The translations under genes were made by a program, and so were the position numbers. This document shows positions 1 to 64,000 of a stretch of 64,000 bases of DNA, piece by piece; positions within the stretch are counted from its first letter, which is position 1, and each line of letters opens with the position of its first letter. The notes under the pieces were generated by a model. That model was given only the letters and a program-made list of their open reading frames with translations. It was not told the origin of the DNA and searched no databases. The stretch is from Aurantiochytrium sp. KH105 (Eukaryota; Sar; Bigyra; Thraustochytrida; Thraustochytriidae), in contig BGKB01000110.1 of NCBI GenBank assembly GCA_003116975.1, positions 1 to 64,000 of the forward strand, given 5' to 3'.

Positions 1-349
1 GTTTTCGGGATATACGCCATGGCTCTCGACTGGTCTCTGGTGAAAGAGAGAGGGAGAGGGAGAGGGAGGGAAAGAGAGAGGGAGGGAGGGAGAGAGAGTT
101 ATGGATTAGGGAAGCATGCCCGCCATCGATTCGCAAGTCAAAGAGATAATCAAGAGAAAAAAAAAGGAAAAGAGAAGTTGAGCTTGTGGAATAGGCGCAA
201 GCGAAAGGGCGCGAGCGCGTACTGTACACGAAAAGGACGGCGCCAAGCGCGTGCTCGCGCCACAACCTTCGTTTTCTGCTTGGTCCGTCATAGCCCGTCG
301 ATCCGTCGGCGAAAAAAAAATGTGTGGTACATGGGTGTCTGCTTTGCAT
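1..349. other. Gene-free flank with GA microsatellite
   Basis: A purine-only GAGAGG-type tract lies at about 45-100. The rest is the 3' flank of the minus-strand gene that ends at 350. The open frames here are produced by the GA repeat and resemble no protein I know. Confidence 0.6.
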
Positions 350-1198
350 CTATAATGCGGCGCTCGTGTTGACGACAAGAAGATTTTGGACACGATCCAT
401 GGCATGCACAGTGCCGAGGACCCGGCCTTGGATGTTTTGAACGGTGAAACCCTTTTCGTAGCGCGCGTGTGGCTTGGAATGCATGACCACGAGCGTTCCC
501 ATGGGCAGATTCCGCTGGTAGACAATAATCTTGCCTTGCTCGTCGTCAATGCCAATAATCACGCCTTTGCGGTACGGCTGGCCAACACGGTACTTGCGCA
601 CGTTTTTGCTGTTGAGGCAAGTGACCAAGCCGCTAAACTCGGTCGCAAGCTCAGGATAACTCTGTGCAATGTCCTGGAAATGACTGTTCGGATTATGAAG
701 ATCCTCGACGGGAATGGCGGGTGCGCCGCGATTAAGCTGGAACTCGGACGCCGTGCCAGCGCTCCTGGATCGACGCAACTCCGCCATTTGGTCCACATCC
801 ATGTACGATGACTGATGATCCGACTCTGGAAAGATCCCATTTTGCCCTGGACGAAAGTTGGTTTGCGGCCCGTCTGCGGCCATGTAATTGGTGAACTCGA
901 GCGAGCGCGAGCGGGACGCACGGTTCGTGGGGTCGCCGTTTTCGGCCCCAAAACCCTGAAAGCCGCCGAAGATGCCAACGTCGCTGCCAGCCGCGCCTGG
1001 CGCCATCGACACCGTCGTGGACACGCTCTCGCTGCGGTCCCCGCGCGAGGGCATGCCGTTCATTCCGTACATGGGGTTTCCGCTCAAGGCATCTGCCAGG
1101 AGCTCCTTGCCCGTCAGCGACAGGCGGTACCGAATCTGAAAGTATGGCCGCTCGGTATCCTCGGAGTACGCGCGCACCACGCGCTGCTGCTCCTGCAT
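350..1198 (-). CDS. Hypothetical protein, 282 aa
   Basis: The frame is complete from an ATG at 1198 to a TAG at 350. I do not recognise the family. The first third is Gly/Ser-rich and looks disordered, with an Arg/Ser-rich stretch (RRSRSAG, about residue 143) that could be a phosphorylation site. The last 120 residues look folded, with alternating hydrophobic beta-strand patterns (for example KGVIIGID and GKIIVYQ) that suggest a small beta-barrel, but no named fold can be assigned. It is divergent from the HMG/histone-fold gene that starts at 2217, so the two share about 1 kb of upstream DNA. Coding is supported by length, sustained codon bias and the absence of a better frame. Function is unknown. 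Confidence 0.7.
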   Translation of the reverse strand: MQEQQRVVRAYSEDTERPYFQIRYRLSLTGKELLADALSGNPMYGMNGMPSRGDRSESVSTTVSMAPGAAGSDVGIFGGFQGFGAENGDPTNRASRSRSLEFTNYMAADGPQTNFRPGQNGIFPESDHQSSYMDVDQMAELRRSRSAGTASEFQLNRGAPAIPVEDLHNPNSHFQDIAQSYPELATEFSGLVTCLNSKNVRKYRVGQPYRKGVIIGIDDEQGKIIVYQRNLPMGTLVVMHSKPHARYEKGFTVQNIQGRVLGTVHAMDRVQNLLVVNTSAAL

Positions 1199-2216
1199 CC
1201 TGCCTGGCGTCTACGCCCTCGCTGCACGCGCGGGCCGCCCCTCGCCGCGACGTTCGCGCGCTCGCTGGCTGGCTCGCTCGGGGACGGCCGGCGGCTTTGG
1301 GCCAACGACGTTCGCAGATCGATCGGCCGAACCCAGCCCCGCCTCTTCTCTCGCCTCGCCTCGCCTCGCGGCCGCCAGCGCCGCTGCGGCAGGGCGAGCC
1401 TCCCGCGGCCGCGCTCCCGCGCCGCGCGCGAGCCTTGCGCGCGAGCCTTGCGCGCGAGCGTCGCCGAGGCAGAGACGATGAAGATGAAGATGAAGATGAA
1501 AACGAAGATGCCGCTCGACGGCGATCCGACGTCGATTTCGATCCAGCCCCGCCCGCCAACCGCCCGGCCGCTCCCGCGCGCGCCGCCTGCGCTCCTGCCG
1601 CTGCTGTGCTCCGCTCTGCGTGCGCGTGCGTGCGTGCGTGCGCGGGCTCGCTGCCGGGCCGGAGAGGATTGATTGATTGATTGATTGATCGATCGATCGA
1701 TTGTGCACTTGCTTCGGCGGCCAGATGGAGAGAGAGAGAGGGAGAGAGAGGGGGAATGGACACTGGGCCGAGGCGCATTCCGCACTTGCACACCGCGTTT
1801 GGCCCACTTGCCGCCGCGGCTTTGGCCCACTTGCGGCCGCCACGAGGCGCAGCGGTACGTGCGGACTCTTTGTGCGTTGCGCATAGAGAGAGTGGGCCAG
1901 CGGGGGCGGCTGCGGCGGCGTTCGAAGGGGGAAAAGGAGGGGAAGGGGAGGTAGTGTAGGAGTTAGAGGAGAGACTTAGAGACGCAGGGTAGACCCAAAG
2001 AGGGGGGCAGGAAGCGGCGGGGGTAAGGGGGAGAATGGGGGAGGTGGGAAGGGGAAGGGGGTAGGGAGGGAGAGAGAAGAGGTCGTTAGGTTGGCGCCAA
2101 GATGGGCGAAAGAAGAAAGCAACGGAGACAGAGCCCGAGCGCGGCGAAGTTCTTGGACGTGCAGGCAGAGCGCAGAGCAGCACGCCCGGGGCGGAGAGGA
2201 GAGAGACGCGAGTACC
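1199..2216. promoter_or_regulatory. Divergent intergenic region with simple repeats
   Basis: This lies between two divergent genes and presumably holds both promoters; I could not place a TATA box. It has a GATGAA tract (about 1478-1512), a GATT/GATC tract (about 1669-1701), a GA tract (about 1727-1756) and a purine-rich stretch (about 1926-2085) just before the plus-strand start. Long frames here overlap each other on both strands and look like GC-rich noise. Confidence 0.5.
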
Positions 2217-3536
2217 ATGGTGGACGCCGACGTCGACGCGAATCACGAGTTTCAAGCAGGAGAAGAGGAAGACCAAGTGGCGATGGACGCGGAGGTCAAG
2301 GCAGGAGCGACTCCTGCTGGTGATCCTGCTGCTGCTGCTGCTGCTGCTAATGATGATGATGTGGAAGATGAAAATGCCACAGAAAAGGAGAAGGCCGCAG
2401 ATGACGGTGACGACGCTCAAGCTGAGAATAAAGACGTCGACGACAACGATTCTGCGAAGACTGTTGCGCTCAAAAAAGACCCGGGCGATCGAAAGCGCAC
2501 CGAGCGCAGCGGCGGAGACGGGGACGCGGTGAGCCCGAAGCGACGCAAGGCAATCGATGACGATGGAGCTGATGGCGAGGACGACCAGAAATCAAACGAA
2601 GAATCCCAAGATCATGAACAAAACATGGAAAATAATACCGACGATTTCGCTGGCGCCAAAGAAACCTGCATCGACAAAACCAATGTCGCGAGCGAAAGGG
2701 AGAGCCTTATCGATCATGAAGCCGAGGACATGAAGATTGATGATGATGGCGACGACAATGATGACAACATCGACGCCGAAATCGAAGAGTACCATGATTC
2801 TGGTGTCGATGGCGACTCCGGAACTGACGAAAATGGTCAGGAGGAGACAAACGAGGCATCAGAGCCCTCCGGTCTGCAGGAACCCAAGCGGCCACGCTCA
2901 AGCTATTTCCTGTACTTGGAGGAAAAGAGACGTGATATGGCGCATATGGCGCCGGGAAGCGCCTTGCCAGAAGGGTGCAAGTCGGTCAGCGACGCAACCA
3001 AGCTTTGGGCCATGCAGTGGCGTGCCATGAGCGATGAGGAGCGAAAGCCTTATAATGAGCGAGCTACACAGGAAAAGGAAACGTATGCGCGCGAACTCAA
3101 GGCCTTTCTTGACGCAGGTGGCGTTCAAAAGAAGGCCAAAAAGAAAGATGAACGAGACGCTGCAAATGATCGCTCTCTTCAGATCCCGCTGTCTGTCGTG
3201 TCGCGCATTGTCAAGCGTGATAAGGATGTGGGACGAGCCTCAAAGGATGCCTCGTTGGCGATCGCAAAGGCTACCGAGCTTTTTCTCGAGTTTGCAGCAG
3301 AGCAAACGATGCGGTTTGTCGAGCACAAGCGAAAGACCATTGCATACCGTCATTTGCGCAAAGCCATCGTCACTGGTGCCGAGTCACTCGAATTTCTCGC
3401 TCCAGATTTTCCCAAGCCGGTTGCCGAGGCCGCGGCATCGTCCAGACCTGGGGCCTCCCGTGTCCAGGCCCCGCCCCCCGAGCTTGATCACAGGCAAGCA
3501 CGAATTGGCCAGTTCTTTCAGGCCAAATCAACCTGA
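2217..3536 (+). CDS. HMG-box plus CHRAC15/POLE4-like histone-fold protein with C-terminal PIP box
   Basis: 439 aa from the ATG at 2217, which sits in a good context (taccATGg). The frame is open further upstream, but that part looks like leader. Residues 1-220 are acidic, Asp/Glu-rich and disordered. Residues about 222-298 form an HMG box (KRPRSSYFLYLEEKR at its start, W at the expected positions, then DEERKPYNERA). Residues about 319-400 form a CBF/NF-Y-type histone fold (IPLSVVSRIVK, AKATELFLEFAAE, then LEFLAPDFPK). That ending resembles CHRAC15 and POLE4 more than NF-YC. The last 13 residues contain QARIGQFF (427-434), a match to the PCNA-binding consensus Q-x-x-I/L-x-x-F-F. The likely role is nuclear, in chromatin replication or remodelling with a POLE3/CHRAC17-type partner; that role is inferred from the domains. 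No intron is seen. Confidence 0.88.
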   Translation: MVDADVDANHEFQAGEEEDQVAMDAEVKAGATPAGDPAAAAAAANDDDVEDENATEKEKAADDGDDAQAENKDVDDNDSAKTVALKKDPGDRKRTERSGGDGDAVSPKRRKAIDDDGADGEDDQKSNEESQDHEQNMENNTDDFAGAKETCIDKTNVASERESLIDHEAEDMKIDDDGDDNDDNIDAEIEEYHDSGVDGDSGTDENGQEETNEASEPSGLQEPKRPRSSYFLYLEEKRRDMAHMAPGSALPEGCKSVSDATKLWAMQWRAMSDEERKPYNERATQEKETYARELKAFLDAGGVQKKAKKKDERDAANDRSLQIPLSVVSRIVKRDKDVGRASKDASLAIAKATELFLEFAAEQTMRFVEHKRKTIAYRHLRKAIVTGAESLEFLAPDFPKPVAEAAASSRPGASRVQAPPPELDHRQARIGQFFQAKST

Positions 3537-4103
3537 CCCCGTCACGAGAAATAGAGAGAAAGAGGGGGAGAAAAGAGAGTGCACGCCCACTTACAGCGGT
3601 TTTGTGCGGCAAACGGGCCCGGCGCCCGCGCACTATGGTGCGTGTATGTATGTATACATACCAAGAGCAAGAGCCATTTGCAGTTTGCAAACCAAACATG
3701 TTGGTTTTTCCCTTCTTTAGTGTACCTTTCCTCACTTGCTTTTCGAGTTGTTGCAGGCCTAGGCGTCGTATAACATCATTTTCTTCAGGAGCTGCCTACC
3801 TTATTATTATTTTTTTCATGATGCTGATAAATTTGGGTTGCGCAGAGATCCGGTTGACAGAGTTCCTGCGTATATCTGATCCGCCGCTCACATTCTGACC
3901 AAGCAGATGGATGCTGTGTGACCTCGGCCATTGGAACCAAGCCAAGTTCGAGAGCGCGCACAGCGCGCGTGCGCGCAGGTATCACGGACAGCAGGAATCC
4001 TTGCCTCGGCGCGACGGAGCGCAGGCGCAAGGCGCAGCGCGGGGCGTCGCGCTGGCGGAAAAGCTTCGCAGCAACGTGACAAACGTGCAAAGACCGCAGC
4101 GCA
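3537..4103. other. Intergenic region between two plus-strand genes
   Basis: AT-richer than the flanking coding DNA, with T-rich stretches around 3705-3830 that fit a 3' UTR and spacer. No gene or repeat worth naming is seen. Confidence 0.5.
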
Positions 4104-5249
4104 ATGGACACCGCGCCTTCGCTCGGTCCTGCAGGAGGGGCGACAACAACCACAACGACTGCGTCCAGAGCCGTGACAGCAATGGATTCGTCGTCAGCGC
4201 TAGGGCGGCCGACGCGCAAATCCGTGCTGCGAGCAGCACGCAAACAGCGGCCGAGGATAGACAAGATTGTCCACGCGAGAGCGCTCGACAAATTCCTCGA
4301 CGCCAGGCCAGATGCGAGCGCCTCACTTCAGGCCGAGACCACCTTTGATGTTGGCACGCTCGCCAAGAATAGAAACTACTACCCCGACCCGGGCGCTGTC
4401 ACATTTCTCGAGCCCCCTGGCCAGGGCGGTATTATCGGCTCTGGGTCGCCCGGATGTCGGGCGAAGGACGGCGCCGATACGCTTATTGCCACGCGACATG
4501 CAGAACTCTTTGCCGAGGTCGACCGTCTCCTGCAAGAGGGTCCTCAAGGCGCTGATCACGAGCTCGTGGTGGAGACCGACGGGGATTTTCATCCATACAG
4601 GGGTGTGAGCCAACCGCAGCCCACACATTTGGCACGTCCCGTTTCGATGGGCGCTAATCTCGGCGACAAGCTCATAACACCCCAGGAACGACGTCTTGTG
4701 CATGAATTTGAAAAGAAGACCAAAATGGCCGAACAGCTCTTTCGCAAGGCCCAGAGCGATCGCGCGCGTGCTCTCGAGGTTCTGCGCACGCGATATCCAA
4801 ACGGCGTCCTTGGTGTCGACTCACCGAACAATCTCAAGTCTTCGATTTACGGGCATCGTGCCGAGCAGCTTGAGCGTGTTCGCGCACAAACAGCTGAAGT
4901 GCGTAAGCGACGCGCCGACAAAATCGCGTATCTGAGCGATAGTCGTGTGAGTCGCGGCTTTGATCTTCTCACACTCGAGACCGTCCCCGGAAACGATAGC
5001 GAGGATAATGGCTCTGAGCAAGCTCGCGGCGTGTTACCCATGTTTCAGAGTAGACGTCGTGTCGAGTCCGCGCCCGGGCGCAATCATAACACACATCAGC
5101 GACTCTTTGCACGGGAATTTATCCGGCCCAGGGGCGTGCGGCGTAATAAGGCGCTCATGCGCGACTTTGACATTGTCACCGGGGCTGCCATTCCAGAGAA
5201 GCATCGCCGTCCTTCAGATGGGCGCGTGCTTGCTCTCGATGTCATTTAA
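4104..5249 (+). CDS. Hypothetical protein, 381 aa, possibly flagellum-associated
   Basis: Single exon from an ATG at 4104 to a TAA at 5247-5249. No family is recognised with confidence. The N-terminus is Thr/Ala-rich and basic (about residues 1-60). The middle is helical and charged (about 190-290, for example FEKKTKMAEQLFRKAQSDR). The C-terminus has a short pattern, HQRLF...DFDIVTGA (about residues 330-362), of the kind found near the ends of several cilium/flagellum-associated proteins. That resemblance is weak and comes from memory of the pattern only. There are no membrane segments or signal peptide. Zoosporic stramenopiles carry flagella, so such a role is plausible but unproven. Confidence 0.7.
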   Translation: MDTAPSLGPAGGATTTTTTASRAVTAMDSSSALGRPTRKSVLRAARKQRPRIDKIVHARALDKFLDARPDASASLQAETTFDVGTLAKNRNYYPDPGAVTFLEPPGQGGIIGSGSPGCRAKDGADTLIATRHAELFAEVDRLLQEGPQGADHELVVETDGDFHPYRGVSQPQPTHLARPVSMGANLGDKLITPQERRLVHEFEKKTKMAEQLFRKAQSDRARALEVLRTRYPNGVLGVDSPNNLKSSIYGHRAEQLERVRAQTAEVRKRRADKIAYLSDSRVSRGFDLLTLETVPGNDSEDNGSEQARGVLPMFQSRRRVESAPGRNHNTHQRLFAREFIRPRGVRRNKALMRDFDIVTGAAIPEKHRRPSDGRVLALDVI

Positions 5250-5716
5250 AGTTCTTGACGTCGACTCATGCTTTCGACGCTACCCGATGCCATTGATGTC
5301 GTCGAGTGCTCTGAATGCCAAACAGTGCAATTGTCTCGTGTTCATGCCTTCTTTTTCAGACTTTAAAAATGTGATTGTGCAATTAGGCTACTTGCGATAG
5401 AACTCATGCCGATGACAGTACCAGCGTGAAGGTCTGCTTGCAACAGCAAAATCGCCGTCTTCGTTTCTGCTTTTGTTGCGTCAGTGTTGCTCGTTCCGCG
5501 ATGGATTGCAAGAAACGCCGTCGCTCGGCCAATCGCGTGCTCTCCAACGAGTCCGTCAGTAGGTATGTGTCAACAAGGTCAAAAAGAAAGAAGAGTTACC
5601 TGCGTCACACTGTGGCTCCACGCCGCCGAGAGAGAGAGAGAGAGAGGCTACTGACTTCAAGTCCTACCAATCATTTTCTGTGTTCAACAAAATCATCATC
5701 GTCGTCAAATGCTATA
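5250..5716. other. Convergent intergenic region
   Basis: This separates the 3' ends of the plus-strand gene ending at 5249 and the nucleoporin gene ending at 5717. It carries a short GA run (about 5629-5647). A plus-strand frame here is the antisense shadow of the nucleoporin gene. Confidence 0.5.
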
Positions 5717-7351
5717 CTATCGGGCGCCTGGCGCGTGGACCTTGCGTTTGATAATTTCCAAGTCGCGCATGTCGCGCTTAACAATATCCATCAGCTTGGC
5801 AATGCCCTCTCGTTGCAATTCGAAAAAGTTGAAGAGCGCCTCTTGGTCTTGCTCTTGCATCACATTGTTGGCCTGACGCAGGTCGCCCGAGCCAAAACCC
5901 TTGGCATCCTGATAGTCCTCAAGCTCGAGCTGCGTAACAATCTGCGTGAGCTGTGCGCGGCAGCCCCGTGGGTCTCCCATGGCCCGATCGAGGCGATCAA
6001 GTCGCTCTGCGTATTGCAACTCGGCCTGGGAACGCCCACCGCGTTGGGGAATGGCCTGCAACCGTTCGAGGCGTCCGAGAGCGCGAATGAGGCGGTGCTT
6101 GAGCCGCACATGTTCATGGCGACACTGCTCGATCTGTTCCTCAAAGCCTTGGCCCGCATCCATTCGCAGCCAGAGCGCAGCGTGCTGCTCGCTGGTCTTT
6201 GCTTCGTCTGCTTTTGTCTCGTTTGCTGGAATAAGGGCCAGAGCGTTCGACCCATTGGCGGACGACGCACTGCCTCCGCTTGCAGCAGAAGGGGAAGGGC
6301 CAAGCATCTCGAGCTGCGACCGAACATAGGCAGCTTGCGCTTCGACGCGCTTGTGAAGTGCCTCGACACCCACGATTGGAGTGGGCACCCAATTCATGGG
6401 ATCTGGGTTGTTATCCTCGGCGCGCTGATAGTCTCGCTGGTCAAGCCACGGGTTGTTTTGCAAGATCATCCGTTTGCGTTGCGCCTTGATGTAGTCAACT
6501 TGGCTGAGAGAGATTGCACCTGCATGCACCATGAGCTCGGGTGCCATGCCAATAACCTCGTACAACATTGTCTGAAAACGGCTACCTTGGCCAACGTGGT
6601 AGGCGTTGTACACGCTCGAGAGCTCGCGGTACCACCATGGTGCGGCCCCGAGTTGGTTTTGCAATTGGTTCATGTTATCCATTTGCTGTTGTTGCGGTTG
6701 CTGCTGCTGCTGCTGTTGAAACGCTTGTTGGTTTCCAAAGGCGCCAGCCGTACCCGTGTTTCCAAAGAGGCCCCCGCCCGAGTTGGTGTTCGTGTTGCCA
6801 AAAAGACCGCCTCCGCCCGTATTCGGTGTATTTGAGCTGCCAAAGAGGCCGCCGGAGCTGCCCGTGTTGTTATTCGAGTTACCGAAGAGGCCTCCGCCAC
6901 CCGAATTATTCGCAGTATTGCCGCCACCGCCGCCGCCAAAGAGACCACCGCCGCTGGTGGCATTGGTATTGGTACTGCCAAAGAGACCTCCTCCGCCGTT
7001 GTTGTTTGTGGTGTTGCCCCCGCCAAAGAGGCCACCTCCGCCATTGTTGTTGTTGTTGTTGTTACTGTTGCCAAAGAGGCCGCCACCGCCGCCAGTATTG
7101 GTGTTGCTAGTATTGCTGCTGCCAAAAAGGCCACCGCCGGTATTGGTGTTGCTGGTGTTGCTGCTGCCAAAAAGACCTCCGCCGCTGTTGTTGTTGTTGT
7201 TGTTGCCACTGTTCCCGAAGAGCCCTCCGCTGCTGTTATTGTTGTTGTTGCTGCTGCTGTTGCCAAAGAGCCCACCGCCGCCGCCGTTGTTGTTGGAGGC
7301 GCCGCCAAAGAGCCCGCCTCCTCCGGACGACTGGGTGCCGCCGCCGAACAT
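5717..7351 (-). CDS. NUP54: FG nucleoporin, Nup54/Nup57 family
   Basis: 544 aa using the ATG at 7351 (MFGGG...). The frame extends eight codons upstream but without an ATG. Residues 1 to about 205 are a Gly/Asn-rich FG domain with about 13 GLFG motifs separated by poly-Asn/Gly spacers. A poly-Gln stretch follows (about 210-225). The C-terminal half is folded and resembles Nup54: a short alpha/beta segment (SRFQTMLYEVIGM), the Nup54-like NNPDPMNWVPTPIVGVEAL segment near residues 310-330, then long helices with coiled-coil character up to the end. In the family this protein joins Nup62 and Nup58 in the central-channel complex of the nuclear pore. GLFG-type rather than plain FG repeats recall yeast Nup57. 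The gene is divergent from the kinesin gene. Confidence 0.87.
   Translation of the reverse strand: MFGGGTQSSGGGGLFGGASNNNGGGGGLFGNSSSNNNNNSSGGLFGNSGNNNNNNSGGGLFGSSNTSNTNTGGGLFGSSNTSNTNTGGGGGLFGNSNNNNNNNGGGGLFGGGNTTNNNGGGGLFGSTNTNATSGGGLFGGGGGGNTANNSGGGGLFGNSNNNTGSSGGLFGSSNTPNTGGGGLFGNTNTNSGGGLFGNTGTAGAFGNQQAFQQQQQQQPQQQQMDNMNQLQNQLGAAPWWYRELSSVYNAYHVGQGSRFQTMLYEVIGMAPELMVHAGAISLSQVDYIKAQRKRMILQNNPWLDQRDYQRAEDNNPDPMNWVPTPIVGVEALHKRVEAQAAYVRSQLEMLGPSPSAASGGSASSANGSNALALIPANETKADEAKTSEQHAALWLRMDAGQGFEEQIEQCRHEHVRLKHRLIRALGRLERLQAIPQRGGRSQAELQYAERLDRLDRAMGDPRGCRAQLTQIVTQLELEDYQDAKGFGSGDLRQANNVMQEQDQEALFNFFELQREGIAKLMDIVKRDMRDLEIIKRKVHAPGAR
6720..7345 (-). repeat. Degenerate coding repeat array for the GLFG domain
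   Basis: About 13 units of roughly 35-50 bases, each encoding GLFG followed by Gly/Asn/Ser spacer codons, so the FG domain is a coding minisatellite. Two neighbouring units near 7095-7175 are nearly identical, which suggests recent unit duplication. Confidence 0.75.
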
Positions 7352-8695
7352 GGTCGCGCTAGCGCCGCGCAGCAAGAGCGCGCGGGCCCGAGGACGCGCG
7401 CGCGCGCACGCCGCCCGCGCGGGCTCGCGAGCTCGCTAACCGCGGGTCGTTCGGTCGGTCGTTCGTTCGTTCGTTCGTTCGTCCGTCTGGCGCGAGCTTC
7501 GCGTGCAGCTGTAGCTCGCGGGCGCCGGCGCGGGAGAGGCGCGGTCGCGGCCCGTCTGAGCGACGCGCGGCGCGGCGCAGCCCAGCGCGGCGCAGCGCAG
7601 CGCGGCGCAGCGGGAGCGCGGGCTTCGTTTGTTTGGGAGTCTGCGGTCGCCGCTTTCTCGCTGCCACCAGCGAGGATAGGATCGCGCCAAAGGGGCCTAT
7701 CTCGACTGCGATACGTCTCTTTTGCCAAGGGGAGCCTCGGTCGGGCCGAGGACAAGTCGCGTACGTGCGAAGTACATTGCGTGCATGCGAAGGGCTGGCT
7801 GCATCGAGCGGCAATGGAGGGAGTGATGGGAGAGTGCTTCCGCTCGCTGGCTTTTTTGGAGTAATTGTCGATGCTCTTTGGAAAGTTTTGGACATTTTCA
7901 TGAAATGAGAGGGTGCCGGCCGACCTTCTCGCGGAGGACCGTGCAGTTGTCCTGGCAGCAGACGTGCTACTGCACGAAAACGCAGTCTTTATGATCCGAG
8001 CTCGATGCGCTGCACTACAATGCACTCCGCTGCGCAAGCGCGCACGCACGCGACCGGGGCGAGCCGCCCAGCGCCCCCGGGGGTGCGCACGGGGACCGTT
8101 TCGGTCCTGTCATCGGGTGTGTACCATGTATTCGCCTTTGCGAGCCAAACGAAACTCCATGAAACGGCGGGAGCCCGGAGGTCTTTCTTTCATTCTTTCT
8201 CAGACGCCTGCCGCTGCGAGGCGCGCGCGCGGGCGCGGGCTCGGCGCTCCCGAGAGAGGGAGAGAATAGAGGGAGGGTGGGTCTTGGCCTGTGCTGGACT
8301 ACGGACGTCCAGCCAGCCAGCCAGGTGGCCGACTTTGGCGCCACGCGCGACGGGGTCCCACGCACGCAGTTCGCCACGTTACTTGCTTACTACAATGTCC
8401 GAAAAGTACAACCAGTAAATGAGGTCAAAAAGGGGGGGGGGGGGAGAGATTGGAGGAGGGAATAAAGTCGGCAGGCAATAAGTAACTCCAGCGGCAGCCG
8501 AGAAGGCAAACCTGGAACGCGGCGAGAAAAAGACGGCCTCAGAAAGGTCGAGTTGAGAGAGTCCATCCGGTTAGCTGGCTAGCTGGCTTGGTGGTCTACT
8601 CTCGCCCAGCTGCTTCGATTGATTGCACGCGGAGAAGCAAACTTGCAGAGACGCAAAGCGCTCCGCACGCTCAAAGCAGAGACTGCGCAAGCAGG
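7352..8695. promoter_or_regulatory. Divergent intergenic region between nucleoporin and kinesin genes
   Basis: Contains a TTCG run (about 7449-7482), a GCGCAGC-type run (about 7566-7612) and a G homopolymer (about 8431-8443). Long frames on both strands are compositional. The promoters of both genes must lie here, but I cannot place them. Confidence 0.45.
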
Positions 8696-11059
8696 ATGGA
8701 CGCGGTTGAGATGATGGCCGAACCTGCAATGACACACGTCGCGAAGGAGGAGGCACTGCTCCATTCGCCGGGACAAATTCCCCCGTTGCCGCCGCGCGAC
8801 AATTGCCTCATGGAGCGCAAGGAGGACGATGAGGAACACGACTTTGCGCAGTGTAACGAGGGCAACAAAGAGGTCACCTTTCCGGAGGAAGACGACTCGG
8901 AAAACTTTAACGATGCTGAGAATGACCCGGAAAACAGCATGAACCAGATGAACCGTCAGAGCCAGCAGTCGGCGAGCCGTCTGAGCCAGCATTCTTCGGG
9001 GAAGAGAAGCTTCGGAAATAGCATTGACAGCCCGCTGACCACGCCCATGAAGCCATCTCGACCCACGGATGAATGCAGTGTCGGAACCGCGACCAGCACG
9101 GCCAAGAAGAAGAAGCGGGCCAAGGAAAACTCCATCAAAGTGGCCGTGCGGTGCCGACCTATGAATGACCGTGAGCTGGACATGGGCGACATGGCCTGTG
9201 TCGAGATTGAAGACGACACACTTACCATCTCGGCAGATCCAGATGGAACGGGTCAGGTGAACTGCATTGGGGGACGCTCGGCTCGATCGAAGAACCCAAC
9301 ACGTGCCTTTACTTTTGACTACTGCTATGGGCCCGAGTCCGAACAAGCCCAAGTTTTTGAGGACATTGGCACGGGGGTGCTGGAGAACGCCTTTGCGGGA
9401 TACAACGCGAGTGTGTTCGCGTACGGGCAGACCGGGTCCGGCAAGACGCACACAATGCTTGGTTCGGGCGTCGACGCTGGGCTCATTCCGCGCATTTGCT
9501 GGTGCCTTGTCGAGAAGCTCCACGAGACGGAGCAGCGTGGCGATCCGGAGACATCGTGCTTGGGCACGGGTGCTGAGTCGACGACGTACTCGCTTGAGGC
9601 CTCGTACCTGGAAATTTACAATGAGCGATGCATCGACCTTTTGGCCCCGCCGCCTAACAATAGCGAGCCGAGCATCAAGCTTCGCGTGCGCGAAGACCCA
9701 AAGAGCGGTCCGTACGTGGAGGACCTCACCACCGTACCTGTGCGGAGCATGCACGAGATTCGCCGCATGATGGCGGTGGGTGCTCGCGCACGCACGGTGG
9801 CTGCGACGAACATGAACAACAAGTCGAGCCGCAGTCACGCAATCTTTACGCTCGTGTTCAAGCAGACGACGATTTCAGGCGATCTCTCGAGTGCTACAGA
9901 CACCGTGTCCAAGATCAATTTGGTGGACCTCGCAGGATCCGAGCGCGTGTCGGCAAGTGGAGTCAAGGGTCGTCAGCTGACCGAAACGGCGAACATTAAT
10001 CGTTCCCTGCACACGCTTGGCCGCGTCATTAACGCCTTGTCGCGCTCGAGCGGCAGGAAGCGTGGGTACAACACCCCGAGCAAGGACAACTTGTTTGGCA
10101 CTCCGACCACGAGCGGTGGGGCGCCGCCGCTCATCCCATACCGCGACTCGACGTTGACCTGGCTCCTGAAACCGAGTTTGGGCGGCAACTCGCGGACGAC
10201 CATGTTTGCGACCGTGAGCCCAGCCATGGTGAACTTTGAGGAGAGCTTAACGACGCTGCGATATGCGCAGGAATGCTCGCGCGTGGTGAACAAGGCGATT
10301 GTGAATCGTGACAAGAACGTGGAAATCATCAACGAACTGCGCACGGAGATCGATCTGTTGCGCGAGAGGCTTGCCTACCACACGCAGACGAGCGAGCAGG
10401 TGGCATCGCTCGAGGAGGCCAACAAGCAGATGGAGGCCCAGATTCTTGAGCAAGTGGGCGCCAAGCGGCGCCACGTTGAGACCATTCGAATGATCGAGGG
10501 TCAGCTCGAACAGTCGGAAGCGGTTCGCAATGGTCTTGAGGGCGAGCTCGATAAAGCCAAGGCCGCGCTGGAGGACACGCGTAACCGTTTGGCAGAGTCT
10601 GAAGCAAACCGTGAGGCCGCACAAACGGAGATTGTCCAGCTGAAGAAGAAACTCGAGGACTTGAGTGTGGTGCAGGTGACTCGCAAGGCGCGCAAGGCGT
10701 TTGTCTCGAAATTCGCGAGCTTTGCGTCACTGACGTCCTCGTTGCGAAAGCGTCAGCGTCAAAAGCTGTTGAAACAGGATGCAGAAAATACGAGGCAAAA
10801 CACAGAAGCAGACGACTTGCTTGAGAGCTTGGAGGACGAAGAGGAAAATCAGATTGAGGATGACGCCGCCCTCGCCTCGTCGACAGCACATGAAGACGGC
10901 GATGCAGAGCCGACGACCTCAGCAGACGACATCAACAGCAACAACACGAAGAAGACGAAAAAATCGTGGCGAGGAAGGCTCAAGAAGTTGTGGAAGAAAA
11001 TTCCCCTTGTCTCCTCGAGCTCGACGAGTTCTACCAAGAAGAAGAACAAGAAGAACTAG
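8696..11059 (+). CDS. Kinesin motor protein, kinesin-3-like, short tail
   Basis: 787 aa from the ATG at 8696; the frame runs 36 codons further upstream without an ATG. The N-terminal 140 residues are acidic and Ser-rich. The motor spans about 147-533 with all nucleotide-binding motifs: P-loop GQTGSGKT (244-251), switch I NNKSSRSHAIF and switch II DLAGSE. The motif IPYRDSTLTWLLK...LGGNSRT and the neck region VVNKAIVNRD are typical of kinesin-3 (KIF1/Unc-104). An extra Ser/Gly loop sits before IPYRDS. Coiled coil runs about 540-660. The tail is acidic and then ends in Lys-rich residues. No FHA or PH domain is visible, so it is shorter than a typical KIF1. The likely role is plus-end-directed transport on microtubules, with unknown cargo. 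It is convergent with the WASP gene, leaving about 130 bases. Confidence 0.9.
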   Translation: MDAVEMMAEPAMTHVAKEEALLHSPGQIPPLPPRDNCLMERKEDDEEHDFAQCNEGNKEVTFPEEDDSENFNDAENDPENSMNQMNRQSQQSASRLSQHSSGKRSFGNSIDSPLTTPMKPSRPTDECSVGTATSTAKKKKRAKENSIKVAVRCRPMNDRELDMGDMACVEIEDDTLTISADPDGTGQVNCIGGRSARSKNPTRAFTFDYCYGPESEQAQVFEDIGTGVLENAFAGYNASVFAYGQTGSGKTHTMLGSGVDAGLIPRICWCLVEKLHETEQRGDPETSCLGTGAESTTYSLEASYLEIYNERCIDLLAPPPNNSEPSIKLRVREDPKSGPYVEDLTTVPVRSMHEIRRMMAVGARARTVAATNMNNKSSRSHAIFTLVFKQTTISGDLSSATDTVSKINLVDLAGSERVSASGVKGRQLTETANINRSLHTLGRVINALSRSSGRKRGYNTPSKDNLFGTPTTSGGAPPLIPYRDSTLTWLLKPSLGGNSRTTMFATVSPAMVNFEESLTTLRYAQECSRVVNKAIVNRDKNVEIINELRTEIDLLRERLAYHTQTSEQVASLEEANKQMEAQILEQVGAKRRHVETIRMIEGQLEQSEAVRNGLEGELDKAKAALEDTRNRLAESEANREAAQTEIVQLKKKLEDLSVVQVTRKARKAFVSKFASFASLTSSLRKRQRQKLLKQDAENTRQNTEADDLLESLEDEEENQIEDDAALASSTAHEDGDAEPTTSADDINSNNTKKTKKSWRGRLKKLWKKIPLVSSSSTSSTKKKNKKN

Positions 11060-11188
11060 AAGTAAAAGCGGGAGGAGCAAGCATGTTCAAGTACAACCAA
11101 AACAATCACAAGAATCACAGCAAGGACGTAAACAACGTAAACACAATTTTGTAGTGGACAAAAGCCACCAAAAAAAGAAGAAGAAAAT

Positions 11189-13186
11189 CTAATCACTCCA
11201 CTCATCCGAGTCGGAGTCGGAATCGCCCATCATGGCGCGACGATCGTTCATGGTCTCAATGAGCTTGGCCATGAGCTGATTCTGCGCCTTGGGCTTCATG
11301 CCATTGAGATCGGGCAGCTGGCTGGGTCGCTTGCGAGGTGCCTGGGCGGAAGGCGTCGGTACACGGCGCAAATCGACGCCGCGCTGGATGCCCTGCAAAA
11401 GGCCAGAGACGGGCTTGCGCGGCTTGGTGAGCTGCTGCTTGGAAGATCCTGCCCGAGACCTCGGTTTCGGGGCCGGGGGCATCGCAGGCATTGCCGGCAT
11501 TGCCGGAGCGCTGGGCGGCGCAGATGGCAAGGCTGGCAAGGAAGGCAAAGGCGGAAGCTCCGGAACCGGAGGAGGTGCGGGCGGGACAACGGGGAGCGGA
11601 GGCGGGGGCGGCGGGGGCACGTTCGTGAGCGTGGGTGGTTTGGACTTTGGCACAGGCGGGGCCTTGGCTTTGGTCGTGAGCGCCTTGAGCGAGAGTCTAC
11701 GCGAGGTGCGCGGGGGCTTTGAGGCCTCGACACGAGCGCGCGCCTGCTCGTTTTTGGCACGTAGTTCCGCGATCTCGGCCATGATGCGGTCGCGTTCGGC
11801 GGCCGCATCTTCGGCTTCGCGACGGGCTTGCTCGGCTTGCTCGCGTGCAAGCTCTGCGGCCTCTTCGGCCTCCCTCTCTTCGTCTGACTTTTGAGGCGTT
11901 TGATGGACTCGCGCCACACTTTGACGGTAATTGTTGACTGCGAGGTGCAGCTGTTTGTCAGCCTTGGCGGCGACCTTTTCGTGCTGCTTGGCCTCCTTTT
12001 CCATGGCGCGAAGCTCCCTGGTCGACTCCTTGAGAGCCCTTCGCGGGGGCAAAGGCGGGGGCGCCTTGGTCTCACGAAAGGGTGCAGAAGGCTCTTCGTC
12101 CTCGTAGTCGTCATCAGGGTTGTCGTTGTCGATATCACCGTACTCTTCAGGTTCTTCGTCTTCTTCGTCTTCTTCTTCGTCTTCCTCTTCGAGAGTTTCC
12201 AGACGTTCATTCTCTGCTTCCTGCTCGGCAATGTAGGACTTGTTGTCCTCTTCCCAGGCAGCGAGTGCAGCCTGCTCTGCCTCGTAAGCAGCAAGGTCCT
12301 CGTAATATTGGCGCATTTCCTCTTCGTACTTGGCATACGCGGCCAGCTCATCTTCCGTGAGGCCCTCGACTGCATCTTCGATTTGGTCCTCGGTAAGATC
12401 TTCGTATTCGGGATCCTGCTGGTAGAGTTCAGTAACCTGCTTTTGGCGTTCCGTCTGCTTGATGGTTTCCATAATGGCGGCCGCAGTCTCTGGATCCTGA
12501 AGATCGCGCTTCTTAATGCCCGCTTGCTTGAAGAGCTGTTTCCACTGGGGCGCAAGATGATTCACGTCGAAGGTACCATCGGTGTTGACACCAACATGCT
12601 GGTCATGCTGCAGCATGCGTACCTCGCCAATCTTAAGGGACTCGCGGGCCTTGGGCTTGCCACCGCCAAAGAGACCTCCAAAGAGACCCTTCTTTTCCTT
12701 TCTCAAAAGGTTTGCGCCAGCGTTGGACTTGCTGGTCGGTCGCAGGGCCATGACCTTGCTGAGAAAGGTTCGTGCCTCGCCAGCATCGGCAAAGCAAAAG
12801 CCGGCAACGGCGTCCTCGATTTCGATCGAGTGAAACTGCGCAGAGAGCACCTCGTAGGTCATGTCGAGGTAAAGCTCGTAGCTAAATCGAAGACTGAACG
12901 ACTTCAGGTCATAGATTTGAAACACAAAGGCATCGACGGAGCGATCGATGATGAACACAAGAGCGCCGACAACATTGGTGGTGGTCCATTCTTCGTTGGA
13001 GAGGTGAGAGAACGAGCGCAGAATAGAGTCCTTGCCGGGCTTGCGAAGGGCCTTGGGGTCCGGGGACGCCAAGTGAAGTCTGGCAATCGCCGCGGCCACG
13101 ACGGTCTGCCGTGCGCCCACTACGGACTGCAGTTTGGCGCGTTCCTCCTGCGTGATGAGCGGCTTGCTGGGCGACAAGGCAGCCAT
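11189..13186 (-). CDS. WAS: WASP-family actin nucleation-promoting factor
   Basis: 665 aa from an ATG at 13186. WH1/EVH1 domain about 15-150. A basic Lys/Gly stretch follows (about 160-182). The GTPase-binding CRIB region is at about 187-245, with the key HVGVNTDGTFDVNHL pattern. Residues about 250-500 are a long insert: acidic (EEEDEEED near 333-345), Tyr/Glu/Ala-rich and coiled-coil-like. The proline-rich segment spans about 508-575, a WH2 motif about 594-610 (GLLQGIQRGVDLRRV), the connector helix about 633-652, and an acidic tail ends in DEWSD with the conserved Trp. This is the full WASP order, so binding of Rho-family GTPase, profilin, G-actin and Arp2/3 is expected. The insert between CRIB and proline-rich region is longer than in animal WASPs. 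Confidence 0.93.
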   Translation of the reverse strand: MAALSPSKPLITQEERAKLQSVVGARQTVVAAAIARLHLASPDPKALRKPGKDSILRSFSHLSNEEWTTTNVVGALVFIIDRSVDAFVFQIYDLKSFSLRFSYELYLDMTYEVLSAQFHSIEIEDAVAGFCFADAGEARTFLSKVMALRPTSKSNAGANLLRKEKKGLFGGLFGGGKPKARESLKIGEVRMLQHDQHVGVNTDGTFDVNHLAPQWKQLFKQAGIKKRDLQDPETAAAIMETIKQTERQKQVTELYQQDPEYEDLTEDQIEDAVEGLTEDELAAYAKYEEEMRQYYEDLAAYEAEQAALAAWEEDNKSYIAEQEAENERLETLEEEDEEEDEEDEEPEEYGDIDNDNPDDDYEDEEPSAPFRETKAPPPLPPRRALKESTRELRAMEKEAKQHEKVAAKADKQLHLAVNNYRQSVARVHQTPQKSDEEREAEEAAELAREQAEQARREAEDAAAERDRIMAEIAELRAKNEQARARVEASKPPRTSRRLSLKALTTKAKAPPVPKSKPPTLTNVPPPPPPPLPVVPPAPPPVPELPPLPSLPALPSAPPSAPAMPAMPAMPPAPKPRSRAGSSKQQLTKPRKPVSGLLQGIQRGVDLRRVPTPSAQAPRKRPSQLPDLNGMKPKAQNQLMAKLIETMNDRRAMMGDSDSDSDEWSD

Positions 13187-14829
13187 CGTGTCTCGTCTCT
13201 AGACGATGAAGGGGCCTTGAACGTCCTCGTCGGCGGCGGTGTCAGCTCGCTCGCTCGCTCGCTCGCACGCCTTGCTTGCTGATGTGCTTGCGCCGAGCGC
13301 CTTGCCTCGACGCGGTGAGCTCGAGCAAGGCCTCGATGCGCGGGGCGCGAGTGGCGCTCGCCGCACGCGCGCGGAGTGGGGCCGGCGCGTTCGTTCCGGG
13401 TCCGCCTCGAGGGCTCCCTCGCTCGGCGAGCGCAGCGCGTGCGCCGACTTTTCAGATTGAGACCCCGCTCGCTGGACGGGCCGCGCCTCCGCGCCGGGCC
13501 CGGGGCAGACGGCGGGAGGGTGGGCGGGCGGCCGCGCGCGGACAGCTGTCGCGAGGCTGGCTGGCCGGCCGGCCGGCCGGAGGCTCGCGCGTGCTCGCTC
13601 GCTCGCAGACTCGCGCGCGCGCGGCGGGTCGCGGGTGTTGGTCGTCTGGGCTCCGGCGGCCTCGGGGAAAGCCGGCGCGGGATTCCGCCGTCACTGGACG
13701 CGCCCTGAGTGTGAAGCCGGGAAAGTACGCTATGTGCGCTATGGGGATAGTATTGCGTGCCACTGTCTCTAAAACCGAGCAGTGGATTTGTAGGGGGGAA
13801 ACGAGCATGGACTGCGGCTGCACGTGCCGCGGACTTTAAGGGGGGTTCAGAGATCCAGAGTGCTCCCTATAGATGAAGAGGATAAGGCGGGAAGGGGCGC
13901 GGAGGAGCGGGGTAGGAGAGAATGTCGGGGAAATAAAGTTTATAGGAGCGCGTCAAGAGTCGCACAATCACGGTGTGCATGGCGGAGGAGAAAGTATCAG
14001 AGATGCTCGGAGAGCGGCGGCGGCGTCTGGTTGACACGTTCTTCTCTTCGGCACCAGCAGCAGGACTTCCTCGGTGACAGGTGGTTTGCTCTCAATGCAT
14101 TGTCAATTCTCATGTTTCCGGAAGAATGGTGAAACAATGTAACGCAAAGCTATAGGATGGTATACACGCAGGCCGGCACGCAGGCAAACAGGCACACAGA
14201 AAGGAAATCGGTCTAAAGATTGACTGTGTTTTCTTCTTTGACAAAGGACGTAGCACTTTCATAGCAAATGCTGGGCAAGGACTTCAAAAATTAGATGTTT
14301 TCGCTTTGGAAGGGCGAAAGTTGTCAAAAATGAGATGCTGATGCTTGATGACCTTGCGTGGAGACAAAGAGGACCAAGGCCAGATGCAAGAGGCATGGAA
14401 CTCACTTGTGTTTGGCTTGCCTGCGTCATTTTCTGCGCAGCATCGGGGCACTTTGATGCAGACTGCGATGCGATCCAATGAATGCTTGAGCTTCCATACT
14501 TGGAGAGGTCTTATCGGCGTTCAACTTTATCGCATCTCGACTGGCCATCACTTGTTCTCCTGTGTTGTATCTCAGATTGTTCTTGTTGCTGTTTCTGCTG
14601 TGTTGACGTGCCATGTCTTGTAGTTTCCTGTTATGCCACATCTTTTCATTTCATGATGTGTCTCGCATCTCGAAGTGTTCTTGTTGCTTTTCTTGTCGTC
14701 TTGGCATGCCGTGTCTTGTAGTTTCTTGACATGCTATGTCCTTTCCAGCATTATATTGCCTCGACGTACGTTGCATGCAACCACTGCACGTGATACGATG
14801 ATAAAATAATCCTATCGGGGCTGTCTATA
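13187..14829. other. Intergenic region with GC-rich proximal part and direct repeats
   Basis: 13187-13700 is very GC-rich, with GCTC and GGCC runs, and is probably the promoter of the WASP gene. 14150-14820 is AT-richer and holds the direct repeat at 14569-14742. Open frames here match nothing I know. Confidence 0.5.
14569..14742. repeat. Imperfect direct repeat, two copies of about 75 bases
   Basis: Copies at about 14569-14643 and 14667-14742 share blocks such as TGTTCTTGTTGCT and TGTCTTGTAGTTTC in the same order. They lie just downstream of the metallo-beta-lactamase gene. Confidence 0.7.
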
Positions 14830-15978
14830 TCATTTTACCAGTGTCCAGCCGTCGCTCGTACGCTTGACACGAGTCTCGCGCTGAAGTTTGTCGAGATGCT
14901 GGGCTGTGGAGCGCGAGGCGCCACGTTTGAGAATCCAAGAGAGATTCTGGTTTGCGTAAATGAGGTCGACAAGCGCTTGAATCGTCTTGGGTCCCTTTTC
15001 GTCGCCGAGCGCAGCAAGAATTTGGTCCTCGCGGCGCTGACGGTGTTCAATGTATTCTTTGATCCGTTTTGTACCGTCTGGGACGACAGGACCGTGACCC
15101 GGATAAAGACGACCCGGCTGGACCTTGCCGTCGCTGTGGTCTTGGACGAGACTTTGGGAATTTGGCGCTGTGTCGCGCTCATCGGGGCTGACCGCGTCGA
15201 GGTCGAGGTCGGCGTCGTCGCTGGAAAGCATGACGTCCGTTTTTGCGATTTCGAGCTCGCGTAAGAGAATGCGCAAGCTGCCAACGTACTCGTGAAGGTT
15301 TTCAAAGACAGCCGTGCCGGATCCAAGGACGCAATCGCCCGAAAAGATGGCAGCTTCTTCTTGGAGGACAAGCGACACATGATCGGCTGTGTGACCCGGA
15401 GTGAGCACCGCGCGAAGGGTGGCCCCACGAACGGCGATGACTGATGCGTTTTCGAGGATGCGATCATAGCGTCGACCTGAAGGGTCTTTTTCGTTTGGTC
15501 GTTTGGGTCTTTTCCAAAAGCATGCGTCGGGAAAAGCCTGGCGAAGCTTTGGCACGCCGCCGACGTGATCCTCGTGCTCGTGCGTCAGGATGACGTCGGA
15601 AATGGTGGCGCCGAGGTCGCGAAGGGTCTCGATAAGGAGTTTGTGGTACTGTGCATTTCCGTCGCCGGCGTCGATGAGAACACGACGTTCACCGGTGCCA
15701 ACGATGTAGGTGTTTGTGCCTTGAAGGGTGAATGCGCCAGGGTTTTGGCCAAGAACACGGACGATGCGCGGCGAGAGTACAGCGACACTTTGGACCTCGG
15801 GGAGCCCTTTGGGGGGTCCGCCAAAGTTTGCAAGGCGGTATGCAAGACGTTTGCGGCGTTGGCGAGCTCCGGGGACGATGAAGAGGCGCGCGAGCTGTAC
15901 AAGAAGCGCCACGAACCCGAGAAGGCCGAGGCTTTGCAGCGCTTGGCGCGCTGAGGCTCCGAATGAGGTGTTGGACAT
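14830..15978 (-). CDS. Metallo-beta-lactamase fold protein, LACTB2-like
   Basis: 382 aa from an ATG at 15978. A hydrophobic segment at about 16-36 could be a membrane anchor or part of a targeting sequence. The metal-binding set is intact: HEHEDH (133-138), TPGHT (H196), GDC (D215) and YPGHG (H295). The C-terminal 70 residues, starting with HRQRREDQILAAL, form the winged-helix-like domain seen in LACTB2. Human LACTB2 is a mitochondrial single-strand endoribonuclease, so an organellar RNA nuclease is the best guess, but hydrolases with other substrates share this layout. An acidic insert near 253-285 is not part of the core. It lies head to tail with no other minus-strand gene close enough to suggest coupling. 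Confidence 0.88.
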   Translation of the reverse strand: MSNTSFGASARQALQSLGLLGFVALLVQLARLFIVPGARQRRKRLAYRLANFGGPPKGLPEVQSVAVLSPRIVRVLGQNPGAFTLQGTNTYIVGTGERRVLIDAGDGNAQYHKLLIETLRDLGATISDVILTHEHEDHVGGVPKLRQAFPDACFWKRPKRPNEKDPSGRRYDRILENASVIAVRGATLRAVLTPGHTADHVSLVLQEEAAIFSGDCVLGSGTAVFENLHEYVGSLRILLRELEIAKTDVMLSSDDADLDLDAVSPDERDTAPNSQSLVQDHSDGKVQPGRLYPGHGPVVPDGTKRIKEYIEHRQRREDQILAALGDEKGPKTIQALVDLIYANQNLSWILKRGASRSTAQHLDKLQRETRVKRTSDGWTLVK

Positions 15979-16831
15979 TCTCTTTGTCGCAGCGCCACGA
16001 CCCTCGAGCGCAAGCAGCAGAGGGCCGTCGGGCGCGAGCGAGCGGCGTGGAAGGGGCGTAGAAGGCGCGAGCGTGGGCAGACGTACGGGACTGGCAGAGC
16101 TGGCTTGCTGGCCTGATGCGCCCGCCGGAGGCTAGGTCCGAGAGACTCGCGCTGCTGGTCTGCACGTCTGACTCTTGCTGAAATGCGTTGTGGGTGGAAA
16201 AGCAATGTGCCCAGAAAGGAGCAAACAAGTAGTAAAAGGACAAGACACGGCATGGCATGGCTGGAGGGTGCGCGCGCTGCTCGTGAGCGAGCACCCGGGT
16301 CCTTGCTCATTTTTCTTCTTCGTCTTGCTAACATAAGCAGAAATTGCTGCTGCTGGCAATGGGAGCACGCAAAAGAAAGCAACAGGTGTGACCCAATGCA
16401 AAGTCGTGGATGAGATGAAATGGGAGTAAATTGTAAAAAAAAATCGTTGATGTAGTAGGCGAGAGCGAGAATCAAAGGGAAATCTTGATCACTCGCTAAC
16501 GTGCTTGCTTGCTTGCGGATGCAAACCTTGTAGGAGTTGATTGAGTTAGCACAAATGTCAGAGAAGGAGGGGAAAAGGTAAAGAAAAGAGAGTATAATCG
16601 TGTGCAGTATTGCAGTTGCGGAAAAGAGTTTTTTCTGAGATTGAAGGGATAGATGTACGTCGAGGAGGAAGAAGAGGAAGTGGGAAGAGGTGAGTGAATG
16701 AGATATACGATGAGAATGAGAACGAAGCGTCGCAATCATTGTTCAAGCACTTTGCCAGCGAATCAGCCCGCTCGGTGCAGTGCGCGGCGGGTGAGAAAGA
16801 CAAAGTGAGAGAAGGAGAGAGCGTGTTGAAT
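15979..16831. other. Intergenic region upstream of LACTB2-like gene
   Basis: Mixed sequence with an A-run near 16434-16442 and purine-rich stretches (about 16555-16700) on the plus strand. No gene is seen. Confidence 0.45.
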
Positions 16832-17413
16832 TTACTCGTCGTCCTCATCGTCATCGTCCTCATCATCGTAGCCACCATCGTCGAGGACCGAGGTCATCTG
16901 GCCGCCCTGCTGGGAGAGGTTGAGCATCTCGCGGTCGTAGCGCTGGCGGTCAGCCTCGGCCTGCTTGAGGTAAGGCTGACGCTCGGCCTCGCTGGTGTCC
17001 TTCCACCTGGCGCCGAGGACCTTTTGAATCTCGACCATGGACTTTTCCGGGAACTCGGCCTTGACGGTCTCACGGAGGGCTTTGCAAAAGTACAGATATG
17101 CGGACATGGCGCGCTTGGGGCGGTTGGGGTCCTTGCGCTTTCCCTTGCGCGAGTACATGGGGTCAGGCTGGTAGGTTGACATGGCGTTATCGTAGCGAGC
17201 CTTGTCGTCGGCGGCTAGCTTGTTGTAGGGGTCCTTTTGGTCGTCGGACATGTTCTTCCACTCCTCTCCCAGACGCTTGCCCATCTCACCAAAGCCCATG
17301 TCGGGGAACATCTCCTTGAGCTGGGGGCGGCGCTCCTTGCTGTAAAAGAGGAAGCCCGTCAACGCCCGCTTGGGCTTGTTGGGGTCCTTCTTGAGAGCCT
17401 TGGTCTTGGGCAT
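16832..17413 (-). CDS. HMGB-type protein with two HMG boxes and an acidic tail
   Basis: 193 aa from an ATG at 17413. HMG box A spans about 12-80 (PNKPKRALTGFLFYSKERR, then W52). Box B spans about 97-165 (PNRPKRAMSAYLYFCKALR, then W137). Residues 179-193 are almost purely Asp/Glu. This is the classic HMGB1-3 layout of two boxes plus acidic tail, so the protein should be an abundant, sequence-nonspecific DNA-bending chromatin factor. No intron is seen. The upstream region is GC-rich with GTC/GTCT runs. Confidence 0.93.
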   Translation of the reverse strand: MPKTKALKKDPNKPKRALTGFLFYSKERRPQLKEMFPDMGFGEMGKRLGEEWKNMSDDQKDPYNKLAADDKARYDNAMSTYQPDPMYSRKGKRKDPNRPKRAMSAYLYFCKALRETVKAEFPEKSMVEIQKVLGARWKDTSEAERQPYLKQAEADRQRYDREMLNLSQQGGQMTSVLDDGGYDDEDDDDEDDE

Positions 17414-20400
17414 CTTGCCTGCTTTTTGGTTAACCTGCGCGTCTGGTTCTTCTCTGTTGTCGTCGTCGTCGTCGTCTTCTTCGTCAGTTCACCTGGCTCG
17501 TCCGCTTTTCTTTCTTTCACTCGACCCGGCTCTGCTCTTCTCCTTTCCCGCCGCCTGCACGTTCGCCACGCCACGCCAGGCTGCCGGCTGCGCTGCGCTG
17601 AGCAGAGCTGAACAGAGCAGAGCAGAGAAGAGCAACTCCGCGCAAGCGCCGCTCGCTCGCTCGCTCGCCTTCGCGCGCGCCTCCTCGCCCGCCTCCCCGC
17701 CTCGGTTCGCTCCACGCACAGCAGCAGAGTATGTATTTCTGATCTGCTCGTGGGCCTCCCCTATTTTTGCCGCCCCTGCCTGCTCGCCTGCTTGCTCGGG
17801 CCTGCCGCGGATTTTCCCCTCCCCTATTCGCGCCCCTTGCCGCGGTCGTTAGCGCCTCCGCCCCTGCTTGCCCGCCTTCGCCGCCTCCCGTTTTTCCCGC
17901 GGCCGCCGAGGGAAAAAACACGGCGAACAAAACCGGCGCGCGCACCGCCCTAGCCGGCCCCTAGCACCTCGTACCCGCGGCACATTTGTGGGAGGTCCGC
18001 CGCGGCCGGCCGGAGGCGGGGAAAGAAGGGAGGGAGGCAAGGGGCAGCAAGGAACGTCTTCAAGACGTCTTGCTCGCNCCCGCCCGCCCGCTCCCCCGCG
18101 CGCAGGCCGCCGCCCCTGCGCGCGGCGCGGCATGGCGGCCTCGCCGCGAGGCCTGCCTCGCGCTCGCCCGCGCTCGCGCTCCGGTCGTCGCGCTCGTTCT
18201 CTCTCCCGCTCTCCGTTCCCGCGCTCTCTCTCGCCCTGCGTGCCTGTGCCTGTGCCTGCTGCTGCTGCTGCTGCTGCTGCTGTGCTTACCGCTTGCTGCC
18301 TCCTCGTCGCCGAGAAGGGCTCCGCGCGCTGCTGCTGCTGCTGCTGCACTGCTTGCTTGCTTGCTTGCCTGCTGCTTTCTCGCCGCCTGCTTGCTTGCCT
18401 GTCTGCCTCGCCCCCTTTCGCGCCCTTGCTGCGCGCCGCTGCTTCGCGCCCTTCTTCGCGCCGCGCGCTGGAAAAGGAGGGCGGAGGGGGAGAGACAGAC
18501 GGCCCGTCCTGGACGGCCGCGGCCGCACTCTCAAGCGCACTGCAGCGCGCGCCGGGGGCTGCGGGATGTAAGGAGCATGGAGGATTGGAGATGCGGGAGA
18601 AAAGTTGGAGATGTGGAGAATGTAGTTTGGGGATGTAGGGGAGAAAGGGTGTAGTGCGGTGGATCTTGGTGGATTTGTCTGACAACAAAGGGGCAGTGGT
18701 GGATCCGGTAGTGGAGAGCGTAAAATCCTCGGAGACATACGAAACGCCACTAGGACGACGGAGACGTAGTGGAGAACAGAGGAAGAAGAAAATAGAGGTG
18801 TGGCAATGCGGCATTGCATGGGGCGAGAAAACCGCTTACAGACATAGGGGCATAGATGAGGTCTAGTAGATTCTAGTTGCGGATCCACGAGGACCGGCGC
18901 GAAAGGCGACAACATGCGCGCTAAGAGTCTCCTATCTATAACCTATACCCATGGATCCTTCTTCCGTTAGTGTTTCGTCTGGTATGGTTGAGTTCATATG
19001 AAAGCATTAGCCTGTCTAAAACACGACTAAGAAGCAGTCACCCTGCGACCAATCTTTACAGTGGAGATGGTGGAGAAAGCTTGAGGTGTGTATCTGGATC
19101 TCCCCAATTGCTCCACTGTCATTTGTTTTCATGTTTTTTATAGTCTCGCATCGCGAAACAGCTACTCCTACCTCACATATACTATACCTTTTGTCCACCA
19201 GTTTTTTTACATCCGACCTGCTTCCACTGACTTTCTTAAGTCGTAGTGTTATTGAAAGGAGAACGACAGACGTAATCCAGCCAAAGGCCGGGCCCGACCC
19301 ATGCGAGAGGAGAAGAGGCTGGCAGCCGCACAATTCTTCCATGCGATCGTGTGTTCATTTTTTAGCCCATGTTCGTGTGGACGGGCCTGGGCCAGCTCAA
19401 GGCGGAAATACGTTGTTCTGCATTGATTTCCGTTCAGCCTTCTCGTCCGGTCCGCTGATGAGGCAGCCATCCCCAGTTCTCTTGACGCTTGTCTTGTTTT
19501 TCGTCGGTTGGTCCGTGTGGCGAGGATTGCAATGCGCCTCCTTCCCATTGCGGTTGCTTTCATAGTCGCGCGGTCTCGAGCCCGCCCCGAAGAGCGTGCC
19601 GCAGCCGCTCCGCTGCCGACAACGAGCGCCGACGATTAGTCTTCTTCTTCTTCTTTTTCGGCGAGGCAGTGCTGGCTTGCTGAGTGTTGCAGGCGTTGGT
19701 CGTGTCGGCCCGTCACGCGTGGCGGCGGAGGAGGACAAGGATTCGCGTGCTGGGGCGATGGGGTTCTCAAGCGGCCGTTGCGAGGCGGTAGGGCTACCTA
19801 GACGCGCGCTAGCGGGCACATCTCTTCTTCCCCGCGGGCCTTTGCTTGCTTGCTTGTCATCTTTTTCCAGCTGCTACTGCTATACAACTCCTCGCGCAAG
19901 ACGTCTGCTCTGGCTGGGGCGACGCGGAGGAGGAGTGCAGGCCGATCGGTAGTAGCGTGCTCGTTTCGTTCGTTTGTCTATGCGGCCAAAAGTTAGCTAG
20001 CCAGGTATCAAGCTAAGCCGCTCTGGCCGGTCGAAGAGCCGTCTCGCTCGTCTTCAGGCTTCAAGTTGAGCTGGAGCTCATGCCGAGGATCATCATCGAC
20101 CCGAAGGTTGCTGGAGCTAGCTGCAGCTGCCATGATGCATGCACCGCGAGTTTGTAAATGCATAAGATCCACGGCCAGGGCCTGTCTGTCTCTACGACAG
20201 ACGCTGCGGAAAACCTGCAAGCATTTATTTCTTGCTCCGAGGCTACGCCCGCCGCTTGAGCGTGACGCTGCACCTAACCTCCGGCCAATCGATCGATCCA
20301 TCGAGTAACCAACCAACAACTCAATCAGGCGGGGCTCTCGCGAAACGAAACGATCAACCGCGGGAGCTGCATTTCGTGCGCCAAGGCAGGACCGGTAGCA

Positions 20401-21852
20401 GTTGCGCGCGACTGACTAGAGCTCGCTACTTCTGTTGGTTTTGTCCAATAAGCAGCCAGAAGCAAGCGAGTAAGCAAGCATCGGGGACAAGACCCGGGCC
20501 CCGCGCTTCGGCCAGCTGCAGTCGCCCCGCCGGGCCGGGCCACCTACGCTGTGCTGCCAACGCGACGAGACGAGACGAAACGAGAATGAGACACGACAAG
20601 ACAAGACAAGATCGTCCGCCTGCACCGAACAGGGCCGTCTTTTTCTGCTGGGCCGGGCCTGGCCTGGCGCCGACGGCAGCGAAAGAGAGGAAAAGAATCC
20701 AGGCGGCGGGGGCGGCCCGCACAAAGGAGGCAAGATTCTGCTTGTTGTTCACCTCGCCAAAGTAGGGTAGGGCAAGTAAGGTGTGCTGCGCTCAGCTGGC
20801 TGGCTGGCCGCGGCCATGGTGCGGGTTACCGGCAGGAAGACTAGTAATCATTTTGTCGATCGCGCATCGAGTCAAAGCGCAGCGCAGATTGGCCTACCTC
20901 TTGAAGCCAAGCGATTCCGAGGCCGCTGCATGCTGCTGCTGCTGCGTCCCTGGGGGGGGGGGGGGCAGCACGAGCAGGCTCTGGACGAAGCATCGCGAGC
21001 TGCCGACGATCGATCGGTGCTCTCGAGCTCTCGAGCGAGCGATCGCCAGCGGTCGCTCGGTCGCCCGAGGCCGTCGCGCGCTTCTGGAATCTGCGCAGCG
21101 CGCCAAGTCCAACTTGGTGGTGTGACCGCTTGGGTGAAACTCCTCCTCGTCCTCCGGGTGCAGCGGCGGCGGCGGCGAGGAGACGAGACGAGTTTTCGCG
21201 CGTTCTGAGATACCGCATTGCATTGCATTGCATTGCACTGCACTGCACTGCATTGCATCGCGTTCAAATCCAAGCCAAAGTTCAAACCGCTTGCCTGCTT
21301 GTTTCTTTGTTTTGAAAATTCAAAACGCATCGCGTTCCATCGATTGGATCTGATCATTCGCGACAATAAACAGCTTGCTCGTTCCGTTTGGTTCTGATCG
21401 GGCCTCCCCATTGAGGAGGGTTTTCTATTTCGAGACCCCGTATCGTCAGGTGGGTTGCGGTCGGCCAGAGGCTGCAGCATGCGGCAGCGGGCGGGTAAGA
21501 GATAGCAGATAGCGATGGCCCCGACGTGGCTTGGAGCCGTCTGTGCGTTGCCGCGCACGTCGGCGCGCGTGGCGACGGCAGCTTCACTGGACGGGAGAGG
21601 GGTGCGCGAGACTCCCTAAAGTTGCATATTTCTGCGTTTCCGCGCGTTGCCTTTGTGAGCAACTGCATCCCCAGCAGCCGTTTGTATTGGTCATCGTCGC
21701 TTCGACCTCCTTTCCACGCTTCGCTATCGTTGTCGTCGCGAAAGCAAGCAAGTGCTTCACCTCTGCGGAGAAGACTATCTACGTGCTCGTGCTCGTGCCC
21801 TTACCCGCGCGCATTCCACCTCAGCAGGCGACACTACGGGTTGAGCCAGGCC
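17414..21852. other. Long gene-poor region upstream of the HMGB gene
   Basis: About 4.4 kb with no recognisable protein. Simple repeats include CTG/GCTG runs (about 18256-18283 and 18330-18347), TTGC runs (about 18350-18400), a G homopolymer (about 20951-20963) and a TTGCA/CTGCA run (about 21212-21254). An ambiguous base is at 18078. The numerous overlapping frames on both strands come from high GC content. Confidence 0.5.
21212..21254. repeat. Pentanucleotide repeat, TGCAT/TGCAC
   Basis: About eight consecutive five-base units, TTGCA changing to CTGCA and back. A related CAGTG run lies at about 44405-44435. Confidence 0.8.
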
Positions 21853-22078
21853 NNNNNNNNNNNNNNNNNNNNNNNNNNNNNNNNNNNNNNNNNNNNNNNN
21901 NNNNNNNNNNNNNNNNNNNNNNNNNNNNNNNNNNNNNNNNNNNNNNNNNNNNNNNNNNNNNNNNNNNNNNNNNNNNNNNNNNNNNNNNNNNNNNNNNNNN
22001 NNNNNNNNNNNNNNNNNNNNNNNNNNNNNNNNNNNNNNNNNNNNNNNNNNNNNNNNNNNNNNNNNNNNNNNNNNNNNN
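21853..22078. other. Assembly gap (226 N)
   Basis: A run of N. A coding frame is open at its right edge, so part of a gene is probably hidden in it. Confidence 0.95.
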
Positions 22079-22414
22079 CAGGGGAAGTCCTTTCATCCCC
22101 ATCTTGACCAGAACCTGCAGACGAATGTTGGCTTTGGGCTCGAGTATGCAGGCAGACAAATGGCACTGACCGTCAACTTTAAGGAGTTCTTCGACTGTCT
22201 TGATCAAGAGATGCGTGTGACACGTAAGGATCCCATCACCGATGATACAATTCGCAACAAGATTGGTTTCGGAGACTCCTTATACAGTGTGGAAGACACC
22301 GTTTACAGATCGTACGAGCATCTCAAGCAGAAGACGCAAGGATGGCGAGAACGCTTTTCAAGACCCGTAAAGGTAGTTCTTATGAGCCGTGCTACCACTT
22401 CCGAAACTGCTTAA
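22079..22414 (+). CDS. Partial gene emerging from assembly gap, unrecognised
   Basis: A frame is open from the gap edge with no stop until 22412-22414, giving about 110 codons. The first in-frame ATG (22160) is probably internal. The peptide is well mixed and coding-like (for example NVGFGLEYAG and VNFKEFFDCLDQE), unlike the repetitive frames nearby. I do not recognise the family. A possible intron starts at 22373 (AAG|GTAGTT, phase 0), with acceptors at 22457 (TTTGCAG) or about 22540 (TACTGCAG). If it is used, the last 13 codons are intronic and the 3' end is further right. The start and most of the protein are missing, and it may be a pseudogene fragment. Confidence 0.5.
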   Translation, partial: QGKSFHPHLDQNLQTNVGFGLEYAGRQMALTVNFKEFFDCLDQEMRVTRKDPITDDTIRNKIGFGDSLYSVEDTVYRSYEHLKQKTQGWRERFSRPVKVVLMSRATTSETA

Positions 22415-22549
22415 ACGAAATCATTTGTGTACAAACGTTTCCTTCTTGCATTTGCAGTGTCTTTGTACGACCCTTCACTACATCAGTTGGACTTTGTCGA
22501 ATTTTGGGCTCATTTTCCTCTCCACCCCTTTACTGCAGGGATTGGAGCC

Positions 22550-22655
22550 ATTCTACACTCTTGCCACAGAGGGCGGCCTTCGTCATATTTTTGATGATCG
22601 ACTCATTTTTCACCCTTGCTACAGAGGGTGTACTTGGTCGTTTTTTTCATGCTGT
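22550..22655. repeat. Short tandem duplication of about 55 bases
   Basis: Two copies starting near 22555 and 22610 share the pattern CTTGC(C/T)ACAGAGGG followed by T-rich sequence. They lie just after the partial gene. Confidence 0.55.
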
Positions 22656-24366
22656 GCCTCGCTGTGCGCCCATTTTTTCCTACCCCCCTCCTCTCCATGC
22701 TACCCCCCCCGGCAAGCGCACTGGGTCTGTTAAATTTCGCCGCCTCGAAGCCGCGTGGAAAACCTTCCAACGAGAAAAAAAATAAAAATAAAAATGACAA
22801 GTATTGTCGCGAATTTTGCGCGTCATCGATCGATCGATCAATCGTGCATTCAAATCCGCAAAGCTGAGGAGGGATCTATCCATTCCAAGCGCAGCGCATC
22901 GCCGCGCGCAGCGACGTCGACGCCGCCGCTTGCGTCCGAGCTGCTGCGCGCGCGCGGATCTTCAGCAGGACGCGACGCGGCGGAGCGCGCGCCGAGCACC
23001 GGGTGCCGCCCGGCCGCCCTCCTCCTGCTGCCGCGCACGGGCGGCGACCGACCGGTCGTACGGTCAGCAAGCACAGCAGGAAAGAGGGCGAAAAGAAAGA
23101 AAGGAAAGAAAGCAGGGCGAGAAACGTGCGGTCTCGGGCCGCGTTGCTCGCGTCGGAGGCGTAGAGAGCGTTCACCGTCGGCTCGGCCGGCCGTCCGGCG
23201 AGGTCGGGGCACTCGCGGCGCGACTGACCAGACGGAGGTCGCCCTGGTCATCCCATTAGCTGCTTGCCTTTGACGCGGCGGGGAGGAGGCATCGATCGAC
23301 CGAAAGGTGCAAAGGAGCAGCCAGCGAGAGCAGCAACAACCGCCCTGCCGCTACCGGCAGCGGCGCTTCCTTCCTCCGTTCCACTTCCAGCTTGAGCAAG
23401 CGCGCGCGCGCGCGCGTGTACTTGCCCCAGACCCGCTGAGGAGGAAGGAGTGAAGAAAGGAAGAAAGGCAAGACAGCGGCAGCGGATAGGCCTACTTGAG
23501 GTTTTACGTGCAGGTGCAGGGCGATAAATCAAATCAAAGCCTTTCGCATCTCGCTGTCTGTCTGTCTGGAGGGAGAGTCCTCAGAAGTAGGATCTACAAA
23601 TCTCGCTGGCATTAATTTGCTGCTGGAGCTCTTTCTTTTTACCTCCCGCCGGACGCCAAGCCAAGCCAAGCCAAGCCAAGGATCGATTCCAGCGCGCTCG
23701 CTCGGTTGGAAAAAGAAAGGGGTGCATTGTTTCTCGTCAGAGCTGTGTCGACGACGTGGACACCAGCTTCTTGCATTCATTCATTCATTCATTCATTTGT
23801 CCTCTGCCTCCCCTGCCGGCCTACACACGCACAAGTTCGCCTCAACTCCACTGTCAATTGCCGCACACCCGCGCACTCTTGACGCGTGCTCGCCCGCCCA
23901 CCCGCCCGCCCGCTCGCACGCGCGCGCGGATCAGCGTCGCGCACCCCGCGCCGAGCTTCCTGCGCTCGCTCGCCGACCCTCGCCGTCGCCGTCGCTGCTG
24001 CCCACGTCGAGCGGGAGGAGGCCGGCCGCGTGCGCGAGCGTGCACAAGTGCGCGAAACCTTTTTTCCTTCTCGCGCCGCGTTTGTGCAGATCGAGATCGC
24101 GCCGTTGACGCACCGAGGTGCAAACCCGAAGCAGAGCAGACCAGACCAGACCCGACCAGCAGGAGCAGCGCAGAGCACGGCGCGAGGCAAGCCAAGAACG
24201 GCGAGCCGCGCGCAGACAGACAGCCCCTCCCGCGCGACGCGCCTTGGCCGCCGCCGCTGCCGTTTCTCCGTCCCCGCGCAAGCAGGGCAGGAAGGGGACG
24301 CCGTTGCCAAGATACGATCTTGGTGAGTGAAGGAGCGAGGTGCAAGCAAGCAAAAGAAGAAAGAAA
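22656..24366. other. Intergenic region upstream of first bZIP gene
   Basis: No gene seen. Simple repeats: GATC run (about 22827-22842), CG run (about 23400-23418), AAGCC run (about 23660-23682), ATTC run (about 23774-23798). The stretch directly before 24367 is purine-rich and is presumably the 5' leader. Confidence 0.5.
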
Positions 24367-25743
24367 ATGGTGGCGCCAACAACGGTCTGCCACGGGTCGC
24401 CTCGCGACGGGAGCCTTAGCTCGACGTCCTCGGAGGGCTCGCGCACGCCGCCCTCGTCGCCGCAGCCGCCGTGCCATAAACGCGCCCACCAGGGCCAGCA
24501 GCACTCAACGCAGGGCGCTGGACCCAAGGGAACGAAGCGCGCAAGGGAACAACAGCCCCAGCAACAGCAGCAACAACAACAACAGCCACAACACGTCGAC
24601 CACAAGCAGCAGCGCATGCTAGAGCGCAAGCGCCGCAACCGCGAGTCCGCAGAGCGCTCTCGTCAGCGCCGCATCCAGTACTACAAGCAGCTCGAAACCG
24701 ACGTGACGGGCCTTCGCGCCGAAAACGCAGCCCTCCGCACCGAGGTCGAGCAGCTGCGCAAGGGCAACGTGGGCCCTCATGCCGCCGGTAACACCGCTGG
24801 CAAAAAACCCAAAAATCCCACCGCCGCCGACACCATTGGCATGGTTGAAATGCGCGCCCAGAACGCAGCACTCCAAGCCCAAGTCGAGCGACTCCAAGCG
24901 GAACTTGCCGCACAATTGCAGCCTCGCAAGCGCGTAAAAGCAAATGCCGGCACGCACATGGCACAGACGCACCAGCCCGCACATGCCGCTGGGCCCCAGA
25001 CCCACGGCATGCCCGCCCCATTGCACCCCATGGGTCATGCAACGGCTGCATCCCTTGCGGCCCCCGCTAACGCAACGTCAAGCAACCGGCGTCGGGGGGG
25101 TCGCGCTGCGCGAAGCAACGCGCAATCCGTGCGTATTAGCCATAGCGTCGCTGACGACGCAATGCATCGCATGAATGATCCTTTGTACACGTTCGATATG
25201 GCAGGGTCGCCTCTCGGCGTGCACACGAAGCAGCACGGCGTAAAGGAACAAGAACCACAAGGAGGCGAGAACAATGCTCACGCGGGCTCCGGCAGTGATG
25301 ACCTCGAGTGTCTTCTCGAAGACGTGCTCACCATGGAGATGGGCGGCGCCAATCTCTTCCCAAGCGATCCCACCTTCAAGGAACTGGAACTGTCCTCGTT
25401 GGAAAATGACGAGGCGGTGGACCTGGACTCAAAGTTCGAATCGGCAGCATTCAAAGCGGCATCGTGCAAATTGCAAAAGCGAGGCGAAAAAGCCCGTACG
25501 CAGCACGAGTCCTCGATCTTGACGCCAATGATCAAGACGTTGGACCAGCCCGCAAACTCCCCGCAGTTGGAGCGCTTTGATCCAGATACCCCAGTTATTC
25601 CCTTGATGCGTGGCTCGCCTGCGAAGACTTTGGCGCCTAGCCTCGAGTCTCCTCAGACGGCCGTCTTACCCTCGACCTCCACACACCATTCCCCTCTTTT
25701 ACAACCAAATAATGAAGGACCTGCAAACTTGCTTCTGATTTGA
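24367..25743 (+). CDS. bZIP transcription factor 1
   Basis: 458 aa from the ATG at 24367. The N-terminus is Ser/Pro-rich, then a poly-Gln stretch (about 62-73). The basic region at about 85-103 contains NRESAERSR (N91, R99), matching the N-x7-R signature, and is followed by a leucine zipper with heptad leucines at 109, 116, 123 and 130. A second helical Gln/Leu segment (about 165-190) might extend dimerisation. The rest is low-complexity with acidic segments near the C-terminus (EDVLTMEMGG, then LENDEAVDLDSKF) that could activate transcription. The basic region is very close to that of the minus-strand bZIP at 27937-28877, so the two are paralogues placed tail to tail. Targets are unknown. 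Confidence 0.9.
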   Translation: MVAPTTVCHGSPRDGSLSSTSSEGSRTPPSSPQPPCHKRAHQGQQHSTQGAGPKGTKRAREQQPQQQQQQQQQPQHVDHKQQRMLERKRRNRESAERSRQRRIQYYKQLETDVTGLRAENAALRTEVEQLRKGNVGPHAAGNTAGKKPKNPTAADTIGMVEMRAQNAALQAQVERLQAELAAQLQPRKRVKANAGTHMAQTHQPAHAAGPQTHGMPAPLHPMGHATAASLAAPANATSSNRRRGGRAARSNAQSVRISHSVADDAMHRMNDPLYTFDMAGSPLGVHTKQHGVKEQEPQGGENNAHAGSGSDDLECLLEDVLTMEMGGANLFPSDPTFKELELSSLENDEAVDLDSKFESAAFKAASCKLQKRGEKARTQHESSILTPMIKTLDQPANSPQLERFDPDTPVIPLMRGSPAKTLAPSLESPQTAVLPSTSTHHSPLLQPNNEGPANLLLI

Positions 25744-25950
25744 TCTGCAACCATTTGGATTTTTACCTTGTCGCTCGCCCGTTCGCCTTATCCATCACTT
25801 CGCTTCTTGCGCAGCCAGCCCACGACTTTTTTCCATCTTTTCCATCATCTTCGCTCCGGTGCACGGATGATATGGAGTGACCGATCTATTCTCATGCGGT
25901 TTTTCCACATCGCTCGATGAAGCGTGTGCTTGTGCTTGTACTGAGCACTC

Positions 25951-26168
25951 AACGCGCCTTGACTCTTCTTGTCACGCGCTGGCCAGCGACAAGATGTTCT
26001 TGCGGACTTTGAGTCTCACACGTTTATCTTTGGCATATGCTTGGGCTTGTGCTGTAAGCAGCATAGCGCTCAAATGGTCGCACAATGCGCCTTGACTCTT
26101 CTCGTCACGCGCCAACGAGCGGCAGGATGTCCTTGCGGGCATTAGGTTTTTCCATTTTATCTCTGGCA
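25951..26168. repeat. Imperfect direct repeat, two copies of about 85 bases
   Basis: Copies at about 25951-26035 and 26084-26168 share, in order, GCGCCTTGACTCTTCT, GTCACGCGC, then GATGT(T/C)CTTGCGG and TTTATCT(T/C)TGGCA. Both copies are preceded by a similar GCTTG-rich lead. Confidence 0.75.
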
Positions 26169-27526
26169 CCATCAACCTTTCATAAGACGAGCTGATCTTT
26201 GACAAAGACCTAGCATGTCTCAGCAATTTTTATTACTCGTTTACAAGGGACAAAGGTTCTTGTCCAGCTCCAAATTGAAAACAGTGCAGCAGCTTGTGCC
26301 AGGCATAATTTTCGAAAGAGTCAGCGAGAGAGACCTGACAATACAAGCGAACGAGGAGGCGACCCTGTGCGCGGGCCTGATGACTTTGTTCGAGCCTGAA
26401 GACATGGAGAGGGGAAAGGCAGGGGCGATAAGAGGCGGATATGCGCACAGACATGTGTGGTCACGATGATCTCACTTTCATCCATCACAGGTGGGTGGTA
26501 CTGCTTTTCCTGCGCGTTGCAATATTTGGCCCTCGCAAAGATGACGGCATCTTGAAACGGAAGGGAAAGGAGAAGCTGATTTTTAAAAAACTGAACGAAA
26601 AGTTTTAGTGTTTATGACGCTATGTGGCTAGCACGAAACGGGAGAGTAGGTTGCGAGCTTCTCCAGATGCTACTCGGGGTTTGCTAAATAATTGGTGCAT
26701 TCTGAGCTTGCCAGTCTCCGCCACTGACTGGCCAACTCGGCTCGATAATCTCAGATCGATAGCCTGGTCCAGATTCAGTGGCTGCATCAATGCATATGCT
26801 TTATTTTAATTCCGGCACCGGTCCAGGCTCTGGCGCGGACCTGCCGCAGTCATATGCTGGGACCAGACTTCGCGCGTTCTCACGACGCGGATCCGAAGTG
26901 AAATCCGTTGCTCCTGCTTCGTATCCCTCAGATCTCTGACTTTCTAGAGCAACTTCCTTCCAGACTTTCGGTCCACTTCTCTTTTGTGGTCTAAGATCAC
27001 GTTTGCGATTTTCGCTTTGATCTGCTCCCGTCCAGATATTTGTTGGCCCGAGTCCTTTATGCTGAGCCGAGAAGGAATTTTATTCTGGCATGACCTTTTG
27101 TCCGAGTTCACGCGCGTAAAAAGTTGCATTTTAAAGCTGGCATGAATGCCAGAAAGACCTTTTCCTGCGAATGCCTTCTTCTCAGAACGTGTTCTAGCAT
27201 CTGGATCATATATAATGAGGACATGATCTAGCATGTGGATCATACCCTGCCAGCTCAGCTGCCATTACTGCTTCGTTTGCTTGTTCTTGTGTCTAGTGCC
27301 GAGCAAGAAACCAAAGTTGAGAAAAGCTTAAGCGTGCGCTCATTCTTCGTACCAGAACTTCTCTTTAAAAAACGCGGAGAGACGCTTGCTCTGTCGTTCG
27401 GAGAAAGCAGGCAAACAGACGTCTCCAAGTGCTTCAGGAAAAGAGGCCTGACAAGAAAGAAGCAAGAAAAGGAAAGAGTGGTGCGAGAAGAGCACATCAC
27501 TTCCTGAAAGATATATGTCATAAAAC

Positions 27527-27749
27527 TCAGTTTACGGCTACGCCGTTCTTCCGGATGAGTTCAAATGTTTGCAAGGTGCTTTGAATATCAATCGACATCT
27601 TTCCCGAGTTGCCTAGTTGTGACGAGGAGGCCAAGAAGTCTAAGATTGTCTCTCACAAGTTGCGAAAGTTCAATCGGATCGGTCATGCTTGTATTTGCAT
27701 TCGCCACGGTGTCCAACTGCCTGGTGATAGCAACAAGTTTCCTCCTGAC
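27527..27749 (-). other. Possible small exon or gene remnant
   Basis: On the minus strand a possible splice acceptor (CAATTAG, ending at 27750) is followed by about 50 open codons with a helical, coding-like peptide (contains IELSQLVRDNLRLLGLL), stopping at 27588-27590. A second frame entered near 27598 continues for 23 codons to 27527. It could be a short gene with an intron or frameshift, an extra exon of the bZIP gene, or chance. No family is recognised. Confidence 0.25.
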
Positions 27750-27936
27750 TAATTGTGAGTACTTGTTTGTTCGGGAGCAGAAGACGTGTTATTCCCCTTT
27801 TGGATACCCAAATGGTTGGCATGCCGGATCGTGTTGGGGGGGCCGTCTCGCGAGACGCATACAAGAAGGAGTAAAAGGGCCAAGAAATTCAAGAATCGCG
27901 CGGGAGTGATGTGAAACTGATGAAAGATAAGTACAT

Positions 27937-28877
27937 TTACAGGAGGAAGTCGTCGTCAGCTCCGACGACTGCGCCAAAGTCAACGTCTGTGTCGAAAAGA
28001 TCCGAAGAAACAAGGTCATCTGTTTGCGGTCCAACTGCAGGGAGAAAGCGGGTACCAACGTTGAGTTCATGTACGAATCAATCGAGGCGCCGCAAATGAA
28101 TACTGCTGATTCAGGGGTTGCAAACAGATCCTTGAGCAAGGGGATCTCGTCGGACTCCAGTTCCGTCGTCAATGGGGCAGCAGTGGGGCTGCTCGAGGTC
28201 TGAGCACGAGCCGTAGAGCTCGCGTGCTCTGTTTTGTCTGTGTCCATGTCCATGTCAATGTCATCATTGAGGATCGCGCCGAGGATGTCAGCGTCGACGA
28301 AAGAATCGTCAGCACTGGGTTCAACAGACACGCGTGTGGGCGTCACACTTGAAGAGAGATTACTGAGCACCTCATCGAGCGTCGACTCGATGCTCTTGGC
28401 AAGCTCTGCGTGGTCTGTCTCGCTGCACTGTGCTTTTGGTGAAGCAGGAGGTGATGCGACCGACGTGCTCGAGGAAGCAGGCGTCGCTGGTGAAGAAGAA
28501 AACGACGAAGGTGTGTCGGACTTTGCCGCCGCAAGCTGCGCGCGGAGTTGTTCAACCTCTCGCTGAAGGTCTTGATGGGAGGCGAGTTTGGTGCGGAGCT
28601 CTTCATTTTCTTTGCGAAGGTCCACGACCGAGATCTCAAGATCCTTGTAGTATTGAAGCTTGCGCTGGCGCGAGCGCTCGGCAGACTCGCGATTCCTCTT
28701 TTTGCGCTCCGCAAGTCTTTGCTTGCGAGCCTCGTCGTCGTCGGCGCCGCGACGGCGCTTTCTGTTCGACTGCTGGATGGACGCCTCGGGGCTCGCGGGC
28801 GGCGTCGAGCACTCGGACGCATCCGACCGCATGGCGCTGGTCGAGACGGACTCGCACTCGAGGTCGACGGCCGTCAT
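27937..28877 (-). CDS. bZIP transcription factor 2
   Basis: Starts at the ATG at 28877; the frame is open further upstream without a convincing start. The basic region at about 56-73 carries NRESAERSR (N62, R70). The zipper has leucines at 80, 87 and 94 and continues to about 118. Ser/Thr/Pro-rich and acidic stretches follow (for example DIDMDMDTD), typical of an activation region. The frame from the ATG runs on to 27789, but its last 80 codons lose all acidic character. A different frame, open from 28077 to a TAA at 27937-27939, gives an acidic end (DDLVSSDLFDTDVDF) that looks like the true C-terminus. A possible acceptor CTGCAG ends at 28035. I could not find a donor of the right phase, so either an intron or an indel separates the two frames. 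Confidence 0.85.
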
Positions 28878-31800
28878 CTTTGCGAGCTGTTCGTGCTTGT
28901 GCGCGTGCTTGGGCGAGGGTGCGAGCGAGCGAACGGAGGCGCGTGTGAGTAGGGAGCGAGAGCGTCCACCGAGCAGGAACGGCCCGATGTGTTCGCTCCT
29001 TTCCGGTTCTGGCCGAGCTGCCGAAAAAAGGCGCGTCGAGGCCAGGTTCTGTCTACCGGACGAGAGCCGGAACCTGCCAGCTGCTCTGCTCTGCTCTGCT
29101 CCGCTCCGCTCCGCGCGGAAGCGCTGACGTGGCACAGCGACCACGTGTACGGCACTCTCCCCGTTACGGCTCTGACTGACCGCGAGAGAGGGAGGGCCCG
29201 AGACGAAGACACCGGTCACCAGGTCTGGCTCCACGCAAGTGCGCTATCCGTGCGCGCAAGTCGGACGCTGAGGAATTTTCACCTTGCGAAGGCCGCGCGC
29301 AAAGGGGTTTATATTCCGTTGACTGGGCGGACAAGCTTGCGCAGAGCCGGGCGGCCCGGAGCTACAAGACTGTCGGGAATACAGTGCGAGATTCGAGAAC
29401 TTGTAGAAACGTTGGAGGTGGAGGGCGTTGTTCTGGAAGCCGGAGCATAAAAACCCGATTTTGCCGAAGCGCATATCAACAGTTCGTTTGCGAACGATAA
29501 AGAACGTATCGGGTTAACCTAATTATCCCGGTTCCAGCGTGGCATGATTAGCCGGTTTCGGGGAAAGTAATAGTTTTACCGTCACGTTGAAAGAAAGTCA
29601 GTGCAATAATATGTGCTTGATGTGCTTTAAGGTGCTAATTGGACATGATCTCCTCACGGAAAAACTGAGCTTGTACATCGGTATATATTGTAAGGGGTAA
29701 GGTGGCTTTTTCCTTGCGAGAACGGTGCGTAGGTGGAGGAAGAGAAGTGCACACCTGTTCGTTGAGAACGCGAAGGATATCTGGGCTCGACATTTTCAAT
29801 CGCTTTCCTCGCGTCGCATGCAGGCATGCATGCATTCATTTTTCGTTAACTTCCTCGCATGTCATGCTCGGCTTGATTTTCTCGCTCGCTCTCGTGCTGG
29901 CTTGCGTCATGCACGCGGACGGAACGGATGCACGGAGCAAAGTCGATGAACGTGACTGTGACGTGCGGCTTGAATGTGCAGCCTGGCCCATTGCACCATC
30001 GGCAAATCCTGCTTTTGCAGGCCCAGTGCTTGAGCCTTGGGTCCGGGGGCCCAGGCCCCGGTGCGTTCTTTGCGCGAGGTTGAATTCTCGACGCTACCAG
30101 TACTTTTCCGCTGTCTTTTGTCGCCGCCGTCCTGACACGCACTCCACGCCCGACGCATCGGCATTGATCACTACCGGCAGCAATGTGGCGGTTCGCAATG
30201 CCCTCGACGCCTCTCTTCGAACCGGAAGCGGGGTCCTTGTAGCTGGGATCTTGCAGTTTTACGCGTTGAAAATCCTGTCACCTCACGTGGGACCTGGTCG
30301 GTGGACGGAGGCCCCAGCGCGAGCACGCGAGGCCCGTGCAAGCCATCGTGCACGCCGATCATCCCGCTCGCGCGCGCGCGCAGGCGAGGCCGCGAGGGAG
30401 GCCTGATCGCGCTGCGGTTTCTCATGGTCTATGGGGTCCTTCTCCAGCACTCGCCCACGCATCCTGCACAGAACTTCCTCGCTCGGATCCTTGCTTGCCT
30501 GGAGCCCGCGGCTTAATGATTCGCCTGCGTTCTTGCTTGCTAGCTTGCGTTCTTGCGAGCTAGCTCTCATCACAGCCAGTACTACTCACTATGATTGCTT
30601 TTTTGTTGTTGGTCGTCCGCTCGATGGTTCGTTGGTTCGTTGGTTCGTTGGTTCGTTCGTCCGTTCGTTCGTTCGACCATCGATCGGGGGAGGGTCGGCG
30701 ATCGATCGATCGACGTCGCTCGCCCAACCGACCTGTCCGTCGAGACGAGCTGTGCTGCGCTGGCGGCGGGGTCTGCGGCCAGAGCAGCTCACACCCGACA
30801 GTCAAGGCGGGGCCTGGCACGGGCAGGCGCTCCCAGGACCTGGCGGCTGCCAGGGCAGGGCCGAAAAGAGTGAAGGGAAAACCCGCGGCCGCCAGCAGTG
30901 ACAGGCTTTCCACAGTGGCGGGCCGCTGTGGACGCGGCAGCGGGTGGCCGAATGGGAGGCAGGGAGAAAGGCGCCCCGCGTCGCTGTCGCTGTCGCGCGG
31001 CCTCTGGCAGTTGCTCGGTCGGTCGGTCGGTCGGTTGGTCGCTGGCTGGCCGTGCCGCTACCGCGCGGATCGGCCGTCCATTGGCGCAGACGCGCGGGGC
31101 CTGGCGCCAGCACGCGCGGAGCGCTGACGCCAGCACGGCGGCCGTGCCGACCTTAGACCGCCCTGCAGGGCGATTTTCGAGAAACGTAAGCCGCCCCTCC
31201 AATCAACAGCCAGGTTTTTCTCACCAGCCAACAAGCTGAAAGCAGGCGATCTGCGCGATCGATGCGACCCGCTGCCGTCAATGCGATGCGAAGGACGACG
31301 CGCGGTCAGTCAGACGCGCGGGCGCCGCCGGTAACCGGCCAGGCTCAGCACGGGCGGCGTTGCACAGCACGGCGCAGCACAGCACGGCGAAGGTCAGGGG
31401 AACTAACTGGCAGCAGGGGAAAGACAGCGACTGTGGGGGAAGGCGAGGAGGCAGGGGGTACACCGTAGTTGTGGAGGTGAGACTGATTTGAGAAGCTCTG
31501 TGGAAAGCGCGGGCACCCGCCAGGGAGCGCGTGCGCCTAGTCCACGGTCCATGGCTAGTGCCGACACCTTGCGCGTGGCCGAGGCGTGCGTGCCTCGCTC
31601 GCACTGCGACTATCTGCGCGCACACCATACCTCCCTCCTCGGCGGCCCTGATCTTCGCGAACGGCGCGGGGCAGTGGGCCCCACGGGCGCCCGAAGCGCG
31701 TGCTGGAGTCGAGGGCAAGGCGCCCGAGAAGCCGCGAGGGCTTCTCGAAGTCTTGTCAGGCGGCGGCGGGGGGGGACGCTGTCGTGCGTGCAGCGGCCAC

Positions 31801-32423
31801 TGGTGGCTGCAGGCAGGCTGCGCTGCCGACGCGCCGCGGGCGTAGGGCGCCTCGATCGATCGATTGGAGTGAATCGAAATGAGCCAGGACTCGCGGCGGC
31901 GACGGCGACCCGTGAAAAGGAGCCTGGAGTGATCGCTGCAGTGAGTGAGTGCGTCGCTCATTGGCCGTCCATCCACTGTGTAGGCCGAGCGAGCAGCCTG
32001 CGGCGTAATTGCCAAGAAACGATGGTATAGTGCGGTCTCGCATTTTGTTTACTTTTTCGGCCCGACCACCGCGAGCCGCGCGAGAACGCTCTGGGAGAAG
32101 CAAGCTCGGCGCAGCGCGGCGCGGCAGGACAGCCGGAACAGAAGAAGGAGAAGGGAGCTGGACGAGCCGGACCAGTCGGGGCGCCGCTCGCTCATTCGCA
32201 ACTCGTCCTCGCCAGCTTAGCTTAGCCTAACGTAGCTAGCTAGCTGGGACGAAACGGCGCCTGTGGAAGAGTGCTGGAAACGTCCTGCTAGCTTGCAAGC
32301 AGAAGCAGCTGCAGCTCAGGCGGTATCTCTGTCCTGCACGACCCTGTCTTCAGCAGCCGTCCGACGATGGACCATTCAGCTGCAGCCTGCAGCGGCGTCG
32401 CTCCTTCACCCCCTCCCAGCCCT

Positions 32424-32482
32424 GAATAAATGAATAAATAAATCAATGAATGAATGAATGAATGAATGAATGAATGAATGAA
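32424..32482. repeat. Tetranucleotide repeat, AATA/AATG
   Basis: About 14 consecutive tetramers, first AATA then AATG. A complementary-type ATTC run occurs at about 23774-23798. Confidence 0.85.
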
Positions 32483-35400
32483 GTCCGTGAGCCGTGCTGG
32501 TGCAGCTATCATCTCGGCCTGCCCCTGTCAGCTGCAGCTGCTGCTGCACTGCTGGCTGCAGCACAAGATCCATACCGCCCCTGCCCTCCCTCCCCCCTGT
32601 GTTACCGCACGGGGTCAGGCTACCGGGGCCGATCGGCGGCGATCGTCCGGTCGAGCCAGCCAGATCGACCGATCAATCAATGGACGATCAGATCAATCCA
32701 CCCCCGCCTGCGTGCTTGGCCGCTGGTGCGTGTCCAGGAACCGTGTCGCGGGCGGGCGCAAGACCGACGCGCGCGCGCGCGCGACGCAGGCGTTTGCCGC
32801 GAAGTTCTGGAGAAGGAACGTGCGCCGCGAGAAAAGGGTGCCCGGAGGTTCTGTGGCCGTGGGTTTTCATGGCCGGCGAAGGGAAATTGAGAAGCTAGCT
32901 AGCTTGCCCCAAGTCCGCGCTCGCTGTGAGAAGTAGTTGTGGGGGCGACACCGCAGCTGTGGAGCGCGAGATTTTCAACGCCTCCGCGGTCCACGACGGC
33001 GAGGCGCCTTTCTTCCGCCTGCCCCTGCGCCGGACGAGTCCAGCGCGGCCGAGCGAGCGCTCTCCAGGACGCGCGGCCGCCGAGCGAGCGGTCGGCCGGG
33101 CGGCCAGCGAGCGTTAGTTCGCTGGCCAACAGACATGACGCGCGGCGGGATTCAGGCGCGTTGCGTGGGGGAGGCGAAAAAGAGGGAGAGGCCGGAAAAG
33201 GCAGGCGCCCCGAGGCGGCTCGTCTCGCCTCGTGACGCACGATGCGCGAGCAAGCGCCCGTCGGTTTGGCCGCGGCCTGTAGCTGCCTACTGTGGCTGGC
33301 TGGTGGGACTCGCGAAGCACGCACGGAGCGGCTGCAGACGCCGCGCCGGCCGTCACGTATGTGCGCGGCACGACGGACGATGGGAGGAGGGAGGGGATGG
33401 AGGAGGTGCGCCGGTGCATCGGCGACCGACCACTGTGTAGCGGCGGCGGCTTGCTTGTTGCTTGCGACGCGCGTTCTTGCGCCAGGGCGCATCACAGTGG
33501 AGCGAGGGATGGAAGACAAGACGGGAGGTCGTAAGAAAGTAAGTAGAGGTAAGCAGGGTGGCCAGCCGAAACTAACTGCCCGTCTGCATGCCGTGGCTTG
33601 CCTTGCCTTGCCTTGCACGTCCTGCAATTCGAGCGTGCCACTCGAAGCCGCAAAGGAGCGAGGCAGAAAGTGGAGAAAGCGAGCGAGAAATCCTGCCGCG
33701 GCGCCGGAGCCTGCCTGGAGCCAGCCAGCCACGGAGCGGAACGGAGCGGAGGCGGGGCGGCCGGGCGAGGCCAGGACAATGCGATGCGAGGATCAGAACC
33801 GCGCAATCAAGCGCGCTCGCCTTGCGCTGCCGCGTTCCTGTGCTGCAGGCAAGCAGGCAGCTGCAGACAGGGCAGGCCTGCGCTCGGGAGACCGAAGGGC
33901 TGGTTTGGGGCGGCGGTGGGCGCTTTTTGTTGGCGGAGGGCTGCGTCTTTTGTTGGCAAGGCGCCGCCGCCAGCCGTGCTGGTGGCGCGGCGCAGCCGCA
34001 GCCGTGCTGTGCGACGGGCGGCGACGGCGGCGCGAGAGCCCTCGCAGCCCGTGCGGGCAAGCGGCGCGGAGAGCCGGGGGAGGGGAGGAGCCCGCATGGC
34101 AGCAGGTCACAGCAAAACCCCCGCTGTCCACTGTGAGTTGGCTCTGGGAAAAGCCCCTCACACCAAGGGTCTGTGGTGAAACCGGAATTTCTCGTGCGTG
34201 AGGCGGAGCTATGCTTGACCACAGCAGCTAGCTTTGCGCAGCAGATGTCTGCAGTCCACTGTGTCGGATAAGTCCTTGTCGCCCCGCGACACTGTGGTGG
34301 CCACCAGCATGGCGCGGCCCTTCTCTGCGGGGTCTGTCCAATGCACCTTCGCGCCGCAGCGGCGCCAGCAGGCGTGCTCAGCACAGCACTGCTAGCGTCA
34401 TTTGCTTGCTCGAGTTGCCCCCCTATCTGCTTTTTTAGATTGTTGGCGGCTGCTGGGCTCGAGCACAGCCAAGTAAAGTCAACGGCCACGCAAAGGCCGT
34501 CCGTCTTGGGTCGAGCAGCCAGGCAGGCCCTGCTTCGATTCTCCAAAAAGCTGCTGCTATCCATCCATCCATCCTGCCAGGCGAGCCTAGCCGACCCAAG
34601 ACGAGCCTTGCCGCTGCGTGAGTCCCTGTGCTGTGCAGTGTGGTACTGTGCGACGCGACACATTCTCCACGCAATGCCCTGCAAAGCACTTCACAGTCCA
34701 TCCAGTTCTCTGCAATGTACAGCGACTCGCGGCTTCCTCGCCTCCCCCTGGTCCGTCCGTTCGTCCCTCCGTCGGCCGCCTCGACCCGCGCCGCCCTGCC
34801 TCGCCAGGCCGAGCGGATGCGTCGACGCGGCCATGGCGAAGGTCGAGCGAGCGCTCCTTGCGCGAGCGAGGCCGCACTCGCGGGGCGCCACGGGCCCAGC
34901 GAGGCGGGCGCGGCGCCACACTGCGGTGCGCGGGTACCTGCGCGGCGGGGGCTGGCCGCGGGGGCTGGCGGCGGCGCAAAGGCGCGCAAATGTACGCGGC
35001 GCGGGAATGGATGGCGGCCCCGTCGGCGCGGCTGCCTGGCTGGCTGGCGTGGCTGGCGCGCGGGGCCCAGGCGCGGGCGCGGGCGACGGAGGGAGGGAGG
35101 GAGGGAGCGAGGCGGAGAAGAAGGCGAGGCGCGCGCGGGACCTGGCTGGCTGATTGTTTGTTGCCCGGCAGAGCAGAAGATGCGCCCACGACCGCGAGAT
35201 TGACTGACGCCCGGGCGCACCGCACGGACAGGCAGACAGAGTGAGCTAGATGGAAAGGGGAGATGAAAATGCACGCGCGATCCGGCGGCCCCCACAAGGC
35301 TGCCCGGGCTGCTCCAGCACGGTGCTATACTGTGGGACTGTGGAGATCGATGGGGCGGCTGCGGGAGGCTGCGGGCGGCGGTCTGCTTGTCGCCCGAATG

Positions 35401-36542
35401 CAGCGAGGGAGTCAGCTCCCTCCGGGCGGCATCATGTGGCGAGGAATAAGAAAGAAGGGGGGAAGAAGGCGGCGCCGGCGAAACCGCCGCGCGCCGGACG
35501 CGGCCGCCTACCCCCCGTCAGGCTGCAGCCCGCGGCTTGCTCTTGTATCTTTCTTGCATTCTTGCAGTATTGCACGGGCAGGGCAGGCAATGGCGGTAAG
35601 GGGGAAAGCGTAGTTGACGAGGGCGGGAGCAAGTGAAGAATCCGAGGCCGGGATGCCATTCGCTGGAAGTCCGTGAGAAGGTTGGGGAGAAAACAAGGTC
35701 AAGGAAAAGCGAAGATCTCGGATCTTGGAGAAGAGCTAGCTCGCATCGCTTGCAAGTGCAGTGGTTGTTTGTTGCTTATACATACCTGCTTGAGGCCTGC
35801 CAGGTCGAGGTCGGCGAGGCGTGACGCAAGCCGGGCCCAGCGCAGCACGCCGCCTGCTGGGCGCAGCACGCAAGCCGCAGCACGCGTCCCGGCCGTTCGC
35901 AGGCAGCTGCAGTGCTTGCTTGCTTGCTTTACTTTGCCTTGCTTTGCCTTGCTTTGCCTTGCTTGGGGCCGTCCGTCCGAACCTGCGAGGGACGTTCGCT
36001 GCAGCTGCTTCTTCTTGGTTGATCTTTATTTCGATCCATACTATTCTTTCTTGGTCATTTCGCGCTCGGAATTCGCCTCGATCCACGATTCATTTCCATC
36101 GACCGATCAATCGATCGATCTCTCGCTGCACATGATTCGGAAAATCCGTCCCGGCCCCGACCTCTTTTCTCTCCTCCTCCTCCCCTCCGCCTCCGCGCCG
36201 CCGGGGCCATCACGGCGAGCCGCAGCGCGCTTCGCAGCGCAGCGCGGCGCACCGCATCGCAATTCCTCGTGCAGAGCGGAGCCAGGCAGAGCCAGGCAGA
36301 GCAGCGAGAGGGGGCGGCGGGGGGGGGCAGCGCGCGAGTCGGCGCGCGGGAGGGGCGCCCGGGATTCGCCGGCGGCGGCGTCGCTTGCGCCGCTTGCGCG
36401 CGAGTTCCCCCGCCTGAGCGCCGGGCTTCCGGGAAGGCAGGAACGCCGGCGCGTGATGGATTGGACCGCACCCAAAGCTGCTGTGGGGAGCGACCAGCCA
36501 CGGTGGAAAGCAGGCGGGCGCGGGAGAGGGAAGAAGCGGCGG

Positions 36543-36700
36543 CGGAGGAAGCAGTGAGGGAAGTGAGGGGGCGAAGGGGGAGGGAGGGCGAAGGTCAGGA
36601 GCAGCGAAGGTCAGGAGAATTGAGGAAACAGGGAAGGAAAGGAGAAAGAATGGAGGAAAGGAGAGGAAAGGAAAGGAGAGGAAAGCAGCGAGGCCGGCGA
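36543..36700 (+). repeat. Polypurine tract in the leader of the zinc-ribbon gene
   Basis: About 150 bases with very few pyrimidines on the plus strand, made of GGGAGGG and GGAAAGG-like words. It lies about 200 bases before the ATG at 36897, so it is in the promoter or 5' leader. Confidence 0.7.
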
Positions 36701-36896
36701 GGCGAGACAAGCAAACCCGAAACACCCGCGCCTACTCGCTCGAGATCACCGCACGCGAGCCACCTTTGCGGACAGCAAGCAGACAGCCGAGGAGACACGC
36801 AGACGCAGACAGCGACGGACGCGCGCACGCGCCCGCGGCACCGACCCGCGCGGCTGAGGGAGAGAGACGCAGCACAACAGAGCTAGGCAGAGAAGA

Positions 36897-38402
36897 ATGC
36901 CCATGCGCCAAGTCCCTGGACTCTCGATCGGCTCAACGATCCTGAACACGGACTGGGAGGACGACTCCTTCGACACGGCGAGCAGCAACGGAAGCGACTC
37001 GACCACCGACATCATGGCCAACGACGCCGCTCTCACCACCGCGCACGGCGGCTTCGGACTCGAGGCGCCCAGCATGAACAACTACGCCGTCAAGCAGCAC
37101 CAGCAGCCGGCACAGACCCAGCACCAGCAGCAAAAGGGAGATGTCTTCCCCGCAATGGCCGCCATCCAGGCCGCCGTCGAGAGGCTGCAGCGCCCCGGAC
37201 AAATGAAGGCCACCGTGCCGCTCCAGGGCATGGGCAACGGCGTCTCCAAGCAAATGCTCACCGTGTGGCTCCCCGAGACCCTCTTCGTCAACACCCCCAC
37301 ACTCCAAAAGAGCATGCCCTGCCCGCACTGCGCGTCCACCCGCAACGTTGACAGCGGCGAGTGGCCCTCGGATTTCTTCTTTGTTCACGACGAGGACGCC
37401 TACGTCGCGGCCAAGCAGTACTCTTGCCAGAGCTGCCAAATCGTCTTCCGCGGATGGCACCCCAAGACCCTTCAGGCCCTCCCGCGCGAGATCGCCAGCC
37501 AGTTCCCCGTGCGCGAGGATCTCACCAGCGAGAAGTTTGCCTTTCTCTCCCGCACCATGCCTCTTCGCAATGCCATGCACCCCCAGCCTTCCTTTGGCGA
37601 CCAAACCGTCGCGGACCCCGAGATGCTCTTCCGCTCCACGAGCGAATTCTCCCTCTCGTGCCAGAGCCTGCCCAACATCGACATCGACAAGCTTGTCGAG
37701 GGCGAGTACGACGGCTGGCCGAACCAGGATGGCACTGCCAACGGCGAAGAGATGCTCGACGGCCTCGAGCCCCTCCCGCTCAACCGCAACTCGTCCTTTT
37801 TCACGGGCGGTCGCTCCACCTCGATCGGCCTCGCCGACCTCCTCAACGGCACCGATGCGGCGTCATCGTCCGCCGCGGCGCCCGGCTACACCTCTTCATT
37901 TCTGCCATCAGCGCAGCCGCAGCACCACCACCAGCAGCAGCCGGCCTTTTCACAGAACAATTACCGTCAGCAGCACCCGCAGCACATGGGCTTCCAGCCT
38001 GACCGCCAGCCCTACGTTGCGCCGGGCCTCGCCGTCGCCACCAAGCCGGCCGACAACAGCTCGCCCCTCTCCATGCACAGCGAGCACACCCCTCCCTTCT
38101 CCCCCGAGTCCCAGGTCCCGGACATGAACAGCAGCGGCGAGGACCTCCTCTCCGCGGCATCGCCTGACGCCTCGATGGCCCACGCCAGCATGACGGCCAC
38201 GCGCCGCTCCATTCAGTTTTGCAGCGTCTGCTTTGGCGTTCGCCGCCAGAGCGGTCAGCTCGTCGCCGGCCACCGCCCCGACGGCTTTTGCCCCGTCAAG
38301 AAGCGCAAGGCCACCACCCAGGAGAAGCGCGAGCTCCGCCGCCGCCGCCAGAAGATGCGCCGTGCCATCAAGAAGCGCAAGACCCCCATGGTTGCCGCAT
38401 AA
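36897..38402 (+). CDS. Zinc-ribbon/CCHC-type putative nuclear regulator A
   Basis: 501 aa from an ATG at 36897 to a TAA at 38400-38402. Residues about 120-215 hold two Cys pairs (CPHC at 142-145 and CQSC at 177-180) followed by FRGWHPKTLQALPREIASQFP. The pattern recalls the zinc-ribbon domain called DUF6729, though that assignment is from memory. A Gln/Ser/Pro-rich middle (about 300-430) looks disordered. The C-terminal 60 residues contain C442-x2-C445-x13-H459-x5-C465 (core GHRPDG) followed by a strongly basic helix (ELRRRRQKMRRAIKKRK). The same module ends the protein at 41857-43548. Zinc binding plus a basic helix suggest DNA or RNA binding in the nucleus, which is inference. No intron is seen. 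Confidence 0.82.
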   Translation: MPMRQVPGLSIGSTILNTDWEDDSFDTASSNGSDSTTDIMANDAALTTAHGGFGLEAPSMNNYAVKQHQQPAQTQHQQQKGDVFPAMAAIQAAVERLQRPGQMKATVPLQGMGNGVSKQMLTVWLPETLFVNTPTLQKSMPCPHCASTRNVDSGEWPSDFFFVHDEDAYVAAKQYSCQSCQIVFRGWHPKTLQALPREIASQFPVREDLTSEKFAFLSRTMPLRNAMHPQPSFGDQTVADPEMLFRSTSEFSLSCQSLPNIDIDKLVEGEYDGWPNQDGTANGEEMLDGLEPLPLNRNSSFFTGGRSTSIGLADLLNGTDAASSSAAAPGYTSSFLPSAQPQHHHQQQPAFSQNNYRQQHPQHMGFQPDRQPYVAPGLAVATKPADNSSPLSMHSEHTPPFSPESQVPDMNSSGEDLLSAASPDASMAHASMTATRRSIQFCSVCFGVRRQSGQLVAGHRPDGFCPVKKRKATTQEKRELRRRRQKMRRAIKKRKTPMVAA

Positions 38403-40472
38403 GCATATGCATTCCATGGCACTCAATCACACACAATCACGTCCACCTGGCGGATTTTTGGTCTCTCTTTTTTCTTCTTTGCGCCGGGTACCAACCAACT
38501 CACGAGTGGGTGGGACCCACTCTCTGGTCTTTCTTTCTTTTCATCACATACAACTTTACTGTCGCGTCGAGCTTCACGCCAGATTCTCGACCAATCCTCG
38601 GGCATAATCTCTTCCCCGAGTCTTTTTCTCTCGCAAACCCATGTGTATTGTCGTCCTGGGCAACCCGATCCGCTGCCTGCCCGCAGCCCAGTCTTTTGCC
38701 CTGTGACATTCCTTCATCAAATCATGGGTATAACTCTTGCTTGGGTCTTCTTCTTCTATCTCTCCACTTCTTCTACATTTTGCTATGCTACGATTTTCTG
38801 ACTCTGATTATTTCTTTCCGTTTCTCATACTGTTCCACAATAGCTTGAAAGTTGGCTTCCTTTCTTTCGTGCCTTCTGGCTCCTTGCGTTAGTCTCGTCC
38901 ACCTCTAACGGGCCGAATTCTCCGCATGATCTCCATGCCTTGAGCTGTGGGGGGTCCAGAGTCTCAGGTAGCCTTGGTGGGTATTCCGTACTGTCTCGGG
39001 TTAGACACGAGACTAGCTGCCGGTCGCAAACTCCTAACCTTCCGTCGACCTACACCTACCCTCCCTCCACCACTTTGCACACTTGCATTCACAGTCAAAG
39101 CCCATCGACGTAAGAAAGGGAACGCCAACAAGCTGCACCACAGCAGCAGCGATTATACAACAACAGCAACAGTGGGTTCACTGTGAAGTTCTGTGTAAAA
39201 CCAGAACAAGACTTCTTCTCAAGTCTGGCGGGTCGGCTGAGGCTGCTTCACAAGGCAAGGACACTACTTCTTTTGGCTCAAATGAGCAAGACGTTGAGGT
39301 GGCTATCAGCAGGTTTTCTTGTCTCACCACACCCGGAACTATCTTACTGGTCCTTGCGTAGTATACGTAGCCTTACAAGCAATAGATTTTATAAATCACC
39401 TTGAAAATGGCGCAGGTGAATCTAACCCTTATTTTGGAAAAGAAGAAGCTCCGAAAATAGAAGTCAGGAAGAGAGAACTACATTCGAGGGAGGAAAGAAA
39501 ATCCAAGCGTCTCCTTACGTCTGCAAGTGGATGCACGGTTTCCAAGCAGCTTTTGCCAAATCCCCATCGCTCTTTGATTCTATCAAGGTATCTTTTGCAA
39601 GTCTATCATCTTTCAAGATCGTCATCTTTCGTCAAGACCTTTATCTTTTGTCAAGACAGCTCTTGCCAAATCGTCGTTCTTCTTTGATTCTATCATCAAC
39701 GCAGCTTTTGCAGGATCTTCATGCTTCTTTGCTTTCATCAAGGCAGCTTTCGCAAGATCGTCATTCTTTTAATTTTCATCAAGGTGGGAAGTAGAAATGG
39801 CGTGAGTAGACACCAGCGCAGCAGAAGCGGTGGAAGCAATCTTGTTGCTATGGCAAATCTCAAATAGACTTGCCATGGCAACTACAACCCTGAACCTCGT
39901 CAGCCACTAGTTCATTCGACATTAAAGTAGGTTCAACAGCGCTCGCAACATACACTAGCGTGGCCAAGGGATTCGTGATCAACAAGCTCTCCACGACGTC
40001 CTCCAGACAATATCCAAGGTGGCGAGAACATCGAGCTCCGCCATCAGACCAACTCGTCATTTCATCAATCAAATACGTCCCGACTCATCGTCCCCCCTTC
40101 CCCACCCCCCCCCCCTTACATGAACTCTAGTCAAGTTACATGCATACATACATATATGCACTTCACGCTTGGATGAATCGTTCTTGTTTCTGCCATCCAT
40201 AAGATCATTGCTCGCTACGGGACCGCTTTGCCTCTCTGCAGAACCAAAATTTCGATTCACGATGTCATGATCGCATACTTACACGAATCAAGCCCGTTTC
40301 TGCCATACATCAAACTTTGCAGCCTGTTCGCGATCGGGCCACTTAGCGTCTGTCAGCGCAGCTCACAGTCAGGCCACATCGCTCGGACCGCCCTTAAAGC
40401 AACGGATATGTTCCGTCTTTGAGAGCGACACCATCGAGTGCTTCCGCAAATTGAAAAGTACAAGCGAGACCC
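38403..40472. other. Intergenic region with degenerate tandem repeat
   Basis: T-rich 3' flank of the preceding gene (38450-38900), then the degenerate repeat at 39541-39780, and a C homopolymer at about 40102-40115. No gene recognised. Confidence 0.5.
39541..39780. repeat. Degenerate tandem repeat with TCTTTGATTCTATCAAGG-like units
   Basis: About five diverged units share words such as CTTTGATTCTATCA, CAGCTTTTGCA and AAGATCGTCAT in recurring order. A plus-strand frame runs through it because the units lack stops. Confidence 0.65.
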
Positions 40473-41396
40473 ATGGCCGCGGCCGAGGCGCGGCGAGACG
40501 AGGGACGGCCACTCGCCGCAGGCTTCGATCATGACCTCGTTCGTGCTGCAGCGACGGGCCGGCTCGACCTCATGTCGCGCATCCTCGACGCCAAGGCGAG
40601 CACAGGCCAACTCGGGTCTGCCAAGACCAAGATCGGTCGCGCAGCCCTCATCCGCGCAGCGGGCAAGGGACAGCTCGAGGCCATGCTGGACCTACTGAAA
40701 CGCGGCGCAGAGCCGGATTCGCATGACGCAGAGTCTCTCCGTACGCCGCTTCACGAGGCTGTCGCCGTACGCAAGTCGCAAGCTGTACGGGTCCTTCTTG
40801 ACGCCGGGGCCTCGGTGCACGTCGAGGACAGGAGACTACACCGTACGCCGCTTCTATGGGCATGCGATCAAGGGACGCACGATATTGCGTGCCTTCTCCT
40901 TGCTGCCGGTGCACGAACGGAGGCTCGCGACCTCAAGGCCATGACTGCGCTGCTTCTTGCAAGCGCCGCCGGTCACACGCCCATCGTCCAGACTTTGGTC
41001 GGTGACCACAGCGCCGACCCGCACGCGCGCGACGCACGCTTTGGAAGGACGGCCTTGGAATGGGCTCTTTGGGGCGGCCACGCAGACACGGCTGCGGTCC
41101 TCTTCGAGCTCGCCAACGCAAGAACACATCAGCACAAGGCTTGTCTCGACCGCGCCATCGCACTCGACAAGAATCTCGTTCTCATTTCCATCGTCCTCAT
41201 AAGCGCCTCCTCAGAGACGGGAGACCTTCCCGTCGTTGTCGCCGCTGCGCGTCACCTCCCGCAACACATTGTTGCAGATCTTCAGTGCACAAAGATGCCA
41301 CGAGATGCGGATGCTGCGCGAGAGCTTCAGGCAAGTCTAAAACCCTTGCTCAAGTGGTGTCACGAATGTGTGCAAAATGCTGTCAGAGATGATTGA
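40473..41396 (+). CDS. Ankyrin-repeat protein
   Basis: 307 aa from an ATG at 40473 (ccATGGcc context). About six ankyrin repeats fill residues 20-220, recognisable by TPLHEA, AVRVLLDAGAS, TPLLWACDQG, ACLLLAAGA, TALLLASAAGH and TALEWALWGGH. The last 85 residues are helical with no named domain. Ankyrin proteins are protein-binding scaffolds; no catalytic domain, membrane segment or signal peptide is visible, so partner and role are unknown. It sits between the convergent paralogues A and B. Confidence 0.88.
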   Translation: MAAAEARRDEGRPLAAGFDHDLVRAAATGRLDLMSRILDAKASTGQLGSAKTKIGRAALIRAAGKGQLEAMLDLLKRGAEPDSHDAESLRTPLHEAVAVRKSQAVRVLLDAGASVHVEDRRLHRTPLLWACDQGTHDIACLLLAAGARTEARDLKAMTALLLASAAGHTPIVQTLVGDHSADPHARDARFGRTALEWALWGGHADTAAVLFELANARTHQHKACLDRAIALDKNLVLISIVLISASSETGDLPVVVAAARHLPQHIVADLQCTKMPRDADAARELQASLKPLLKWCHECVQNAVRDD

Positions 41397-41856
41397 TTAT
41401 ACCGGTTCTGGCACTGCACATGTACTGTGAGTGCCATTGTGAAATTATGCCTTCTTATTCTGTTTCAGCAATGTACAGCGTTATCCGAGCAACATCGCCT
41501 TGGAAGAACTAACGCTGCTACTCGTACGTGTTTCTTTCTTTTTCTCTCTCTTTCTTGAATCTTCTCTTCCTGCTTCTTCACCCTTCGTCTTCTTCCTCTC
41601 TCTCTCTCTCTCTCTCTCTCGTACTTGTACTTGATGTTGTTCTTGACTGTTGTTCTTGTGTTGTGCGCTTAAGGATGATGATGATGATGATGTGTCCTTT
41701 CCTGTTCCGAGCTTTTCTCGTTTCGATCAATGAATCTGATCGAAAGCAAAATCCCGGAGGAAAAAAGAGACACGCTGGAGGTGGCTTTTCGCCGCAGGCG
41801 GGCCACACGTAGGAAATATGGCAAATAAAAGAAAACGGGTTGCATTGTGCGCGCGC
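41397..41856. other. Convergent intergenic region
   Basis: Holds a CT run (about 41598-41620) and a GATGAT run (about 41673-41691). No gene is seen. Confidence 0.5.
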
Positions 41857-43548
41857 TTACGCCTGCTGCGCACCATCGTCAGGGCCCTTCCGACGATGAA
41901 TGGCACGTCGTAGTTTCTGTCGGCGTCTTCGTAATTCCTTCTTCTCTTCTGCCGTGGCTCTGCGCTGCGTGACAGGACACCACCCGTCGGGGCGATGGCC
42001 TCCAAAAAGCTCGCCACTCACACGTCGAATGCCAAGACATGACGAGCAAAATTGGGTGGCTCTGTTGCTACCCCGCATGCTGCACGCCGCCATTAAGATC
42101 ACATCTGGAGACGAACCTGCTAGCACCGACGCCATGGCCGGATCCGTCGCGTCCCCGGCCTCGGGCGAAGCCACGCTTTGTTGCGAGGCGACCTGTGGGC
42201 TACTTGCGCTGCTGCTCGAGCTGCTCTTCGAATGCAGCGCCTTTTGCGTCTTTGATGCCTGCTGCGGCTGCGTCTGTCCAAGCTGCGAGCTTCGTGCCTG
42301 CTCCTCGGCCTGTGCTTTGGCAATTGCGCTTGCCTGTGCAAGATGAAGTCCAATTTCCGCTTCCTGTTCAGTTGGTCCCGTTGCACCGAATATCGCGTCA
42401 GCGTCTGTCTTGGTCTTCTTGTTCCCGCGCATGCCTTTGCGCGCGCCCTTGCCGTTGCGTTGATTGTTGGTGTTGTTCTTGCTGGCATTTGCTTTGGCGT
42501 TAGCGTTGGCGTTGGCATTGGTGCTGGTACGGGTCCCATTTCGCGTACTTCGTTCTCCTCGTTTTTCGCCAAAAGTGGAGACGGCAGCGCCGTCTCCGCC
42601 ACTGCCATCGCCATTGATGCTGCTGCTATTGCTGCTGCTGCTGCTGCTGCTGCTACTGGCGATGCTGGTACCCATTGCAGGATGCGCATATCCTCCAGGG
42701 TACATGCTGGCGCTAAGCGCGGACGCGCGCTCTTCCTGCTCGCCGCTCTGCGGGTTGTAGCTCCACAAGGACGTTCCCGCAGAGTCATGGTGTCGCGAAA
42801 AGCTCGAGACGAGCGCCTGCGCCGCGCGCAGCGAGTCTGGCGTCGACACCTGCGACGGAGGGTTTTGCTCGACATGCTCGGAAGGCGCCATGTCCGTCTC
42901 ACTATCTACATCATGTTTGCGCCGTTTCCGGGACTGACAGCTCCCGGCGTCGCTCGACGCCGCCGGATTCGATGAGTGCGGCGACGCGGACCCGGCCGAG
43001 ATGCCTGCCTCGGCGTCTTCTTGCTCTCTTCGCTGCGTCTCGAGAAGTCGCTTGCGCTGCTCTGCCTGCGCGCGGTGGAGTTCCTGCTGTTGGCTCTTGT
43101 GCTGCAGCATCATTTGCAGCTGCTCGAGCTGCTGCTTGGAGTCCTGCCCACTGTTATTACCATTGAGGACGGCGAGCGCGCCGTTCTGGCCGCCCTGGCC
43201 GTACTGCTGGAACTGCTGCTGCTGCTCGAGCTGCTGCTGCTGCTGCCGCTGCCGCTGCTGCTGCCGCTGCTGCTCCTCCTGGTGGCGTTGCAGCACGGCG
43301 CGGGGGAGGTTGTACATGGCGGCCGCCGCGGCCTTGGTCGCCGCGAGCGATCCCGCGCTGCTGTCGTCGTCGTCCTTGTCCTCGGCCGCCGCCAGCGCCG
43401 CCGACGCGAGCGGCATCATCTGCGGGCTCGCGTGCGGCAGCGCGCCGGCGCCGGGCCCCGCGCGCGGGCTCGCCCCCGGCGTCGCGGGCGTCTGCTCCGC
43501 GCGCCGCGGCCGCTCCGGCCCGGGCCCTCGCCGCTGCCGCTGAGGCAC
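41857..43548 (-). CDS. CCHC-type putative nuclear regulator B, start uncertain
   Basis: Ends with a stop at 41857. The frame is open through 43548 to the 25-base assembly gap at 43648 without an ATG. The first in-frame ATGs are at 43419 and 43416, so the true start is either there or in or beyond the gap. Counting from 43548 gives 563 codons. The N-terminal part is Pro/Ala-rich, then Gln-rich with coiled-coil character. The middle has poly-Ser and Ala/Asn-rich stretches. The C-terminus carries C501-x2-C504-x13-H518-x5-C524 (core GHRPDG) and a basic helix (ELRRRRQKLRRAIHRRK), spaced identically to protein A. About 39 of the last 56 module positions are the same by eye. The zinc ribbon of protein A is absent. 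Nuclear nucleic-acid binding is inferred. Confidence 0.8.
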   Translation of the reverse strand: MPQRQRRGPGPERPRRAEQTPATPGASPRAGPGAGALPHASPQMMPLASAALAAAEDKDDDDSSAGSLAATKAAAAAMYNLPRAVLQRHQEEQQRQQQRQRQQQQQLEQQQQFQQYGQGGQNGALAVLNGNNSGQDSKQQLEQLQMMLQHKSQQQELHRAQAEQRKRLLETQRREQEDAEAGISAGSASPHSSNPAASSDAGSCQSRKRRKHDVDSETDMAPSEHVEQNPPSQVSTPDSLRAAQALVSSFSRHHDSAGTSLWSYNPQSGEQEERASALSASMYPGGYAHPAMGTSIASSSSSSSSSNSSSINGDGSGGDGAAVSTFGEKRGERSTRNGTRTSTNANANANAKANASKNNTNNQRNGKGARKGMRGNKKTKTDADAIFGATGPTEQEAEIGLHLAQASAIAKAQAEEQARSSQLGQTQPQQASKTQKALHSKSSSSSSASSPQVASQQSVASPEAGDATDPAMASVLAGSSPDVILMAACSMRGSNRATQFCSSCLGIRRVSGELFGGHRPDGWCPVTQRRATAEEKKELRRRRQKLRRAIHRRKGPDDGAQQA

Positions 43549-43647
43549 TGGCTGCGCGCCGCCCGCCCGCGCGCCGCCCGCCGCCGGGAGCGCCGCCGCG
43601 CAGCCGCGGCGCGCGAGCCCCGCGTGAAGATCAAGATGAAGATGAGG

Positions 43648-43672
43648 NNNNNNNNNNNNNNNNNNNNNNNNN
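43648..43672. other. Assembly gap (25 N)
   Basis: A run of 25 N of unknown true size. It interrupts the possible 5' end of regulator B. Confidence 0.95.
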
Positions 43673-46600
43673 CGCGGGCGCGGGCGCGGGCGGCGCGCAG
43701 GGGTTGGGCGCGGCGCGCGCGGAGGCGGGACTGAGCAGCGGCGCCGGCGGGAGCCTCGCGAGCCCGGGAAGCGGCGGGGACGAGGGCGAGGGGATGGCGG
43801 GCGCCGCAGGCAGAACGCCGGCCGGGACCAGCGGCGCCAGCAGCAGGCCGCGCGGCTCCGCGCCGCCGAGGGAGACGCCGGGCGACGTGGTGCCTGGCTG
43901 CGTCTACTGCGCGCGCGCGGGGCCGGCCGGGGCGGGGAGAGAGGGCGAGGCGGCGAGGAAGGGGAGGCGAAGCGGGCGGGAAAGAGAGAGAGGCGCGCTC
44001 AGCCTCGCCTGCTGAGGCGATGCGGAGCAGGCGTTCTGGCCCCGCAGTGGGCCCGACAGCCCGCTGTGTAGGGCACACAGTGGAGTCCCGGTTCCCCCGC
44101 TGCTGACTGTTCTCTCGAGGACGATCTATGCTTTGCTCGCCTTCCTTGCGTTACTTTGCTTACGCTGTTCGGGCGAGCGTGCGACGCTGAGGCGCAACGG
44201 GCGAGCAGAGTAGAGCAAAGCAAGGCGAGGCAAGGGAGAGAAAGGCAAGGCAGCGCAATGCAGGCAAGCGAGCGGACTTTAGCTCGCGAGCGAACGAACG
44301 AACGAGCGAGCGGAGGAAAGGTGTTGAAGGTGCGGCGATCGGTCGATGGATCGATCGTTCGATCGATCAATCGGTCGACGCGGCGCAATTCGACGCGACG
44401 CGTTGCAGTGCAGTGCAGTGCAGTGCAGTGCAGTGAAGTGCAGTACAAGCCGAGGCGATGCAATTTGATGCGGTGCAATGTGCAGCGCAATCTTGGTGCG
44501 ACGCGAGGCGAGGCGAAGCGGAGCGATGCGGAAATGAATGCACAGGGACGAGGGTCGGCGCCGTTCTCACGTCACCCGCCTGTGCTCACTCGCTCCTTTG
44601 GCCGCTTTCGCGGACGACCCGGGCGCCGTGTGCAAAGAAAGGAAAGGAAAGGAAAGCAGCCGCGGGCGGGCACGCTCGCGAGGAAATGGACAGCCACGCT
44701 GCGAAAGGGGAAAGGAAAGGGAAAAGAGCGCGTCCCGCGCTTTGCTTTTCTTTCTACTTCTTCTTCCTTTTGCCTTTGCCGGAGGAGGAATCGATAAATC
44801 TCGCGACGTCCGGTGAACGGGCGTCTGTGCTTCACCAAAGGGTGCTGCGGACGCAAGAAGGCTTTGCGCTTGGGATGTAGGGATAAAGAAAACAAAAAAT
44901 GGCCCACGAGCAGCAAGCGATCTATCGCTCGCCCGTTGTGTCGAAGTCCGCCAATCCGCCGACGCGGAAAGAGAAGCTTGATACTGTCTCTCGCGTCTTG
45001 CCACGCTTGCCAGTATCGACCTGGCTAACTGGCTGGCTAGCTGGCTGGCTGCAGCGTCTCGCCCGTTTTTTCCCGCCTCGGCTAGTAGCCTCGGTTTCGG
45101 GACCTGGCTTGTCCCTCACTCACTCACTTCACTGTCAGCCGCGCCTAGGCAGGGCACGCCAAGGCAAGAGAAACAACGAGCAAGCCAAGCCAAGCCAAGC
45201 CCAGCCAAGCCAAGCCAAGCCAACGCAAGCCAACGCAAGCCAAGCCAGGAGCGCTCGCGAGGTTGAGGAGGAGCGGCAGCAGCAGCAGCGGCGGCGGCGG
45301 CGGCGGCGACCGGACCTCGGTCGAGTTCTGGGCAGGCAGGCGGGTCAGGCGGGTCAGTCAGATCAGATGGCGCGCACCTGACTCGCGCCCTTGCTGCGAG
45401 CCCGGACAGACGCCTCGAGCGTCCAGGGGCGCGGCAGGCAGGGTCGGAGCCAAGGCGCGCCGCGCTCGCCCGCGTCCGGAGCTGCAGCCAGCCGTCGAGA
45501 CAGTCTCCGCTCCGCTCCGCTCTGCTCTGCTCTGCTCTACTCTGCGCGCGGGGCAACGATCGCGGCAGCGCTCTCGGTTCCGGTTTTGCAGACAGCTAGA
45601 GCGCGCTCGCGCCGAGGGAGGGGCGCGAAGCCTGAGTCTCTGCTGCGCAGTGGCGCGAAGGGGGACTGTGGGATCTTTGCGGTAAACTTGTGTGAAGAGG
45701 TGTCTACCTACAGCGTGCTCGAAAGGGATACAGCGGTCTCGAACCCTACCACAGCCGCATGCTCTGGTGGGCTCGGCGTTGGGTCAGCTTCCGAGGCTTG
45801 CTCGAAAAAGGCAACGAGCTCCTCGCGGCGGTGCAGCGCGCCGGCTAACTGGGCGAGGCGGCCCCGGGAAGGCAGGGACGGCGGCTTTGGGGAAGAAATA
45901 GAGCGCTGCGCAGCGAGCAGCATCAGCGGTTGCAGCGGCTGCAGCAGCTGCAGCGCGAAAAGCCTCAGCCTCGTCGTCATCAACGCCGGGCACGCTCCTG
46001 GGCTTCCTGCTCATTATTAAGACAGCGGATCAATCTCGCTACCGCCCTCGGCAACTGGCCCTCGATGGAAGCCAGGGAATAGACAACGAACGAATGGAAC
46101 TAGGCTGGGCGTAGCCGAGCGGCAGCAGCAGCGCGTTAAGAGCAGAAAGTAGATTTGACTCGGTGTGGTTTGGATTAATTTGGATTGATTTGGAGTCGTC
46201 GACGTCGGAGCCTGCAAATGCAGTGGCAACTTCAATTTTTTTTGTAATAATCGATCATCCTCGCCATCTCCGTGCTGGCACGAAGATGGTCCAGCAATCC
46301 TTCGCGCCGCTCAGTGCGACGCTACCTCGGAACGAGGGAGGAAACAGTACGGAAACGCCAAAGTGGTCGATTTTTTCCCGTCCCTCGCCAACTCTTTCGC
46401 CAATAGCGATAAATCAATCCTAATCCCATCCATCCAGCCAAAAAATCAGCAAGCTAGCTGCAGCGCTGCAGCAAAACTAACCCATCCTCGCCCTCGCATA
46501 ATCATCGTCGAGTCCGAGTCGAGGCCGCCGCCGCCAGAAAGCAGCTGCAGCCGCAGCCGCAGCCGCTGCCGCTGCCGCGCGAAGCCCCCGCCCGCTCCAC

Positions 46601-47664
46601 ACCTGCGGGTCGAAAAGAGGCTTTGAGCCCGCAAAGGCTTGATACGCCCCCACAGCTGGCGCGCCTCTGCGCCGCGGGCAGGCGCTTGCCGCAACGCGCG
46701 CGCGTGCTGGAGCGCGGCAAAGAGCAGGGAAGGGAAACAGCAGAGCAGAGCAGAGCAGGGAAAGCGCAGAAGATGCGAGGTTGCCATGCTCTGTTTTGCT
46801 CTGCTCTACTGTGCTGTGCTAGGAGTGCGTGCAGGTGCGAAGCTGGGGAAGAGGGAATTTATTGGGCCTCCTCGGGCAAGTGGGAAGCAGCAGTCGTCAG
46901 CGTCAAGAAGGGCGCGGGCTGAGGCGCCTCGAGGCGTGCGTTCCCGCGCTCGACCGACGGGCAGATGGGCCGTGCATGAGGGGAGAAGAAGGGAAAGGGG
47001 AGATTTGCCAATGGGCGGCGGCGCGGAGGCGAGCTTCACCTTTGATAAGCCTTGTGCTTGTGCTGGGTCATCGATGCAATTGATTTTCTTTTTTCCATTT
47101 TTTTTTCCGATGACGGATCACCCACCTTGAAGCGCACGCGGTAGCAGTGCAGACGAAGGTGAGACCGAGCGAGAAGAGGGGAAAAAAACACGTTCATCTA
47201 CTAGGAGAGCCCTGATGATCAGGGAGGGCAAGGGCTAGAAAGCGCACGATGTTGATAAACAGCGAGTCACTTGCAAGACAAGTCACCTTCAGATAAAAGA
47301 GTTGGCAAGCTCGCGCTTCGAAGCTGCTACTGCTCCTTTTCCGTGACCATCGAGTGCGCGCTCTGGGATGCTCGTATCCTGTGTGCGTCATCTCGTCCCC
47401 AGAAGAAAAGAAACAAAGTAAGCAAGAGCAGACACGTACTCGATACCAGAGATCTCTTGTTGGATGAGCCCTTACTTTGTTGGCAAAATGAACGACGACA
47501 ACCAGATTCGCTTCAGCTTCTTCAGGCCATCGTTATGAGACAACGCTCAATCACATCATTTCTATAACCGTAGCTTACGTGAAGCACACGAGCTTGAGCA
47601 GAGAGTCACTCTTTGTATCGCGCAGAAGTCACCCGAATATGTAAATTGCACGCGGCTCTGCACC

Positions 47665-47905
47665 TTTGAAGTAGCTCTCTGCAGCTCTCTGTTGCTCTAT
47701 GAAGCTCTCTGCAGCTCTCTGTTGCTCTATGAAGCTCTCTACAGCTCTCTGTACTGCCGCTCTTTGCAGCTCTCTGATGCTGCTGCTCTCAAGCTCTCTG
47801 TCATGTTCTTGCTGCAGCTGATCATCGAAGCACCCTGCAGCTCGTTGCAGTTCTTTGCAGCTCGTTGCAGTTCTTTGCAGCTCCCTGAAGCTCTCTGCAG
47901 CTTTC
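47665..47905. repeat. Minisatellite based on GCAGCTCTCT
   Basis: Two near-perfect 30-base units at about 47671-47735 (GCAGCTCTCT, GTTGCTCTAT, GAAGCTCTCT) are followed by diverged units and by two 20-base units near 47836-47877 (CTCGTTGCAG, TTCTTTGCAG). The minus strand stays open for 125 codons and would encode ELQRAA-like helical repeats. I have no evidence that it is expressed. Confidence 0.75.
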
Positions 47906-48893
47906 CACAGCGCTCTGCAGCTCTGCGCCTGCTTGGATACGGCCTCAAGGCTGTTCCTACTTGTACAATCAGATTCGCAACTCACAGTCAAGTGTCTGCC
48001 TCGCATTTTATTTGTTCACGAGACCACGGCCTGTGCTAAGCACATCCTTGTCAACCCTCCTCCCACCCATCCTATCCATTTACCCTTCTCCCATCCACCG
48101 CATCAACGCTTCGGTGGCCGATCCACTTGCAACGGTCTGCTTCTCCTAGAGTTCTACCAATAGACCCTTCAGTTTCTCAAAACACGGCAACCGCCCGCCG
48201 CTTGATCCCATCTCCGCTTGCCCCATGCCAGCGCCAGACTGGACAGACCCATCGCCCACCCCAACGTGCATTTAGACCGCAGCCAAGCGCGCGACAGCAA
48301 TCAATGTCAACCTTGGGTTGCGTCACTCTCGCCAACGTACTCAACGGCTAGGAAAACATGAACACACAATTGAGCTTGACGTAGTATGTAACTCATGTTC
48401 TATACAGACGCAAGTGAATTCTGAACAGGCAGGGAGACGGCTAAAACAAGGTCAAAGCTGGCCACTTGGTTACGAAGGGGAGGAGCCGCGGGCGCGGGCA
48501 AAGGCGCCTCAAACGAGCGCAGGCGTGGAGGGCCGTGCTGTGAAAGCGCGCGCGCGTTCAGGCCGTCGTCGATTGCGCAAGTCCTGCGCAAGTTTGCAAC
48601 GTGAGCAACGCAAGGCGAGTTACCAAAGTTTCCTCACAAGGAAAGAACTCGTGCTGCTCTAGCTAGAGAGCTTGCTTGCTCGCTTGCTTGCTCGCTTGCT
48701 TGCTCGCTTGCTAGTTCTCAGCCTTTCGTGGCCTCTCTTGGTCAGGCAACGCGCGCCGCGCGCTCTCTGAGCGCGCGGCGCGTCGTAGCCAAGGTCACGA
48801 GCAACTTCAACACGCAAGCGCTAATTTGCGCACGTAACCCCCTGTTCAAACCGCCTGGACGCCCAAGTCGAACCTCTTGCTCTACATTGCACA

Positions 48894-51800
48894 ATGTCGT
48901 GGCGCAAGTACACAGCTCGCTCATCGCGGGCCGTCGCACCATCCAGCGAAGCCAGCGATGCCGAAACACTCATTCCCCAAGAAGATGATGCAAGTGTCCC
49001 GCGACTGGCAAACCTCGGTGCCGTCTGCCTTGTAGCGTACGTCATCGCGAGCGCCGTGGTGCCGAATGTTGTCGTTTTTGGCACCGACAATCACACTGCC
49101 ATGCTACTCGCAGCATTCGTGAGTAGCTTCACTGCGGCCACCTTTGCTCTCGAAACCCTCTCAAGCGCACAATTCAGCATTCGAACCTTTGCGAAGAAAG
49201 TGAGGAATCCATCCATCCTCATTTCAAGCTTGCCCTTCGGGATCGTCTTCTATGCAGCCCAGGGCAACCACACTCTTACGACACTTGCCATGCTCGCCTT
49301 TCTGGCGCGTTTCCATCGCGTGTTCGGAGACTACTGGGCAAATTTTCTCGTCATTGTGAAAAATACCTTTCCCACGCCGCCGCTGCAACTCATCCGACTC
49401 GGATGGCTTGCCATTCTCGTGGCGGTTATGCAATCTCTCGCATCCTGCAGCTACTATGCTCTCGGGGAAGCTGCTCTCAACGGTACATCATGGATTGACG
49501 GCGATGGCATCCGAGACGATGATTCGCAGCGTCAGATCGAGGACCCAAGCTCTCCGGCCATGCTGCGCATCTCCCGGTCTATCTACTTTGTGTGGCAGAC
49601 ACTTTTGACCGTCGGCTACGGAGGAATTGCTCCAGAGGCTCTTCAGGAGCGCGCGCTTGCCCTCGTCGTCTGTCTCGCCGGTGTCTTTCTCATGGCGTAC
49701 ATGATTGCTAACATGACCTCATTTCTCGTGAACCTTGACTCGACCCCGGCCGCCCATCGCTTTACACTGGATAGCGTCGAGGCCCTCTTTGCGCAGAAAT
49801 CCTTTCCCAATGCCTCGATGCGCATCGCACGCCGGGACCTTGCCCGCCAGTGGGCGCGCAGCAAAGGCCTTACTCGCGAAAAAGTTCTCGATGACCTTCC
49901 CCCAATCTTGACACGCAACATCATCAAGCTCAAGGCTCGTGCGTTGCTCAAAACGCCAATATTTCGCCTCCCGAGATCTTCCGACCCTTGCAGGCGCGCC
50001 ATCTACTACCTCGTCGACAAAATGGAGCCTTCTATTTTCGAAGTTGGACGTACACTCCGCGAGCCTTGGAACGTTATATCCTATCGTCCGGGCGTCATGT
50101 GGCTCATGGTCGACGGGACAGCCGCCAAACGAAGCACCTCGCGTCATCCACTCGCGCAAATGCTTCCCAGCGCCCCATCAAAATCAAGATCTCTTCGTGC
50201 TCGGGCGACATCTCAGTTCCGGCAAAACACTGCAACGGAAGAAAGCGCACCAGGCACTGCGATGGCGACAATGTCAAGGCGGCGCAGCTCGTTCCGCGGC
50301 GGGCCCAACCCATTTGTTGAGCGCAGTTTCACTGCCTCCTCCGCAATGCTATGGGGAGAACCCGGCGTGGATCCTCATGCCACCGACGTGCCAAATGATC
50401 TTGCACAGGAAATTGCCGAGAACTACCCGGACCTGCTCATGCCCGGAGCAACCATCGGCGCACTGCGACTATTTGACATCTTGCAAAGTCCAGCGCCACG
50501 TTACGTTGCGGTCACTCGCTGCGAGCTCGTCTTCATCAACTATGTCGACTTTCGCCGCATGGCCCTCCTCTTTCCCGAATGGGGAATGGAGTCGACTTCC
50601 CTGCGGGTTATGCGTGCCATGGAGGCGCGTCGAATCGCTAAACTTGCTCCAAATAATGATTCGTCCGAAATACCCGAGACAGCAACAGCAAGTTCTTTTT
50701 CTTCAGCAGCTACAGAAGGTGGCCCCGTTGAGCTCGACGATCGCGTTGTCGACCAGATCGATGCAGAATGCAACTATACCTCTCTTCTCGGCTTCGACGA
50801 CGACGACGACGACGATGACGGAGGAGAAGAACGAAAGGGAAAAGTCGAAAATGACAACAACAACAAGGATGGCAATGGCGATGGCGATGGCGATGACATG
50901 GCTAACAATCATGACTCCGCTGAAAACGCTCGAGAAAAGAATCAAAGCGAAGTCGTCACTTCCGAGTCAGTCACCCAGAAGAATCAAAGTTTTTCGGACG
51001 AAGAGGCACGTCGGAAAAAATTATCAGTGGCAATGGCAAGTGCCGACATGGCCGCCAAACTACGACTCTCGCTGAACAAGAGAAAAGAGACCACAACCGT
51101 CAAGAAAAGATCCAAAATTGCAGCCATCATGCAACAGGATCTGAATGAGAAAAGAGGAGATACCAACGGATTTGTGGCCCGATGGCTCGTAAGATTTCGA
51201 TTTGCGCACGGCTCTCGAGCGGACGTTCTCTGGGACTGTGCGCTTGCAGTGATTCTTACCTCGTATGGTATCTTTGTGCCAATACATCTCGCCACGATGA
51301 TTATCGACGGTATCTCAGGTTTTTCGAACCTCACACGTCTCAACGCGCTTGGAGCCTTCTGTGGAGATACGATCTTTCTTGCGTATTGGACCTTGCGCCC
51401 ACAGCTTTTCATCGCCGAAGCCGAGCAGCAAAAGTCGAGAAACCCGCGCGGATCAGAATCGTTTTCGCAAGATCAAAACAGACGCCGCCATAGCGCCTTA
51501 TCGTCTGCTTTTACGAGCGGCAAGCGCTCGTCGATCACCTCCTCCCAGGTATCCCTTTCTGCAATCGCGTGGTCCTCACAGCAAGAAGCGCTCACCAACT
51601 ACCACGCAAAGATGGCAAGGCGCCGCGCACAATTTATTGGGATGATGGAGATCTTTTCTGAAGTCGTGCTCACGTTTCTTTCTCTCGTGAGTCTTGGACT
51701 CGTGATTTCGGGCGATGCGCAGCATAAGCGTCTTGCTGTCTTCATGAGGGTTCCCTTTCTCATTCGACTTTCTCGCATTGGTTCAATCACTGACAGCCTC

Positions 51801-54800
51801 GGCTCACACTTCGCAGCTTGGCGTCAACGCCAAAGACAGATGCGGGCCGTCCGCGCTGATGAGGCCACTGCTACAAACACGTTGGCGGGAAGATCTGCAA
51901 GCACCTCAAGAATCGCTGAGGAGACGGACAATCAAAATGGCAAAGGTCCCTTCCTCTCTGCTCGCCTTGGCGTCTACTTTCTTCTCTGGGCGCATCTCAT
52001 TGCGTGCTATGGAATGACCATTCTTAACGACGCCGAAGACGAAAGCACATCCGAGCGCTATGTAAAGGGCATGTACTGGTCGTTGGCAACAATGACAACT
52101 ACTGGTTTTGGAGACTATGAACCCACCTCTGCGCGTGACTCTCTCATCACCTCGGCGCTCGCGATTATCGGTGTCACCATCTACTCGTGCCTTGTATCTT
52201 TCATCGGGACTTTGCTCAAAGACGTTGAGTTCTCTGACAACAATATTTCCCATCAGCGGACCTGTCTTATGGCCTTTTTGCTCGACCGCAAAATCTCACC
52301 CCAGCTGCAAGAGAAAATCATGCTGTACTTGCATCATGTGGAGGCCAAAGACCTCCTCGTGCTCAAGCGCGTGCTCGGCGTTTCGGAAAGCAAGCAGACT
52401 GAGAAGTTCGGACACCGCGGGCAGCGCCAAGCGCTCGATAGCGAAGAGGCACTCGCTTCGGCAGATTTGCTTCGCTCTGCAAGCAGCATTCGAGCGGTGT
52501 ACAAAGGTTTCTGGGATCGAATTCGGGAGCAAATTGCTGGCCGCGACGTGACCTCTTGTCCGCGGTCCCACGAATCAGATTTTCTGAGAGCCGATGTGCG
52601 TCTGCAGCTCGTCTTCGATCTCGCAGGAGCTGCCGTGCGATCATCCAAGCTCTTTGAACACGTCTCTGAAGCTTTTGTCCGGGAAGCATGTGCCCTGCTC
52701 GACTTCCGAATCCTCAGTGCTGGTGATGTAATCATCGACGATGTTAACGCCGGATGGGAGCTGTTTTTTCTTGCGACCGGCAGCATCGAGGTGCGCGATC
52801 GAAGCGACATCAAGCTGAGCAACATTGGTGAAGGTCAAAGTTTTGGCGAGCAAAACTTTGCGGAGATTAGTCAGAGCGTACGTGAGCTTGACGTTGCAAA
52901 CGCAAGGAATGGTGACATCTTTTCGTCTTCTGCAAGTTCACCGTCTGCCGCACTGACAGCTTCTGTAACAAAGGCTGACAAGGAAAAGACACGTTTCATC
53001 GCAACCACCGTCGCAGAGGTTTGGGTCTTATCGGGCCGCGCTGTGCGGCACCTATCGCTTATTTTCCCGCAAGATGGCGAATCGATCAAAGTGGCCGAGG
53101 CAAAGCTCTTGAGCGCAGGCAAGAGCGAGTCGGTCGCCTCAAACCTCCGTCGGGGAGGAAAGCTCGCGAAAATGGCCGGGAACGACACGGTGCTTGAGGA
53201 CAAGCGCAAAGCGCCTCGAGTCATCCGCCTTGACTCGCACTTCCAGGCAACATGGAAGAGATGCATGTTGTTCTCCTTGTTGTGGATCTACGTCTCTTTT
53301 CCAGTACGCTTCGCGTTTGTCAACGATTACGAGCCCGGTCCGACAGCTCTCATCATTGATAGCTGCGTTGACATTCTTTTGATTCTCGACGTTGTTTTAC
53401 GTGTACGGTTCTTCGAGCTCGAGACGGTGCAAGGGGAGCGTCTAAGTAATCCTGCCGAGTTTCGCCCAGCCTATTTGCGTTCTCTCTTTGGCGTGACGGA
53501 CATACTCAGCGCACTCCCGATCGGTCTCGTGGCGCTCATGGCCGGGGCCCCGCACAATTCGCTCTTTCGCCTAAACAAGCTGTTCCGCGGGTCACGAACC
53601 CTGGACCACTTGGCTTCAATTGGCAGTCACGTTAAAAATCAGGCGAGAAAGAGTCTGCTGACCATTGCCAAGCTCATTTTCGTCTTTATGCTCGTCGCAC
53701 ACTGGGCGGGCTGTCTATTTTACAGAATAGCGGCAAAGTACGAGATTGAATGCAGCAAAAGTACCGAAAGAATCTCATGGGTCTGCGAGCAAAACGTTGA
53801 GGCAGACAATGACATACTCGATGACTATGTTAATGCTTTATACTTTGCAGTGGCAACAATTACAGCCGTCGGCTTTGGAGACGTTGTGCCCATATCTCAG
53901 GAGGAGATTCTCTACACGATTGGCATTCTCATCATTGGCGGCTTGCTCTACTCGGTGATTATTGCTTTTCTCGAGGATATCGTGGCGCAGTCAGATCTCA
54001 CGTCCATTTTGTACCAAAAGAAGTCCGACCTCATTTCTGCGTACGCTTCAATGCGCGAATTTTCACCTCAATTACGGTCAAGTATTCGCTCCTATGTCTT
54101 TCGCTCTTGGATGCGCCAAAAGGGCGTCAACGATGACCATATTCTCAGCTACCTCAGCCGACCGCTGCGACAACAGGTCGTTCTCGAGCTCATCGGCGAG
54201 CAGACGCTTCGAAGGACTCCCGTGCTTGGGCCCTCGCGTGTGTGGCGCTTTGTGACTCATTCCATTCGTTTTGACCGCTTCAGGAGACAATCGATACTCT
54301 ATCATGCTGGACAAACTGGAGATCAACTTTTCTTTCTTCTCAAGGGTTCTGTGGAGGTCGTCTCGCCAGACTTGGAGCGCGTCTTTTACCAGGTTGAGAG
54401 CCCGGGCGGCGTCGTTGGTATCGATGGCTTCTTGCGTGCTCGCGACGGCGGTTATCCTGCTTCAGCGAGGTGCAAGGAATCGTGCGAAGTTGCTATTCTC
54501 GACCGCAGCGCCGTGGCTAACGCCCTCGTTGACAATCCTCATCTTGTCAGTCTCTTTGAAGAGGAGCTCAGGCAGTTCGTGGCCAAGCCGAGCCAACTTG
54601 AGCACACCAAGAAGAATCTCGACAAGCGCAAGCTTACCAAAATGTTTCAAGATACGGAGCAGAACGAGAGTACAGGTCGGAAAAGGGGCTTTGATCTCAA
54701 TCGCTACGTCCTCATGCCAGGCCACTTCAATTACGTTCTCTTTCATGCCATTCTCTTTTATGTCACCATCGAAATTGGCATTTTGGTACCTCTCTGGGCC

Positions 54801-56576
54801 ATGATGTCGGCATCGGACGCCTTTGCCATGCAGGACACATCTGGAGCCTACATTGGTATAAGCTTGCAGATGGATCTCTTTCTCTGGTGCTTTGTAGGGA
54901 TCAACGCCATGCTTGTATCTCGGGTCAAGAACGGTCGTGTGCTTTCCGAATGGAGGGACATTCGACGAGCCTCCTTACGGTCATTTGGTTTTGCAATCGA
55001 CCTGATTGCCACCTTGCCATTTGATCTTATTGGTCTCGCCGTGGCAGAATCTGCCGAGTCGAGCAGCCCTTTGCACGTTTATCTTCTGCTGCGTTTGCTG
55101 CGCCTCCTCTGGCTTCGACACATTCCACGGTGCTGGACAATTTTTGACAATGCCATCGACGCTTCCGCTCGAATACAGATCACGAGTGGCTACAGGCACC
55201 TGATCAAGATTGTTGCCACGGTGCTCCTTGTGTCACATTGGCTGGCGTGCGGGTACGCACGAGTTCTTATAAGAACTCGTAGCAACTGGCCTTGTCGAAC
55301 CATGAGCGAGGATTGCCAAGCGAATATTGGCCGAGCCTACATTGATTCTATCTACTTTACTTTTTACACGGTGACAACAATTGGCTTCGGGAATGTCCCA
55401 GTCATCGGGATCGCGGAGCGCATCTTTGCAATCTTTGTCATGGTCGTGGGCTCCTTTCTTTGCGATGCAGGCATCACATCGACACTGGTGTCAATCATTG
55501 ATATCGAGGACTCCACCGCGGCTGCTGGAAACCGATACAGAGACGCAGCACTCCAGCTCATGGACCATATGCAACTATCAAACCGCATTACGGGCTTGGT
55601 GCGCACCTATTATGCGTACCGGGTCGAAGAGATGGCTGTGAAAGACAGCGACTGTTTTCGCGAGCTGCCCTTTTCTCTCAACAATTCCGTCAAGGAGTTT
55701 CTTGGTTTGCGCACCTTGCGCACAAACGCAGTAAAGTGCAAGAACTTGCGCGACTTGAGGGATGGCCTGCTTGTCTCGCTTTTCCGCTCGCTGCGCAACG
55801 AGGTAATCATTCCCATGGAGAAGCTCTACAACTCCGGATCCCGGGTCCTCCGACTCGTTTTTGTCGCTCGCGGACGTGTGCTCGCGTTCGCAGCTCGAGA
55901 TCTCTCGAAAGAGCAATTGCGGAAGCTCGGGTCCTCGCGCAATATCCTCCGCAGACGGATGTCCCTCCAATCGTCATTCACGCAGCGTAACCTGAAGACA
56001 GACGAGGCGAGCGCTGAGCTTTGGAACCCAGGCTTGCTCCTCCCCAGTGTTGGGTGGGGTGAAGCTTCGCCCGTAACTTTAGTCACGGGCAGCTTTTGCG
56101 ACGTGTTAATCTGCGATCAGATGGTGTACGAAGAATTCATCGCTCTGCGTCCGCCGGTCGGGGGTCTTTATAGCTCTGCAAAGGCACTTTTGGAAAACAA
56201 GGAAGATGCAAAGCATTTGCGCGCATTTCTCGAAAGACGCTTCATGGCAGAGACGGTGAACTTTATCCAGCTTGTGGATGACTTTCGCCGATCCCCGAAT
56301 AACGAGGTGATGCGAGCCAAGCGCGCTGCAACCATTGTGAGTCGATTCATCGTGCCTGACGCCGACGAGGCCATTAACATCAGGCCAGAGGTCGCAAATG
56401 GCATAGTACAACGAGTAGAGATGGATCCTGCTCCAGAAGCCTTTGACGAGGCCTACGAAGCTGCCACCGCGACACTTGAAAGGGAGATACTTCCGCAATT
56501 CCAGACTTCGCCTGAATACGAAAAGCTACTCTCAAGCATTCATCGTCGCTCCGTTCTCGACTTTGTTACTGAATAA
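48894..56576 (+). CDS. Four-unit (pseudotetrameric) CNG/EAG-type K+ channel with C-terminal RGS domain
   Basis: 2560 aa in one exon from an ATG at 48894. It has four channel units, each with membrane segments and a K+-type pore: TVGYG (239-243), TTGFGD (1069-1074), AVGFGD (1658-1663) and TIGFGN (2162-2167). Units 2-4 have S4-like helices with spaced Arg (near 946-961, 1559-1568, 2067-2079); unit 1 has few. cNMP-binding-like folds follow the pores: a split, degenerate one (about 380-575), then about 1250-1395, 1780-1895 and a degraded one (about 2290-2415). The glycine-rich cores are visible (LFFLATGSIEV, QLFFLLKGSVEV), but the Arg of the phosphate-binding cassette is not apparent. An Asp/Asn-rich insert lies at 633-670. 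Residues about 2430-2545 read as an RGS domain (FLERRFMAETVNFI, FI, INI, FDEAYEAA, EYEKLL). It is the pseudotetramer layout of CNGK channels, and probably a membrane K+ channel linked to G-protein signalling. Confidence 0.9.
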   Translation: MSWRKYTARSSRAVAPSSEASDAETLIPQEDDASVPRLANLGAVCLVAYVIASAVVPNVVVFGTDNHTAMLLAAFVSSFTAATFALETLSSAQFSIRTFAKKVRNPSILISSLPFGIVFYAAQGNHTLTTLAMLAFLARFHRVFGDYWANFLVIVKNTFPTPPLQLIRLGWLAILVAVMQSLASCSYYALGEAALNGTSWIDGDGIRDDDSQRQIEDPSSPAMLRISRSIYFVWQTLLTVGYGGIAPEALQERALALVVCLAGVFLMAYMIANMTSFLVNLDSTPAAHRFTLDSVEALFAQKSFPNASMRIARRDLARQWARSKGLTREKVLDDLPPILTRNIIKLKARALLKTPIFRLPRSSDPCRRAIYYLVDKMEPSIFEVGRTLREPWNVISYRPGVMWLMVDGTAAKRSTSRHPLAQMLPSAPSKSRSLRARATSQFRQNTATEESAPGTAMATMSRRRSSFRGGPNPFVERSFTASSAMLWGEPGVDPHATDVPNDLAQEIAENYPDLLMPGATIGALRLFDILQSPAPRYVAVTRCELVFINYVDFRRMALLFPEWGMESTSLRVMRAMEARRIAKLAPNNDSSEIPETATASSFSSAATEGGPVELDDRVVDQIDAECNYTSLLGFDDDDDDDDGGEERKGKVENDNNNKDGNGDGDGDDMANNHDSAENAREKNQSEVVTSESVTQKNQSFSDEEARRKKLSVAMASADMAAKLRLSLNKRKETTTVKKRSKIAAIMQQDLNEKRGDTNGFVARWLVRFRFAHGSRADVLWDCALAVILTSYGIFVPIHLATMIIDGISGFSNLTRLNALGAFCGDTIFLAYWTLRPQLFIAEAEQQKSRNPRGSESFSQDQNRRRHSALSSAFTSGKRSSITSSQVSLSAIAWSSQQEALTNYHAKMARRRAQFIGMMEIFSEVVLTFLSLVSLGLVISGDAQHKRLAVFMRVPFLIRLSRIGSITDSLGSHFAAWRQRQRQMRAVRADEATATNTLAGRSASTSRIAEETDNQNGKGPFLSARLGVYFLLWAHLIACYGMTILNDAEDESTSERYVKGMYWSLATMTTTGFGDYEPTSARDSLITSALAIIGVTIYSCLVSFIGTLLKDVEFSDNNISHQRTCLMAFLLDRKISPQLQEKIMLYLHHVEAKDLLVLKRVLGVSESKQTEKFGHRGQRQALDSEEALASADLLRSASSIRAVYKGFWDRIREQIAGRDVTSCPRSHESDFLRADVRLQLVFDLAGAAVRSSKLFEHVSEAFVREACALLDFRILSAGDVIIDDVNAGWELFFLATGSIEVRDRSDIKLSNIGEGQSFGEQNFAEISQSVRELDVANARNGDIFSSSASSPSAALTASVTKADKEKTRFIATTVAEVWVLSGRAVRHLSLIFPQDGESIKVAEAKLLSAGKSESVASNLRRGGKLAKMAGNDTVLEDKRKAPRVIRLDSHFQATWKRCMLFSLLWIYVSFPVRFAFVNDYEPGPTALIIDSCVDILLILDVVLRVRFFELETVQGERLSNPAEFRPAYLRSLFGVTDILSALPIGLVALMAGAPHNSLFRLNKLFRGSRTLDHLASIGSHVKNQARKSLLTIAKLIFVFMLVAHWAGCLFYRIAAKYEIECSKSTERISWVCEQNVEADNDILDDYVNALYFAVATITAVGFGDVVPISQEEILYTIGILIIGGLLYSVIIAFLEDIVAQSDLTSILYQKKSDLISAYASMREFSPQLRSSIRSYVFRSWMRQKGVNDDHILSYLSRPLRQQVVLELIGEQTLRRTPVLGPSRVWRFVTHSIRFDRFRRQSILYHAGQTGDQLFFLLKGSVEVVSPDLERVFYQVESPGGVVGIDGFLRARDGGYPASARCKESCEVAILDRSAVANALVDNPHLVSLFEEELRQFVAKPSQLEHTKKNLDKRKLTKMFQDTEQNESTGRKRGFDLNRYVLMPGHFNYVLFHAILFYVTIEIGILVPLWAMMSASDAFAMQDTSGAYIGISLQMDLFLWCFVGINAMLVSRVKNGRVLSEWRDIRRASLRSFGFAIDLIATLPFDLIGLAVAESAESSSPLHVYLLLRLLRLLWLRHIPRCWTIFDNAIDASARIQITSGYRHLIKIVATVLLVSHWLACGYARVLIRTRSNWPCRTMSEDCQANIGRAYIDSIYFTFYTVTTIGFGNVPVIGIAERIFAIFVMVVGSFLCDAGITSTLVSIIDIEDSTAAAGNRYRDAALQLMDHMQLSNRITGLVRTYYAYRVEEMAVKDSDCFRELPFSLNNSVKEFLGLRTLRTNAVKCKNLRDLRDGLLVSLFRSLRNEVIIPMEKLYNSGSRVLRLVFVARGRVLAFAARDLSKEQLRKLGSSRNILRRRMSLQSSFTQRNLKTDEASAELWNPGLLLPSVGWGEASPVTLVTGSFCDVLICDQMVYEEFIALRPPVGGLYSSAKALLENKEDAKHLRAFLERRFMAETVNFIQLVDDFRRSPNNEVMRAKRAATIVSRFIVPDADEAINIRPEVANGIVQRVEMDPAPEAFDEAYEAATATLEREILPQFQTSPEYEKLLSSIHRRSVLDFVTE
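56181..56528 (+). other. RGS-like domain coding segment of the channel gene
   Basis: The segment encodes residues about 2430-2545. Helix-by-helix landmarks of the RGS fold are in order: FLxxxFxxExxxFxxxVDxF, then AxxIVSRFI, AINI, FDEAYEAA, and the closing F-x2-S-x-EY-x2-LL. The domain is about 115 residues, the usual RGS size. No stop, intron or frame change separates it from the channel. Confidence 0.75.
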
Positions 56577-56720
56577 AAAACTCTCTTACCGTGAAGTCAC
56601 AATGCACCATCCGAGTATCTTTTTCTTCTTCTTCTTCTTTTGCTATCTAATTTGTGAAAATTTACAACGAATCACGAGCTCTTAGACCTTTGAACTGTTG
56701 ATTGACGGACAAGGAATCGA

Positions 56721-58556
56721 TCAGTTGACCTCATAGCCAATTTTGTCAAACATATCGCAAACATTCTCACGAAAGTCGTATTGAGGGTGCGAGGACACTT
56801 GCATCGTGAGCATTCCCTGACGTGAGACGTTGAACTTTGGGAAAAAGAGAGCCCCCGGGGAGTCCGATTGACGTGGCAACTTCCGCGGCGAATTTGGGTT
56901 TCCTGTGCGCGCAAAGTTGGTCCAGATGGTCTGCATTTGCGAACTCAGAATCAGCTCTGCAGGAGTCGGCCCCGGGGCTGGTTGGTGACTTTCATTCCGC
57001 GCAAGGTACATGGTATTGAAGAGCATGGCAAGGTCACACCCATGACAGATCTCGTGCTCACACCCGGGCGAGAGACCATCCTGCATAAAGTGGTTGAATG
57101 ACGGGAGATGGTTGTAATAATAGACAAAGACTGGATTCGTCTGGGCAGCGTGCTTGGCAAAGGCGCGAATCGAGCACGTAAAGATGTAGTCTGTGGCGAT
57201 TTGCGTAAGAAATTTGCGCACGTCGCCCTCGCGAGTCATTGCCTGGTCGGGTGGCCCGTACTGATGAAACACGCGATGCGCATCAAGCGGGCCGAAAATG
57301 GCCTCGATGAAGAGCTCGTATTTGAGCTTGGACATGGGGTCGGGCGACACGTCCCAAATATAAGCGACGGACTCGTTTGCGACGGAACCAATTAACATGG
57401 GAACGGAGGCAAGCTTGCCGCGAGCAGCCGCCTCCATGGGCGAGAAGGGAAGCTCCGTGCCATCGACAACAGGGGTCCAGGGCATGAACTTGTGCAGCAT
57501 CATTCCGGGAAAGGTGGGAAAAGCGGTTTTCTCTTGGACAGTGAGAATTGTCTCCGTGGTGAGATTCCGGAGGCATGCTTCCTCGCGAACCTCATCGATG
57601 TGGCCGCATCCCACGGCGTTGACAAAGCGTTTGCTGAGCTGCTCTGACTTTGCTGTTGTTTCTGTGGGCAGGGCAATTGGATCAGAAATCGCAGCAGCGC
57701 GCTGGAAAAAGGGCCAACTCCGAGGGCTCGCCAAATGTGCAGCCACGGAGAATGCACCTGCGCTCTGGCCAAAAATCGTGACGAGCTGGGGATCGCCGCC
57801 AAAGGCAGCAATGTTGGTCTGGACCCATTGCATAGCAAGCCTCTGGTCTTGCAGCTGAAAATTTCCTTGAATTCCGCCACGCTTCGTGTAGAGTCCTCCG
57901 AGGACGCCGAGCCGGTAGTTGAGCGTCACGACGACTGCGCTCTGCTCGTGAGACCATCGTGATCCGTGATACAGGTTCACGCCACCCGAGCCAGCAACAT
58001 AATTTCCGCCATGGAAGAAAATAAGAACGGGTAAAGCTTGTTGCGAACGAAGTGTCTTTACGCTCTGCGGCGTGAAAACGTTCACGGAGAGGCAGTCCTC
58101 GGACGTTGTCGAGGGGCACGTAAAGTCTGGTTGCCCGAATGTACACGCTTGAACGCACCCAGGCCCAAATTGAGCAGCGTAAAAGGGTTCAGAAGAAAAG
58201 GCTTTGGCAGGTTCGGGAGGAGCAAACCTTCGCAGACCGACAGGGGCGCGCGCATACGGGATGCCCTTGTACGTGCACGTTGGAAAGGTCTCGAACCAGG
58301 TGCCAACGACTTCGCCTTGGGTGGCAAGACGCGCGCGGCAGGGGTTGTGATCGGCGTTGTTCACGCTGGCGTCGTCCTTTTGTAAACGATCAGAAACGAG
58401 GTCGAGGTCGCTGCCCATCCAGAAGCCCGTTGCGACCTGCTCATCTCGCCAGCTCTGCTGCTCAAGGGCTGCTAGGTTCGCTCGGTCAGGGTCGCCATGG
58501 ACAAGAAGCAAGCTTGCTGCGAAGGCTGTCGCGACGAGTGCTCCGTGTAAACCCAT
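56721..58556 (-). CDS. Secreted type-B carboxylesterase/cholinesterase-like enzyme
   Basis: 611 aa from an ATG at 58556. A signal peptide is likely (hydrophobic 5-20, cleavage near 21). The oxyanion-hole motif is HGGNYVAGSG (182-191), the family signature SEDCLSVNVF is at 152-161, and the catalytic Ser is S265 in GQSAG (GESAG is commoner). The probable acid is E395 (GSVANES) and the base H505 (CHGCDL). Cysteines near 134/138/147/155 and 499/504/507 suggest disulphides, in keeping with secretion. It hydrolyses ester bonds; the substrate (lipid, xenobiotic or choline ester) cannot be read from sequence. It converges on the channel gene with about 145 bases between. Confidence 0.92.
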   Translation of the reverse strand: MGLHGALVATAFAASLLLVHGDPDRANLAALEQQSWRDEQVATGFWMGSDLDLVSDRLQKDDASVNNADHNPCRARLATQGEVVGTWFETFPTCTYKGIPYARAPVGLRRFAPPEPAKAFSSEPFYAAQFGPGCVQACTFGQPDFTCPSTTSEDCLSVNVFTPQSVKTLRSQQALPVLIFFHGGNYVAGSGGVNLYHGSRWSHEQSAVVVTLNYRLGVLGGLYTKRGGIQGNFQLQDQRLAMQWVQTNIAAFGGDPQLVTIFGQSAGAFSVAAHLASPRSWPFFQRAAAISDPIALPTETTAKSEQLSKRFVNAVGCGHIDEVREEACLRNLTTETILTVQEKTAFPTFPGMMLHKFMPWTPVVDGTELPFSPMEAAARGKLASVPMLIGSVANESVAYIWDVSPDPMSKLKYELFIEAIFGPLDAHRVFHQYGPPDQAMTREGDVRKFLTQIATDYIFTCSIRAFAKHAAQTNPVFVYYYNHLPSFNHFMQDGLSPGCEHEICHGCDLAMLFNTMYLARNESHQPAPGPTPAELILSSQMQTIWTNFARTGNPNSPRKLPRQSDSPGALFFPKFNVSRQGMLTMQVSSHPQYDFRENVCDMFDKIGYEVN

Positions 58557-58929
58557 TAGTTGATTGTATAGGCCCTACGACTTTGTCATTTTGTGCACAT
58601 AGTACGCACACACGCACACGCGCATGCACGCACGCACTCGCGCACAGCAACACCACAGAATTTTTGACTGCATGCCGCCAATGACTCGGGGGAAAAGAAA
58701 CGAAAACCAACAAGGAGAAAGATCGGAAATTTGAACGCCATGCCATGGTAATGGTAAATAGTCCCATCAACGGTATTCCAGAGCCTTACAAATAGAAAAC
58801 GGAAAGAAAGTCACTTCCAGCAGAGAACAGCCACAAGGTGTCTTTTCCATCAGCGGTTTATTACAATCTAGAATTTTACTATTGTGCCTTGGCCGCCCCG
58901 CCCCGAGCAGACCAAAATAAATTCGTGCA
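58557..58929. other. Short intergenic region
   Basis: Lies between the 3' end of importin alpha and the start of the esterase on the same strand. It has a short CACG/CGCA run (about 58604-58645). No gene is seen; it should hold the esterase promoter. Confidence 0.5.
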
Positions 58930-60933
58930 TCAGGTTTCCATTTTGGCGTTGAAGCCGCATTCAGGCAGGGTCCGCTGTTTGCTGTCTGTGTGCATTTGCT
59001 GCATTTGCTGCTGGCCTTGCTGCTGTGCAAGCCATGCGGGTCGCAAAAGGTGAGCGCCCCGCCCCGCTGATGCAGGTGAAGAGTTCGGTTGCGTTGATGG
59101 TGTTGAGGATGCGGGAAATTTGAACATGTTGGCGCCTTGCTCCGGGAGATGCATCGCTTCGGCTTCCTCGGCTTCTTCAAAGTCCACCCCGAAGAAGCGG
59201 TCAACGAGACGGTGTGCGCGTGCACAAAGGTTTGAATGAGCTGCTGGAAGCTGTCGCATCTCCAAATGCTCGAGTGCTTCAATGCCCTCATAGTCCATGA
59301 CCAGACGCACCCCCGAGCGCCCGCCCAGACGTGCCGCAGCAAAAGGATTGCTCAAACGAGCGAGGACCATTTCAACAAAATCAAGCGCACGGTACACAAT
59401 ATCGATATCTCGCTCTTGCAAGAGAGAAATAAAGACGTCGAGCACGCGCGGTGAGGTGGGCTCGTTAACTACATTGATGAGCACAGAGACGTCCTCGCGA
59501 TTGACGAGGTTGAGAAGCGCTGTGGACGCCGGCAACATAAACTCTGACGTGTACTTTGTGAAAAAGACGCAGAGAGGCGCTGCGAAACGACGCATAAGGT
59601 CATGCACGACCGCGGTCTCGTCCTGTGAGAGTGGGCCGCTTGATTTCGTTTGAAGCCCAAGAGTAAAGAGGTTCGCGACGGTCCAGATCGCTTCTCTGAC
59701 TCTTGCAGCAGATTCTCCCTCGACCATCATCGACTGCAGCGTGTCAAGAAACCCAGGCTGCTGACACACGGCTGTCACGAGCGATGCCTCGCGGCCGGGT
59801 GGACTCTCGAGACGCAGCGGAATCAAGTTTGCAAGAGCGCGCAGCGAAGGAATGCAGATCGAGAGCTCGCCTTTACAGGCTGTGAAGAGACGAACGAGGT
59901 GTGTGAGGATCTTTTGGTGCACGAGAATGATGCAAAGAGTCGGCTCCTTGGCGCTCAGGAATGTCAGGGTCCAAAGCACTTCACTGATGAGAGCGCCGGC
60001 GTCAGACTGGAAACCTTCGCGAAGAGCTTGGTCAGTGTATGACTCGAGAATTTCGACGAGGGCGAGATGCGCCGCGGCAGAGAAAAAGGGTTTGCCTGAG
60101 GTCTGATCGCCGCGCGCAAGGTTGCAGAGCGCCCATGCAGCCGTGCGCTTTACGCGAATGGCCTCGGGACTGTGAGGCTCGCGAAGAAGGATCACCAATG
60201 GAGGAATGACGCCGACTCGAATGAGCTCCTCACGCACGCTCTGATTTTCGGCAGCCATGTTCCCCAGGGCCCATGCTGCCTGGTCCCGGACCTTGCGCGG
60301 GCCCCGATTGAGGAGTGTCGTCAGCGCGGGAACAGCGCAGAGTGTTGCTTGCGTTTGCTCGGCCGTGCCCGTGGCAATGTTTGTAATGCACCAAGTGGCG
60401 TTGAAGGCAAGGTCGAAACGGGCCTCGGCGTCATCCGCCCTGGGGTCGACGCGGAGGAGTGGCAGCATCTTCTCGACCATGCCTCGGTCAAGGCAAAGCT
60501 GTGTGGCAACGTCGCTGTGCGTGTACCTGTCGTGCTCTTGGTGGGCAAGCTCAGGTTCGCACGACGCCCGGAGAGGCGCGAGCGAGAGCCACGCACGGAG
60601 GTCCGCCACTGCTCGAGCGGTGTTTTCCGGGACATCGAGGTCATGCAGGGCCTGGCTCACTTGGTCTGCGGTGTAGCTGTCTTGCGCTGCGCCCTCGGCA
60701 CGCTCTTGCTTTTCGAGCGCGCGTCTCCGTTTTGCCTGCGCGGTGGCCCCACGCTGTCGCTTGCGAATTTCGACGGACCTTTGGATGCGGCCCTCGCGCG
60801 CCTCTGCGACATCGAGGCTCTTTCGGAACGATCCGCCGCTTGAGGCGCGGCCGAGGCTCTTGCTCGAGCCCAAGGTGTCCTCGCCGCCCGCGCTCTCGAG
60901 GTTGTCGAAGTGGACGCCGTCCAGGAGATTCAT
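58930..60933 (-). CDS. Importin subunit alpha (karyopherin alpha)
   Basis: 667 aa from an ATG at 60933. An importin-beta-binding region lies at about 47-75 (RSVEIRKRQRG, then KRRR at 68-71). A tandem array of ARM repeats follows from about 90 to 590, with conserved helices such as AAWALGNMAAENQSVREELI, TAAWALCNLARG and WTVTFL-like segments. The C-terminus has the acidic FEEAEEAEAM patch that closes the array, then a 60-residue Ser/Gln/Pro-rich extension, so the protein is longer than the usual 520-550 aa. It should bind classical nuclear-localisation signals and dock on importin beta for nuclear import. Confidence 0.95.
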   Translation of the reverse strand: MNLLDGVHFDNLESAGGEDTLGSSKSLGRASSGGSFRKSLDVAEAREGRIQRSVEIRKRQRGATAQAKRRRALEKQERAEGAAQDSYTADQVSQALHDLDVPENTARAVADLRAWLSLAPLRASCEPELAHQEHDRYTHSDVATQLCLDRGMVEKMLPLLRVDPRADDAEARFDLAFNATWCITNIATGTAEQTQATLCAVPALTTLLNRGPRKVRDQAAWALGNMAAENQSVREELIRVGVIPPLVILLREPHSPEAIRVKRTAAWALCNLARGDQTSGKPFFSAAAHLALVEILESYTDQALREGFQSDAGALISEVLWTLTFLSAKEPTLCIILVHQKILTHLVRLFTACKGELSICIPSLRALANLIPLRLESPPGREASLVTAVCQQPGFLDTLQSMMVEGESAARVREAIWTVANLFTLGLQTKSSGPLSQDETAVVHDLMRRFAAPLCVFFTKYTSEFMLPASTALLNLVNREDVSVLINVVNEPTSPRVLDVFISLLQERDIDIVYRALDFVEMVLARLSNPFAAARLGGRSGVRLVMDYEGIEALEHLEMRQLPAAHSNLCARAHRLVDRFFGVDFEEAEEAEAMHLPEQGANMFKFPASSTPSTQPNSSPASAGRGAHLLRPAWLAQQQGQQQMQQMHTDSKQRTLPECGFNAKMET

Positions 60934-61707
60934 GCTCGCGGGTTCTGGTCCAGGCGCGACGACCGAGGTGCAGGCAGGCCCGATAGCACAACGAAGAGCC
61001 TCCCGACGCGCAGCGTCTCTGCTGGTTTCTTGCCAGGTTCTGCGCGGCAGCGGCCAGCGCCCTCGCTCTCAGCTCGCGTCCCCGAACGGGGTCTAGGTCT
61101 CGGCCGTGGTCTCGTCTTCATCACGATCAATCAACGCTCGCTCGCGGTGGTTGGTCTCCGGGGTATCTCGGAGATACCTATTGCGGGGCAACATGGGTGT
61201 TTATACGTATTTTATAATCCCTTTGATGATATGCAATCTACGAGTCGGTATAATATAACGTGCAACATACCCCCCAGAGGCGCATAAAAGACCTTTTCAG
61301 ACCCTCTGTCATCTTTGCTTCTGCATCCCCACTGCATTTCTTTCCACGCCATCGCGCAGCATACCCCCCTTCCCGGCATCCTGCTTGGAACAGTCGCCCG
61401 AGTCTTCTTCTCATCCTCAAGAGGTTCTGCGCGCCGTCTTTGCAGCGTTCCCGCTCCGGCGGCGGCAGGAGAGCCCGGAGAGGAAAGGTCCCTCTCTCAT
61501 CAGTGAATAGAAGAGCCGCGCGTCGCGGTGCGGTGCGGTGCGGCGCCGAGTCAGCCCGCCAGCAGCCAGCATGGCCTGGCCATCGCCCGGGACCGGCGGC
61601 GCGCGTCCCCCTCTGTTCCTTTTCTTTTCTTCTTTTTGTTCAGTTTTCTCGACTGTTCTCTCGAGGTTCTTCTCCTTGTGCGCGCGGCGTTCATCGATAG
61701 TGCGCGT

Positions 61708-61763
<56 letters not shown>

Positions 61764-61767
61764 TCCT

Positions 61768-61810
<43 letters not shown>

Positions 61811-62062
61811 CGCTTGCTTGCTTGCTTGCTTATCGATAAGCGCACCTGGCGCGTCTGTATCCATCCATCGCTGCCGCTCCTCTGCCTCCGAATGCCCGCC
61901 GTCTCGCGCGGCAAAGAAGGATCTCGCGGGCCCGGAGCACAGCGAGACGGAGAGCGCGAGCGCGAGCGGGAGCGGGAAGGAGAGCGCGAGCGCGAGCGCG
62001 AGCGGGAGCGCGAGGGAGAGCGCGAGCAGGCGCGCGGGAGCGGGCGCGGAGAGGAGGAGAGG
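60934..62062. promoter_or_regulatory. Divergent region between importin alpha and aspartyl-tRNA synthetase
   Basis: AT-rich segments with TATAATATAA near 61249 and TTTATAATCC near 61209 could be core-promoter elements; that is a guess. A TTTC tract fills about 61706-61811 and GAGCGC-type repeats about 61945-62045. Confidence 0.5.
61706..61811. repeat. TTTC microsatellite
   Basis: About 26 TTTC tetramers with one interruption near 61765, followed by GCTT units. It keeps a frame open upstream of the synthetase, but that frame would give only a Phe/Leu/Ser repeat. Confidence 0.9.
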
Positions 62063-63919
62063 ATGGCGGAGGAGAAGCAACCGCCCGCCGAGGTGGCGGC
62101 GCTGCTGGCCGAGGTGACGGCGCAGGGCGCGCGCGTGCGCGACCTCAAGGCGCTGGTGAAGGAGGGCCAGGCCAGCGAGGAGGACGTGAAGGAGGCCGTG
62201 GGCAAGCTGCTGGAGCTCAAGGGACGCGTGCCCTCCGAGTGGTCGCAGGACAAGAAGAAGGACAGCGGCAAGAAGAAGAAGGACGCCGGCAAGGCCCAGG
62301 ACGAGCGCGCCAAGAAGAAGGAGCAGCGCCGGCTCGAGCGCGAGGCCGCCGTCCTCGCCAAGAAGGAAAAGGACAATGCCGAGACCAGCGCCGGCGTCCT
62401 CACCGAGACCTACGGTGACATCCCCCTCGTGCAGTCGCGCGCCGAGGATCGCAAGGGCCAGACCTGGACCGCCGTCAACAGGCTCACCGAGGAGAACGCG
62501 GGCACCGAGGTCCTCTGCCGCGGATACGTGCACACCGTGCGCGTCCAGTCCAAGATGGCCTTTGTCGTGCTCCGCCAGCACGTGGCCACCGTGCAGTGCG
62601 TCGTCACCGACACCAAGATGGCCAAGTGGTGCGCGACCCTCACGAGCGAGTCCATCGTCGACATCCGCGGCGCACTGGTCAAGGCCCCCCAGCCCACCAA
62701 GTGCACGCAGAGCGCCGTAGAGCTCCAGGTCAAGAGCCTCTTCGTCGTCAACCGCGCTGCCCTGGTGCTCCCCTTCCAGGTGGTCGATGCTGACCGCACG
62801 GTGGAGGAGCTCAAGGCAGCCGAAGCCAAGGCAGCCGAAGCCTCTGCCGAGGGGCGCGACGCCAAGCTAGTCTCCGTGGGTCAGGAGCTCAAGCTTGACC
62901 ACCGCCACCTTTCGCTGCGAACCCCTCTGCAGCAGGCCATCATGCGCGTCTCCTCGGCTGTCTGCCAGTATTTTCGCGAATTCTTGCACCAGGAGGGCTT
63001 TGTCGAGGTCCAGACCCCCAAGCTCCTCGGTGGTACCTCGGAGGGCGGCAGCGAGGTCTTCAAGACTCAATACTTTGGCCAGGACTGCTGCTTGGCCCAG
63101 TCTCCGCAACTGCACAAGCAGATTCTCGCCGCTTGCAGCGGCTTTGAGCGTGTCTTTGAGATCGGCCCCGTCTTCCGTGCCGAGAACAGCAACACGGCGC
63201 GCCACCTTTGCGAGTTCCACGGCCTCGATGTCGAAATGTGCTTCAAGGAGCACTACCATGAGGTGCTCGACCTGTTTTCTGACATGTTCTTTCACATCTT
63301 TGACTCCCTCAACGAGAAGAACAGCGTTGAGCTCGAGACCATCCGCAACTACTTTCCCAACGACCCGGTCGTCTACCGGCCAGCGAAAGAGCTCGAGGGC
63401 AAGATTAACACGGTCGGCACCAAGAGCAACACGCTCCTTCTCACCTACAAGGAGGGCATCGCGCTTCTCCGCGAGGACGGCATCGGCGCCGACGAGGCCC
63501 CGGACCTCGAGGACATGTCGACCCCGATCGAGAAGCGCCTCGGTGCCCTTGTCAAGCAAAAGTACGGAGTGGACTGGTACTTTCTCGACAAGTTCCCCAT
63601 GCAGGTCCGTCCCTTTTACACCATGGTGGACCCTGAAAACTCGGACTACTCCAACTCGTACGATTTCATGTTGCGCAACCAGGAGATCATGTCTGGCGCG
63701 CAACGTGTGCACGACCCCGACATGCTGAGCGAGGCCATTGCCCGCAAGGAGATCCCGGTCGAGTCTCTCAAGTTTTACATTGATGCCTTCAAGCATGGTG
63801 CTCAGCCCCATGGTGGTGGTGGTATTGGCCTCGAGCGTCTCGTCATGCTCTTCACGGGCTGCCCCAACATTCGTAACAGCTGCTTCTTTGTCCGTGACCC
63901 TTCGCGTCTTACCCCCTAA
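62063..63919 (+). CDS. DARS1: Cytosolic aspartyl-tRNA synthetase with N-terminal WHEP domain
   Basis: 618 aa from the ATG at 62063 (ggATGGcg). The frame is open upstream but runs through the TTTC and GAGCGC repeats, so the start is set here. Residues about 9-55 form a WHEP domain (VTAQGARVRDLKA, then DVKEAVGKLLELK), followed by a Lys-rich linker (about 65-95). The OB-fold anticodon-binding domain covers about 140-240. The class II catalytic core follows: motif 1 around FVEVQTPKLLGG, motif 2 at GPVFRAENSNTARHL, motif 3 at GGGGIGLERLVML, and the ending DPSRLTP as in eukaryotic cytosolic AspRS. It charges tRNA-Asp with aspartate. The WHEP domain probably binds tRNA or partner proteins. Confidence 0.95.
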   Translation: MAEEKQPPAEVAALLAEVTAQGARVRDLKALVKEGQASEEDVKEAVGKLLELKGRVPSEWSQDKKKDSGKKKKDAGKAQDERAKKKEQRRLEREAAVLAKKEKDNAETSAGVLTETYGDIPLVQSRAEDRKGQTWTAVNRLTEENAGTEVLCRGYVHTVRVQSKMAFVVLRQHVATVQCVVTDTKMAKWCATLTSESIVDIRGALVKAPQPTKCTQSAVELQVKSLFVVNRAALVLPFQVVDADRTVEELKAAEAKAAEASAEGRDAKLVSVGQELKLDHRHLSLRTPLQQAIMRVSSAVCQYFREFLHQEGFVEVQTPKLLGGTSEGGSEVFKTQYFGQDCCLAQSPQLHKQILAACSGFERVFEIGPVFRAENSNTARHLCEFHGLDVEMCFKEHYHEVLDLFSDMFFHIFDSLNEKNSVELETIRNYFPNDPVVYRPAKELEGKINTVGTKSNTLLLTYKEGIALLREDGIGADEAPDLEDMSTPIEKRLGALVKQKYGVDWYFLDKFPMQVRPFYTMVDPENSDYSNSYDFMLRNQEIMSGAQRVHDPDMLSEAIARKEIPVESLKFYIDAFKHGAQPHGGGGIGLERLVMLFTGCPNIRNSCFFVRDPSRLTP

Positions 63920-64000
63920 AAACCAAACTAAAAACAATACAAAAGCACAAGTTGAGAGTTTCCTCATGGATGGTGCAATACTATGACTGCATGCCTTGTT
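63920..64000. other. 3' flank of the synthetase gene
   Basis: A-rich sequence after the stop at 63917-63919, presumably the 3' UTR. Confidence 0.5.

Follow-up and report, generated by a model that had tools for sequence, protein, structure and literature searches.

A four-repeat K+-type channel fused in frame to an RGS-fold tail in the thraustochytrid Aurantiochytrium sp. KH105

G-proteins control ion channels through subunits that come and go. The locus described here raises the question of whether an RGS fold is built permanently into the chain of a channel, and of what such a fold would do there. The window (the whole stretch of DNA analysed, 64,000 nucleotides of contig BGKB01000110.1) contains an ATG-to-stop frame of 2560 codons, in which a four-repeat channel is followed without interruption by a C-terminal RGS domain (Table 1). 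At a GC content of 0.53, a random frame would stay open over this length with a chance of about 10^-47.6. The preliminary description of the sequence had claimed one uninterrupted frame and four complete pore motifs (GYG, GFG, GFG and GFG); both claims hold, the former from ATG to stop and the latter by the positions of the motifs as well as by four pore stretches in Pfam. The other genes recognised in the window are also given in Table 1. The remaining five scanned frames have no Pfam family, RNA and tRNA scans of the 64 kb were empty, and no link between the neighbouring genes and the channel was seen.

Table 1. Positions of the features of the channel gene and of its neighbours in the window
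Feature	Position	Strand	Evidence
Whole coding frame, 2560 aa	48894..56576	+	open frame, Pfam; C33 allele with 97% identity
Repeat 1 selectivity filter TVGYG, aa 239-243	49608..49622	+	motif
Acidic linker joining repeats 1 and 2, aa 570-750; under weak constraint	50601..51143	+	dN/dS 0.47
Repeat 2 selectivity filter TTGFG, aa 1069-1073	52098..52112	+	motif
Repeat 2 cNMP-binding-like domain with insert, about aa 1253-1390	52650..53063	+	profile 1253-1348, 24.8 bits; end by eye
Repeat 3 S4-like segment, aa 1555-1577 (R1559, K1562, R1565, R1568)	53556..53624	+	
Repeat 3 selectivity filter AVGFG, aa 1658-1662	53865..53879	+	motif
Repeat 3 cNMP-binding-like domain, aa 1790-1883	54261..54542	+	profile 22.0 bits; best Pfam stretch at 1795-1878
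Repeat 4 S4-like segment, aa 2060-2081 (R2067, R2070, R2075, R2079)	55071..55136	+	
Repeat 4 selectivity filter TIGFG, aa 2162-2166	55377..55391	+	motif
RGS domain, aa 2430-2545	56181..56528	+	Pfam PF00615, 55.7 bits against a cut-off of 23.9
bZIP factor	24340-25743	+	Pfam
bZIP factor	27789-29234	-	Pfam
Ankyrin protein	40473-41396	+	Pfam
Carboxylesterase	56721-58556	-	Pfam
ARM-repeat protein, importin-alpha-like	58930-60933	-	Pfam

Pfam recognises four Ion_trans and four Ion_trans_2 stretches in the window protein, corresponding to the four S1-S6 repeats in one chain by which CNGK/TetKCNG channels are defined. Each repeat has the GYG or GFG K+ filter of these channels: TVGYGG (aa 241), TTGFGD (aa 1071), AVGFGD (aa 1660) and TIGFGN (aa 2164). 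The S4-like segments of repeats 3 and 4 carry four basic residues each, that of repeat 2 carries three and that of repeat 1 carries two. Repeat 3 is the best match to channels of solved structure, being nearest in a PDB sequence search to KCNH/EAG (KCNH1, E 1e-33), with SthK and CNG channels next. The filter begins with Ser in KCNH1 and with Ala in repeat 3, at a position that is Thr in many K+ filters. Channels of the KCNH group (EAG, hERG) are assembled from four separate subunits, have a PAS domain and are not known to carry an RGS domain, and their CNBHD is not known to bind cNMP. An AlphaFold model of repeats 3-4 and the tail (1123 aa, five-row alignment) has a mean pLDDT of 48. The Foldseek matches listed for the repeats 3-4 model are EAG/KCNH, CNG, SthK, HCN and plant K+ channels, at TM below 0.46 and rmsd of about 10-19 Å; given the low confidence of the model, they are taken only as agreement with the sequence. 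The homology of the repeats suggests that one chain should form one pseudotetrameric pore, and that this pore, built by a single chain, would be K+-selective and influenced by voltage.

The RGS domain passes the curated cut-off of its Pfam family (Table 1), and a search of PDB sequences with the same part of the protein finds RGS5 at an E-value of 2.2e-8. The preliminary description had reported an RGS-like end and had named HHpred as the means of checking it; Pfam and PDB profiles were used instead, and the RGS match at the C-terminus was found with both. An AF2 model of aa 2201-2560 has a pLDDT of 84-90 over aa 2431-2530 and of 70-72 over the next 20 residues, so that the RGS part is good, and a pLDDT below 50 over most of the part belonging to the fourth CNBD. 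The best 20 PDB matches of this model in Foldseek are all RGS domains or RGS-containing chains. The fold resembles that of the R4-type RGS proteins, to which RGS1, 2, 4, 5, 8 and 16 belong, and 13 of the best 20 matches superpose with an rmsd of 1.2-1.6 Å. The TMt (by target length) lies between 0.84 and 0.94 for several crystal chains of RGS1, 4, 8 and 16, reaching 0.92-0.94 for chains of RGS4, RGS8 and RGS16. Outliers among the best 20 are one RGS2 chain (5.9 Å) and four long RGS7 chains (above 24 Å), which superpose badly presumably because the alignment extends into the poor CNBD part. The predicted tail thus matches solved RGS domains, and the combination that had been proposed, a four-repeat K+-type channel of the CNG/KCNH superfamily with a true RGS fold in one frame, is supported: the window protein is almost certainly a KCNH/CNG-superfamily four-repeat K+ channel fused in frame to RGS.

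The host genome assembly (76 Mb, 367 contigs) appears to be diploid with both haplotypes present, its matches being largely paired as judged by eye. The copy on the second haplotype (C33, L009) encodes 2562 aa, is 97% identical and has the identical domain set. In a paralogue of 2859 aa (C49/C90) the domain order is the same, with GYG as the filter in all four cases and the RGS domain scoring 28.8 bits. The same order, which the preliminary description had suggested looking for in stramenopile proteomes, was found in five public proteins, one of them filed under Hondaea fermentalgiana. P0002 is 46% identical to the window protein (BLAST over aa 10-2560; RGS 63.1 bits) and P0007 is 32% identical over two main BLAST stretches (RGS 51.3 bits); the RGS domain of P0015 is recognised by Pfam at 34.5 bits. 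P0016 has no Pfam RGS at an E-value of 0.1 and a divergent RGS domain at 57.4 bits with a profile of the other six. The Hondaea protein, P0014, is named "Potassium channel AKT2", a name silent on the RGS domain, for which it carries a Pfam label (31.0 bits) in the protein database searched. Its orthologue in the present genome is not the window gene but the paralogue C49/C90, to which three segments are 92, 97 and 98% identical; the record starts inside the first repeat and shows three pore repeats. Judged from this one protein, the organism of the window is a thraustochytrid (Labyrinthulomycetes), and so a stramenopile, closely related to Hondaea.

No further scanned protein matches the six-protein RGS profile at an E-value below 1. 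P0003, P0008, P0009 and P0010, together with C59 and C104 of the same genome, are therefore four-repeat channel relatives without RGS; the translation of C104 may miss up to about 12 terminal residues, too few to hide such a domain. The protein searches scored limited candidate sets, returning 5, 8 and 5 proteins, and the spread of the family given here is a lower bound. Four four-repeat channel genes are found in this genome (C110, C49, C59 and C104). A two-repeat channel of the same superfamily was recognised by Pfam in L043 (C40 of the same genome), and L044, L045, L047 and L048 have, by pattern only, a single GYG/GFG pore motif per frame, so that channels of one, two and four repeats seem to occur side by side.

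Several observations concern the relatives themselves. In C104 (L042:6-7661 (-), about aa 1346), P0008 (aa 1330) and P0003 (aa 1740), the third pore loop reads LVVVVIGD in place of GYG, and the other loops keep GYG, GFG or GLG. Channels with this conserved asymmetric filter may not be purely K+-selective. Precomputed Pfam gives a C2 domain in the channel relative P0017, in which three pore motifs were found by pattern; a different signalling domain would here sit on this channel core. Two of the proteins, P0007 and P0016, have been filed under the dinoflagellate Durusdinium trenchii, and coding sequence takes up 78-79% of their contigs, which measure 9,427 and 10,161 bases. Because this leaves little room for introns and both proteins group with thraustochytrid ones, they come perhaps from a thraustochytrid in the Durusdinium trenchii culture, perhaps as a contaminant of the assembly.

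A tree was calculated from repeats 3 and 4 of 15 proteins (771 columns), the RGS domain being excluded. The seven RGS-bearing channels form a single clade with support of 95/94, which splits at 100/100 into one group of the window protein, P0002 and P0007 and another of the paralogue, Hondaea P0014, P0015 and P0016. Identity falls to 33% within the group of the window protein and to 22% between the two groups. Three neighbouring RGS-less rows are on long branches, and the branching order around the RGS clade is consequently unsure. The four-repeat channel of the tunicate Styela and its sister P0009 (EukProt), both assumed here to be CNGK-like, lie across an 87/86 branch from the RGS clade in a tree with several long branches. 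Since the seven RGS channels form one clade with two subclades, these sequences are best explained by a single old fusion and a later duplication that preceded the separation of the lineages. The design is, as far as can be judged from this tree, that of an old conserved family with two paralogue groups.

The RGS domain is under strong purifying selection. Between the haplotypes of the window gene, dN/dS is 0.164 for the whole gene, 0.47 for the acidic linker and 0.047 for the RGS domain (1 nonsynonymous and 6 synonymous changes). The corresponding values for the paralogue are 0.093 for the whole gene, 0.39 for the tail after the RGS domain and 0.059 for the RGS domain (2 nonsynonymous and 10 synonymous changes). 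When both RGS domains are pooled, 3 of 19 changes alter an amino acid, compared with 77% expected without selection, a proportion derived from the sites of the window gene (P 2.3e-8). This selection in both genes argues that the RGS domain is a working part of the channel.

To judge what the tail might bind, the seven channel RGS domains were aligned with three PDB RGS sequences and with four other RGS domains of the same genome, which are 4 of 84 matches, one per top-scoring pair, and as such biased towards the classical pattern. Nine positions in RGS4 numbering, among them E87, N88, N128, L159, D163, S164 and R167, were assumed to be the contacts with G-alpha. These read S E N N D L D S R in the PDB rows, and the four other RGS domains of the genome keep E, N, N, L, D, S/T and R. 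The window protein has M E T N R T E I Q, so that two of the nine canonical residues are kept (E87 and N128) and seven are changed, including those at N88, L159, S164 and R167. P0002 (I E S N N S D I Q) keeps three, namely E87, N128 and D163, and P0007 (Q E R E P E E P R) keeps E87 and R167. Each of the four RGS rows of the paralogue group keeps R167 alone. The N128 site is Glu in P0007, and in the paralogue group, where the alignment is gappy, it is Leu in three proteins and Ser in P0016. Between the window protein and P0002, the contact positions are identical in 4 of 9 cases and the whole RGS domain in 65 of 126 residues (52%). This comparison tells against a conserved surface for G-alpha on the channel RGS, as the contact positions are no better conserved than the domain overall. 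The RGS fold is apparently kept, and the classical contact set is not.

The best explanation overall, which must be called tentative, is a K+ channel with an RGS-fold docking tail, perhaps for G-alpha. Docking of G-alpha as the role of the tail is a possibility to be held with somewhat greater reserve. A partner would be available, since the genome is rich in G-alpha genes and cyclases: 27 of 46 G-alpha matches are over the cut-off, and there are 84 matches to RGS and 37 to nucleotide cyclases. The abundance of G-alpha genes does not show that any of their products binds the tail. Among the genome's other sequences, RGS is fused to PDZ and DENN in L046:1594-7353 (+) (C79) and to BAR, PH, ArfGAP and ankyrin repeats in L015:1433-6331 (-) (C2). 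A G-alpha match with one internal TGA is listed on paired contigs (C314:13060-14091 (-) and C245:49750-50781 (-)), flanked by two stop-free G-alpha matches.

Nearly as likely as the docking of G-alpha is that the RGS fold no longer meets G-alpha at all and binds another protein or packs on the gating ring of its own channel. Axin and AKAP10 have RGS-homology domains that dock other proteins. This possibility would account for the retention of one to three of the nine assumed contacts in all seven channels, yet with strong selection on the RGS domain in both genes tested, and for contact positions no more conserved than the rest of the domain. Against it, E87 and N128 are shared by the window protein and P0002, whose RGS domains differ at about half of their residues.

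Less likely than either of these is that the tail is a classical GAP, speeding GTP hydrolysis by G-alpha near the channel, which would thus shut off the receptor signal that reaches it. The predicted fold is a true RGS fold, its PDB matches include chains of RGS1, RGS4, RGS8 and RGS16 solved with G-alpha, and the two contacts retained in the window protein are found also in P0002. However, the four contact sites named above for the window protein are changed, and N128 is lost from P0007 and from the paralogue group although all of these proteins retain the RGS domain. With two of nine contacts kept in the window protein, and most of them kept in the four top-scoring other RGS genes of the genome, which lean towards the classical pattern, this activity is doubtful and the reading unlikely. 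The earlier proposal that the tail speeds GTP hydrolysis is weakened accordingly by the changes at most of the assumed contacts.

The domains that follow the repeats were compared with cNMP-binding domains. Pfam finds two such stretches in the window protein at a lax E-value of 1 and one in the allele at 0.05. A CNBD profile was built from four domains (three of P0009 and one of P0008); besides the matches to repeats 2 and 3 in Table 1, it gives a fragment of -3.1 bits in repeat 1 and nothing in repeat 4. The preliminary description had counted at least three cNMP-binding-like folds, a count that is partly borne out, those of repeats 2 and 3 being recognisable by sequence; the model of the fourth domain, mostly below a pLDDT of 50, is poor for judging its fold. 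In repeat 3 the profile places Tyr at the site of the phosphate-binding Arg, as also in P0002 and P0007, and Ile at the site of the ribose Glu. The profile mis-threads repeat 2 across its insert, and the residues of this repeat were therefore judged by eye: FGE is kept and the phosphate-binding Arg is absent. That Arg is absent by eye from repeat 1 as well, and repeat 4 has no cassette recognisable by sequence. In none of the four domains was the phosphate-binding Arg found (by profile in repeat 3, by eye in repeats 1 and 2), nor do Arg and ribose Glu occur together as in a cyclic-nucleotide-gated channel. Gating by cyclic nucleotides is consequently unlikely, its loss in the window channel being probable, and the coupling to cyclic nucleotides suggested earlier is weakened.

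It is thus very unlikely that the window protein is a cGMP- or cAMP-gated CNGK channel with the tail as an accessory. It is like the CNGK/TetKCNG channels of sea urchin, zebrafish and Salpingoeca in its four homologous repeats, GYG/GFG filters and CNBD-like domains after the repeats. According to PMC4749565, CNGK channels have four repeats with GYG/GFG filters, and Thr is found in three of the four sea urchin pores, as it is before GFG in repeat 2 here. The number of cyclase matches in the genome and the FGE of repeat 2 would also agree with such gating. Unlike CNGK, however, the window protein has a C-terminal RGS domain and degenerate CNBDs, of which two are recognisable by sequence. According to the same paper, the third CNBD of sea urchin CNGK alone works, and it is the third that has Tyr for Arg and Ile for Glu in the window protein; zebrafish CNGK is described as having canonical CNBDs in all four repeats, yet its gating is by pH instead of cNMP. 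A loss of cNMP gating therefore has precedent. As for two genes joined by assembly or annotation, this is scarcely credible: the frame is single and open in both haplotypes, and the same join in the paralogue and five public proteins rules out an assembly accident.

On the preferred reading, that of a K+ channel with an RGS-fold docking tail, the single chain would fold as a pseudotetrameric K+ channel of four S1-S6 repeats, each contributing its own K+-type filter to one pore. The CNBD-like domains, presumably unable to bind cyclic nucleotide in view of their missing residues, would probably be gating scaffolds as in EAG. The RGS-fold tail, one per pore, directly follows the fourth C-linker/CNBD region and would dock G-alpha in its activated form, or a related partner, at the gating ring on the cytoplasmic side. 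The voltage-dependent opening of the channel would thereby shift with the state of the G-protein. The window protein and P0002 retain the key Asn and may still catalyse GTP hydrolysis, which is unlikely as a conserved function. Taken as a whole, a K+ channel family without cNMP gating that reads the G-protein state through a covalent RGS fold holding G-alpha at the gating ring is a rather unlikely proposal.

The tail differs from R4-type RGS proteins in being covalently attached to a channel as well as in its contact residues. AtRGS1 is laid out as a seven-helix receptor-like protein with an RGS domain; MoRgs7 is likewise a seven-helix receptor-like protein, whereas the window protein is an ion channel. 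The presence of an RGS domain in these two integral membrane proteins, from a plant and a fungus, is reported in PMC5575782 and PMC6405168. In the open-access literature searched, no account of an RGS-bearing channel was found, in agreement with the earlier statement that no described channel of this build is known. Through the Pfam RGS label of P0014 the architecture is catalogued, but as far as seen in that literature it has not been described.

The window protein places a whole pore and an RGS fold in one molecule at a fixed 1:1 stoichiometry, an arrangement kept through duplication and divergence, and it belongs to a set of four genes that demonstrates channels of four repeats in a thraustochytrid. 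Should the tail bind G-alpha, the protein would by its nature couple the state of a receptor to membrane voltage within a single molecule, and would offer a simple system in which to study how the gate of a channel is moved by a G-protein. If G-alpha is held at the gating ring, it would be an ion channel with a built-in receptor for G-alpha.
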